A stretch of 38,528 nt of DNA from a virus. Positions within the stretch are counted from its first letter, which is position 1; each line of letters opens with the position of its first letter. A program made the translations under genes and the position numbers. Shown piece after piece: positions 1 through 38,528 of the stretch. The notes below the pieces were generated by a model that was given only the letters and a program-made list of their open reading frames with translations, ran no database searches and had not been told where the DNA came from. The stretch is taken from positions 1 through 38,528 of the IMG/VR virus record IMGVR_UViG_3300030085_003066; one strand, written 5' to 3'.

Positions 1-388
1 TATGTGGATGGAGGGAACCTTTGCCATCCATGACAATGACAGCAGCATTATCGAACCCAGAGTTGTAGTAGGCGTTCGCTGCATGACATTCATGATGCCT
101 GTCACGATAATCCTTGAGAGGAAGTCCCCTTTCCTTGACCAGGTCAATGATTTTGTTTGCCTGCTTGGTTCTAAGCAGGTATTTTTCTAAGTTATATTTG
201 GTGAAGCAGTCACTGATGGTGACCACGTCAATAGAATCATCTAAAAATTGAGTCGCAGCAGTGTAGGCAGACCTGTCCCGCTTGACACGACTCAATCTCT
301 CCTCCTCCACATAAAATTGGACCTCCCCATCCTCAAGGATGGCAAGAGATCCATTGTGTGAAAGATTTATTCCGCAGATTCGACCCAT
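1..388 (-). CDS. NodU-type carbamoyltransferase, N-terminal part (cut by window edge)
   Basis: An open frame reads from an ATG at 388 to the window edge without a stop (129 residues). It begins MGRICGINLSHNGSLAIL, then has VEEERLSRVKR and, near residues 95-103, HHECHAANAYY followed by VIVMDGKGS. These are the N-terminal hallmarks of NodU/CmcH/TobZ carbamoyltransferases, where the paired His residues belong to the metal-dependent carbamoyladenylate-forming site. Family members move a carbamoyl group from carbamoyl phosphate to a sugar or antibiotic hydroxyl, and homologues are common in cyanomyoviruses. The start lies inside the last codons of thyX (22 bp overlap). It could modify a phage or host-surface sugar made by the glycan operon, but that is inference. 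The C-terminal half is outside the window. Confidence 0.85.
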   Translation of the reverse strand, partial: MGRICGINLSHNGSLAILEDGEVQFYVEEERLSRVKRDRSAYTAATQFLDDSIDVVTISDCFTKYNLEKYLLRTKQANKIIDLVKERGLPLKDYRDRHHECHAANAYYNSGFDNAAVIVMDGKGSLHPH

Positions 389-1014
389 TCCAGTGCCTCA
401 CTAACAGCAGGGAATTGTTCGATGAAGATCTCCTTACACTCGTTAGCGATGTCCATGTGCTCCTGCTGTGTACCGTTAGCAGTACGCAGGGCAATATAAT
501 GCGCCCATGATCTGCATGATCCTGTCATGTACATTTTGGTGGGCGAGCATAAAGGAAGCACATTTCTTGCACACTCCTTTGCCACACCTGCATCCAGCAT
601 CTGGTTGTACAGTGCCTGAGCAGAAGAGAACAGCGTTTGCATCTGCAACTCTAGTCTCTGGACAATAAAATCATCCAGGTCATCAATAGAGTTCTGTCTG
701 TTCTTTGTATCCTGCCGACGCATCTTTGGCAGGGGAATGTTATCCTTTAGGAGCTGAGTATCAGCGTAGCGTTGTGAAAACTCTTGAAATGTGAAGCTCC
801 TATGTCTCAATATTTGAGCTGAAATTGCACGTGTAGTTGATATCTCCAGTGTCATTGAAGATTGTTCAAATACACTCCAATGATTGTGCTTGATGCAATA
901 CTTCAGAAGTCCTGCATACTTTTCGTTTTCTTGGTTTGCAGGGTTGCTTACGCGGGCAATGTATGCCATCGTCTGCTCCGCATCGGGAGTGACGCTAATA
1001 AGTTTGACGCTCAT
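367..1014 (-). CDS. thyX: Flavin-dependent thymidylate synthase ThyX
   Basis: This 215-residue protein has the ThyX signature RHRX7S: Arg70-His71-Arg72 followed by Ser80. ThyX methylates dUMP to dTMP using methylenetetrahydrofolate, FAD and NADPH. It is a homotetrameric cytosolic enzyme and is usual in T4-like cyanophages, which often lack ThyA. Length fits the family (about 210-250). The start ATG overlaps the stop of the 50-residue ORF upstream (ATGA), suggesting translational coupling. Its 3' end overlaps the carbamoyltransferase start. Role: thymidine supply for phage DNA replication. Confidence 0.97.
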   Translation of the reverse strand: MSVKLISVTPDAEQTMAYIARVSNPANQENEKYAGLLKYCIKHNHWSVFEQSSMTLEISTTRAISAQILRHRSFTFQEFSQRYADTQLLKDNIPLPKMRRQDTKNRQNSIDDLDDFIVQRLELQMQTLFSSAQALYNQMLDAGVAKECARNVLPLCSPTKMYMTGSCRSWAHYIALRTANGTQQEHMDIANECKEIFIEQFPAVSEALEWVESAE

Positions 1015-1163
1015 GGACCTTCGTAAGTTTCGTCGTAATCAATTTCAACAGGGTCAATCTGATCGAAGCGATACGCTTCTACATCTGAGTAGACCTCTGC
1101 TTTGAGGGCACTAAGCAGCATTTCCAAGTCGGAAACGATTAGTTTGAGTTTGTCTCGTTCCAT
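1011..1163 (-). CDS. Small acidic hypothetical protein upstream of thyX
   Basis: A 50-residue frame begins MERDKLKLIVSDLEMLLSAL and ends EIDYDETYEGP. The first half reads as an amphipathic helix and the tail is acidic. The stop overlaps the thyX start as ATGA, an arrangement typical of real phage genes. I do not recognise a family. No transmembrane segment or metal site is visible. Confidence 0.6.
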   Translation of the reverse strand: MERDKLKLIVSDLEMLLSALKAEVYSDVEAYRFDQIDPVEIDYDETYEGP

Positions 1164-1183
1164 GGTCTTATTATAAAACAGAA

Positions 1184-1208
1184 AAGGGAAGGTGTCAAAC
1201 CTTCCCTT
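1184..1208 (-). terminator. Intrinsic terminator after the DUF4278 gene
   Basis: A perfect 9-bp stem (1184-1192 with 1200-1208) encloses a 7-nt loop. Read on the minus strand it is followed by TTTTCTGTTTTA. It lies just past the stop at 1235, so it would end the transcript of the two small genes upstream and separate them from the thyX group. Confidence 0.75.
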
Positions 1209-1234
1209 ACTTATATGAGATTGTTACAACCTCA

Positions 1235-1399
1235 TCACTTGGTGTAGGTCCGTCCGCGATAGCAGAAGTTCCCATGAGCTTCCTCAATGGGTTGCTTGCA
1301 CTCATACTTCACACCACGGTAAGCAGTGTGAGTGATCTGTGCATCGTGAAGGGCAGCTGCCTTCTCGATCTGGCGGCGGATCATCTTCAGTGTGTTCAT
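1235..1399 (-). CDS. Small DUF4278-like protein
   Basis: A 54-residue frame has two YRG motifs: TAYRGVKYEC near residues 26-34 and CYRGRTYTK at the C-terminus. This matches the short DUF4278 family of cyanobacteria and their phages, whose function is unknown. The start is preceded by GGAGA at a suitable distance (minus-strand GGAGACCTACC then ATG). The N-terminus is basic and helical. It sits alone between a terminator and another tiny gene. Confidence 0.75.
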   Translation of the reverse strand: MNTLKMIRRQIEKAAALHDAQITHTAYRGVKYECKQPIEEAHGNFCYRGRTYTK

Positions 1400-1439
1400 G
1401 GTAGGTCTCCTAAAAGAATGGGATTTTTGCCCCGTTCCT

Positions 1440-1601
1440 TCAGTCGTTTGCGTCCCAATTGCACTCAGGCGTTGCTTCCTTTACGGTCGCTACCACCTCA
1501 GCTTGAACTGCTGCACTAATGGCATCATGTGTACTGGCACGTCGGATTATGTCCTCAGCGTCAGTGCAAAGCATGCCCGTGTAGAGAAGAAGATCAATCA
1601 T
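1440..1601 (-). CDS. Small hypothetical protein (53 aa)
   Basis: The frame runs from ATG at 1601 to TGA at 1440 and begins MIDLLLYTGMLCTDAEDIIR. It is acidic and probably helical, ending ECNWDAND. The gap to the DUF4278 gene downstream is 40 bp, and both read the same way. No family recognised. The start lies at the edge of a short direct repeat (see 1602-1652), and no clear Shine-Dalgarno is seen, so the start is uncertain. Confidence 0.5.
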   Translation of the reverse strand: MIDLLLYTGMLCTDAEDIIRRASTHDAISAAVQAEVVATVKEATPECNWDAND

Positions 1602-1652
1602 GGGATGAACGCTCCGTTCCGCGACTTACTTGCGTCCCCGAAGGGATGAACG
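1602..1652 (-). repeat. 10-bp direct repeats flanking a UUCG hairpin
   Basis: The 10-mer GGGATGAACG occurs at 1602-1611 and again at 1643-1652, 41 bp apart. Between them, 1636-1645 (CCCCGAAGGG) would give, on the minus-strand RNA, a short stem with a C(UUCG)G tetraloop. The stretch is GC-rich compared with its surroundings and lies just before the start of the 53-residue ORF. It could be a leader structure controlling that gene, or a small mobile or repeated element. Confidence 0.45.
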
Positions 1653-1691
1653 ATTTCATGATGTAGTATTATATAGAAAAGGAAAACTGTA

Positions 1692-2804
1692 TCAACGGAT
1701 ACATCTTTTCTTACCGCAATAGTCTGCACAGATGTGCGGTCTATTACTCCACGATTCTACCAGAGTATGTTGGAAAAAGGGAGTCTGCAACACATCATGT
1801 AATGAGTGGTGCTCTAAGGAGATGGATTTGATACCACCCTGCTCCTCAATCAAGGGAATCACGTTGTCCCAGAAGACCTTCTGCATATACTCTGCACCCA
1901 CTCCCTTGTTCGGGTTGTTGATGTCACGGAAGACCGCAGGTGCATCAGGGTTATTGTCAATATAATATCCAGGGTAGAAGAACCTGAGACGTGACTGGTG
2001 GAAGCAGCAGGCGTGCACCACACCCCTACTATCGATCCTCAGTTGCCCAGGACTACCTTTGGTATGACCATAGCGACACACGACCTCTGAGTCCTCTGCT
2101 ACAGGGTCTGGACGGTACGTTTGGTTGGGATCATCTGCTACCTGCAGGGTGTGCACCTTATCCCTGTAGGAATACGTAAACTTACCGTCTCCACGTCCAC
2201 TAGCGTCATACATATCATTGACACGAGTGTGTTGGAAGTCTTTGAACTTCCATAGTTTGCTCAATGTTTTACATCTTTGTATCTGATGTTGGTTGTGCTT
2301 GAAGACCAGCATCCTCCACACAGCAGGACCACCTGCCTTGATGAATGCTTTAGCACTCTGCATCACCTTCTTATAGTCCACACCCACACGGTATTGCTGC
2401 AGGGTATCTTCTAGACCATCAATAGAAAAGATGAGGAAACTATCTTTGTGTGATGCTCCCATGAGAGCACCAAGTCTTCCCCAGAATGCATCGTCACGGG
2501 TACCACCATTGGTACTCATCTGGAAGACGATGTTGGGGTTGGACTTCAGGGTGTAGGCATATATCTCAAGCAGATCATCACATAATGTTGGCTCACCAAA
2601 AGACCCTTGGAAGTAGATCAACTCTGTCTTCTCAAGGGTCTCTTGTGGGAACCATGTCTTCCACTGTTCAAGTGAAATCTTTGACAGGTTCATTGATGGA
2701 TCGGGTGCGAGCACCGCAACCTCATCGTTATATGATGTCTTATGTCTGGCACACAGAGGACACTTGGAGTTGCAATGATCTGTTAGATCAATGAGAAACT
2801 TCAC
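1692..2804 (-). CDS. Radical SAM protein with C-terminal cysteine cluster
   Basis: A 370-residue protein. The N-terminus has CNSKCPLC (residues 12-19), the CxxxCxxC motif binding the radical SAM 4Fe-4S cluster. YFQGSFGEPTLCDDL follows, then FSIDGLED, a typical beta-strand motif of the barrel. The C-terminal part carries further cysteines (VHACCFHQS, and CADYCGKKRC at the end), suggesting an auxiliary Fe-S site like the SPASM domain. Such enzymes often modify peptides or act on sugars; the substrate is unknown. The start overlaps the stop of the next upstream gene by 4 bp (ATGA). Confidence 0.88.
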   Translation of the reverse strand: MKFLIDLTDHCNSKCPLCARHKTSYNDEVAVLAPDPSMNLSKISLEQWKTWFPQETLEKTELIYFQGSFGEPTLCDDLLEIYAYTLKSNPNIVFQMSTNGGTRDDAFWGRLGALMGASHKDSFLIFSIDGLEDTLQQYRVGVDYKKVMQSAKAFIKAGGPAVWRMLVFKHNQHQIQRCKTLSKLWKFKDFQHTRVNDMYDASGRGDGKFTYSYRDKVHTLQVADDPNQTYRPDPVAEDSEVVCRYGHTKGSPGQLRIDSRGVVHACCFHQSRLRFFYPGYYIDNNPDAPAVFRDINNPNKGVGAEYMQKVFWDNVIPLIEEQGGIKSISLEHHSLHDVLQTPFFQHTLVESWSNRPHICADYCGKKRCIR

Positions 2805-3250
2805 TTATCACGCCAGTGGATCTCTGGGTATGCTTTCTCTACAACACTACGAGTGATGCGATACTTGCTTTGCAGTTCACCATCCTTGACCAGGGTAACA
2901 ATCTCTGCCTCATCAGCATGGAGTGACTCCAACAGTTGAATCAGCAGGGTCTCCCGACGCATCTGAGAGATCTTATCGTTGCCGCCACGGATAAAGTTAT
3001 ACAGTGACCGCCACTCATGCACCAGACGGGTGTGTCCATCAGTACCAGCAGGTGATTCGTTCTTCTTGTAAGGAACGTCACCCTCAGGGATGGCAGACTT
3101 GATACCCTTATCAAAGTTCCAGATAAGGATTGCCTTTACGTCATCCCGTTTATGAGATTCCAGTAGTTCAACCTTCTTATCCACAGTCTTAGCACCGTGC
3201 ACTGCTTTGAACAGTTCGGAGACCAGTGGATTGTTAGGAAGTTTTGCCAT
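2801..3250 (-). CDS. Conserved cyanophage protein (DUF6433-like)
   Basis: This 149-residue soluble protein begins MAKLPNNPLVSELFKAVHGA and contains ILIWNFDKGIKSAIPEGDVPY. I associate this pattern with the T4-like cyanophage family DUF6433, from memory only. No catalytic motif or membrane segment is visible. It is mostly helical and charged and ends HWRDK. It follows the small membrane protein gene by 2 bp and overlaps the radical SAM gene by 4 bp, so the three are likely cotranscribed. Confidence 0.75.
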   Translation of the reverse strand: MAKLPNNPLVSELFKAVHGAKTVDKKVELLESHKRDDVKAILIWNFDKGIKSAIPEGDVPYKKNESPAGTDGHTRLVHEWRSLYNFIRGGNDKISQMRRETLLIQLLESLHADEAEIVTLVKDGELQSKYRITRSVVEKAYPEIHWRDK

Positions 3251-3252
3251 GA

Positions 3253-3483
3253 TTAGTCGTCAAATTCATCGAGGTAGGGGGTCTCACCTTCAAATCGGAA
3301 AGAGATTAGAGTGTCGGCAACTGGGTTACCATTCTCATCGAACATCTCGGGGTGAGAATATTGGGGAGTTACATCGTGGATGTAGGCACGAACTAGATAT
3401 CCAATCACTAAACCTATTCCAATCGTTTGCAGTAAGATCACTGCACCCATTGCAAGTAAGACAGCAGTTGAATCGAGCGTCAT
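3253..3483 (-). CDS. Small single-span membrane protein
   Basis: A 76-residue protein with one strong transmembrane segment (about residues 7-32, VLLAMGAVILLQTIGIGLVIGYL) and a soluble acidic tail ending GETPYLDEFDD. No family recognised. The minus strand has GAAAGGGAGAATTAGC just before ATG, a good ribosome-binding site at a short distance. It is the first of a three-gene run with the DUF6433-like and radical SAM genes. Confidence 0.7.
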   Translation of the reverse strand: MTLDSTAVLLAMGAVILLQTIGIGLVIGYLVRAYIHDVTPQYSHPEMFDENGNPVADTLISFRFEGETPYLDEFDD

Positions 3484-3484
3484 G

Positions 3485-3577
3485 CTAATTCTCCCTTTCT
3501 ATATGTAGCGAAAATCTCTTCCCAAATATTTTGAAAAGAGGAATGAGTTTTGGTGCACGCTTCTTCCGATTATACAT
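3485..3577 (-). CDS. Possible 30-aa basic peptide
   Basis: Between the glutaredoxin stop and the small membrane protein start is a frame beginning MYNRKKRAPKLIPLFKIFGK and ending with TAG one base before the next ATG. The peptide is very basic with a hydrophobic centre. The tight fit between neighbours and AAGGG upstream of the ATG argue for a gene. The short length argues against. TATAAT occurs at the same place, so it may instead be a leader or promoter region. Confidence 0.35.
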   Translation of the reverse strand: MYNRKKRAPKLIPLFKIFGKRFSLHIEREN

Positions 3578-3597
3578 CAGAAGGGTGCCCTTGTTTA

Positions 3598-3834
3598 TCA
3601 GATCATCTCCAAACTTTGAAGATGTTGCAGTGTCTCTTTGCATCCACCAATTGCTTTGTTGTTGATAGAGACTTGTGGGAAGGTAGCACCCTCCTCAAAC
3701 TCATCGTAGAACTGTTGCCGGGTAAAGTCTTTGTCAAGTTTGTATTCAAGATACTCGATGTCAACTGCCGTAAACAGTTGACGAACTCGGTCACACCATT
3801 GACAATTATCTTTGGAATACAGAACTGCTTGCAT
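3598..3834 (-). CDS. nrdC: Glutaredoxin
   Basis: A 78-residue single-domain glutaredoxin with the active site CQWC at residues 11-14, the cis-Pro region TFPQV and the glutathione-binding GGCKE. Size and motifs fit the phage NrdC-type glutaredoxin, which reduces ribonucleotide reductase and other dithiol enzymes. The gene starts 1 bp after the stop of the upstream oxygenase-like gene. The symbol rests on analogy with T4; an ordinary grx is also a fair name. Confidence 0.92.
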   Translation of the reverse strand: MQAVLYSKDNCQWCDRVRQLFTAVDIEYLEYKLDKDFTRQQFYDEFEEGATFPQVSINNKAIGGCKETLQHLQSLEMI

Positions 3835-3835
3835 T

Positions 3836-4411
3836 TTACCAGCGGTTTTGGTTGAGTTTTACGATGTTGCCTACGACGACGAAGCGGTCAAGACCCTCAG
3901 TCATCTTGTCTACGCCATGCATGGCGTAAGAAGGATATAGCATGAGATCCCCACTCTTTTGACACTCAGGATAGAATTTGTTATCTCCTACCTGAAAGTA
4001 AAACAGTTTGGTGTCGGGGACATCAACAAAATGCACCCACGAAATCAGTTGACGTGGGTCCTCGTAGTGATTGTGGACATCAATCACTGCTTCGAGGTCA
4101 AGTTTATATAGTTGACCCCATATACTACTGTAACTATAGATGGTCTTACCCATAGGAAGACCAATGTCACCGAGAATTTTCTTTAGTTTAGGGACGTAAA
4201 GTTGTAGAAGATCCTTGTCAATAAAGTTACCCTCAACAGTCGGTGCTTTATTGTTTGGATTCTTATGGAAACCTGTGTAGTGTTGTCCCCAGTTCTTTCT
4301 ATTCTCGATTGAATCTTCCCCTCCTTTCAGGAAGAAGGGATCATCATACCTCTGCTTGAGAGTTTGGATCAGTTCCGGCGGGTGCTCCCACTTCTCTGAG
4401 TAAAGGATCAT
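3836..4411 (-). CDS. Putative 2OG-Fe(II) oxygenase-like protein
   Basis: A 191-residue protein with DVHNHYEDPRQLISWVHFVD near residues 111-130, then GDLMLYPSYAMHGV with His165, and Arg176 near RFVVVGN. The order His/acid, distal His, Arg in a jelly-roll-like context resembles the phage 2-oxoglutarate/Fe(II) dioxygenases. The first part, HNH rather than HxD, is atypical, so the metal ligands may differ. Its N-terminus overlaps the membrane-protein gene upstream by 68 bp. The substrate is unknown. Confidence 0.65.
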   Translation of the reverse strand: MILYSEKWEHPPELIQTLKQRYDDPFFLKGGEDSIENRKNWGQHYTGFHKNPNNKAPTVEGNFIDKDLLQLYVPKLKKILGDIGLPMGKTIYSYSSIWGQLYKLDLEAVIDVHNHYEDPRQLISWVHFVDVPDTKLFYFQVGDNKFYPECQKSGDLMLYPSYAMHGVDKMTEGLDRFVVVGNIVKLNQNRW

Positions 4412-4589
4412 TTTCTGGAATAATCAGCGTCACATCAATGTCACCAACAGCAGAGACTATCGACTCAATGGCAGATGCCATGCGCCGATAGCCTGAACCA
4501 ACATAGATTTGCCCCGCCACCACTGAGACTGTCGCAACGCCCCAGAACCAATAGTAGTATCTTGATTTGACCTGATGTCGTTTGGTCAT
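4344..4589 (-). CDS. Small membrane protein, 81 aa
   Basis: One transmembrane helix (about residues 10-30, YYYWFWGVATVSVVAGQIYVG) follows a basic N-terminus (MTKRHQVKSR), so an N-in orientation is likely. The soluble tail is Pro- and Asp-rich. The 3' end overlaps the oxygenase-like gene by 68 bp in another frame. Long overlaps are uncommon, so either this gene's tail or the start of the next is uncertain. No family recognised with confidence, although I believe similar proteins occur in other cyanomyoviruses. Confidence 0.65.
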   Translation of the reverse strand: MTKRHQVKSRYYYWFWGVATVSVVAGQIYVGSGYRRMASAIESIVSAVGDIDVTLIIPENDPLLREVGAPAGTDPNSQAEV

Positions 4590-4597
4590 TACAAAAA

Positions 4598-4631
4598 GGT
4601 AACTAAGATATTATAGGATACCTTGGTTACC
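4598..4631 (-). terminator. Intrinsic terminator with internal -10-like motif
   Basis: A 10-bp stem (4598-4607 with 4622-4631, one G-T pair) has a 14-nt AT-rich loop and is followed on the minus strand by TTTTTG. It ends the transcript of the 118-residue gene. The loop holds TATAAT on the minus strand (4610-4615), which could start the next transcript, so this may be a combined terminator and promoter. Confidence 0.65.
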
Positions 4632-4641
4632 CTGTCAATTA

Positions 4642-4998
4642 TCAGTCACCGATAACCTTATCGGCATACTCGTTCAAGGATTCCTTAGAAGGAACCGGAT
4701 CACCTGAACGCTCAGGGTAGGAACCAGTCTTGGCCTTCTCACGCTCCATATATTCAACGTCAGCTTGGACCATCTTGACAGCAAGTTCTTGCTTACGGTA
4801 CAGATCCATGCTGATATCATGCTGCTCACGATCGATACGCTTCCAGATACGCTCACGGAAACGCCACATGGGGGACTTGCCGGTGCGATCAACTACCTCG
4901 CCGCTTCCGTCAAGTGTAAGGTGTCCCTTCTCGTCAACTCTCAATTCACTCCTAACCTCGGAGGATGAAAGTGAATTACAGCTCTTAGAAACCGACAT
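4642..4998 (-). CDS. Hypothetical soluble protein, 118 aa
   Basis: The N-terminal third is Ser-rich (MSVSKSCNSLSSSEVRSELR). Then comes KGHLTLDGSGEVVDRTGKSP and a long charged helical stretch (WRFRERIWKRIDREQHDISM onwards). No membrane span or catalytic motif. It is flanked by a TAAATA promoter-like motif upstream and a clear terminator downstream, so it may be a single-gene unit. Family not recognised. Confidence 0.65.
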   Translation of the reverse strand: MSVSKSCNSLSSSEVRSELRVDEKGHLTLDGSGEVVDRTGKSPMWRFRERIWKRIDREQHDISMDLYRKQELAVKMVQADVEYMEREKAKTGSYPERSGDPVPSKESLNEYADKVIGD

Positions 4999-5028
4999 TT
5001 CTATGTTTTTACGACTGTTATACAGAGG

Positions 5029-5036
5029 TATTTAGT
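5029..5036 (-). promoter_or_regulatory. Late-promoter-like ACTAAATA at petF stop
   Basis: The minus strand reads ACTAAATA, where the TAA is the petF stop codon. T4-type late promoters need only a TATAAATA-like box recognised by gp55. It is well placed to transcribe the 118-residue gene starting at 4998. The identical octamer lies upstream of psbA (10902-10909). Confidence 0.45.
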
Positions 5037-5319
5037 AAAGGTTTTCCTCCTGCTCAGTGACGATGGTCACATCGGAAGTCGGATAGGAGACACAGGTCAG
5101 GAGGAAACCTGCTTCAATCTGATCATCATCCAGGAATGATTGATCTTCTTGGTTGACAGTACCAGATTCAATCTTGCCTGCACAACTGGAGCATGCACCT
5201 GCACGGCAGGAGTAAGGGAGATCGATGCCTGCCTCATCAGCAGCGTCGAGAATGTATTGATCAGGAGCACACTCGATAGTGTGATCTCCTTCAGAAGTCT
5301 TGAGAGTAACAGTGAACAT
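5032..5319 (-). CDS. petF: [2Fe-2S] ferredoxin, plant type
   Basis: A 95-residue protein with the plant-type cluster ligands Cys38, Cys43 and Cys46 ([11 protein letters not shown]) and Cys76 (LLTCVSYP). It accepts electrons from photosystem I and passes them to NADP reductase, bilin reductases or other enzymes. Length matches cyanobacterial PetF. The gene follows petE by 5 bp, so the pair is likely one transcript. It might also supply electrons to the phage's E1-like dehydratase; that is speculation. Confidence 0.97.
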
Positions 5320-5324
5320 AAGAT

Positions 5325-5648
5325 TTATTGAACGTGAACAGTACCTATCATACCTGCACCTTTATGAGGTGCACACCAATACGTGTAATCTCCAGCATCA
5401 CTAAAGGTAATTTCAAACTCTTCGCCTGGGAGCATGGCGAGAGATTCGTGTGCAAGATCAGGACGACCTTCCACGATTACATTGTGCGGAGGAAGCATGT
5501 TGTTCACAAAGTGAACAGACTCACCGGCATTGATAGTTACTTCGGCGGGATCAAAAACTAAGTTCCCGTTAGCACCCATCTGTACATCAACTGCCCAGGC
5601 AGGTAATGCAAGGAATAATGTAGCGAAGAGGGCAAAGATAAATTTCAT
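5325..5648 (-). CDS. petE: Plastocyanin with signal peptide
   Basis: A 107-residue precursor with signal peptide [19 protein letters not shown], then a cupredoxin domain. Type-1 copper ligands are His55 (PPHNVIVE), Cys92 (YWCAPH), His95 and Met100. Plastocyanin carries electrons in the thylakoid lumen from cytochrome b6f to photosystem I or the terminal oxidase. Phage petE is common in cyanomyoviruses. The mature domain (about 88 residues) is somewhat shorter than host plastocyanin. The upstream DNA holds a sigma70-like promoter and repeated 9-mers. Confidence 0.97.
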
Positions 5649-5674
5649 TTGCTAATCGCAGACACAGTATGTAT

Positions 5675-5725
5675 CTAAGTATTATCCCTTACTAAGTATT
5701 GTATCATAAAAAATCTTAGAACCAA
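5675..5725 (-). promoter_or_regulatory. petE promoter region with paired 9-mers
   Basis: On the minus strand TTGGTT (5720-5725) and TACAAT (5698-5703) are 16 bp apart, a fair sigma70 match. The 9-mer AATACTTAG occurs at 5692-5700 and again at 5675-5683, a 17-bp period that overlaps and follows the -10 box. The repeats could bind a regulator or be a second -10. Transcription would start about 30-40 bp before the petE ATG. Confidence 0.5.
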
Positions 5726-5746
5726 AATTTTTGCCGGAGATTTTTT
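5708..5746 (-). terminator. AT-rich hairpin after amidinotransferase gene
   Basis: Inverted repeats AAAAAATCT (5708-5716) and AGATTTTTT (5738-5746) flank a short inner palindrome (AAAATTTTT). It lies just past the amidinotransferase stop and ends in T residues in both directions. It is a plausible terminator, but the low GC content makes it weak, and it overlaps the -35 region of the petE promoter. Confidence 0.4.
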
Positions 5747-5751
5747 TTCGA

Positions 5752-7137
5752 TTACCTGCCATACATCTTCGACTTTTCTTTTGACCGTGGGTCCATGATG
5801 AGATAGCTTTCATCCCCACGCTCAGGCCAATAGTCAACCATCGACCCCTCACGATCAAGGTCCATGGTGATGCAGTGCAGTCCACCATCCCAGAAGTAAC
5901 GGTGCCTGAAGTTCACGATGTGCCCTGTGATGCCATGCCGTTCAAAGGCATCGAACACTTTCTTATTGTAGTTGTTGCAGATGACATTCTTCTCATCCAC
6001 CACCAGCATATTGATATCGAAGACCGTCTCTTCAACATAGATCACCCAGTCTTTCAACCAAGTCTCCACAAACTCAGTCAACGCATCGTTGTTTTCCTCT
6101 CCAGGAACCCACCAACGTCCTTTGTTCTTCTCTTTGATCTTCAAGAAACCATCCACCTGCTGCCATCCAGCACCAGGAATACGAACAACTTCCCATCCAG
6201 GGAATGTATCTTGGAAGAATGTTTCCTGAGCGATAGTAAGTAGCAGTCCTGGTTTGACAGGAGTCAAAGAACCATCACCATGTCCAGGAACCATCAGAGG
6301 ATGAGTTCTGTACTCAGGGAACAGACGCCTCCACTTCGACATGAATACATCCTTGTTCGCCAAGTTGATGATGTTATTCATAGAGAAGTATAGATCCCTA
6401 CCACATCGGATGACGGAAGCACTGTTGACGTACTGATTGTATACAACTTCGCCACCCTGTTCCTTGAACCACTTCTCTGCATCTTGGAACTCATTATATT
6501 CTTTGTTCACCCGGTGAGGGTTACCAATCGTATTGGTTACAGCACTCAGACACAGGTTCTCCATGTCCTGTGCATCCAATCCTTGCATCAGCACGCCAAT
6601 ACCGTAGGCGGTTTTGTCCCGACGCTTGGAATCAGATTTGTTGTAGTAGAAGTCTCGCAGTTCCTCAATAGGACCCATGTTCGAGACACCCCTAGCGGGT
6701 TTCATCATGTCGAGGATGAAGTCTGCAACCAATTCAGAACCAGGTTGCATCCACTCCTTCTTACAGTCTAGGTTGTGAATAGCATTGACCATCTCTCGAA
6801 GGTCGATGTTCTTCAGGTAATCACTGTTCGGCATGTACAGTTTCTCACCGATCACTGCAAGGTGATCCCGTGGAACCATTGCTGAAGGATACTTACAATG
6901 ATAACCCCAGTTATGATCCTTCTCCCAGTCGTCAGAGATATTGCATCGGATAACATTGACGCCCAACTCCGTCAGTTTGTCAGAGAGTTTCTGGAAGTCT
7001 TCCTCAGTTTCCTGAGCGATCCTTTCCATCCCAGCACGTGCTTTGGGATCTTTGATGTATGAATAAAACTCGGGGGGATATGATCTACCTACAAGACAAG
7101 TCTTCAGTCTGTCCCAAGGTTGGTAAGCGGAGGGCAT
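5752..7137 (-). CDS. Amidinotransferase (glycine amidinotransferase-like)
   Basis: A 461-residue protein of the amidinotransferase/arginine deiminase fold. Visible features are the N-terminal WDRLKTCLVGRSYPPEF, a GHGDGSLTPVKPG segment, and DGGLHCITMDL near the C-terminus with His421-Cys422 as the likely nucleophile site, as in GATM and StrB. Such enzymes move an amidino group from arginine to glycine or an aminocyclitol via an amidino-cysteine. The substrate here is unknown. It starts 12 bp before a terminator-like hairpin at the end of the DUF6552-like gene. Similar genes occur in other cyanophages. Confidence 0.88.
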   Translation of the reverse strand: MPSAYQPWDRLKTCLVGRSYPPEFYSYIKDPKARAGMERIAQETEEDFQKLSDKLTELGVNVIRCNISDDWEKDHNWGYHCKYPSAMVPRDHLAVIGEKLYMPNSDYLKNIDLREMVNAIHNLDCKKEWMQPGSELVADFILDMMKPARGVSNMGPIEELRDFYYNKSDSKRRDKTAYGIGVLMQGLDAQDMENLCLSAVTNTIGNPHRVNKEYNEFQDAEKWFKEQGGEVVYNQYVNSASVIRCGRDLYFSMNNIINLANKDVFMSKWRRLFPEYRTHPLMVPGHGDGSLTPVKPGLLLTIAQETFFQDTFPGWEVVRIPGAGWQQVDGFLKIKEKNKGRWWVPGEENNDALTEFVETWLKDWVIYVEETVFDINMLVVDEKNVICNNYNKKVFDAFERHGITGHIVNFRHRYFWDGGLHCITMDLDREGSMVDYWPERGDESYLIMDPRSKEKSKMYGR

Positions 7138-7149
7138 ATCAAAAAAGAA

Positions 7150-7173
7150 ACCTGCCCTATTTAGAGAGCAGGT
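7150..7173 (-). terminator. Hairpin at end of DUF6552-like gene, with TAAATA motif in loop
   Basis: A 6-bp stem, ACCTGC (7150-7155) with GCAGGT (7168-7173), is followed on the minus strand by TTTCTTTTTTG, giving a likely terminator. The stem includes the last codons of the gene ending at 7157. The loop has TCTAAATA (minus, 7158-7165), a late-promoter-like box, so the amidinotransferase gene at 7137 may have its own start here. Confidence 0.55.
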
Positions 7174-7375
7174 AGATGAGTCCAGGGATGATAATAAAGA
7201 ACTGCGGAAGGAAATTCATGACGATTGCACGTTCCTTCCACTTGATTCCTACGTAGGTCCAACCACTAGCGCCCAGCAGTTGAAGGATACTGTTCCAAGG
7301 GGTCCACCCCATCACATGAAAAACCATGGCTATGAGGATGATCGTTGCCGATAACCACTTGATTTGTTGAACCAT
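7157..7375 (-). CDS. Small two-span membrane protein (DUF6552-like)
   Basis: A 72-residue protein with two hydrophobic helices (about residues 7-25 and 52-70) joined by LLGASGWTYVGIKWKERAI. This resembles DUF6552, a small cyanophage membrane family of unknown function (from memory). The start codon lies within the 3' part of the upstream small gene (110 bp overlap in another frame). Confidence 0.7.
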   Translation of the reverse strand: MVQQIKWLSATIILIAMVFHVMGWTPWNSILQLLGASGWTYVGIKWKERAIVMNFLPQFFIIIPGLIYLLSK

Positions 7376-7532
7376 TCCAGTGCCTCATGACCCCACTAAC
7401 AATAAAAATATTAGTACAAAGAACGCTGAGAAATAGAATAGTCCGTACGCCAGCCACGTAGTTGTCATAGGGTTTCGTTCTGTCATCAGAGAAACTCCCT
7501 AGAGAATACTTCCATACTTCCCAGATTTTCAC
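7266..7532 (-). CDS. Small membrane protein with GTG start and overlapping tail
   Basis: The frame starts with GTG at 7532, overlapping the upstream TGA (GTGA), and begins MKIWEVWKYSLGSFSDDRTK. A transmembrane helix follows (about residues 29-47, TILFLSVLCTNIFIVSGVM). After residue about 53 the frame runs 110 bp into the DUF6552-like gene with a low-complexity polar tail. The N-terminal 50 residues look like a conserved short cyanophage protein, so the tail may be a read-on after loss of the original stop. Confidence 0.6.
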   Translation of the reverse strand: MKIWEVWKYSLGSFSDDRTKPYDNYVAGVRTILFLSVLCTNIFIVSGVMRHWNGSTNQVVIGNDHPHSHGFSCDGVDPLEQYPSTAGR

Positions 7533-8206
7533 TTGATGAATCCCTCATCTTCAAGATACTGACGAGTCAATGGGGTGGGTTCATAGTCAGTCCACATTGT
7601 ACCAGCAGCACAGGAAGTCAATGCTTTCTGGGTCATGCCTTCAGTCTTACCTGCCCAGGTTGCTTCCTTCTCCCATGGCCATGCACTCTTGGGATACCCA
7701 CGCTCAACAATGTCCTGCCACAGTTGGGGAACAGTATCTGTTGGGAGGATGATTGCAATCATGCTGTTCTTGATGGTACCTGCCATACAATCCTGTGCAG
7801 CATGCCATCCCTCATGCCTCATCACACTCATGAATGCGCTGGGACGAGTCATGTAATCCCTGTTCAAATAGAAATGATTACTGACTGTGTGATAGACACC
7901 ACGATGCAGGGGAGGGAAATACTTATCATCAGCAAGATGCACATCAACTCCAATCTTATTGAAGGCATCCATCATCTGATGGAACTCATCCCGTACAACA
8001 TCCCAGTCCCGATCGGGGTTGAGTTTTGCTACATCATCGATGGAACTGATCTTTTCTACTCCGTCAGTGCATTCCTTCAGGAGCATGCACCCCATGGCAT
8101 CCATGGTTTTCCATCCCTTAGTAATCTTGCCCTCATGTGCTTCTACTGGAACAGTTGCACCATGTGCTGCTCCCAATAAAAAACCGGCAAGAATATATTT
8201 GAACAT
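7529..8206 (-). CDS. Secreted HExxH protein, putative metallopeptidase
   Basis: A 225-residue protein with a short signal-peptide-like N-terminus (MFKYILAGFLLGAAHG, cleavage near residue 16). It contains HEGWH at residues 131-135 within MSVMRHEGWHAAQDCMAG, matching the zinc-metallopeptidase HExxH motif. A possible third ligand is Glu160-180 in the helical part after it (WPWEKEAT). Several cysteines could form disulfides. Function unproven. The motif, export signal and place between psbD and petE suggest a periplasmic or lumenal role. It starts just after the psbD terminator. Confidence 0.75.
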   Translation of the reverse strand: MFKYILAGFLLGAAHGATVPVEAHEGKITKGWKTMDAMGCMLLKECTDGVEKISSIDDVAKLNPDRDWDVVRDEFHQMMDAFNKIGVDVHLADDKYFPPLHRGVYHTVSNHFYLNRDYMTRPSAFMSVMRHEGWHAAQDCMAGTIKNSMIAIILPTDTVPQLWQDIVERGYPKSAWPWEKEATWAGKTEGMTQKALTSCAAGTMWTDYEPTPLTRQYLEDEGFIK

Positions 8207-8210
8207 AAAA

Positions 8211-8235
8211 ATAGGGGGTCTTACGACTCCCCTAT
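8211..8235 (-). terminator. psbD terminator
   Basis: Stem ATAGGGG/CCCCTAT extended by GTC/GAC with one bulged T, loop TTAC. On the minus strand it is followed by TTTTTATG. It closely resembles the psbA terminator at 9647-9664 (GGGGTC...GAC core). Confidence 0.8.
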
Positions 8236-8283
8236 CTTAGCATAACTATCTGGATTTTGCCAGACAGTATCCATGCGGCGACG
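8211..8283 (-). ncRNA. Candidate short structured RNA downstream of psbD
   Basis: A perfect TATAAATA box (8293-8300, minus) would start RNA near 8283. The RNA would fold a 9-bp hairpin (8245-8253 with 8260-8268, one mismatch, 6-nt loop) and then the terminator hairpin at 8211-8235 with its T-run, giving an RNA of about 75 nt ending just before the next ATG. No ORF fits. It could instead be only the psbD 3' UTR plus a leader for the HExxH gene. Confidence 0.35.
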
Positions 8284-8292
8284 ATATGTTCT

Positions 8293-8300
8293 TATTTATA
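8293..8300 (-). promoter_or_regulatory. Perfect late promoter box at psbD stop
   Basis: The minus strand reads CTATAAATAAG, with an exact T4-type late box TATAAATA overlapping the psbD stop codon TAA (8296-8298). Downstream are two hairpins and the HExxH gene. Confidence 0.6.
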
Positions 8301-9390
8301 GTGCGTTGCCTCGTGGAAGAACTTCTTCTGGGAAGATAAAGTTCTCATGTGGTTGGTCAGCAGGTGCCATCCAAGCACGGAGTCCTTCATTCAACAGGAT
8401 GTTCTTTGTATAGAAGGTTTCAAACTCTGGATCTTCTGCTGCACGGATCTCCTGAGAGACGAAATCGTAAGCACGGAGGTTGAGAGCAAGACCAATGATG
8501 CCAATGCTGGATGTCCACAAGCCCATAACAGGAACAAATAGCATGAAGAAATGAAGCCAACGTTTGTTGGAGAAAGCAATCCCAAAGATCTGAGACCAGA
8601 AACGATTGGCAGTAACCATTGAATAGGTTTCTTCTTCCTGTGTCGGTTCAAATGCTTTGAACGTGTTCGCTTGTTCACCATCTTCAAAGAGTGTGTTTTC
8701 AACTGTTGCACCATGGATAGCGCAGAGCAATGCTCCCCCCAGGATACCTGCAACTCCCATCATGTGGAAGGGATTCAAGGTCCAGTTATGAAATCCTTGC
8801 AAGAAAAGTAGGAAGCGGAAGATTGCTGCGACACCGAAGGATGGAGCAAAGAACCAACTGCTCTGGCCCAGAGGATAGATGAGGAAAACAGAAACGAAGA
8901 CAGCAATGGGACCAGAAAAAGCGATTGCATTGTAAGGACGGATACCGACAAGACGTGCAATCTCAAACTGACGGAGCATGAATCCGATCAGTGCGAAAGC
9001 ACCGTGGAGGGCAACGAATGCCCAGAGTCCACCGAGTTGACACCAGCGGACGAAGTCTCCCTGTGCTTCAGGACCCCACAGGAGAAGGAGACTGTGACCC
9101 ATTGCATCAGCAGGTGTGCTGACAGCAGCGGTGAGAAAGTTTGCACCTTCGAGGTAACTGGAAGCGAGTCCGTGGGTATACCAGGAGGTAACAAAGGTGG
9201 TGCCAGTAAGCCAACCACCGATTGCCAAGTAGGCAGTAGGGAGGAGGAGAAGTCCAGACCAGCCAACAAAGACAAACCTGTCTCGTTTCAACCAGTCATC
9301 AAGGACATCAAACCAACCCCTTTGTTGTTGTTGGAGCGTTGATGCGACCATTTTATTTGCTGTAAGTGTCGTAGTTGAGGCGATCGTCAT
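8296..9390 (-). CDS. psbD: Photosystem II D2 protein
   Basis: The frame encodes the full D2 protein, with [20 protein letters not shown] at the N-terminus and the five-helix core (including [20 protein letters not shown]). The conserved end is [15 protein letters not shown]2 pairs with D1 to hold the PSII reaction-centre cofactors, and phage copies replace photodamaged host protein. The long frame has 364 residues. An internal ATG at 9351 would give 351, the usual length. The longer start begins MTIA like host D2 but overlaps the upstream gene by 38 bp; neither has a clear Shine-Dalgarno. Confidence 0.98.
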
Positions 9391-9634
9391 GTTCTTTCAA
9401 CCGTTCATAGTCAAACCGATCAAGGATCTGTAGACGTTGTTCGGTAATGGCGATCTTATCCAAACACTGATTGATAATGTGTAAGGATTCCATATCTGCT
9501 GCACCAGGGTAGATGGCAGCAACGTGAGCAGGAAGGCGATGATCTAAACGTTGTTCGATCTTTGCATTCTGTTCAGCGATAATATCTCTGCACTGTTGTC
9601 TAAGATGTTGCAGAGTATTGCGACGTATATTCAT
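9353..9634 (-). CDS. Hypothetical helical protein between psbA and psbD
   Basis: A 93-residue protein, [20 protein letters not shown] onward, predicted mainly helical and rich in charged residues and Gln. No membrane span or recognised motif. It lies just after the psbA terminator and overlaps the psbD start, so it is probably translated with psbD. A role in D1/D2 synthesis is only a guess from position. Confidence 0.65.
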
Positions 9635-9640
9635 GTCAAA

Positions 9641-9664
9641 AAAATAGGGGGTCCTAAGACCCCC
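9641..9664 (-). terminator. psbA terminator
   Basis: A perfect stem GGGGGTC (9647-9653) with GACCCCC (9658-9664), loop CTAA, is followed on the minus strand by TATTTTTTTGAC. It is a strong rho-independent terminator 23 bp after the psbA stop, almost the same design as the one after psbD. Confidence 0.88.
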
Positions 9665-9686
9665 ATATTATAACAGAAAAATAGTA

Positions 9687-10763
9687 TCAACCGATGCTAG
9701 GAGCGGTGAGTGCAACAGGAGTTGACTCAGCAGCAGCAAGATCGAGGGGGAAGTTGTGAGCATTACGCTCGTGCATAACTTCCATGCCCAGACCTGCACG
9801 GTTCAACACGTCTGCCCAAGTGTTCAGGATGTGACCCTGGTTGTCTTGGATTGACTGGTTGAAGTTGAAACCATTGAGGTTGAAAGCCATAGTGCTAACA
9901 CCAAGGGCAGTAAACCAAATGCCCACAACGGGCCAAGCAGCAAGGAAGAAATGAAGAGAGCGACTGTTATTGAACGAAGCATATTGGAAAATAAGCCGTC
10001 CGAAATAACCGTGCGCCGCCACGATGTTATACGTCTCTTCTTCTTGACCAAACTTGTAGCCATAGTTCTGAGACTCCTGCTCAGTCGTCTCACGAACGAG
10101 GGACGACGTGACCAGACTGCCGTGCATAGCAGAGAACAAAGACCCACCAAATACACCGGCAACACCCAGCATATGGAAAGGATGCATAAGGATATTATGT
10201 TCAGCCTGAAAGACGAGCATGTAGTTGAACGTACCGGAAATGCCAAGAGGCATGCCGTCTGAAAAACTGCCCTGCCCAAACGGGTAGACAAGGAAAACTG
10301 CGGATGCAGCAGCGACCGGAGCGGAGTAAGCAACACAGATCCATGGGCGCATGCCCAGACGATAAGAGAGTTCCCACTCACGTCCCATGTAGCAGAAAAC
10401 GCCAATCAGGAAGTGGAAGACAACCAGCTGGTAAGGACCACCGTTGTACAACCACTCATCAAGAGAGGCAGCTTCCCAAATGGGATAGAAGTGGAGACCG
10501 ATTGCATTGGACGAAGGAACAACAGCACCAGAGATGATGTTGTTGCCATAGATGAGAGAACCAGCAACAGGTTCGCGGATGCCATCGATGTCCACGGGGG
10601 GAGCAGCGACGAAAGCAACAACGAAACAGATGGTGGCAGCAAGAAGAGTGGGGATCATCAGGACACCGAACCAACCGACATACAGACGGTTGTTGGTGCT
10701 GGTGGTCCACTCACAGAAAGACTCCCAGGTCGATTGCCGGGAGCGTGAAAGAGTAGCAGACAT
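9687..10763 (-). CDS. psbA: Photosystem II D1 protein
   Basis: A 358-residue D1 precursor starting [20 protein letters not shown]. An in-frame ATG 51 bp upstream would add residues not found in D1, so 10763 is chosen. Core motifs include [40 protein letters not shown] and the manganese-ligand end [13 protein letters not shown], with the processed tail [15 protein letters not shown]1 turns over fast in light, and phage-made D1 keeps PSII active. The gene is continuous, with no intron. It has its own leader (about 130 nt from a TAAATA box) and terminator, so it is likely monocistronic. Confidence 0.99.
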
Positions 10764-10808
10764 TGAAAAAGGGTTATGTAATAGTGCGGGGAACACTGAA
10801 AAAATATT

Positions 10809-10831
10809 CCTCACCTACCCTCCAGGTGAGG
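10809..10831 (-). promoter_or_regulatory. Terminator-like hairpin in psbA leader
   Basis: Stem CCTCACCT (10809-10816) with AGGTGAGG (10824-10831), 7-nt loop, is followed on the minus strand by AATATTTTTTC. It lies about 45 bp before the psbA ATG. It may end the glycan operon or attenuate transcription begun at the TAAATA box at 10902. Confidence 0.6.
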
Positions 10832-10901
10832 TATGAGAGACGTGCTTTAGACACCCTAGAGGTCTCGGTTTGCGGGGTGTTCATTACATTTTGTAACGTG
10901 T

Positions 10902-10909
10902 TATTTAGT
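10902..10909 (-). promoter_or_regulatory. Late-promoter-like ACTAAATA upstream of psbA
   Basis: The minus strand reads TATACTAAATAAC. ACTAAATA resembles the T4-type late box, and overlapping TATACT could act as a host -10. It lies 139 bp upstream of the psbA start and 13 bp past the stop of the first DUF616-like gene. Confidence 0.5.
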
Positions 10910-10921
10910 ATAACGGATAAC

Positions 10922-10946
10922 CCTACTTTTGTAAAGGCAAAGTAGG
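10922..10946 (-). other. Inverted repeat over the stop of the 286-aa gene
   Basis: CCTACTTT (10922-10929) and AAAGTAGG (10939-10946) form an 8-bp stem with a 9-nt loop across the TAG stop at 10923-10925. No T-run follows, so it is more likely an mRNA 3'-end stabiliser or regulator site than a terminator. Confidence 0.4.
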
Positions 10947-11783
10947 AGAGATTACGTTACGTTCAACGAACTCAGAGTGATCATGTTTAGCAAAAACAAA
11001 TGGATGTAGTCCAGTGATCTCTCTAAGTTCAGCAAGGATTTCTCGTCGCTCCTTCCACTGAGTAGGATGTCCTGCTTGTGGATGTCTTTTGCGACGATAC
11101 TTTTTACCCTGCTGTCCAAACAATATACCACAACTTCCTGCTCTGTGCAAATACTTTCCTCTCTTATCTCTCCATACTTCATGCCACCCATCTTCAATGA
11201 ATGTCATCTTCTTATTGGTGAACTGCTTAGCAGCATCGAAAGAGATCTGGTCACGGTTGGGACCAATCAATGCATACTTCCACCAGAGATCACCGAACTC
11301 TTCATAGTTCTCTAGACGACGCCAGATAGATCCCAGCACAGGACTGCTGTACTTCTTGAAGTCATAGTTCATCCACTTCAAGATCCGAGTGATCTGTAGT
11401 TGCTGCTCCTTGGTGTTCATGGAAGACATGAACCCCTCCAGGATCTCGTCATAGTATGAGTAGCGATTCACATGACGGATGACTGTGAAGGAATCCTCTT
11501 CAAAGTATCTCTTACTGTTCTCCACATACTCTTTGTTCATGATGTAGCAACCATCAATCCAAACGACCTCCTCACCCTCATCAAAAACCTTATGAGGATT
11601 GATCTTGACGTAGGAGGAACGGATACGAGGACAGGTATGGACACAGGGGATGGGTCGGAACTCCCATGGTCCTTTCCTCTCAACAGTATCGTCCGTGAAC
11701 ATCACATACTTGACATCCGGATCGTAGTAATTCTCATCAGGGATCTCATCATATCCATTAGTGATACAAGAGTAGATAATCAT
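10923..11783 (-). CDS. DUF616/TOD1-like glycosyltransferase-type protein (copy 1)
   Basis: A 286-residue protein with the repeated domain seen in four adjacent genes. Landmarks are the start IIYSCITNGYDEIP, VMFTDDT, PHKVFDEGEEVVWIDGCYIM, SYYDEILEGFMSS, KYSSPVLGSIWRR and IGPNRDQISFDAAKQF. The ITGGYD/FTD/WIDG pattern resembles DUF616 (TOD1/MUCI70), thought to be a glycosyltransferase-like family linked to cell-wall glycans in plants and found in bacteria. It is the last gene of the long glycan operon and overlaps copy 2 by 4 bp. A 29-bp segment (11242-11270) is identical to 12052-12080 in copy 2. Catalytic activity is unproven. Confidence 0.75.
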   Translation of the reverse strand: MIIYSCITNGYDEIPDENYYDPDVKYVMFTDDTVERKGPWEFRPIPCVHTCPRIRSSYVKINPHKVFDEGEEVVWIDGCYIMNKEYVENSKRYFEEDSFTVIRHVNRYSYYDEILEGFMSSMNTKEQQLQITRILKWMNYDFKKYSSPVLGSIWRRLENYEEFGDLWWKYALIGPNRDQISFDAAKQFTNKKMTFIEDGWHEVWRDKRGKYLHRAGSCGILFGQQGKKYRRKRHPQAGHPTQWKERREILAELREITGLHPFVFAKHDHSEFVERNVISPTLPLQK

Positions 11784-12595
11784 CGGTTCAATACGTTCGC
11801 CTCAATCATTGACTGGAAGTTGTGCTTGTAATACAACTTGGGAATCAAGCGAGTGCACCTACGGATCTCCTTGAGCATCTCATCTTCACGCTTGTACTGC
11901 TCCAGGTCTCCTGCCTGTGGGTGCTTGCCCAGACGGTTCTTCTTACCTGTGCGGTGATCAAAATCAATACCAACCTCAGGCCAGTAGTTCTGTGCTGGGT
12001 GTTTGATTGTCTTCCACGGGATTCCAGTCAGTTGCCGTGCAGTATCAAAGGAGATCTGGTCACGGTTGGGACCAATCAAAGAATACTTCCACCAGATATC
12101 GTGGAACTCATACATCTCAGGGATGATGTGTCTCCAGATTGATGCCAGTACAGGACTACAGTATGCCCTGAAGTCATAGTCCAACTCCATCAACGCCTCC
12201 ATGATCTCCACCATCTGCTCCTTGGTGTTGAAGGAAGACACATAACCTTCCATCACCTCCTCAACAAAGTTGAAGCGGCAGGGATGGATCATGTGGGTCA
12301 ACTTAGACCGTGACAGGATGCTCTTAGAGGTGTCAACAAACTCCTTGGTGATGGTGTAGCACCCATCAATCCATACAGTTTCCTGACCTGCCTCAAAGTA
12401 ATGGTGAGGACAGATCTTGGGGTGAGCAGACCGTCTCCGAGGACACTCGTGCTCTACCTTGATGGGGTAGGACTCCCACTGCTCAGGAACTTCTACTGTC
12501 CCGTCAGTGAAGGCAACGTACCTGACATCCGGATCGTAATAATGTTCATCAGAGAACTTATCGTATCCGTTGGTGACGCAAGTGTAGATAATCAT
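11780..12595 (-). CDS. DUF616/TOD1-like glycosyltransferase-type protein (copy 2)
   Basis: This 271-residue protein is close in sequence to copy 1. It has IIYTCVTNGYDKFSDEHYYD, VAFTDGT, CPHHYFEAGQETVWIDGCYT, EEVMEGYVSSFNTKEQ, AYCSPVLASIWRH and LIGPNRDQISFDTARQLTG. The SYYDE tyrosines of copy 1 are FVEE here, so the acceptor site may differ. ATGA overlaps on both sides indicate coupled translation. Both proteins share HPQAGDLEQYKREDE-like C-terminal segments. Confidence 0.75.
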   Translation of the reverse strand: MIIYTCVTNGYDKFSDEHYYDPDVRYVAFTDGTVEVPEQWESYPIKVEHECPRRRSAHPKICPHHYFEAGQETVWIDGCYTITKEFVDTSKSILSRSKLTHMIHPCRFNFVEEVMEGYVSSFNTKEQMVEIMEALMELDYDFRAYCSPVLASIWRHIIPEMYEFHDIWWKYSLIGPNRDQISFDTARQLTGIPWKTIKHPAQNYWPEVGIDFDHRTGKKNRLGKHPQAGDLEQYKREDEMLKEIRRCTRLIPKLYYKHNFQSMIEANVLNR

Positions 12596-13533
12596 GTTGG
12601 ATGTGGGAAGAAGAAAGGATCGTCGAAGTGTGACCTGATAGTTCGATTGGGTCTTCGCATGACACCAGTCTTTCTATTCGTATACCACAGGAGACTATGG
12701 TATGGGTTCAAAACGTTCAATTTTTTATACTTATAATCGAAATCAGATGACATATCTCCGAACAACCAGACAGGTTCATCACCCTCAGTAACGACAGCAC
12801 AGCGATAGTTCCTTGAGTTCTTTTCGAGACCAGTCACCTTACACAGGATGTCTACTGCCCACTCAGGGTTGACATGATACTTAGCACCATACTTACCACC
12901 CTTGTTCGCCCACCACTCGCCACCATGGCTGGCATCTGACCAGACATCAATCAGATCTCTAGCAGGAACAGTGTTGTACTTCACCTCACCCATCTGCAAT
13001 GCCACTGCAAAGGACAGTTGATCTCTCCTACCTCCCTTGAGGTACCAGTCCCACCAGAGTTGATCGAAGTCAGTCTTGCCCCTCCTCCAGAGGATCGTAC
13101 ACAGTGGTGACAGATAGTCTTTGAAGTTATACCCTGCCTCAGCAGCAGCAACCGTGAACTTATACACATCATCGAAGGGAACCAGTCCCCTACAAATGTA
13201 TTCAGCACACTCTTCAAGGTACCTATGACAGTGTGGATGCTCTATTACAGTAAAACTATCCTGCGAAAGTATGAATTCAGATACTTCACAAAACTTATTG
13301 TTTAGTGTATGAAGTTTACTCGCATCGATATACACATTCGGTTCGTCGAATGGGCATAGCATCTTGACTATACGTGACATACGTACAGGATCAGATGAGA
13401 ACCCAGGGATGTACTCCAGTTCCCATCCTTCCTGCTCCTCTACACTTCCATCATGGAAACAAACACACCTACAATCAAGATCTAATTGTGGTAACTGAAA
13501 GTATCCGTTGGTGATGGATGTGTAGAGGATCAT
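12592..13533 (-). CDS. Divergent DUF616-like protein (copy 3)
   Basis: A 313-residue protein with the same plan but more drift: ILYTSITNGYFQLP, CVCFHDGS, NVYIDASKLH in place of WIDGC, HPHCHRYLEECAEYICRGLV in place of the SYYDELLEGF region, YLSPLCTILWRR and GGRRDQLSFAVALQMG. A C-terminal extension of about 60 residues (from AVVTEGDEPVWLFGD) is absent from copies 1-2 and includes DFDYKYKKLNVLNPYHSL. It overlaps both neighbours by 4 bp. The loss of WIDG suggests a changed or inactive site. Confidence 0.65.
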   Translation of the reverse strand: MILYTSITNGYFQLPQLDLDCRCVCFHDGSVEEQEGWELEYIPGFSSDPVRMSRIVKMLCPFDEPNVYIDASKLHTLNNKFCEVSEFILSQDSFTVIEHPHCHRYLEECAEYICRGLVPFDDVYKFTVAAAEAGYNFKDYLSPLCTILWRRGKTDFDQLWWDWYLKGGRRDQLSFAVALQMGEVKYNTVPARDLIDVWSDASHGGEWWANKGGKYGAKYHVNPEWAVDILCKVTGLEKNSRNYRCAVVTEGDEPVWLFGDMSSDFDYKYKKLNVLNPYHSLLWYTNRKTGVMRRPNRTIRSHFDDPFFFPHPT

Positions 13534-16016
13534 ATGATGCCGTAGTGTTTCATGTAGAACTCATGAAACTTGTACTTGATATACAGGAGTGGTTTTAGTT
13601 TGGTGATCTTCTCTAGATCCTTTATGAACTGATCGACCTTGGTGTACTGAGTCTTTTCCCCATACTGAGGATGCTTCTTGACCCTACCAACCTTGTGCTG
13701 GAACCCCATCTTGATGCCAGAGTCAGACCTGTTCTCATAGTACAGAGGTTTGGTACCGGTCAATTGAACGGCAGCATCAAAAGGAATAGCATCCCTGTTG
13801 ATACCTTTCTTACTCCAATTATACCACTCTTTGTTGAACTTGATCGTGTCATCATACAGATACCTCCATACGATTGAGCACTGAGGACTGGAATACTTGT
13901 TGAACTTATAGTTTGTGTTGCTCAATGCCTCAGTGATCTCTACTCCTCCCTCATAGGGGAAGAAAGCACACGTAAATCCTTCCAGCAACTCGTCGTAGTA
14001 GGAGAACTTGCTGATGTTTCTGAGTGTGGTGAAGGGGAAGGAGTACAGACTCTTCTCAACAAACTCTCTGGTATGTACGAAGCATCCATCTACCCACACT
14101 GTGTAGGTTCCTTTGTCAAAGAACTCATGAGGATTACACTTCGGATAGAACGCCAGGTCTCTTGGGCATTCGATATCCAGATCTAGTTTGATGTACTCCC
14201 ATGGTCCCTCGGTGGTATCAATGGTTCCATCATGGAAGCACACATACCTGATGTCAGGGTCGTAGTAGTTGGTGCTAGGAATTTTGTCATGCCCGTTAGT
14301 GATGCACGTGTAGATAACAACCTGTTCCTTACGTACACGTACACCTTCTTGGTACGGATAGGTATTGAATGACAGTCCCAACTTGCCACCGATACCGTAG
14401 TACCTCATGTAAAACTCATGGAGTTTGTACTTGGAGTGCAGTTTTGCCTCAAGTCCAGTGACTCGATCAATGTCTTTGAGAAACTGATCTACCTTTTTGT
14501 ACTGCTCCAGGTCACCCAGTTGCTCATGCTTCTTGAGTCTGCCCTTCTTGTTCTTGAATCCAAATTTGATGCCACAATCATCCCGGTTGTCATAGAACCG
14601 TGGGGTTACACCTGTGAACTGCATAGCAGCATCAAAAGGAATCGTGTCCCGGTTGATGTACTTGCCCTGCTCATACCATTCCTCATTGAACTTGATCACC
14701 TCAGGTGTCAACTGTCTCCAGACAGCAGAGCACTGTGGACTGGAGTAGTTCAGGAAACTGTAATTCTTATCTGCTAGAGACTGGGTGTAACAGACTGCTG
14801 TGCTGTACTTGTAGAAGGCACAGGTAAATCCTTCCAGCAACTCATCGTAGTAAGAGAACTCTCCTCCATGACGTAGGACAGAGAAGGGGAAACACCCACG
14901 GGATCTGTCTATGAAGTCAAAGGTATGATCGAAGCACCCATCAATCCATACTGTGTATGCGTTGGGTGGAAAGAAGTCTTGTGGATTTGACTTGACATAG
15001 AACGCCAACTCTCTCGGGTTATCAATCCCAAGGTTCGAGACATCAATGTACTTCCACTCACCATTCTTCAGGGTGTCAGGGATACTGATCCCATTGTGGA
15101 AGATCCAGTAGTTTACTTTGTTGTGGAAGTAATTATTTTGAGGGATGTCATGCTGATTGGTTATGCATGTATAGACGTGCAACTTACTATGATCTATCGG
15201 TTCCCCAAACTCATGGGGCAGAGTAGGCACTGCTGCCTTCATTTTGGCAGCAGAAATATCAGTATCCCAGATCTTTACTAATTTCTTTTGGAAGTCAGTG
15301 ATCTGTTTGTTGTTTGGTCGATCAATATTATAAGAATCCTCGTACTTCTTGACCCGATTGGTGTTGTCAAGACTGACCTGCATCGGTACACGCAGTGCTA
15401 CCACTCCTGTTTCGTGCTCAGCAATTGCACTAGCAATCTGATCACGGTTGACACCTCTTCTATACCATTTTGCCCATGATCGATTCCACCTTCTGTTCTC
15501 CTCAAAGTTATGTCTCCATACAACACAGTTGATGGTCTGCTTGTAGTCCTTCTTGGGGTATGGGTTTTCCTCAGCGAGCATCTTCTGAGACATCTTAGTG
15601 ATGTCTACGCTGTTGGAGAACCCATCGGCATATAGTTTGTTGAATTCTTCTAGCAGAGTCCTCGGTTCAGGATGCTCTTGCAGTACAACAAAACCATGTG
15701 GATGTTGAAAGATTTTCTTGCTGTAATCAACAAGATTTTTGTCAATATTATATGCAGCGTCTACCCATACAAGTTTTGCATCAGGGTCTCTGAAGTAAAT
15801 GTGAGGTTGATGCTTGATAACATAAGACTTCCTGACAGGGCAGTCAGGAAGTTTATGATGGAGAGTAGGGATCAGTGAATCTATATGTACATACTCCCAC
15901 GGACCTTTGGTTGTAGGGATGCTTCCATCATGGAACAGAACATACCTACAACCTTCCTCAACATATGCGTCAGGAACTGAGTCGTATCCGTTGGTGATGC
16001 ACGTATAAAAAATCAA
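13530..16016 (-). CDS. Three-domain DUF616-like protein (copies 4-6 fused)
   Basis: An 828-residue protein of three tandem domains. Domain A is 1-250 (FYTCITNGYDSVP, WVDAAY, RGVNRDQIASAIAE; divergent). B is 279-541 (VYTCITNQHD, YTVWIDGCFDH, SYYDELLEGFTCAF, NYSSPQCSAVWRQL, NRDTIPFDAAMQFTG). C is 567-828 (IYTCITNGHDKIP, YTVWVDGCFVH, the same SYYDELLEGF, KYSSPQCSIVWRYL, NRDAIPFDAAVQLTG). B and C are the most alike and both end with a KYKxHEFYMxxYGI segment. The start codon is TTG, overlapping the upstream TGA, unlike the ATG of copies 1-3. No signal peptide. Likely several glycosyl-transfer steps or a repeating-unit enzyme, by inference. Confidence 0.75.
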   Translation of the reverse strand: MIFYTCITNGYDSVPDAYVEEGCRYVLFHDGSIPTTKGPWEYVHIDSLIPTLHHKLPDCPVRKSYVIKHQPHIYFRDPDAKLVWVDAAYNIDKNLVDYSKKIFQHPHGFVVLQEHPEPRTLLEEFNKLYADGFSNSVDITKMSQKMLAEENPYPKKDYKQTINCVVWRHNFEENRRWNRSWAKWYRRGVNRDQIASAIAEHETGVVALRVPMQVSLDNTNRVKKYEDSYNIDRPNNKQITDFQKKLVKIWDTDISAAKMKAAVPTLPHEFGEPIDHSKLHVYTCITNQHDIPQNNYFHNKVNYWIFHNGISIPDTLKNGEWKYIDVSNLGIDNPRELAFYVKSNPQDFFPPNAYTVWIDGCFDHTFDFIDRSRGCFPFSVLRHGGEFSYYDELLEGFTCAFYKYSTAVCYTQSLADKNYSFLNYSSPQCSAVWRQLTPEVIKFNEEWYEQGKYINRDTIPFDAAMQFTGVTPRFYDNRDDCGIKFGFKNKKGRLKKHEQLGDLEQYKKVDQFLKDIDRVTGLEAKLHSKYKLHEFYMRYYGIGGKLGLSFNTYPYQEGVRVRKEQVVIYTCITNGHDKIPSTNYYDPDIRYVCFHDGTIDTTEGPWEYIKLDLDIECPRDLAFYPKCNPHEFFDKGTYTVWVDGCFVHTREFVEKSLYSFPFTTLRNISKFSYYDELLEGFTCAFFPYEGGVEITEALSNTNYKFNKYSSPQCSIVWRYLYDDTIKFNKEWYNWSKKGINRDAIPFDAAVQLTGTKPLYYENRSDSGIKMGFQHKVGRVKKHPQYGEKTQYTKVDQFIKDLEKITKLKPLLYIKYKFHEFYMKHYGII

Positions 16017-16759
16017 TTTAGTTTGTCAATAGGGTTTGATTTACCCATTGCTTCACTGACGGTGCGGTTGGTGACGTTACCAGGTTCACGGAGGAACCAC
16101 CCAGTGGCAATGTACTTAGATTTATCGCCCGTCAAGAAGGCACCACGGTGCATGTGGGTGTACGTAGCAGGCCAAAGAACAATGGTTCCCTTCTTAGGAT
16201 GGAACGTGGTTGCCTGATGGTAGAAGTCAGTGCCACCACCATTCTCAGGGGGGATGTCATTCAGATAGATCATCCAGGTCAGCACACGGTCTCGGTAGAG
16301 GAAGTTCCCATTCTCACAGTGCCATACGTGATACCCACCGCCTGGATCTGTGCGCTGAAGCTTACAAGTCCAAGATGAAATTGGATCACACGAGTCAACA
16401 AGACCTTTATATTTCTGAACATACAATTCAAATGCTTGACCGATTGCCTGGTTGACCTGGGCGGTCATCGTCGTGTCACATACTTCGAGATAAAGTTGGT
16501 GATCTTTCCGACCCATGCCACCCTTAGGGAATTGAGACTCCCCATCATTGAAGTGGTCGATGGTAAAATCATTTTTGGCGATGGAAGTGATGGTGTGCTC
16601 GGAGGACTCTCCTACAAAATGCTTTTTGTTGTACCAGTATTCAAAGACTTCACACAAAGAGTCACAGAACTCCCACTTGACGAAGTTCTCAAACACACCG
16701 ATGTGATCATAGAAAACTGGTTCAGTGAAGTCAGGTTGCTTGATGATCTCTTCTGTCAT
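16013..16759 (-). CDS. 2OG-Fe(II) oxygenase, prolyl-hydroxylase type
   Basis: A 248-residue protein with the dioxygenase motif WHCENG (His147, Glu149), then WMIYLNDIPPENGGGTDFYH, and the distal His in THMHRGAFL (His202/204) with a basic residue in DKSKYIATGW for 2OG binding. It has Glu instead of the usual Asp in HxD. Such enzymes hydroxylate proteins, sugars or small molecules with 2-oxoglutarate and oxygen. It lies between the DUF616-like array and a GT25 gene with 4-bp overlaps, so it may hydroxylate an acceptor protein for glycosylation, as collagen-type GT25 systems do; that is inference. Confidence 0.85.
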   Translation of the reverse strand: MTEEIIKQPDFTEPVFYDHIGVFENFVKWEFCDSLCEVFEYWYNKKHFVGESSEHTITSIAKNDFTIDHFNDGESQFPKGGMGRKDHQLYLEVCDTTMTAQVNQAIGQAFELYVQKYKGLVDSCDPISSWTCKLQRTDPGGGYHVWHCENGNFLYRDRVLTWMIYLNDIPPENGGGTDFYHQATTFHPKKGTIVLWPATYTHMHRGAFLTGDKSKYIATGWFLREPGNVTNRTVSEAMGKSNPIDKLN

Positions 16760-17556
16760 TGTTTTTGTGCTTGTTCCATGTACACAGATGGTGGTATTCT
16801 ACCACAATATTCATCTAGTTCCATAATCTGATCGATGGTGTGCTCTCTTGCATCCCTCTCCCAGAACTGTGCCAGTGCTTCGTTACTACCCTTATGGAAG
16901 ATGTCAATATGTTCTTCATGAATTGAAGAACCCATGTCCAATCTGTAATTGAATAAGGGAGTGGAGTAAGACTTACCACTGTCAAGAATCAAATCCTCTG
17001 ACACTGCACGAGGTCTGATGTTCTGATCCAGTTTCCACTGGTTGCCACGGAGGTGACACCGGAGGACCTTGGTTGCATGGTGCCTGCTGATCAAGTAACC
17101 AGCAGCAGAGAAGTCATTGATGAACCTCTGGTGCAACTTGAGAGTGATCCCATTGGGATTGATGATGGTCAGTTGCAGGCAGTCCCAGTTGATGGGGAGT
17201 CGCTTCCTGACATCCTTCCAAGTGAAGGTCCAGTGCTTGACAGTGGAGAGATCGATGTCGTCTTCCATGATGAAGACTTCATCCAGGTCAGTCTCTTCGA
17301 CAAAGTAACGTAGAGCATTGAGGTGAGACATTACACATGCAATCTCACCCTTGTTCATATTATGAGGAACAGATCCTTTCAGATGCTCCTCATATTCATC
17401 ACCGTCAACACCGCTGATGCGGTGGTGGTCAGTGAGTCCCCAGAAGTCCAGTTGTTCTTCCATGTATGCCCGACGTTTGGGCACACGGTCTAGGTTGATC
17501 CAAAGAACTTTAGGAAACCCCTTCAGTTTGTCGATGGACTTGTTCCTGTCAGTCAT
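16756..17556 (-). CDS. Glycosyltransferase family 25
   Basis: A 266-residue protein beginning with the GT25 pattern KVLWINLDRVPKRRAYMEEQ. Then come GEIACVMSHLNALRYF (residues 70-85) and IMEDDID (97-102), the DxD-like metal and donor site. GT25 includes LPS galactosyltransferases (LgtB/LpsA) and collagen galactosyltransferases. The adjacent oxygenase overlaps by 4 bp. The donor sugar cannot be read from sequence. No membrane anchor is evident. Confidence 0.88.
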   Translation of the reverse strand: MTDRNKSIDKLKGFPKVLWINLDRVPKRRAYMEEQLDFWGLTDHHRISGVDGDEYEEHLKGSVPHNMNKGEIACVMSHLNALRYFVEETDLDEVFIMEDDIDLSTVKHWTFTWKDVRKRLPINWDCLQLTIINPNGITLKLHQRFINDFSAAGYLISRHHATKVLRCHLRGNQWKLDQNIRPRAVSEDLILDSGKSYSTPLFNYRLDMGSSIHEEHIDIFHKGSNEALAQFWERDAREHTIDQIMELDEYCGRIPPSVYMEQAQKQ

Positions 17557-18511
17557 TCATACCCCGGCGCTTGCCGTTGAGAACACCACGATACTTCAGG
17601 TAAGGAGGGTTCTTGTAGTATTCTTCAAACTTTGTCTTACCAAAGTTACGAAGTTCTTCCCACAGAGAACGGTTCTCTTCGATGTGGGGGTTGTTGAACC
17701 AGGAGTTAGGGGTACGACGGTGCTCCATGTGGTACACCAGGTCATTCAGACGCAGCACCTGGGAGCAGGTGTTGAAACGAATGTACCGTTCGTCATCTTC
17801 ATACCCGTAGGCAATGAACCCTTCGTTCTCACCACCCAGTCGGAGGTATTCTTTGGTGTCAAAGAACTGCACGAAACCAAACTTGGCGTCATACAGAGTT
17901 GCATGCGACTGGAATGCGTTGAAGTTGAAGTTGCTGTTGATGAACCGAGTGCAGTCCTCATCAGTCACTCGCAGTTGATACTGGTAGTCGCCATACCCAT
18001 AGGGGTAGACACACTTCACAGGTTCAGGAGTTGCATTCGGTTCGTTCGGGGGAATCCAACCATAGAGAATGGCGTTCTGTGCCAGGATGTAGTTGTTCAT
18101 CGGCAACAGAACATCGCAGTCATAGTTACAGACCACAGGAGTCTGAACCAGCATCAGCATGTCGTTGATCAGACGAGTGCGGTGGAAGACTTCTTCCTCA
18201 CTCTCCTCAAAGATGTGATGAATCTTCGTCATCTTCTCAGGAGTCAATGCCTGATCAAGCATCGGCACCACAGACTTCAGGAAGATAGACTCAACGTCTT
18301 GCTCCTTGATGATGATCTGTGTGTCAAAGTTACGCAGCAGATAGATCAGTGTCGTCGTGATGTTACGCATCCGATCAACACTTTCAATCCGCAGGGGGAT
18401 GATGAAAGTAGTTTGAGTCAGGTCCCAGGAATTTACCGGCTGGATCTGAAGATCCTCGTACATCCCGAGGTCTTGGATCTCAACACCTTCCTGTTGAATA
18501 GTATCAGACAT
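17549..18511 (-). CDS. Glycosyltransferase with GT7C-like C-terminal domain
   Basis: From ATG 18511 the protein has 320 residues (an upstream in-frame ATG at 18595 would overlap the GT11 gene by 92 bp and is less likely). It contains TQTTFIIPLRIESVDRMRNI, a GT-A N-terminal strand, VCNYDCDVLLP as the DxD metal site, and RLGGENEGFIAYGYEDDERY, which matches the galactosyltransferase C-terminal domain (GGFNEDF.GYGxED pattern). Start and stop overlap the neighbours by 8 bp. It probably adds Gal or GalNAc/GlcNAc to a glycan. Confidence 0.8.
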   Translation of the reverse strand: MSDTIQQEGVEIQDLGMYEDLQIQPVNSWDLTQTTFIIPLRIESVDRMRNITTTLIYLLRNFDTQIIIKEQDVESIFLKSVVPMLDQALTPEKMTKIHHIFEESEEEVFHRTRLINDMLMLVQTPVVCNYDCDVLLPMNNYILAQNAILYGWIPPNEPNATPEPVKCVYPYGYGDYQYQLRVTDEDCTRFINSNFNFNAFQSHATLYDAKFGFVQFFDTKEYLRLGGENEGFIAYGYEDDERYIRFNTCSQVLRLNDLVYHMEHRRTPNSWFNNPHIEENRSLWEELRNFGKTKFEEYYKNPPYLKYRGVLNGKRRGMND

Positions 18512-19292
18512 CGATAGATTCCCAGTTAGGGCAATAAAGGTCAGAAGTGTTATGGTCTTTGGTATACCCCGTGCCGAACCAACGGTTAGGAGCAATGATT
18601 TTCTTGTCTGGGTTTGTACTCAGCCAAGAACCCCACCAAGAGAATGATGAGTTAGCAATGATGAAGTCGTGGCAAAGACTCATCATGCAGAGGTCGGCAA
18701 CATTGTCACCACCCTCAGAGATCAAGAAACGATCGTCTTCAAACTGTTCGTTACACCAAGCAGGATCGTCAGAGAAAACAACGACAGTCCTGTCACTATC
18801 AAAGTGCGAGAGTGCACGATCATAATAATCTTTAGAACACGGAGGGTGGTTATCGCAGTTAGTTATGTAGTCACCTCTCCGAACATGTAGAGCAATTGGT
18901 CGGTCAACCGAACCAATCATCTCCTGACAAGGTTCTTTGATGTTGTTCTTGAACTCAAAGTCCTCACGGATCTCTGATTCAATATGCTTGAACCACTTCT
19001 CACTCTGCAGATACCCGTAGACATTATGTCCATCGGGCATCCTGTCGAACAGGTTCTGATCAAAGTGGAAGTGCTCCTCCTGTACGTAGGGACCAGGACA
19101 TACTGCGATGTTAGTCAGACCAGGAAGTTTGAATGCTTCAAACAGTTGGTGGTCCATCCACTGGTCTTGGAAGTCACTAGGAGGAATACAGAACTCATAC
19201 CCATGCTTAGCAGCAATGCCACGCAGTCCTGCATACTGGAACATCTGGTTACCCAGACGACCATGACGACCAAGGTGATTGAATCCAATCAT
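18504..19292 (-). CDS. Alpha-1,2-fucosyltransferase family (GT11)
   Basis: A 262-residue protein with GRLGNQMFQYAGLRGIA at the N-terminus, HVRRGDY at residues 136-142 (donor-binding motif), VVVFSDDPAWC, and NSSFSWWGSWLS near the C-terminus. These are the four GT11 blocks seen in WbsJ/FutC-type bacterial alpha-1,2-fucosyltransferases. It uses GDP-fucose or a related GDP-6-deoxyhexose. The gene overlaps the GT2 gene upstream by 4 bp. This makes a GDP-deoxyhexose donor likely, although no GMD/GMER pair is in the window. Confidence 0.93.
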   Translation of the reverse strand: MIGFNHLGRHGRLGNQMFQYAGLRGIAAKHGYEFCIPPSDFQDQWMDHQLFEAFKLPGLTNIAVCPGPYVQEEHFHFDQNLFDRMPDGHNVYGYLQSEKWFKHIESEIREDFEFKNNIKEPCQEMIGSVDRPIALHVRRGDYITNCDNHPPCSKDYYDRALSHFDSDRTVVVFSDDPAWCNEQFEDDRFLISEGGDNVADLCMMSLCHDFIIANSSFSWWGSWLSTNPDKKIIAPNRWFGTGYTKDHNTSDLYCPNWESIDV

Positions 19293-19972
19293 TTATGCTT
19301 CTCCTTCAAGTATTCAATCTCCTTAGGTAAAAGGTCTTCAAACTTTCGTTGTGTTTGATGGGGGTGTTCCCTGTTAGAAATGTGGTAGTGAGTAAGAACT
19401 TTTGGATCACCATAGTTCTTATACAACCGATAGTACATGTCACAGTCCATCAGCATGGTGAGTTCTTCATCAAAATATTCACCACACCCATTACGGAGAG
19501 CGAGGATAGATGGAGAACTGAGGGTGTTGACACCCTCTAGCAACTGATTGTTATAGACTGGAATCTTAGGGTTGTAGTGGGTCTTACCATCATCTAGGGT
19601 ATGAGCAAATCCAGTCACTGCCCACTCCACTCCTTCGGTAAAAGCAGCATCAAGTTCAGCGGTTAGATTCTTAGTAAGAATCATATCATCACTGAAGATA
19701 ATTTTCAAGATCTCACCATCTGCTAAACGCAAAGCGTTATTAGTATTAGCAGAGATGTTACCCACCTTACTTGGATTGCGAACGTAGTTGATCTCAAAAA
19801 GATCATCGTACTCTTCACATGCTTGTAGAACTTTGTTTGATGTGCCATGGTCTGACACCCAAACGTTGAAGTTCATTTCCGTCTGCAATGACAAACTATG
19901 AAAGATGTCAAACAGATACTGCTGACACCTTGGGTTCTTATCATGCGTCGGAATGCAAAAACTTACCCTCAT
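19289..19972 (-). CDS. Glycosyltransferase family 2
   Basis: A 227-residue GT-A protein beginning MRVSFCIPTHDKNPRCQQYL and LSLQTEMNFNVWVSDHGTS, the usual nucleotide-binding half of GT2. It has SANTNNALRLADGEILKIIF followed by SDDM, the DxD-type motif. The C-terminal half is short and soluble. It sits between GT10 and GT11 genes with 4-bp overlaps on both sides, consistent with one glycan-assembly unit. The sugar is unknown. Confidence 0.88.
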   Translation of the reverse strand: MRVSFCIPTHDKNPRCQQYLFDIFHSLSLQTEMNFNVWVSDHGTSNKVLQACEEYDDLFEINYVRNPSKVGNISANTNNALRLADGEILKIIFSDDMILTKNLTAELDAAFTEGVEWAVTGFAHTLDDGKTHYNPKIPVYNNQLLEGVNTLSSPSILALRNGCGEYFDEELTMLMDCDMYYRLYKNYGDPKVLTHYHISNREHPHQTQRKFEDLLPKEIEYLKEKHK

Positions 19973-20760
19973 TTCCCGACAAATTCCTTGATTTTTCTAG
20001 TGAGTCTAGGGACTACGTCATTTTCACTATGGAATTGCTTGGCAATCTCATAGTTTTCTTCGATGGCACTCTGTCTCCAGTCGTACTTGTCTGCATCAAG
20101 ATGTTTCATGATGCATTCAAGTTCTTCTAGGTCATGGAATACAATCACTCCATCCATGTTGAACCAGTCACCGAGGTTAGGACAACCGTAGTAAATGGGT
20201 ACCGTTTTTGACGCAAAGCAATCAATAATCTTTTCAGTAAAGTAATTCTGCTGACGAGAATTCTCTACTGTGATATGGAACTTGGCAGTCTCAAAGAAAT
20301 CGTTCCTCCTATCATGGAAAGGAGGTGACTTATGTGCATAGTATTGCAAACCATTGGAAACGTCAACTTTTTTGAGCATCTCAAAAATTTCGAGACGCAT
20401 CTTGTGACCAACAGTTTGACTCTTATTGCTGGTAACAAAGGAGATGTTGTTCCCCTTGTCCAGAATAAGGTCAGAGAAGTTCAACCAACTGGATCCCCAC
20501 TCAAACAATTCTGCTTGAGGGTATTGGTCGATGATCTTCTGAGTGAACGTGTAGATCTTATCGAAGTGATAAGCACCACGAAGTGCTCCCTCAGTGACCG
20601 TAGGAAGGATTGAGTATGGTTCCGCTAGGAACAGAATCTTTACGTCTGCCTGCGGATCATAATCAAGGTTATCAATAGAGATGCTGACAGACTTACCACC
20701 AAGGTCAAGATGCTTGTCTTGCCAGGGGTTCCACCACAGAGGATAGTATTTTACTGTCAT
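19969..20760 (-). CDS. Fucosyltransferase-like protein, GT10
   Basis: A 263-residue protein with the GT10 C-terminal signature: AKFHITVENSRQQNYFTEKI then IDCFASKTVPIYYGCPNLGD. The N-terminal half is smaller than in alpha-1,3-fucosyltransferases of Helicobacter (about 300-480 residues, often with heptad tails), and no tail is present. GT10 uses GDP-fucose with GlcNAc or similar acceptors. Its neighbours are GT2 and a DUF5672 protein, both with 4-bp overlaps. Confidence 0.88.
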   Translation of the reverse strand: MTVKYYPLWWNPWQDKHLDLGGKSVSISIDNLDYDPQADVKILFLAEPYSILPTVTEGALRGAYHFDKIYTFTQKIIDQYPQAELFEWGSSWLNFSDLILDKGNNISFVTSNKSQTVGHKMRLEIFEMLKKVDVSNGLQYYAHKSPPFHDRRNDFFETAKFHITVENSRQQNYFTEKIIDCFASKTVPIYYGCPNLGDWFNMDGVIVFHDLEELECIMKHLDADKYDWRQSAIEENYEIAKQFHSENDVVPRLTRKIKEFVGK

Positions 20761-21428
20761 CGTATCTCTTGAAAATGATAATGAAAACCGAAGGTCTCAA
20801 TTCCTTCGTGCTCTGGGCACTCTACTTCTTTAGAGAACCTAGCGGCAACTTCCACTGGAGCAAAGACGCATCCCTGCTCCTCAAAAAGATGCCGGTTGTG
20901 GACGCATATGTTTCCGTCCTCATTATATAGTCCGGCATTCATATGTTTGTAGAAGGTGCCTTCGTTCACCTCCCAAGGAATCACGACACGGCTGGGGACT
21001 TCCAGTAGTTTTCTTGAACGTAAGGAAAACCCTCCATTGCCCACTCGTTGGTTCTTACCCCAGGGATCGAGGAAGGCACCTGGGTCATCTCTCCACGGGG
21101 CACCGATGTAGTCGTATTGTAACCACGCATCATCCCAAAGCCAAGGTCGAATAACAAAACCGTCAGGATGGATAAGGAGGCAATGCGAGGTCCGAATATG
21201 ATTGAGAAGATTATATATGCAATAAAAATTGAAATCATTGATACTCTGGATTGGATAGGTTTCCTCATACTGTGCTTGATCACACAGACCATCGGGTTTT
21301 CCTTTGCTACCAAGAAACTTGACAGCACCCCATTCAATTGCTTCGCATGATTTATTTACCGCATACACGGCGTCAGGAATGTCAACGTCTGCCAACATGA
21401 GCAGAGTTACATCAGGAATCTTTCGCAC
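20757..21428 (-). CDS. DUF5672-like glycosyltransferase
   Basis: A 223-residue protein with a GTG start (GTGCGAAAG) overlapping the upstream gene by 17 bp. It has CLLIHPDGFVIRPWLW, YDYIGAPWRDDP and VGNGGFSLRSRKLLE, then EDGNICVHNRHLFEEQGC, the pattern of DUF5672, a family presumed to transfer sugars in surface glycan clusters. The central LIHPDG is in the position of a metal motif. The N-terminal residues MRKIPDVTLLMLADVDIPDA form a first beta-strand and helix. Confidence 0.78.
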   Translation of the reverse strand: MRKIPDVTLLMLADVDIPDAVYAVNKSCEAIEWGAVKFLGSKGKPDGLCDQAQYEETYPIQSINDFNFYCIYNLLNHIRTSHCLLIHPDGFVIRPWLWDDAWLQYDYIGAPWRDDPGAFLDPWGKNQRVGNGGFSLRSRKLLEVPSRVVIPWEVNEGTFYKHMNAGLYNEDGNICVHNRHLFEEQGCVFAPVEVAARFSKEVECPEHEGIETFGFHYHFQEIR

Positions 21429-22317
21429 GTTTCACTGCTCGGTTGAACACTGAGTATAAGTCTAGCAGATTGATGTCAATATTTCTAGCTTTGTCACACA
21501 GGTCTTGTGCATTAGACAACATCGTTTTATTGATCTTGCCGAAGTCATCTACCCACAGGACAGGATAATCTTTATAAAGTTCTTCCAGATACTCATCCCT
21601 CACCATGATAGGGACACGTTTGAGGTACAACACCTCCCAGTTCCTATGGCAATCGACTGCATTACCTTGAGGACAGATCATAAACTTATGATCCTGAATG
21701 TCCCTCACATAGGTCTCGTAGTTTACTCGGTCTCTGACGGTGGCGTACGATCTTTCACTAAAGATTGAACGGATGTTACCACGTTCACTGAGGTTAGTGT
21801 GCTCTGCATGATTGATGTACAGAAGCTTTCTAGGTTTTGGGTCAGTCTGCATAGCGTTGAGTAGAACGCTTTGCCTGTCGTCGTTCGCATGTAACTTCCT
21901 CCCCACCCCATAAGGGAACGGGTGAAGTTTGCCACCGAAACCCAGGGCATTGGCAGCAAAGACACCCAAGACATTGTCTGGAATATCTATGTCTTCATTG
22001 ACTGGAGTGTCTTCATTATTACAGAAGACTACAAACTTCTTATCTGGATAAGAAGCACAGAGTTTCATCAGGTCATTGCGTTTCTGCAGACCGTTGATCC
22101 AGATCTGATCCTGTTTATTATTACACTTGATTGGTCTATGGTATAGACGTATGTTATCAATGAAAAGTTTGATGACCTCTTTATCACACAGGAAATCTGT
22201 GTTGGAAGGGTTGGCATCATGCATGAATGCCCCATGAACCCCACCAACCATGCCTGCCTGGTCACCGAAACTGTAGTCACATAGATTGGCGACTGCAGGA
22301 CCAGAGATTAGTTTCAT
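21412..22317 (-). CDS. Exostosin-like glycosyltransferase
   Basis: A 301-residue protein with a C-terminal HKFMICPQGNAVDCHRNWEV LYLKRVPIM segment, like the exostosin (GT47)/GT-B C-terminal motif in which the conserved region binds the nucleotide sugar. Preceding landmarks are KLLYINHAEHTNLSERGNIR and FVVFCNNEDTPVNEDI. No membrane helix. It lies between GT17 and DUF5672 genes with 4- and 17-bp overlaps. Specific sugar unknown; the family call is by motif only. Confidence 0.68.
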   Translation of the reverse strand: MKLISGPAVANLCDYSFGDQAGMVGGVHGAFMHDANPSNTDFLCDKEVIKLFIDNIRLYHRPIKCNNKQDQIWINGLQKRNDLMKLCASYPDKKFVVFCNNEDTPVNEDIDIPDNVLGVFAANALGFGGKLHPFPYGVGRKLHANDDRQSVLLNAMQTDPKPRKLLYINHAEHTNLSERGNIRSIFSERSYATVRDRVNYETYVRDIQDHKFMICPQGNAVDCHRNWEVLYLKRVPIMVRDEYLEELYKDYPVLWVDDFGKINKTMLSNAQDLCDKARNIDINLLDLYSVFNRAVKRAKDS

Positions 22318-23159
22318 ACCTTGACGAATTTCTTGAGTTTACGGTTCTTCTGAGACCTAACGTATGCAGGGAAGGTGTCGTCAATCTCTACGACAGTTGG
22401 TTGGTAGAGATAAGTACGTCCATAGGGGTCAAGGTTGTGCTTGATCCGGTCCTCCATACTGGAACGGAACTCCTCAGTGTTGTTTTCCTGGTGCTCATAG
22501 GCATCCATCTTCTGCCGCACAGTGTCAGCATCACCAAAGAAACTCCAGTGCCATGAGGCGTCTGCCAGTTTGTATGCATCTTGGTGTGACTGACGGAGTT
22601 TGTCAACACTCATTGTCTTCAGTGTCTTGAAGTCACACACTCGTGTGCCCATCCACTGGTCCTCACACTTGACGTTGAGGTAGTAGTAATACAGTGGACC
22701 AGTCAAGACGTAGTGGTTAGCAGGATCAAACCACTCATCAATACACTTCAGTGCTTCGGGGTTAGCAATCTCATCTGCATCACTCGTAAGGATGATGTCA
22801 CTATCCTTTGCCTTGCCTAGCAGAGCATAGATTGCACTGTCCTTATGGAAGCATGCACGTTGGTATGGCAGTGGTAGTTTATAGATATCATCTTCCATCA
22901 TGCTCCGGTGGTACGGAACATTCTCCCAAAAGTTCTCTAGTGTCTCGTTATCATCAATCGTTTCATGATAGATGATCTTGTCTTCCCACTTCTTGAACCG
23001 CTTACGGTTCTCTGCAAAGTACATCGGTTTGGGTTTACCGGTGAACGTGATGTTGGATTCGTTGATAACAAAGTAATCTACTACGTTACCAAGGATGTTC
23101 ATCCGTAGTTCAAGGAGATCAAGTTCATTATAGAACGTGAACACATCATAGATTGCCAT
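22314..23159 (-). CDS. Glycosyltransferase family 17
   Basis: A 281-residue protein beginning IYDVFTFYNELDLLELRMNI with VDYFVINESNITFTGKPKPM, the hallmark of GT17 (beta-1,4-GlcNAc transferase III-like). SDIILTSDADEIANPE follows, with the DAD metal-binding triad. This family is found in animals and in many phage and bacterial glycan clusters. Its neighbours are an oxygenase (14-bp overlap) and an exostosin-like gene (4-bp). The acceptor is probably a phage-made glycan. Confidence 0.9.
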   Translation of the reverse strand: MAIYDVFTFYNELDLLELRMNILGNVVDYFVINESNITFTGKPKPMYFAENRKRFKKWEDKIIYHETIDDNETLENFWENVPYHRSMMEDDIYKLPLPYQRACFHKDSAIYALLGKAKDSDIILTSDADEIANPEALKCIDEWFDPANHYVLTGPLYYYYLNVKCEDQWMGTRVCDFKTLKTMSVDKLRQSHQDAYKLADASWHWSFFGDADTVRQKMDAYEHQENNTEEFRSSMEDRIKHNLDPYGRTYLYQPTVVEIDDTFPAYVRSQKNRKLKKFVKV

Positions 23160-23688
23160 AATTTATGTTCAAAGAGAAGCGTACATTAGTGGAGGGAGAA
23201 GAACTTGAGTGGAGTGTTCTGCCATCAAACACAATTATTTTACCACGTTCAGGTTCTTCAGTATGTATTACCTCACCAGATTGATTGAAGAAATAGGTAT
23301 CTCCATCTGAGTGATTGGGATAGTAGAGTGCTACCAGGTGAGGACGATCGTCATCGACGTGAGCATTGTGGGGGACACCCACAGCGTCAGGTCTAGGGTA
23401 TTGCAGGGTCATGTGTGCCCTGAACATCTTCTTGTCTGGTAGGTTGATTGCCTTACCAATCTCATCCCACGGGAACTTATAAAAAAAGTCAGACGTTGTG
23501 CCCTTGACGTGCAACAACGTATGACTGAAGTAAGGATTCATTTCTTTTCTCATGGGATGGTCTACGTTGCCGTAGGCACAGTCCTTGAAAAAATAGTAGG
23601 GCATCTCATAGCACAGGTTCTCAATCAGTTTCTGATGAGTAACCTTGAGTCTATACCTCGTAACTAAACAAGAAGTCTCGTTGTTCAT
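23146..23688 (-). CDS. 2OG-Fe(II) oxygenase
   Basis: A 180-residue protein. HNAHVDDDRPHLVALYYP supplies HxD (His110, Asp112), the jelly-roll strand continues as DGDTYFFNQSGEV, and GKIIVFDGRTLHSSSSP holds the distal His160, with Arg170 for 2OG. The overlap with the upstream gene is 38 bp. A start at Met29 (23604) would remove it and leave the catalytic part whole. Substrate unknown; its place in the glycan operon suggests sugar or protein hydroxylation. Confidence 0.83.
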   Translation of the reverse strand: MNNETSCLVTRYRLKVTHQKLIENLCYEMPYYFFKDCAYGNVDHPMRKEMNPYFSHTLLHVKGTTSDFFYKFPWDEIGKAINLPDKKMFRAHMTLQYPRPDAVGVPHNAHVDDDRPHLVALYYPNHSDGDTYFFNQSGEVIHTEEPERGKIIVFDGRTLHSSSSPSTNVRFSLNINYGNL

Positions 23689-24424
23689 CGGTGTTTGCCC
23701 ACTCTCCGGTCTTGATGTAGTCCATTAGGACCATCATGTTGATGACAACATCAGTATTATACAGCATCTTATAGTTCAGATGCTCACCAATACACACATC
23801 GGTACAGTAAAGATCAGTAATTTTGTTACTGCAAAGTGCAGCAGCAATACCAAACGTCCCTACTCCAGATGTAGCAACATGTTTTGCTGCCATTAGGGTA
23901 GCAAAGTCCTCTGCCACGCTCTTAGATTGTACTGTAACCTTTGGATGCCATTTGAGTTCTTCAACGATCGGATTGTGGCAGTCAGGTTCAGTGACGACAA
24001 TCGCCTTATCAAACTCCTCAAGTAGTGTACTGTAAAAACAGTAAGGATTAGGGACATACTGACCAGGGTTATCAACCCTTTTGTCAAATACATCTCCACT
24101 ACGAATGTGAATGACAAGGCAATCAGGATCGACATCCACATGCGGGAGCACAAGACGGGGTCCGATATGCTCCTTACAGAACGCTCGCATCTCCGTATAT
24201 ACTTTCGCAATATCAATCGGGACTTCCCGGAATGGTCCGTCATAATAAAAGAACTTGCTGTATCCTGATCGTGGTACGTCACCAAACTTCTGAGTGAAGG
24301 TAGGAATGATCTCGTGCTCTAGGGGTTGGATGAACTCGGTGCTGTATGCCTGAGCACACATCATCCCAATAGCACATTGTTGGATGTTGTTACCGAGTCT
24401 GCCGTACCAATGAGATAGTTTCAT
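23651..24424 (-). CDS. Fucosyltransferase-like protein with HIRSGDVF motif
   Basis: A 257-residue protein with GRLGNNIQQCAIGMMCAQAY at the N-terminus and VIHIRSGDVFDKR midway, analogous to the HxRxGD donor site of alpha-1,2- and O-fucosyltransferases. A C-terminal VATSGVGTFGIAAALCSNKI parallels the third block. It is related to but distinct from the GT11 protein at 18504. This gives three GDP-fucose-type transferases in the window. It overlaps FkbM by 4 bp. Confidence 0.75.
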   Translation of the reverse strand: MKLSHWYGRLGNNIQQCAIGMMCAQAYSTEFIQPLEHEIIPTFTQKFGDVPRSGYSKFFYYDGPFREVPIDIAKVYTEMRAFCKEHIGPRLVLPHVDVDPDCLVIHIRSGDVFDKRVDNPGQYVPNPYCFYSTLLEEFDKAIVVTEPDCHNPIVEELKWHPKVTVQSKSVAEDFATLMAAKHVATSGVGTFGIAAALCSNKITDLYCTDVCIGEHLNYKMLYNTDVVINMMVLMDYIKTGEWANTDEQRDFLFSYEV

Positions 24425-25077
24425 ACAAAAATGTTTCTTGCCTCTTTGTCAACACACTCGAAGGGTTTCCATACTGACTCCTTCACTACAGCAGGATCAA
24501 CCCACCAATCCTCATAAGGATTACCACCATTGCAGACGCTGGCACACACCAGTTGATATCCAAGACCTTCCAGGAACTGACGTGAGTGGTCACGGATGGT
24601 GTCTCCATCCTTGTATGAGTCATGCTCAAAGGTGATGACACTGGCACGGAACTCATCGTGGGGGAATGCTTTGAGTGCCTTGAATGTCACCTCAGGAGGT
24701 TCACAGTCAACAGAGAAGTAGTCAACACGACCCTGCCACTTCTCTTTAGCAATTGCCTCAGAGTAATCAAACGTAGTGGCGTCTGCTTCATAGCAGTGGT
24801 TCTGTCGTGCCATGTCTCCGTTGAAGACCTCACACATTGATCGCTCAATCTCTACCGAGAACCCACGCCAACCAAACACAGTCTCCAGAAGGAAGGTATT
24901 GCTCATGGTCTGGGGGTGGTTGGCACCCACCTCCACATACTTACCATTCTTCTTTCCTTTCAGCATGGTCAGGACAAACAGATCCTGGTATGCCTGGGAG
25001 AAGTTTTCAAAGACTTTGGTGTGTCCAGAGAAAGGACTCTTCAGGGAGTCTCGTTCATAGTTATAGGTAGTGTTCAT
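24421..25077 (-). CDS. FkbM-family methyltransferase
   Basis: A 218-residue protein with the FkbM pattern: FSQAYQDLFVLTMLKGKKNG, KYVEVGANHPQTMSNTFLLE (SAM-binding motif I) and WRGFSVEIERSMCEVF. VDYFSVDCEPPEVTFKALKA follows. FkbM enzymes O-methylate sugars or lipids in capsule and antibiotic clusters. It overlaps the epimerase upstream and the fucosyltransferase-like gene downstream by 4 bp each. Likely it methylates a deoxysugar of the glycan. Confidence 0.87.
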   Translation of the reverse strand: MNTTYNYERDSLKSPFSGHTKVFENFSQAYQDLFVLTMLKGKKNGKYVEVGANHPQTMSNTFLLETVFGWRGFSVEIERSMCEVFNGDMARQNHCYEADATTFDYSEAIAKEKWQGRVDYFSVDCEPPEVTFKALKAFPHDEFRASVITFEHDSYKDGDTIRDHSRQFLEGLGYQLVCASVCNGGNPYEDWWVDPAVVKESVWKPFECVDKEARNIFV

Positions 25078-26174
25078 GCGCCCTCAAGGTTCTTGCCGAT
25101 TTGTTGGATGATCCAATTGTAAGTTCGAGAGATCCCCTCTTCAAGGGTTTGTGAATAATCCCAACCTAATTTCTCTCGGATTAGATCGTTATTGGAGTTA
25201 CGTCCTCGGACACCTGTGTGGGGAACGTCAACGTGAATCTTCTGCACGTCCTTACGTGCAACCTTTGCTGCAACCTCAACCAGTTGGTTGATGGTGACCA
25301 TCTCCTCGGAACCAATGTTGACTGGACCCATGAAGTCGGAGTCCATCAACCGTCGAGTCGCTTCAATGCATTCGTCAATGAACAGGAAGGAACGAGTCTG
25401 TAAGCCATCTCCCCACACCTCGATTGCTCCACCCTGGAGCGGGAGGTAAGCGACCTTACGGCAGATTGCAGCTGGTGCCTTCTCTCTTCCACCGTCCCAG
25501 GTCCCTTCAGGACCAAAGATGTTGTGGTAACGAGCAACACGAACAGGAATGCCGTAGTTCCTGTTGTAAGCAAAGTAGAGACGTTCAGAGAAAAGTTTCT
25601 CCCACCCGTACTCTGAGTCTGGTGCTGCTGGGTACGCTGATTCTTCACGACAGTCAGGGTTATCAGGATCGAGCTGGTTATGCTCGGGGTACATACAAGC
25701 AGAAGAACTGTAGAAGATCTTCGTAGGTTGTTCTTTCTTAGGACGGTTGCACTCAGTCCACTCCTTCAGGCGACCATCAAAGGTCTCATTGAATTTGTGG
25801 ACTGCTTCCAGCAGGTTCAGGTTGATGCTGGCAGAGTTGTGCATGATGTCAGCGTCATGCTCACCAGTAAAGATGTAACCAGCACCACCCATGTCGGCAG
25901 CAAACTGATAGATCTCATCGAAGGTATCGATGTACTGGTAGGGAACAGTCTCGTAGAAGTTACCCTGCTCTCCCTTGTACTGAATTACACGTTCGACAAA
26001 AGAGTAATCCCGAAGATCACCACGGATGAATTCATCCGCTGCTGATTCAGAGAAGTCAGGGATCTTGATGTCTACACCGCGAACCCAATACCCCTCGGAC
26101 TTGAGTCGCTTGACCATATGACTGCCGATGAAACCACCAGCACCCAGAACCAACGCTCGCTTTTGTCTATCCAT
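25074..26174 (-). CDS. GDP-mannose 3,5-epimerase-like SDR enzyme
   Basis: A 366-residue extended SDR protein with GAGGFIG NAD-binding (residues 11-17), YQFAADMGGAGYIF, SSSACMYPE (Cys160) and the catalytic Tyr189-x3-Lys193 (EYGWEK). RYHNIFGPEGTWDGGREKAP, WGDGLQTRSFLFIDECIEA and VNIGSEEMVTINQ match plant GDP-mannose 3,5-epimerase very closely, including the Cys and the GREKAP lysine used in the epimerisation. The reaction would be GDP-mannose to GDP-L-galactose or GDP-L-gulose. It overlaps FkbM by 4 bp and touches the RfbH-like gene by 1 bp. Confidence 0.9.
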   Translation of the reverse strand: MDRQKRALVLGAGGFIGSHMVKRLKSEGYWVRGVDIKIPDFSESAADEFIRGDLRDYSFVERVIQYKGEQGNFYETVPYQYIDTFDEIYQFAADMGGAGYIFTGEHDADIMHNSASINLNLLEAVHKFNETFDGRLKEWTECNRPKKEQPTKIFYSSSACMYPEHNQLDPDNPDCREESAYPAAPDSEYGWEKLFSERLYFAYNRNYGIPVRVARYHNIFGPEGTWDGGREKAPAAICRKVAYLPLQGGAIEVWGDGLQTRSFLFIDECIEATRRLMDSDFMGPVNIGSEEMVTINQLVEVAAKVARKDVQKIHVDVPHTGVRGRNSNNDLIREKLGWDYSQTLEEGISRTYNWIIQQIGKNLEGA

Positions 26175-27475
26175 TAGTAATTTTCTTTGACGTAATTAGA
26201 AACAACCTCACCTATGTATTCTAACATAGGTTCAGTAATAACCGGACTACACCCAACAAAGAATACATTGTCTAAGACTTTGCATGCGTTGGGGTAGTTA
26301 GATGCAGGTTCAATGTGCCTATATGCAGGGTGCATAAGGATATTTCCTGCAAAATAATTTCTAGTTTGGACCTTATGGTCCTCTAAATATTTTACAAGAC
26401 GGTGTTTGTGATCATCACACACGATGGGAACACCGAACCAGCTTGTCTCTGCATGCTCTTTCTCTTCAATAACCCGAGCACCAGGAATTTGACTGAAGAT
26501 CTCGTGAAGTCGAGCTTTGTTGCTACGACGGATGCGATGTATCTCGTCTTGCTTAGTCAGTTGTACCAACCCGATAGACCCCTGCAGATCGGCAGGCTTG
26601 AGGTTGTATCCCTGAACGCCAAAGACATACTTATGATCGACATCTTGGTCGTACCCTTCCAACCATCGATCGAAACGGACACCACAGACACCGTTGGCCA
26701 GTTTGTTCTGGGCTCCTACACAATAACAACCTCGCCCCCACCAGGCAAAAGACCTGGCGATCTGAACAATCTCCTCAATGTTAGAGGAAACCATCCCGCC
26801 TTCAATCGTGCTGATATGGTGCGCTGGATAGAAAGAACAAGACGCTGCGACGGCATGTTTGGTAAGCAACTCTCCTCGCCACTTGGAACCGAGCGAGTCA
26901 CAGTTGTCAGCGATATACCTCAGGTTATTCCTATTGACAATCTCGATGAACTTATCGAAGTCATAGGGATTTCCCAGAACAGGAGACGAAAAAAGCGCCA
27001 CGGTCCTGGGACTGATCTTATCTTCTAGTTGATCAAGATCCCAGTTGAGATCGTCGTAGTTGATGTCAACGAAGACTGGTTTCAGTCCGTTCTGAATGAT
27101 GGGATTGATAGTGGTAGGGAAACCACAGGTGCAGACGATGATCTCATCACCATCATGCCAATCAAAATACTTCTTGAGTGCAGCGATCATCACCAGGTTG
27201 GCGGATGATCCACTGTTCACCATCACAGAGTGGTCAAAACCAAACTGCTTAGAGAAGGCACGCTCGAACTTGTTTACTTCTTCACCTGCAGGCAACCACT
27301 TGCCTTGCAGCATGGTGGTGATAGCAGCAACAGGTTCTTGTTTGTCCCAGTAAGGACCAGAGTAGTAGACGTTGTCACCTTTCTTCCACCCCTTGTTTGC
27401 CATGAAGGGGAACAGATTCTCTCCATCTGCCTCAAGAAAGGAGACGAAATCTTCGACTTTATTTTTCAAAGACAT
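26174..27475 (-). CDS. E1/RfbH-type PLP sugar 3-dehydratase
   Basis: A 433-residue DegT/StrS-fold protein. Where aminotransferases have the PLP-binding Lys, it has SFYPAHHISTIEGG (His219-His220), as in CDP-4-keto-6-deoxyglucose 3-dehydrase (E1/RfbH). Cys192, Cys250, Cys252 and Cys264 sit at the positions of the E1 [2Fe-2S] ligands. GSSANL (88-94) and DNCDSLG (190-196) line the PLP site. The enzyme would remove the C3 OH of a 4-keto-6-deoxyhexose to make a 3,6-dideoxysugar, and needs electrons from a partner (E3) that is not seen here. No SDR reductase or CDP-specific enzyme proves the nucleotide. Confidence 0.9.
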   Translation of the reverse strand: MSLKNKVEDFVSFLEADGENLFPFMANKGWKKGDNVYYSGPYWDKQEPVAAITTMLQGKWLPAGEEVNKFERAFSKQFGFDHSVMVNSGSSANLVMIAALKKYFDWHDGDEIIVCTCGFPTTINPIIQNGLKPVFVDINYDDLNWDLDQLEDKISPRTVALFSSPVLGNPYDFDKFIEIVNRNNLRYIADNCDSLGSKWRGELLTKHAVAASCSFYPAHHISTIEGGMVSSNIEEIVQIARSFAWWGRGCYCVGAQNKLANGVCGVRFDRWLEGYDQDVDHKYVFGVQGYNLKPADLQGSIGLVQLTKQDEIHRIRRSNKARLHEIFSQIPGARVIEEKEHAETSWFGVPIVCDDHKHRLVKYLEDHKVQTRNYFAGNILMHPAYRHIEPASNYPNACKVLDNVFFVGCSPVITEPMLEYIGEVVSNYVKENY

Positions 27476-28320
27476 AGTGACTCTACGATCTCAACATAAT
27501 CCATGCTTGGTTTGAATCCTAACTTCTGTAGTTTAGTAGTGTCAAGATAGAAGTCCTGTGTCTGGACATCCTTATGAAACTTGGGAGGATCAATCGTATC
27601 TATGTTAGAAAGACTACCCAAGACAGGCACTGCTGCGTCAACGATATCAGCAATAGACGTGGGTCTACCTGACCCAATGTTGTATGTGGTATTCAGATCA
27701 CCATCATCAATCACAGTTTTGATTGCACGACACACGTCATCAACGTGCATCACATCACGACGATGACTGCCACCGTCATACAGAGCAATTGGTTTGTGCT
27801 CCCTCAGTTGATTGATCATCCACATGATCGCATTCTTCTGACGGGATGCCTTGGGATCATGACCCATGACATTACAGAGACGAAGGATGCGGTACTTCAT
27901 CTGATACACATCACAGAATGATTTGATCAGATCCTCAGCACACTTCTTGGTGATGCTATAGAAACCCGTGGGGTTACAGGCATCGTCCTCATGAGCAGGT
28001 ACTTCACACCCCTTGCCATATACGAACCAAGAGGAGATGAAATTGAATTCAATGTCTTCGTTACGGCAATGCTCTAGGACATCACACAAGAGACGAAGAT
28101 TAGTATCAACATCAACGTTGAGATCTTTGTGGACGTTGTAGTTGTCCACCGTAGAGATCATGAACAGGATCTTTTTAGAACGAGGTTTGTACTCATCCCG
28201 TTCTTGAACCAGAGTGTCAGGATAGATCTCTGCATACCTGCCACCAACAAATCCAGGACCATACAAAGTGACTGGACTGTTGTAAGACTTCAGATCACTC
28301 CCCATTTTTCTAAGTACCAT
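27466..28320 (-). CDS. NAD-dependent epimerase/dehydratase (SDR)
   Basis: A 284-residue protein with GPGFVGG (residues 21-27) as the nucleotide-binding glycine motif, SSWFVYGKG (96-104), and Tyr121-x3-Lys125 (FYSITKK), then RDVMHVDDVCRAI. This is an extended SDR, shorter than the dehydratase upstream. A start at Met6 (28305) would lessen the 31-bp overlap. It may reduce or epimerise the 4-keto sugar made by the dehydratases, as RfbE/RfbS or RmlD do. The exact role is unresolved. Confidence 0.8.
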   Translation of the reverse strand: MVLRKMGSDLKSYNSPVTLYGPGFVGGRYAEIYPDTLVQERDEYKPRSKKILFMISTVDNYNVHKDLNVDVDTNLRLLCDVLEHCRNEDIEFNFISSWFVYGKGCEVPAHEDDACNPTGFYSITKKCAEDLIKSFCDVYQMKYRILRLCNVMGHDPKASRQKNAIMWMINQLREHKPIALYDGGSHRRDVMHVDDVCRAIKTVIDDGDLNTTYNIGSGRPTSIADIVDAAVPVLGSLSNIDTIDPPKFHKDVQTQDFYLDTTKLQKLGFKPSMDYVEIVESLCL

Positions 28321-29231
28321 GAAACAGTTGCACGTAAACCAGAATCAAAATCAGTGAAAGGTTTCCAACCAGTATGTTTAGTCAGTTTATCATAGTTTAT
28401 ACCGTAACGCTTGTCCTGACCGGGTCTATCATTACCTATACCAATAAGATCATAGGGTTTATCCAGAAGATCTAGGACTTTCTTAGTCACATCGATGTTC
28501 CTCATCTCACAACCACCACCAATGTTGAAGTGGTCGTTGATGGTACCTGTTGTTTCCAACGACCAGATTGCTTCGCAGTGATCTTTGACATACAACCAGT
28601 CACGGATCTGATGTCCACCTCCATACATGTAGGTGACCTCATCCCTCAGAGCACGAGCGATAACTTTTGGAATCAGTTTCTCTTCATGCTGATGCCGACC
28701 GTAGTTATTGCTACAGTTTGTGATCAGATATGGGATGCCGTACGTGTTGTGCCACGTCTTGACGTAGTGGTCTGATGCTGCCTTGCTTGCAGAGTATGGA
28801 TTCCTAGGATCATATGGTGTCTCTTCAGTGAAGAGTTCTGTGTCTTCATACTCCAGAGATCCATACACCTCATCCGTGGAGATGTGATGGAACTTCTCAA
28901 CATCTACATTCAATGAAGCATTGAGGAGGTTGATAGTACCTGTAACGTTCGCCTCTAAGAAGGGACGATAGTTAGCGATACTATTATCTACATGACTCTC
29001 TGCTGCAAAGTGCCAGACCTTACTGGGTCTGTGCTTCTCAAACAGAAACAGGACGTGATCTTCGTTCGAGATATCACACCACTCAAACTGCACCTCCTTA
29101 GGAAGGTACCGAAGATCACCTGCATAGGTCAGATTATCAAGTACGACAATAGGTTCTGACGTTTTCTTGGTAAGAAAATGACAAAAGTTACTGCCGATGA
29201 ACCCGGCACCGCCGGTCACCATGTATGTCAT
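28290..29231 (-). CDS. dTDP-glucose 4,6-dehydratase-like
   Basis: A 313-residue SDR with GGAGFIGSNF, HFAAESHVDNSIANYRPF, HISTDEVYG (Thr119-Asp120-Glu121) and the catalytic Tyr146-x3-Lys150 (YSASKAASDHY), then NNYGRHQHEEKLIPKVI and GGGHQIRDWLYV. This is the RmlB/RfbB pattern, although the chain is shorter than RmlB (about 350). It forms the 4-keto-6-deoxyglucose nucleotide that the RfbH-like enzyme could use. Whether dTDP or CDP is used cannot be told from this. It overlaps the cupin by 4 bp. Confidence 0.9.
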   Translation of the reverse strand: MTYMVTGGAGFIGSNFCHFLTKKTSEPIVVLDNLTYAGDLRYLPKEVQFEWCDISNEDHVLFLFEKHRPSKVWHFAAESHVDNSIANYRPFLEANVTGTINLLNASLNVDVEKFHHISTDEVYGSLEYEDTELFTEETPYDPRNPYSASKAASDHYVKTWHNTYGIPYLITNCSNNYGRHQHEEKLIPKVIARALRDEVTYMYGGGHQIRDWLYVKDHCEAIWSLETTGTINDHFNIGGGCEMRNIDVTKKVLDLLDKPYDLIGIGNDRPGQDKRYGINYDKLTKHTGWKPFTDFDSGLRATVSWYLEKWGVI

Positions 29232-29587
29232 ACCAAATAATCTAGAATTGAATTGTTAGAACGTCCGTAGTCATCCTCCAGGCGGATGATGTCACGTTCG
29301 CTGCATTGACCACGCTGCACTTCAATAAAAGTGAGTCCATCATCACCTGCTTGAGCACGATGACGTTGCTCAATGCCAATGGTAAAACTGCTTCCAGGTT
29401 TGCATGGGATCTCATCATGACCCAGGGTGACGATGCCATCACCATGGATCACAACCCAATGCTCTGATCTATTTCTGTGAAATTGGAGGGAGAAACGTTG
29501 CCCTGGATTTAGATGGATCTTCTTCAGTCTGTAGTCTGACCCATCTTCAATAGTTTCATACCAACCCCAAGGGCGTTCTTCTCTCAT
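29228..29587 (-). CDS. Cupin, mannose-6-phosphate isomerase type II-like
   Basis: A 119-residue protein reading RPWGWYETIEDGSDYRLKKI then LNPGQRFSLQFHRNRSEHWV and GSSFTIGIEQRHRAQA. These are the metal-binding His/Glu residues of the cupin half of ManC/ManA type II enzymes. Alone it would isomerise fructose-6-P to mannose-6-P or modify a sugar phosphate. It lacks a guanylyltransferase half, so GDP-mannose would come from the host. It overlaps the small ORF upstream (ATGA). Confidence 0.85.
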   Translation of the reverse strand: MREERPWGWYETIEDGSDYRLKKIHLNPGQRFSLQFHRNRSEHWVVIHGDGIVTLGHDEIPCKPGSSFTIGIEQRHRAQAGDDGLTFIEVQRGQCSERDIIRLEDDYGRSNNSILDYLV

Positions 29588-29811
29588 CCCATCATGCCTG
29601 AATTCAAGAGATCATACTCCAACTTATCAATCACTACGTCGTAATTCTTGTCCCGATCATCATAGAAATAAACTTCTTGATCCTTGTAGTGGGAGATCAA
29701 GTTCTCGTAGAGAGAAGGATGATCATATTCAAGGTCTGTTCGATCCTCTACTGCGTCAACCAAGATCTTTGTATAGTTCTTGAACTTAGAAAGGAATACT
29801 CCTCGGGACAT
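29584..29811 (-). CDS. Hypothetical 75-aa protein, first gene of the glycan operon
   Basis: The protein begins MSRGVFLSKFKNYTKILVDA and is rich in Asp and Tyr (VYFYDDRDKNYDVVIDKLEY). No known motif. It is the first gene after a hairpin terminator and overlaps the cupin start as ATGA, so it leads the operon. The acidic patches suggest a soluble regulator or adaptor, but that is a guess. Confidence 0.6.
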   Translation of the reverse strand: MSRGVFLSKFKNYTKILVDAVEDRTDLEYDHPSLYENLISHYKDQEVYFYDDRDKNYDVVIDKLEYDLLNSGMMG

Positions 29812-29839
29812 TTTAGTAATAAAGTTGTCAATAGTATAA

Positions 29840-29856
29840 AGGACCCAGAGGGTCCT
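29840..29856 (-). terminator. Hairpin upstream of the glycan operon
   Basis: Stem AGGACCC (29840-29846) with GGGTCCT (29850-29856), loop AGA, followed on the minus strand by TTATACT. It may end the 87-residue gene's transcript. TTTATACT just after it may also serve as a -10 for the operon. Confidence 0.6.
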
Positions 29857-29861
29857 GTCAA

Positions 29862-29869
29862 TATTTATC
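29862..29869 (-). promoter_or_regulatory. Late-promoter-like GATAAATA at stop of 87-aa gene
   Basis: The minus strand reads CGATAAATA, seven of eight matches to the late box TATAAATA, with TAA being the stop codon. It lies upstream of a hairpin, as at psbD. Confidence 0.4.
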
Positions 29870-30128
29870 GTACGTCATATGACAGTCTTTTTACCTTACG
29901 CTTCTTGCGATCCTCCTGAAACGTCATGTCCTCAGGAGTCAGGTAACTACTGGGTTTATGGACCTTCGCCTCTTGCTTATAGATCGGAACCTCTACCACA
30001 AGATCCAGATCGATGGCAGTGATCTTACCGTTATGAAACGATAAACCATTAGGACACCCGCAGGTATGGAACTTGCCGGTGTCTTCTACTTCAGTATTAC
30101 ATTGCAAACATTTTACTTTGAAGTCCAT
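29865..30128 (-). CDS. Zinc-ribbon-like protein, 87 aa
   Basis: The N-terminus VKCLQCNTEVEDTGKFHTCGC has a CxxC and a CxC pair, typical of a small zinc ribbon. The rest is acidic then basic (EDRKKRKVKRL). I cannot name a family with confidence; DUF7695-like zinc ribbons are a possibility. It overlaps the 2OG oxygenase gene by 1 bp. Confidence 0.6.
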   Translation of the reverse strand: MDFKVKCLQCNTEVEDTGKFHTCGCPNGLSFHNGKITAIDLDLVVEVPIYKQEAKVHKPSSYLTPEDMTFQEDRKKRKVKRLSYDVR

Positions 30129-30682
30129 TAGATCGTCGTACCTCCTCCTTGATTTTTTCCTCTAACCCGGAAAGCAGCATCCTTTGTACAGAATAGTTGT
30201 ACTGACATTCTAAGACCTGCTTCCCTCTCAGTCACACATGTAGGTGTTACTGCATGCTTCTCTTCACCCTCATTGATCACCAGAATATTTCTTTTAGGTT
30301 GAATCGTATGCAACTTATCATCATGATCCTTCCATAAGAAGATACCACCCTGTTCAGCAGGCCAGTCAGTCAGGTGAAGAGTGGCACCATACTGATAGTC
30401 CCCATCGTTGTGCCAGTTGATACCAGAACCAGGCAACCACACGTGGTAGTTGATGGAGGTAGGAACAAAGGGCAACCAAGGAGAAGTCTCGTTACGAATT
30501 CTCTTATACAGATCTGTGCATGGTTTTGCCGACAGGCAAAAACTCTTCATAGACATGGTCTGTAGTTTGGCACCCCACTTCCACTTGCTGACTCCCCAGC
30601 AATCATGCTGCTTCTTACTATTGATCTCTGCAATGCAGTGGTCAATCAGTTCTTCAGAAACAGGGTAGTCAATGACTCGCAT
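30128..30682 (-). CDS. 2OG-Fe(II) oxygenase, phage type
   Basis: A 184-residue protein with WHNDGDYQYGATLHL (His91, Asp93), GGIFLWKDHDDKL, the distal His143 in EEKHAVTP, and Arg158 (GLRMSVQLF). The core is a double-stranded beta-helix. Homologues are abundant in T4-like cyanophages. The substrate is unknown; hydroxylation of a protein residue is possible. It overlaps the talC stop by 14 bp. Confidence 0.85.
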   Translation of the reverse strand: MRVIDYPVSEELIDHCIAEINSKKQHDCWGVSKWKWGAKLQTMSMKSFCLSAKPCTDLYKRIRNETSPWLPFVPTSINYHVWLPGSGINWHNDGDYQYGATLHLTDWPAEQGGIFLWKDHDDKLHTIQPKRNILVINEGEEKHAVTPTCVTEREAGLRMSVQLFCTKDAAFRVRGKNQGGGTTI

Positions 30683-31322
30683 TACGAATTTCTTCCAGGT
30701 TTTTGTCGAAAATTTCCAGACCCTTGTCAGTCAAGACGTGGTTGAACATCTTTTCAAACACAGTCGGGGGCATGGTCACTACGTTTGCACCGTTGTAGAA
30801 GCAACGGGAAACTTTGTACACATCACGGAGAGATGCTGCCAGCACTTGAGTGCGAACACCCTGGCGACCATAGATCTCAGAGATAGAACGAACAAGTTCT
30901 AGACCACTGACACTGTTGTCATCATAGCGACCCACGAATGGGGACACATAATAAGCACCTGCTTTAGCAGCAAGGATTGCCTGAGCAGCAGAGAAGATCA
31001 ACGTGACGTTGACCTTGATTAGATCACGCGACAGTTCTTTACATACATAAAGACCTTCTGGTGTGCACGGTACTTTGATAGTAGCACACTTTCCGAACTT
31101 TTTATATAACCTCTTGCCTTCTGCCAGCATCTCCATGGCGTTACCGCCCACTTCCATGCTGATGTCATCAAGACCCATGTCCACTAGTTCCTGATACACA
31201 TCATCAGGACACTTTCCACTCTTCAACATCAGTGTGGGGTTAGTGGTTACCCCGTCGATCATCCCAGTGGGAAGATACCGATTGATGATCTCAGTGTCAG
31301 CGGTATCCAGAAAAATTTTCAT
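30669..31322 (-). CDS. talC: Transaldolase, TalC/MipB type
   Basis: A 217-residue protein from ATG 31322 (an upstream in-frame GTG at 31337 gives 222). It starts MKIFLDTADTEIINRYLPTG and has DGVTTNPTLML, CATIKVPCTPEGL (catalytic Lys), NVTLIFSAAQAILAAKAGAY and SPFVGRYDDNSVSG. It moves dihydroxyacetone units in the non-oxidative pentose phosphate pathway. Phage TalC diverts carbon from the Calvin cycle to NADPH and nucleotide supply, with Zwf and Gnd in this window. GAGGTG lies 12 nt upstream of the ATG. Confidence 0.97.
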   Translation of the reverse strand: MKIFLDTADTEIINRYLPTGMIDGVTTNPTLMLKSGKCPDDVYQELVDMGLDDISMEVGGNAMEMLAEGKRLYKKFGKCATIKVPCTPEGLYVCKELSRDLIKVNVTLIFSAAQAILAAKAGAYYVSPFVGRYDDNSVSGLELVRSISEIYGRQGVRTQVLAASLRDVYKVSRCFYNGANVVTMPPTVFEKMFNHVLTDKGLEIFDKNLEEIRNASH

Positions 31323-31340
31323 GGTAATGAATATCACCTC

Positions 31341-31360
31341 TTATATATCATATATAAATT
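31341..31360. promoter_or_regulatory. Divergent promoter region, talC and plus-strand genes
   Basis: The plus strand has TATAAATT (31353-31360), seven of eight matches to the late box, 25 bp before the first plus-strand ATG, which has AGGGG as its ribosome site (31374-31378). The minus strand has TATATAAG next to it, facing talC. The two transcription units diverge here. Confidence 0.5.
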
Positions 31361-31384
31361 ACGGACATTTTCTAGGGGTATGCA

Positions 31385-31879
31385 ATGAAAAGATTACTTT
31401 TTGTTGTGGCATTGCTCAGTATGGGCAGTGCAGCTAGAGCAGACCTGACACATCGTATTACTTCTTCTGTCCAGCTGACTGTGGACGCAGCTGCAACGAA
31501 CGTACAAAGAGTTGGGAACTCACTGAGCATCTCTGGTAACGGGGTATCGACTTCAGACGGAACCACTAATGGTGTAGTCGGTACACTCGGAACCATCGGT
31601 TCTAACGGGGTTGCTGCTCCCTCAACTATTACTGCAACGCAGGCAACTTCTGGCAATGCTTTCTCCTTCAGTGCTTCTTACACTGCCGGGGATGCCATTA
31701 CTACAACAGCTCCTTCTGTTGGTGCTGTGAGTCCCTACAGCAACCAGACCAGCACGGCAGCTGGTTCGGCGGGTGACCTGGCAGGTTCTATTACTTCTGC
31801 GGGTGCTGTTTCTCTGACGGCAGGCGGAGCTGGTTCTAGTGCTACCGGACAGGTGGTTACCGAAATTACTGTGCGATAA
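31385..31879 (+). CDS. Secreted Ser/Thr/Ala/Gly-rich protein
   Basis: A 164-residue protein with signal peptide MKRLLFVVALLSMGSAARA and a low-complexity mature region of Ser, Thr, Gly and Ala (GSNGVAAPSTITATQATSGN and similar), no Cys or Trp. Its makeup resembles beta-rich surface or fibre proteins. Good Shine-Dalgarno (AGGGG). First of three plus-strand genes, which I believe are a conserved cluster in cyanomyoviruses; the role is unknown. Most likely exported or virion-associated. Confidence 0.75.
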   Translation: MKRLLFVVALLSMGSAARADLTHRITSSVQLTVDAAATNVQRVGNSLSISGNGVSTSDGTTNGVVGTLGTIGSNGVAAPSTITATQATSGNAFSFSASYTAGDAITTTAPSVGAVSPYSNQTSTAAGSAGDLAGSITSAGAVSLTAGGAGSSATGQVVTEITVR

Positions 31880-31881
31880 AA

Positions 31882-32334
31882 ATGAAAAGAATACTGGCAA
31901 CATTGGCGTTGCTTAGTATTGCTTCGCCAGCATATTCCGTACCTGTTGTACCAAATTTTACACAGGGCTCGATGACGAGCCATACGGAAACTACCTCTAA
32001 GGTAACTGAAACGATCAATTCTATAGATTATTCAACAGGATGGGAATACTCAGTAACTGGCACAAACGTGGACAACGGAAACAATTCTCTTGCTCCACCA
32101 GCCAACACATCGACAGTGACAGTGACTCCGTTAGGAGGAGTAGAAGGTCAGGTGACATCAAGTCAGTCGGCTTTGGACTTCTCGGGAGCACCGAACTTCA
32201 AAATAACGAATCCCGGAGAGGCGTTTCAGTTCACTCAAACGTATCGAGGTCCGGGGATCTCGAATCAAACTGTCATCCAAAGAGTCACCGAGGTGACAAG
32301 CGTCACGGACACCACAAGTATCTTTACCCAGTAG
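31882..32334 (+). CDS. Secreted 150-aa protein
   Basis: Signal peptide MKRILATLALLSIASPAYS, then a mature region with many Thr and Ser (HTETTSKVTETINSIDYSTG) and no cysteine, ending TDTTSIFTQ. The start follows the first gene by 2 bp, so the genes are coupled. No family recognised. Its N-terminus is much like that of the preceding gene, suggesting a paralogous pair. The third plus-strand gene begins, in another frame, over its last codons. Confidence 0.7.
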   Translation: MKRILATLALLSIASPAYSVPVVPNFTQGSMTSHTETTSKVTETINSIDYSTGWEYSVTGTNVDNGNNSLAPPANTSTVTVTPLGGVEGQVTSSQSALDFSGAPNFKITNPGEAFQFTQTYRGPGISNQTVIQRVTEVTSVTDTTSIFTQ

Positions 32335-33335
32335 TCCTATGTCTAACCAACCTTGCGATTGCCCCTGCCACACTGGCGGAAGGTGTAGGGGGTGTAAGTG
32401 CAACAGCAAACCCAATCGCGAACAGCTCAGGCTCAGTGACCAATCAGGCTATTCAGGTTTTACAGGGGCCATACGTCACTAATACGTACGGAAATGGTAT
32501 CAGTTGTCAAGGTCCTACCTTGAACATGACACCTTATATAACACACGCACAATCCAAAAAGGATCCGTTCGAGTCAATGTACTTTGAACCTCAATATGAC
32601 ATGACCGACTATGAAGGTCGTCTGGTTGAGGTTCAAAAAAATGTCAAGAACTATCCTTGGGAATCATGGTACGACACACGTACTAAAGCAGACGGCACCC
32701 GTTGGTTTGAAGACGGTGCTGACATGACTATCACTGTCATGGAGATGCAAGGGGACGGAATCCCAGACAATCCTGGGGACGTGGTCTGGCAAAAACCGGT
32801 TCGCACAGGTCAGAAGGATAACTACAGCACGAGCATTGGTCTCTCTGCCACCCTGTCTATACCTCTGGATGGTGGACTACAGAACCGTTGTAAGCAAGCA
32901 GCAGATACACAGATCGGATTACAACAACAGTTGACTGCTAACAAAAGGCTTGACTTTGAGATCGCGAGACTAAAAAATTGTGGCGAATTGAAGAAGGCTG
33001 GAATCTACTTCCGACCTGGAACAAAGTATGCTGCTATTTGTGCAGATGTAATGGTAGATGGTATTGATACCATCAGACCACACCGTCATGCTATCCCACA
33101 ACCTATCTCTTCCGCTGGCGGAGGGCAGACCTCAACGTCCGGATCGCTCGGTTCCGTTCCCGCTGCTCGTCCCGCCGAGCGGACAACGATAGTACCGGGA
33201 TCTTCTTCTTCCGTATTGCAGCAATCTTCTTCACAATCTTCTTCGTTACAGGTTTCACCACTTTCAACAGAAGATCAGCGAGAGGTTTTGCGAGCAGTGC
33301 AGAAGTCGTCGCAACTACAGCAATTGAGGCGGTAG
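32316..33335 (+). CDS. Third secreted plus-strand protein, start unclear
   Basis: The frame from about 32316 reads KYLYPVVLCLTNLAIAPATL then AEGVGGVSATANPIANSSGS, a signal peptide plus mature region. About 330 residues follow to 33335, including QVLQGPYVTNTYGNGISCQG, a Cys-containing middle and a Ser/Gln-rich tail (SSSVLQQSSSQSSSLQ). No ATG, GTG or TTG lies in frame near the signal peptide; the only one upstream is at 32040, deep inside the preceding gene. A frameshift, a non-standard start or a sequence error must explain it. The last 233 bp overlap the gene on the opposite strand. Confidence 0.6.
   Translation, partial: KYLYPVVLCLTNLAIAPATLAEGVGGVSATANPIANSSGSVTNQAIQVLQGPYVTNTYGNGISCQGPTLNMTPYITHAQSKKDPFESMYFEPQYDMTDYEGRLVEVQKNVKNYPWESWYDTRTKADGTRWFEDGADMTITVMEMQGDGIPDNPGDVVWQKPVRTGQKDNYSTSIGLSATLSIPLDGGLQNRCKQAADTQIGLQQQLTANKRLDFEIARLKNCGELKKAGIYFRPGTKYAAICADVMVDGIDTIRPHRHAIPQPISSAGGGQTSTSGSLGSVPAARPAERTTIVPGSSSSVLQQSSSQSSSLQVSPLSTEDQREVLRAVQKSSQLQQLRR
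32339..32482 (+). CDS. Possible 47-aa cysteine-rich ORF
   Basis: An ATG 4 bp after the preceding stop opens a frame beginning MSNQPCDCPCHTGGRCRGCK with six cysteines in 16 residues (positions 6-21). It lies in another frame inside the third secreted gene. The ATG sits where a coupled gene would start. It may be a real metal-binding peptide, the true N-terminus of the third gene if a base was lost, or chance. Confidence 0.25.
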   Translation: MSNQPCDCPCHTGGRCRGCKCNSKPNREQLRLSDQSGYSGFTGAIRH

Positions 33336-33876
33336 TAGTTACCGCTGCTGGTGACGGCAGATACTTTTGTGTCCAAGGTACCTCTGGTTCAGCAGGTACC
33401 TCAATGATTACCTTCTCACAAACTCTCTTCGCTTCATTATATTTCTCACCCTCTTTACATGAGGGTCGTTGTGGTATGCCTGGAGTCTCTGGTGTCTTCG
33501 CCTCTGGTGTCTTGGACGGAGGTACAACAGGTGGTACAGGTGTACCCTGTTTGATGTCTAACTTATTTCTGTCGTAGTCAATGGGAGTGAAGGATGGTGT
33601 ACCAGCATCACAGTATGTGACCGTGCCTTCTTTGTCCTCATTTTTTAGATTTTGATTTTCACTACTGTCTCTGTGTGCCTCTACACAACCAGGAACATTG
33701 ACAATTGGTGTCCCCACCACCGTTGTGACTGGTGGATTGATGGGTATTGCCTGTGGTGCTGACTGTGCCCAGTCAGGCATCTTCTGAATCTGGGGAGAAC
33801 GGATATCAAGTTGTCCAATCTGTAGGCGTCCGATTCCTACAGAATTGATGTTAGGAATCTCCACCTTCTCGCTCAT
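33103..33876 (-). CDS. Membrane protein with basic tail
   Basis: A 257-residue protein. The N-terminus is MSEKVEIPNINSVGIGRLQI. The middle is Pro/Thr-rich (GTPVPPVVPPSKTPEAKTPE), then a Cys-x-Glu segment (PSCKEGEKYNEAKRVCEK), a hydrophobic helix (TTTASIAVVATTSALLAKPL) and a Lys/Arg-rich tail (KKIVKKIAAIRKKKIP). It looks like a phage structural or membrane protein and is believed conserved in cyanomyoviruses. Its last 233 bp (33103-33335) are antisense to the third plus-strand gene. It overlaps the next small gene by 26 bp. Confidence 0.75.
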   Translation of the reverse strand: MSEKVEIPNINSVGIGRLQIGQLDIRSPQIQKMPDWAQSAPQAIPINPPVTTVVGTPIVNVPGCVEAHRDSSENQNLKNEDKEGTVTYCDAGTPSFTPIDYDRNKLDIKQGTPVPPVVPPSKTPEAKTPETPGIPQRPSCKEGEKYNEAKRVCEKVIIEVPAEPEVPWTQKYLPSPAAVTTTASIAVVATTSALLAKPLADLLLKVVKPVTKKIVKKIAAIRKKKIPVLSLSARRDEQRERNRAIRTLRSALRQRKR

Positions 33877-33991
33877 CTATACCCAATATATAGACGACAA
33901 TATATAAAACCCCAGCAAGGAGAAGTATAATCGAAATGATTATGCTCCAAGTGGGGTCGTTCAGTGCGTGTGATCTAAGAACTAAGTTCAT
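33851..33991 (-). CDS. Small membrane protein, 46 aa
   Basis: From ATG 33991 the protein is MNLVLRSHALNDPTWSIIIS followed by a hydrophobic stretch (ILLLAGVLYIVVYILGI) and an acidic tail. A longer 84-residue frame from 34105 has no membrane signal in its extra N-terminus and is probably not translated. One transmembrane segment. Overlaps both neighbours by 17-26 bp. Confidence 0.55.
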   Translation of the reverse strand: MNLVLRSHALNDPTWSIIISIILLLAGVLYIVVYILGIDEREGGDS

Positions 33992-34187
33992 CCTTGTACT
34001 CGGTCCACCAATCAGGATCTCTCTTCTGTCTCCACTGTGGAACAGGTTTGCCCTGCTCCTCATAGTATTCAGTAATCGCTTTGTGAATCGTGGCGCTGAT
34101 CTCAATCAGCATCTTCCTCTTCGTCAACGTCTGCATATGCGTCTGCCAGATAGGGTCCGTGGGGTTTTCTGGATTCTGATTCGACAT
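33975..34187 (-). CDS. Hypothetical polar protein, 70 aa
   Basis: From ATG 34187: MSNQNPENPTDPIWQTHMQT then LTKRKMLIEISATIHKAITE. Soluble and mostly helical, ending DWWTEYKDELSS. An in-frame upstream ATG at 34223 adds residues of no clear value. Overlaps the next downstream small gene by 17 bp. No family recognised. Confidence 0.55.
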   Translation of the reverse strand: MSNQNPENPTDPIWQTHMQTLTKRKMLIEISATIHKAITEYYEEQGKPVPQWRQKRDPDWWTEYKDELSS

Positions 34188-34287
34188 ACTTTTCTTCCTC
34201 CCAAGTAGAGCTAACCCAAACAAATAATTTCAATACTATAAGAATAATTATAAGTGGAAGAAAGCACGCTAGAAGGACTAGATTCAT
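34102..34287 (-). CDS. Small membrane protein, 61 aa
   Basis: MNLVLLACFLPLIIILIVLK is a strong hydrophobic helix at the very N-terminus, then LFVWVSSTWEEEKYVESESR and an acidic tail (VDEEEDAD). The start overlaps the upstream gene by 4 bp. The tail runs 86 bp into the next gene's frame, so the C-terminal half may be less constrained. No family recognised. Confidence 0.6.
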   Translation of the reverse strand: MNLVLLACFLPLIIILIVLKLFVWVSSTWEEEKYVESESRKPHGPYLADAYADVDEEEDAD

Positions 34288-34490
34288 TTGAGCGTTCTCC
34301 TGTGTATTTTACGAGGTTGTTCGTTCAAAAAGTATTCCGGCCAAGGGCAACCTTTGAAGTTCTCAATCTCCTTTACTGCAAAAACAAACATAGTTCCAAA
34401 CCCTAAGAGGTATGCAAACATCACATGGGCAAATGTGAAGTTGTAATACCTGGGTTTGGTCTTATCTTCGGGGTCCTCTTGATACTTCAT
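34284..34490 (-). CDS. Small membrane protein, 68 aa
   Basis: One membrane helix (FTFAHVMFAYLLGFGTMFVF, about residues 18-38) between a charged N-terminus and a soluble C-terminus (IENFKGCPWPEYFLNEQPRK). The start overlaps the gnd stop by 4 bp (ATGA). Family unknown. It lies directly after gnd and may be cotranscribed with the pentose phosphate genes. Confidence 0.65.
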   Translation of the reverse strand: MKYQEDPEDKTKPRYYNFTFAHVMFAYLLGFGTMFVFAVKEIENFKGCPWPEYFLNEQPRKIHRRTLK

Positions 34491-35506
34491 CGGACATTGT
34501 GTCCTCCGAACATGTATCGCATCCCGTTCAATACCCGGTTCGCGTAAGCGCCCAGGCGACGAGACCCAAAACGCTCAAACAACGCCGTAGAAATAACAGG
34601 AGCGGGTACACCCAGATCGACAGCGGCATGCACAGTCCAACGACCCTCACCGCTATCGGATACCCCTCCATCGAACTTACTAAGCTCTGGATCGCTCCGA
34701 TATACATCCGCAGTAAGATCAAGTAACCAGCTGCCAACCACGCTACCGCGACGCCACAACTCAGCCACTTCAGCACAGTCGATATCGTATTGATAATCGG
34801 CAGGGTTCGCCATTGGGGCAACCTCTGCATCACCTTCTTTGACATACGTACTACCATCATTTGCTGCACGAAGGATGTTGAATCCTTCTGCATATGCCTG
34901 CATTATTCCATACTCCACACCATTGTGGACCATCTTCACAAAGTGACCTGCACCTGGTGGACCACAGTGGAGCCAACCATACTCAGCAGAGGTTGCCCTG
35001 CTTGTAGGGTCTGTCCTTGGTGCTGCACCAATCCCTGGAGCGAGTGCCCTAAAGATTGGAGCGCAGACGGATACTGCAGTATCTGTACCACCAACCATAA
35101 GACAATATCCACGGTCCAGACCATAAACACCACCACTAGTGCCGCAGTCAATATATTGGATGCCCAATTTAGAAAGACGTTCTGCCCTTTTCCGACTGTC
35201 CGCAAAATTGGAATTGCCATGATCAATAATAATATCGCCTTCGTTACAAAACCGTAATAACTCATTGAGGGTTCCATCGACTGTCTCCGCAGGGACCACC
35301 ATCATATAGACACCAGGTCCCCTGTCACCTACTACTTGAACAAGGCTTTGCAAAGAAGTGGTAAATCCACTGATATAACCCTTTTCATACTGCTCTTCAG
35401 CTTTCTGAACGTTGTTGCGATACCCATGAACCTCGTGTCCTGCTTTGATGAGACGGCGGGACATTCCTTCGCCCATCCGTCCAAGACCAATCATTCCAAC
35501 TTTCAT
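34487..35506 (-). CDS. gnd: 6-phosphogluconate dehydrogenase, short type
   Basis: A 339-residue protein of the short decarboxylating 6PGDH type. GMIGLGRMGEGMSRRLIKAG is the NADP-binding site, IIIDHGNSNFADSRKR and YIDCGTSGGVYGL line the substrate site, and HFVKMVHNGVEYGIMQAYAE carries the catalytic Lys and binding residues. It converts 6-phosphogluconate to ribulose-5-P, CO2 and NADPH. With Zwf it supplies reducing power, and TalC lies nearby. Overlaps its small neighbours by 4 bp. Confidence 0.96.
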   Translation of the reverse strand: MKVGMIGLGRMGEGMSRRLIKAGHEVHGYRNNVQKAEEQYEKGYISGFTTSLQSLVQVVGDRGPGVYMMVVPAETVDGTLNELLRFCNEGDIIIDHGNSNFADSRKRAERLSKLGIQYIDCGTSGGVYGLDRGYCLMVGGTDTAVSVCAPIFRALAPGIGAAPRTDPTSRATSAEYGWLHCGPPGAGHFVKMVHNGVEYGIMQAYAEGFNILRAANDGSTYVKEGDAEVAPMANPADYQYDIDCAEVAELWRRGSVVGSWLLDLTADVYRSDPELSKFDGGVSDSGEGRWTVHAAVDLGVPAPVISTALFERFGSRRLGAYANRVLNGMRYMFGGHNVR

Positions 35507-35658
35507 TGAATCCTCTCAATAACTCTGAGCATCCCATCGGCATAACCGATGAGTGCAATTGAACCTAGTATGATACTAATAGTGGACGCATTACGATTGT
35601 GTTTTGCCATTGCGGCATCAATCATCGTCTGTACTTCTTGCTTCGTCGGGTGAGTCAT
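35503..35658 (-). CDS. Small membrane protein, 51 aa
   Basis: From ATG 35658: MTHPTKQEVQTMIDAAMAKH then NRNASTISIILGSIALIGYA. One membrane helix near the middle. A longer frame from 35727 would have a Cys-rich N-terminus and is unlikely. It overlaps the gnd start by 4 bp and is placed between zwf and gnd. Confidence 0.6.
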   Translation of the reverse strand: MTHPTKQEVQTMIDAAMAKHNRNASTISIILGSIALIGYADGMLRVIERIQ

Positions 35659-35824
35659 GGTTAGTGAATGGTTCCCAATGTTGCCAACCGTATTTGTGCA
35701 CTGCCCACATACCAAGGACAGGTACAAACACTAGTGCTAGACATAGAAGTGACAGAGTGTATGGGTTATTTAGAACGAATGCAGAAAATTGACCTGCTTC
35801 GTGTGTCAAGCCGGATAATCCCAT
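35618..35824 (-). CDS. Small membrane protein, 68 aa
   Basis: From ATG 35824: MGLSGLTHEAGQFSAFVLNN then YTLSLLCLALVFVPVLGMWA, one strong membrane helix, and an acidic tail (SPDEARSTDDD). It overlaps the zwf stop by 19 bp and the 51-aa gene by 41 bp. TCTAAATA (minus, 35767-35774) lies inside it and may be a promoter for gnd. No known family. Confidence 0.6.
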   Translation of the reverse strand: MGLSGLTHEAGQFSAFVLNNPYTLSLLCLALVFVPVLGMWAVHKYGWQHWEPFTNHDSPDEARSTDDD

Positions 35825-37146
35825 TTGGTTATGAAGTCCGTTTTGTGCTGGGGACCCCACTGTCCTTCATGATAGATGTAAGGTGCAGTGCGTACAGGAC
35901 AAGTATCGCCAGTGCACAATAGGTTGTCAACGATTCGCCAGGATTCCAACACTTCGTCTGCATGAACAAAGTGTGATTGGTCACCATTTATAGAATCGTA
36001 TAGCAACTTCTCGTATCCATCGACACCCAACCAGTCAGGATAACGGTGGGTGAGTGTTGCAAGTTCAACCTCCTCGCTCATGCCAGGAGACTTCACATCG
36101 ATCTGAATATCAAGGTGTGAGTGGGGTTGTAAACGCATAACGATACGACCAGGAGTCTCACCTTCAAACAGTCCGATAGGAGGTGCTTTCAGTTTGACTA
36201 CGACCTCAACACATTGGTAAGGCATCTTCTTACCAGTCATGAAGTAGAAGGGAACACCCTCCCACCTCCAGTTATCAATGTAGATGTCACCAGCAACAAA
36301 CGTTTGAGTGCTACTGAAAGCATCCACACCTTCTTCTTGCTTGTACGACTCGTACTGACCGGTAATAAATTTAGTACCGAGTCTGGTCGCAGCAAGAACC
36401 TTTGTCTTTTCTCTACGAATCTCCCGTGCATTCATGCGACTGGGTGACTCCATCGCAATGAGAGATAGGACTTGCAGCATGTGGTTCTGCAGCATGTCAC
36501 GCACAGCACCAGCATGTTCATAGTATTGTGCCCTACCTTCACAACCAATAGTTTCGGTTGCAAAGATCTGGACCTCTTCTATATACTGCCTGTTCCAAAG
36601 TGGTTCAAGAAGTACATTCCCAAACCGAGTAGCAAGAATGTTGTTGACAGTATCTTTGCCAAGATAATGGTCAATGCGATAAACTTGTTTCTCGCGTAGA
36701 TGTCGCTCCACCACTGACTGTAGATGATCAGCAGATTTATAGTTGTGCCCAAAGGGTTTCTCAATAACCACACGGGATGTTTCTGGGTCATCTAAAAGAC
36801 CTCCTTGCTTGAGGTTGATGATTGCCCACTCGTATCTTTCAGGTGGTACAGATAAGAAATAAGTTGTGTCGTCACTTTCTGGAAGGTTCTTCAGACTCTC
36901 CGGGTTGTCTAAGTCACAAGACACATAGTCAAGAAGGTCAGTGAATTCCTGAGGGTAGTCCCCCAGGGTCTCCACCCAACTGTCACGACCAGGATCTCTC
37001 CTAGAAGCACCAGTGATTACGAAATTCTCAGGGAGAAGTTTCTTCTCCCACAGTTTATGAAGGGCAGGAATCAGCTTCCTTCTACAAAGATCTCCAGTGG
37101 CACCAAAGATAACGATGCCACTAGTGAGCGGTTCCGTTTCCATCAT
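35806..37146 (-). CDS. zwf: Glucose-6-phosphate 1-dehydrogenase
   Basis: From ATG 37146 the protein has 446 residues, of a usual length. It has IVIFGATGDLCRRKLIPALH (NADP site), VIEKPFGHNYKSADHLQSVV and the signature RIDHYLGKDTVNNILATRF. The C-terminal half includes WEGVPFYFMTGKKMPYQCVE. It makes 6-phosphoglucono-lactone and NADPH. A longer frame from 37239 adds 31 residues overlapping the 43-aa gene and is unlikely. Zwf and Gnd flank two small membrane proteins. Confidence 0.97.
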   Translation of the reverse strand: MMETEPLTSGIVIFGATGDLCRRKLIPALHKLWEKKLLPENFVITGASRRDPGRDSWVETLGDYPQEFTDLLDYVSCDLDNPESLKNLPESDDTTYFLSVPPERYEWAIINLKQGGLLDDPETSRVVIEKPFGHNYKSADHLQSVVERHLREKQVYRIDHYLGKDTVNNILATRFGNVLLEPLWNRQYIEEVQIFATETIGCEGRAQYYEHAGAVRDMLQNHMLQVLSLIAMESPSRMNAREIRREKTKVLAATRLGTKFITGQYESYKQEEGVDAFSSTQTFVAGDIYIDNWRWEGVPFYFMTGKKMPYQCVEVVVKLKAPPIGLFEGETPGRIVMRLQPHSHLDIQIDVKSPGMSEEVELATLTHRYPDWLGVDGYEKLLYDSINGDQSHFVHADEVLESWRIVDNLLCTGDTCPVRTAPYIYHEGQWGPQHKTDFITKWDYPA

Positions 37147-37252
37147 ATTTGTCGGTTTCGTAGTAGTTATTTTCACCCTTTCGTACCCCGAAATATATCG
37201 TGGATAATACAAAGGGTATTGCTGCCCAAAGAAGGACATCAGCGAAGATCAC
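37121..37252 (-). CDS. Small membrane protein with GTG start, 43 aa
   Basis: The frame begins GTG at 37252, overlapping the upstream stop TGA (GTGA), and reads VIFADVLLWAAIPFVLSTIY with a membrane helix, then FGVRKGENNYYETDKYDGNG. Stop at 37121, inside the zwf start region. The tight coupling and membrane helix argue it is real. Family unknown to me. Confidence 0.6.
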   Translation of the reverse strand: MIFADVLLWAAIPFVLSTIYFGVRKGENNYYETDKYDGNGTAH

Positions 37253-37731
37253 GATTTCTTGGGGGGAACAACTGGGGGAGCACCATCGTCAACGGAAGGA
37301 GGTTGAGTTCCAATCGTCAGAGGTGCTTGTTCGATTCTAATCGTTTGTGCAGGTGCTGTCTGTGCAGCTGCAGCAATTAGTTTCTCAAGGTCGGCTTTAC
37401 TTATACCACCACCACCGGCAGCCATGCTACCTTTTTTAGCCGTTTGAACCCCAAACGTAGCTAAAACCCCAGTAAACACACTGGCTATGAACGTGGGATC
37501 GAGATCCTGTTTAGGGATCTTCAATGCTTCGGGCAGTTCTACATATGCCAGGGTAAGAATACCACCTGACCAGATAAGAATACCAAGACGAACAAGGGTA
37601 GACAGTGCTGCCAGTCGTTCGTCTTGATCTTCCTTCTCTTCCTTCTTATCTTTCTTTGGTTGCCCTAACCAATTTCGTTTTACTTCCTTCTCTTCCTTCT
37701 TCTCTTCAGTCGCCTTAGGTTGTTCTTCCAT
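37249..37731 (-). CDS. Membrane protein with charged N-terminus
   Basis: From ATG 37731 (a GTG at 37746 is an alternative) the protein has 160 residues. The N-terminal third is a Lys/Glu-rich coiled-coil-like region (EEKKEEKEVKRNWLGQPKKD). A hydrophobic helix follows (LSTLVRLGILIWSGGILTLA), then KADLEKLIAAAAQTAPAQTI and a Pro-rich tail. It looks like a small phage structural or membrane protein. The stop overlaps the 43-aa gene. Confidence 0.65.
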   Translation of the reverse strand: MEEQPKATEEKKEEKEVKRNWLGQPKKDKKEEKEDQDERLAALSTLVRLGILIWSGGILTLAYVELPEALKIPKQDLDPTFIASVFTGVLATFGVQTAKKGSMAAGGGGISKADLEKLIAAAAQTAPAQTIRIEQAPLTIGTQPPSVDDGAPPVVPPKKS

Positions 37732-37752
37732 ATGCCAGTAAGACACTGGAGA

Positions 37753-37760
37753 TATTTAGA
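37753..37760 (-). promoter_or_regulatory. Late-promoter-like TCTAAATA
   Basis: The minus strand has TTCTAAATATC, with TAA being the stop of the 68-residue gene. It is close to the late-box consensus and just upstream of the next gene (37731). Confidence 0.4.
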
Positions 37761-37962
37761 ACGGGACTACTCCACCGGTCACTTTAGGCAGTGCAGGGGC
37801 GTCCATTTGTTTGACAAGGGCGTCCTGAACTCCTTTGGTGACACGCTCTTTGATGTTCGCTTGGATTTTGTCTTTGTTTACATACACATAACCAGCAGTG
37901 CCGACAACGCCGACGCTAGTTACGAATGAAAAGATAGACATCAGACTAAGAATCTTCTGCAT
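37756..37962 (-). CDS. Small membrane protein, 68 aa
   Basis: An N-terminal hydrophobic helix (MQKILSLMSIFSFVTSVGVV then GTAGYVYVNKDKIQANIKER) is followed by a soluble amphipathic part and the tail APALPKVTGGVVPF. It could be a membrane protein or carry a signal peptide. It overlaps the upstream ORF by 17 bp. No family. Confidence 0.6.
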   Translation of the reverse strand: MQKILSLMSIFSFVTSVGVVGTAGYVYVNKDKIQANIKERVTKGVQDALVKQMDAPALPKVTGGVVPF

Positions 37963-38239
37963 GTTCCTCCATGGGGGTCAATGTGTACAAGGTTTCTGCT
38001 CTATAACGAAGATAGGTCTGGAAACTCTGCTCAACACCGATGGTGGTTTTGTTTCCTTGACTCACCCAGTCATGGCAGAACTCATAAACGAGTCTGCAAT
38101 GATCATTTAGGTGATGAGACAGGGCACGAAATACATCGGCACGTAGTTGCATGCGTTCTTCTGAGTAACGCCAGTCATCCATCGCGCTGGGTTCTAATAA
38201 AGCTTTCCGCATCGAGGACAACAAGGGGTTTCCTTCCAT
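37946..38239 (-). CDS. Hypothetical helical protein, 97 aa
   Basis: The frame begins MEGNPLLSSMRKALLEPSAM and continues MDDWRYSEERMQLRADVFRA, helical and charged, with several His and Cys (HHLNDHCRLVYEFCHDW). Inner starts at 38212 or 38182 (78 residues) would shorten the overlap with the nuclease gene from 65 to 8 bp. The start is ambiguous. No known motif. Confidence 0.5.
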   Translation of the reverse strand: MEGNPLLSSMRKALLEPSAMDDWRYSEERMQLRADVFRALSHHLNDHCRLVYEFCHDWVSQGNKTTIGVEQSFQTYLRYRAETLYTLTPMEEHAEDS

Positions 38240-38510
38240 TCTTTTTTATAAAGAGAATCGGTTCGTAGTCACCACAGTTTGCACATGCTTGGTCATATGC
38301 ATCCCAAACATTTAGTCTCTCTGTGTTCTTACATTCTACTGAGAAAGGAAACTTTTGTCTAGCAGCACGTGCCATAATGATATCTTCTCCACCAGCACCC
38401 ATAGATCTAGACTCAACATCCTCAGGATGTACCTCTAGCATTTCTATAAGTTTAGTTCTAACCCACTGTTGGAGTCTTCTACCCTTCGCCTTAGCAGACT
38501 GAACCCTCAT
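38175..38510 (-). CDS. PD-(D/E)XK-like nuclease
   Basis: A 111-residue protein with SRSMGAGGEDIIMARAARQK and FPFSVECKNTERLN. The Asp of GEDI and the Glu-x-Lys of VECKN fit a PD-(D/E)XK endonuclease core. Length and ACANCGDYEP resemble Holliday-junction resolvase or VRR-type nucleases. Role in phage recombination or repair is likely. The start overlaps the stop of a gene beyond the window edge as ATGA. Confidence 0.72.
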   Translation of the reverse strand: MRVQSAKAKGRRLQQWVRTKLIEMLEVHPEDVESRSMGAGGEDIIMARAARQKFPFSVECKNTERLNVWDAYDQACANCGDYEPILFIKKNGRKPLVVLDAESFIRTQRDG

Positions 38511-38528
38511 TCTTTGATACCTTTGATT
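38507..38528 (-). CDS. C-terminal codons of an upstream gene (cut)
   Basis: The last window bases on the minus strand read as IKGIKE then TGA, overlapping the nuclease start (ATGA). This 4-bp overlap is the usual gene join here, so a gene probably ends here. Nothing else can be said about it. Confidence 0.35.

Follow-up and report, generated by a model that had tools for sequence, protein, structure and literature searches.

Gene organisation of the locus

The window analysed here comprised 38,528 nucleotides of an IMG/VR virus record (IMGVR_UViG_3300030085_003066, positions 1 to 38,528). Analysis of the window revealed an array of four minus-strand open reading frames with successive overlaps of 4 nt, which together carry the six related domains A286, B271, C313, D1, D2 and D3 (Table 1).

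Table 1. Array genes and neighbouring features, with positions in the window
Feature	Position	Strand	Remarks
psbD	8296..9390	-	PF00124, phrog_182; matched isolates annotated 'photosystem II D2'
psbA	9687..10814	-	PF00124; directly downstream of array
A286, predicted PF04765-related glycosyltransferase	10923..11783	-	286 aa; class delta, last domain of array; pLDDT 96.8
B271, predicted PF04765-related glycosyltransferase	11780..12595	-	271 aa; class delta
C313, predicted PF04765-related glycosyltransferase	12592..13533	-	313 aa; class gamma; YIDAS; Asp and RRD kept
Three-domain PF04765-related fusion	13530..16016	-	828 aa; TTG start
D3, class beta	about 13533-14321	-	residues 566-828 of the 828-aa protein
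D2, class beta	about 14349-15182	-	residues 279-556 of the 828-aa protein
D1, class alpha	about 15186-16016	-	residues about 1-277 of the 828-aa protein
2OG-Fe(II) oxygenase	16013..16759	-	PF13640 7.4e-12; prolyl 4-hydroxylases weakly, 1.2e-3; 4-nt overlap with array
GT25-family glycosyltransferase	16756..17556	-	PF01755 3.8e-12, phrog_2835
Glycosyltransferase run: GT7C, GT11, GT2, GT10, DUF5672, GT17	within 17549..24424	-	order seen in other loci
GT47-like, second 2OG oxygenase, GT11-like	within 17549..24424	-	all below cut-off
FkbM-like methyltransferase and sugar-nucleotide genes	24421..29587	-	methyltransferase below cut-off
GDP-mannose 3',5'-epimerase-like	25074	-	
RfbH/ColD-type dehydrase-like	26174	-	
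Epimerase-like	27466	-	
dTDP-glucose 4,6-dehydratase	28290	-	
PMI-type cupin-like	29228	-	

The array forms the end of a collinear glycosyltransferase operon, the order of which is the same in the loci of other divergent phages. In 57 of the 73 testable loci the 2OG oxygenase gene immediately preceded the array, and in 46 of 47 the GT25 gene came directly before the 2OG gene; the distance from the array end to psbA, measured to the first aligned base and not to the start codon, was 84-247 bases in 35 of 38. The array need not depend on the operon, since in 11 loci replication genes precede the domains and no glycosyltransferase operon is in view. The late promoter motif ATAAATA occurred at 2 sites (2.95 expected by chance). 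The relative G006, a 192-kb record, encodes sheath, baseplate and major head proteins, which points to a T4-like nature of the window's phage. The first-pass annotation had assigned the DNA to a cyanophage carrying a tandem array next to a sugar operon; both statements were supported, and a literature search found no prior description of a tandem PF04765-type array in such a position.

Homology, family relationship and predicted fold of the array domains

Pairwise BLASTP comparisons confirmed the earlier reading of six copies of one domain in four adjacent genes, three of them fused in the 828-aa protein, where D1, D2 and D3 could be delimited. All 15 pairs matched (E 7e-9 to 6e-103), the weakest being C313-D2 (E about 7e-9), so that the repeats are homologous beyond short motifs and the sharing of motifs by chance was ruled out. 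The pairs previously named as closest were recovered, D2-D3 at 55% (E 6e-103) and A286-B271 at 47% (E 5e-90), and 21 columns were invariant across the six domains.

The same annotation had likened the domains to DUF616 (PF04765). Against this profile the 828-aa protein scored 17.6 bits, below the Pfam cut-off of 21.4, while A286, B271 and C313 gave no PF04765 match; among ten further array domains scored singly none exceeded the cut-off, five matching PF04765 below it and five not at all, and a PF04765 profile search of the window's own genome returned no matches. Of 75 domains, 25, among them the window's six, nevertheless matched PF04765 with E no higher than 0.05 (best 1.8e-5), while every other family was matched by at most 2 of the 75. 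All eight bacterial relatives of the array domains matched PF04765, six of them over the cut-off. Though the direct Pfam scores are low, a profile-profile comparison of alignment A2 with alignment A4, the latter consisting of these eight relatives and a Cellulophaga phage glycosyltransferase that is also over the cut-off, gave a probability of 99.9 and E 5.8e-32 over 198 columns. Judged by sequence, the array domains are a divergent branch related to DUF616 (PF04765, CAZy GT116); they are filed as a relative and not as a Pfam member because none of the four window proteins and ten further domains scored against the cut-off passes it.

A GT-A fold was assigned from predicted models of A286 and the 828-aa protein by Foldseek, structure alignment and BFVD searches, which supports the earlier glycosyltransferase reading. 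The AlphaFold (AF2) model of A286 (pLDDT 96.8) aligned with LARGE1 (Z 11.8) and with UGGT and GT6 (both 11.1) at rmsd 3.3-3.8 over 184-199 aligned positions, and residues 1-230 of D1 in the model of the 828-aa protein aligned with GT6 structure 4c2s (Z 11.7, rmsd 3.2); these alignments were made without L013 and L090. The four best BFVD matches were a Cellulophaga phage glycosyltransferase (4.4e-13), a Tetraselmis virus DUF616 protein (1.3e-12), an Indivirus TOD1/MUCI70 protein (2.7e-11) and a Fadolivirus sugar transferase (3.1e-11). Foldseek matches to solved structures had modest TM-scores, 0.31-0.45 by query length among the matches listed, and a sequence search of the PDB with query A1 gave no match up to E 10. 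The array domains are very probably glycosyltransferases.

Conservation, classes and phylogeny

The survey comprised the best 80 of 274 IMG/VR relatives; six loci that were re-fetched contigs were dropped from the counts and near-identical contigs were retained. Of 334 domains, 330 were left after removal of four shorter than 200 aa and 278 after identical sequences were merged, one of the 278 being the Cellulophaga domain. The array is conserved across many related uncultured viruses in much the same order: at least two domains were held by 81 of the 85 sequences examined, and the domains fell into four old classes, alpha, beta, gamma and delta, whose order was kept in 74 of the 81 arrays. 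Class profiles were built from the same domains as those classified, and three domains were ambiguous; read as beta, they would bring the count to 75 of 81. A survey of other cyanophages and a domain tree had both been suggested at first pass, and the survey showed the array to recur.

The phylogenetic tree, constructed with 44 of the 278 domains and nine outgroup rows, two of which were long branches, placed alpha (100/100), gamma (100/96), delta (98/93) and beta with its two small satellites (96/96) each on one side of a branch. When rooted, gamma lay outside all others (93/69), and a single clade of alpha and gamma was not rejected (p-AU 0.314). On these values gamma-delta may or may not have arisen by duplication of an alpha-beta pair. 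Every window domain had a dN/dS of 0.03-0.20 in comparisons with the related loci L006, L011 and L012; for D1 and C313 the range was 0.10-0.20, indicating purifying selection.

Among 50,697 phage records the array was found only in AG-345-D19; these are records from which records very near the window may have been left out. One scan of genome contigs for host copies gave eight bacterial loci, none titled as a cyanobacterium. In two bacterial classes, 11 of 385 genomes and 9 of 391, the centre genomes G021 and G025 among them, had PF04765 matches, with at most two per genome, one per open frame and never adjacent, in contrast to the up to six tandem and partly fused phage domains. Phage-like arrays could still exist in those bacteria because the PF04765 profile misses domains of the phage type.

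Key residues

Residues K60, D77, E113, R155, R177 and D178 (A286 numbering) were common to all six window domains. D77, the Asp of the WIDGC motif, was present in all 278 distinct domains and D178 in 257. At the WIDGC site C313 reads YIDAS and D1 reads WVDAA, and at position 104 D3 has N in place of H. It had been claimed that these two copies lost WIDGC-type residues and that this indicated a division of labour between active and modified domains. The first part held for Gly and Cys, which are replaced in both, and failed for Asp, which all six retain. The division of labour was not supported in this form: Asp and the RD motif are intact in all six window domains and both copies are under purifying selection, and the reading of the replaced residues as a mark of inactive copies in the window was discarded. 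In the eight bacterial relatives this site is D[AGS]N, so variation in the two residues following the motif Asp is a feature of the wider family. Other phages have 21 alpha domains in which GC replaces R177-D178; since the presumed catalytic Asp is Cys there, not every domain need be active.

Proposed function and alternative explanations

Viruses of ocean cyanobacteria that carry the array probably assemble their own complex sugar chain. Tentatively, and as a possibility when taken in full, we propose that the six GT-A-fold domains act as a soluble cytoplasmic relay, in which the classes alpha, beta, gamma and delta would act in succession, each adding one sugar, and the beta and delta duplicates would add further or alternative sugars. 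The relay would lengthen an oligosaccharide begun by the neighbouring GT25, GT7, GT11, GT2, GT10 and GT17 enzymes from nucleotide sugars supplied partly by phage-made enzymes; a uronic acid, as transferred by the characterised GT116 enzyme, is a possible donor sugar. In the most speculative step, the acceptor would be a virion protein encoded by the phage itself, which the adjacent 2OG oxygenase may prime. Several different successive transfers are rather likely, and an ordered relay of these is favoured over one repeated transfer because the four classes are old and seldom change their order. The repeating glycan on the virion or host surface that had been suggested at first pass is thus the less favoured form of product. 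The enzymes are proposed to be soluble because no 19-residue window at KD of at least 1.6 was found in the 21 products tested between 10923 and 29587.

The virion as acceptor is itself a tentative choice, with a slight preference for a virion protein over a glycan of the host surface. The same relay may instead decorate a precursor of LPS or of another envelope glycan in the infected cell's cytoplasm; this would mask the receptor and provide superinfection exclusion and protection from adsorption to debris. This possibility, about which we have somewhat stronger doubts, is consistent with the relation of the GT25 and GT11 genes to the 'LPS clusters' of cultured cyanomyoviruses such as S-SM2 (GT25 also to that of P-SSM2), with the location next to psbA, the product of which is of use to the living host, and with short arrays that have no glycosyltransferase operon in view. 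However, the constant order and sequence of the operon in divergent phages would be unexpected for enzymes that track variable host surfaces. The 21 products tested from the 53.6-kb record, having no membrane segment, include no flippase or polymerase either; soluble glycosyltransferases also serve LPS cores, so that the lack of membrane segments does not tell the acceptors apart. A collagen-like acceptor was not found: no reading frame of at least 80 aa with at least seven consecutive G-X-Y triplets occurred in the G006 pieces, the window or the sampled loci, the longest run being six triplets in the major head protein of G006 (one long record, cut into pieces). As regards a possible collagen-type coupling of a 2OG hydroxylase with a GT25-type transferase, the two genes lie side by side in 46 of 47 testable loci, and the matches found, to prolyl hydroxylases at 1.2e-3 and glycosyltransferase R655 at 0.0079, were weak. 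Glycosylation of phage DNA bases is very improbable: 2OG oxygenases lie nearby and the domains of 11 loci follow replication genes, but the product of the 2OG gene at 16013 matches PF13640/PhyH and has weak similarity to prolyl hydroxylases, no base-hydroxymethylating enzyme was seen among the scanned products (part of the record's genes), and the family gives no sign of a nucleic acid acceptor.

Within the relay, catalysis might be confined to beta and delta, with alpha and gamma as non-catalytic partners serving to hold the acceptor or to determine how long the chain becomes. At positions 78-79, 116-117 and 183 alpha and gamma tend to depart from beta and delta, they interleave with them in the arrays, their union as one clade was not rejected (p-AU 0.314), and the 21 alpha domains with GC for R177-D178 fit this arrangement. 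Yet it appears unlikely, as D77, E113, R155, R177 and D178 occur in all six window domains, D1 and C313 are under purifying selection, and the alpha domains lacking D178 retain Cys at position 79, so that the two departures do not co-occur. A more specific form of the proposed relay is likewise improbable as stated: a phage-specific, psbA-linked assembly line of four old GT116-related classes in fixed order, in which gene fusions and duplications would adjust the length of the chain and whose product would be a defined heteroglycan carried by the virions of uncultured cyanophages; if true, gene order within one transferase family would spell out the glycan sequence.

Comparison with known systems

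TOD1/MUCI70 (PF04765, GT116) is homologous to the array by profile comparison and predicted structure. The one characterised member found in the literature search is a plant enzyme, Arabidopsis MUCI70/RGGAT1, with RG-I galacturonosyltransferase activity in vitro according to PMC10576798 and PMC11765706; to this family the arrays add a large phage branch that has expanded in tandem, for which PF04765 gave no counterpart in the 776 sampled bacterial genomes. According to PMC3522684, At4g38500 has 299-DGK, with the Asp of a DxD variant, and a second Asp, Asp409, about 100 residues on, to which D77 and D178 of the array would correspond by spacing. The phage array is a small testable target whose six related domains fall into four classes and have a predicted fold and conserved key residues. 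The canonical D-x-D is the hallmark of GT6 and GT8 (a3GalT, LgtC, LARGE1), whereas none of the 278 domains has D at position 79, all of them having C, S, A, T or L there.

The glycosyltransferase of Cellulophaga phages phi17:1 and phi18:1 scores 29.3 bits against PF04765 (phi17:1) and aligns over A286 residues 2-182, and the best BFVD match to the array domain model was a phi18:2 protein. It has one domain and a C-terminal part, in contrast to six domains in the array, and its neighbours in a 38.8-kb genome are head and packaging genes; its relatives among viral contigs were three loci, 97-100% identical to it.

Virus-encoded glycosyltransferases and sugar-nucleotide genes, as in the window, are also described for chloroviruses and mimivirus, among them PBCV-1 a64r, a three-domain protein with a GT-A domain, and mimivirus L230, a glucosyltransferase joined to a hydroxylase (PMC4691112). 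The proposed virion-protein glycosylation would be comparable to the virus-encoded capsid glycosylation of chloroviruses, while the window belongs to a bacteriophage without endomembranes. Similar in setting are the LPS clusters of T4-like cyanophages (P-SSM2, S-SM2, S-SSM7), large sugar-gene clusters with related GT11 and GT25 genes (PMC3037559); the window's cluster has the same combination in a T4-like cyanomyovirus setting but, unlike them, ends in the array directly before psbA. That 2010 survey left open whether such clusters are functional or 'stuffer DNA'; the cluster described here keeps its gene order in divergent phages and is under purifying selection there, which argues for function.

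Homology and family of the array genes

BLASTP comparison of the six domains encoded by the array genes (A286, B271 and C313 are single-domain proteins; D1, D2 and D3 are the domains of the 828-aa protein) indicated that 15/15 pairs matched (E about 7e-9 to 6e-103) and that 21 columns were invariant across the six. Homology thus goes well beyond chance, as expected from the first-pass annotation of six copies of one domain in four genes. Each array gene shares 4 nt with its neighbour, and the 2OG oxygenase gene preceding the array shares 4 nt with the first of them, so all of these genes look translationally coupled.

The same annotation had related the domain to DUF616. In a Pfam search of the four window proteins, the 828-aa protein scored E 0.0026 (17.6 bits) against PF04765 (TOD1_MUCI70, formerly DUF616), below the cut-off of 21.4, and no PF04765 match was found for A286, B271 and C313; A286 and B271 matched phrog_26101, "glycosyltransferase" (5e-9 and 2e-6). 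Among 75 diverse domains, including the window's six, 25 reached E 0.05 or lower against PF04765 (lowest 1.8e-5), and every other family was matched by at most two. Ten array domains from outside the window, scored singly against PF04765, gave five matches, with 0/10 over the cut-off. PF04765 was found in all eight bacterial relatives from a genome scan, over the cut-off in six, and comparison of the phage profile with the bacterial/Cellulophaga profile gave E 5.8e-32. Since direct scores fall below the cut-off while the profiles agree, the array is a divergent branch related to PF04765; kinship with DUF616 stands, but membership by Pfam's rule does not. PF04765 is listed as CAZy GT116 (PMC11765706), and RG-I galacturonosyltransferase activity in vitro is reported for MUCI70/RGGAT1 (PMC10576798).

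Predicted fold and active-site residues

The A286 model (AlphaFold2, the 75 diverse domains as alignment) had pLDDT 96.8 and pTM 0.92. Foldseek against the PDB gave 15 chains with E no higher than 0.001. Mannosylglycerate synthase came first (7.8e-5), LgtC and alpha-1,3-galactosyltransferase were also present, and query TM-scores were 0.31-0.45 among the matches listed. VIA-align placed A286 on LARGE1 (Z 11.8), UGGT and GT6 (both Z 11.1), and D1 (828-aa residues 1-230) aligned to GT6 (Z 11.7, rmsd 3.2), which bears out a glycosyltransferase fold for both predicted models. The top four predicted viral structures (E 4e-13 to 3e-11; fifth 9.8e-8) came from a Cellulophaga phage (glycosyltransferase), a Tetraselmis virus (DUF616 protein), Indivirus (TOD1/MUCI70 protein) and Fadolivirus (nucleotide-diphospho-sugar transferase). 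The 828-aa model (pLDDT 86.2) contained three consecutive domains of this kind, whose relative packing it does not fix because pTM is only 0.53.

In A286 numbering, D77 directly follows strand 72-76 of the model and probably occupies the DxD place of GT-A folds. Position 77 was Asp in 278/278 distinct domains, and position 79, the usual second Asp, was Cys, Ser, Ala, Thr or Leu and never Asp in these 278. In plant At4g38500 the variant motif is described as DGK at 299, and Asp409, 110 residues on, is the proposed catalytic residue (PMC3522684); the D77-D178 spacing in the phage domains is 101, and the two pairs may be equivalent. D178 was present in 257/278 domains, the other 21 being alpha-class domains of other phages, all with Cys. 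In these (L030, L059, L070 and 18 more loci) the RD motif has become GC with WID/WVD kept, making them candidate transferases with altered catalysis.

C313 and D1 had been singled out as modified copies. Both keep D77 and D178, and their dN/dS against relatives L006, L011 and L012 was 0.10-0.20 (0.03-0.11 for A286, B271, D2 and D3); against the close relative L005 all six domains gave 0.05 to 0.30, with few changes. The 0.10-0.20 values show sequence-level constraint on C313 and D1. Since D77 is kept in every domain and D178 losses are confined to other phages, neither copy is disabled by the motif-Asp/D178 criterion.

Classes, order and genomic setting

Two overlapping IMG/VR scans, one yielding 12 loci and the other the 80 best among 274 relatives, gave the domain in 85 sequences, 81 with two or more copies. 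This total counts L013, the Cellulophaga locus L090 and the window itself and leaves out six re-fetched contigs; some arrays are truncated by contig ends. The domains split into four classes, alpha (D1), beta (D2, D3), gamma (C313) and delta (B271, A286), each on one side of a tree branch if beta is taken to include two small satellite groups. All phage array domains grouped together, apart from the bacterial members and Cellulophaga enzyme (support 100/100). The order alpha-beta-gamma-delta was found in 74/81 arrays, the exceptions being L013, L077, L078, L079, L080, L088 and L089, or in 75/81 if three ambiguous domains are assigned to beta, an assignment suggested by the tree in the case of L051. 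Fusion (=, with - for separate genes) and copy number differed: a=b=b-g-d-d, the window's form, occurred 11 times, a=b-g-d 16, a=b-g-d-d 10 and a-g-d 9.

A same-strand psbA followed the array in 36 of the 38 loci with at least 600 bases beyond it, at 84-247 bases in 35 and 1057 in L013, and was absent after the array in L072 and L087. PF00124 was matched by 20/21 whole records, the exception being the 13.6-kb record of L087. In L084 and record G018, psbA lay in two PF00124 pieces about 800 bases apart, with a 223-aa ORF between them in L084; this would look like an intron or insertion.

Upstream, the 2OG gene directly adjoined the array in 57/73 testable loci, and GT25 directly preceded the 2OG gene in 46/47 testable loci. 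Farther upstream the order GT7C, GT11, GT2, GT10, DUF5672, GT47-like, GT17 was kept where the contig reached, although some loci have an additional FkbM-like gene within it. The DUF5672 protein is perhaps, by position, a glycosyltransferase. The window's sugar operon includes a GDP-mannose 3',5'-epimerase-like gene; this epimerase is an enzyme of plant L-galactose synthesis. In L084-L086, 1459 bases separate the 2OG gene from the array; the carbamoyltransferase gene there in L084 suggests a carbamoylated sugar.

Coordinates of the array genes and other features
Sequence	Feature	Position	Strand	Details
Window	Four array genes	10923-16016	minus	286, 271, 313, 828 aa
Window	DUF5672 protein in glycosyltransferase run	20757-21428	minus	PF18922, 1.9e-17
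Window	GDP-mannose 3',5'-epimerase-like	25074-26174	minus	PDB 2c59, E 7.8e-80
Window	Dehydrase, nearest RfbH/ColD-type	26174-27475		below RfbH cut-off
Window	dTDP-glucose 4,6-dehydratase	28290-29231		TIGR01181, 377.6 bits, over cut-off of 365.1
Window	Similar to C-terminal part of mannose-1-phosphate guanylyltransferase/mannose-6-phosphate isomerase	29228-29587		
Window	Radical SAM protein	1692-2804	minus	weakly nearest twitch-domain and maturase-type families
L084	Carbamoyltransferase	7692-9119		
L084	Split psbA	about 11800-13700		G017:62238-63927
G018	Split psbA	1-1324		

A second genomic home was found in 11 loci (L034, L042, L043, L044, L047, L048, L049, L053, L071, L073, L074), where the domains, gamma-delta(-delta) except for a single delta in L044, follow a gp41-like helicase (11/11). 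MazG was present in 9/11, and uvsX-like and polB genes appeared as far as contig coverage allowed. The glycosyltransferase operon is not in view in these loci, which weighs against strict dependence of the array on it.

Proposed function

The simplest reading of these results, from domain homology and the predicted fold to the conserved residues, the order of the classes and the selective constraint, is a soluble cytoplasmic relay, in which the classes would add sugars in turn and extend a glycan begun by the adjacent glycosyltransferases; the donor, linkage, transfer order and acceptor of such a relay we infer. No 19-residue segment at KD 1.6 was found in any of the 21 products tested (10923-29587). 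The constancy of the operon and the GT25-2OG pair next to the array make us lean towards a virion acceptor, but a glycan of the host envelope has almost the same likelihood.

Comparison with known phages

Megablast of both flanks matched cyanophages (among the matches listed mostly psbD, gnd and zwf), and the related record G006 carries sheath, baseplate and head proteins; the phage, already annotated as a cyanophage, is therefore judged by its relatives to be a T4-like cyanomyovirus. Among 50,697 phage records, a set that may lack the window's nearest relatives, the array was found in AG-345-D19 only and single domains in eight Cellulophaga records. Among the open-access matches listed, no description of such a phage array was found by title or abstract opening. 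The sugar clusters of cultured S-SM2, Sf-CH8 and Sf-FS3 end in GT11 and GT25, and Sf-FS3 has between them a 2OG dioxygenase gene annotated as prolyl 4-hydroxylase-like; unlike in the window, no PF04765-like array follows. The related enzyme family and this kind of phage sugar cluster are already known, and the tandem architecture and psbA linkage are, as far as seen, new.
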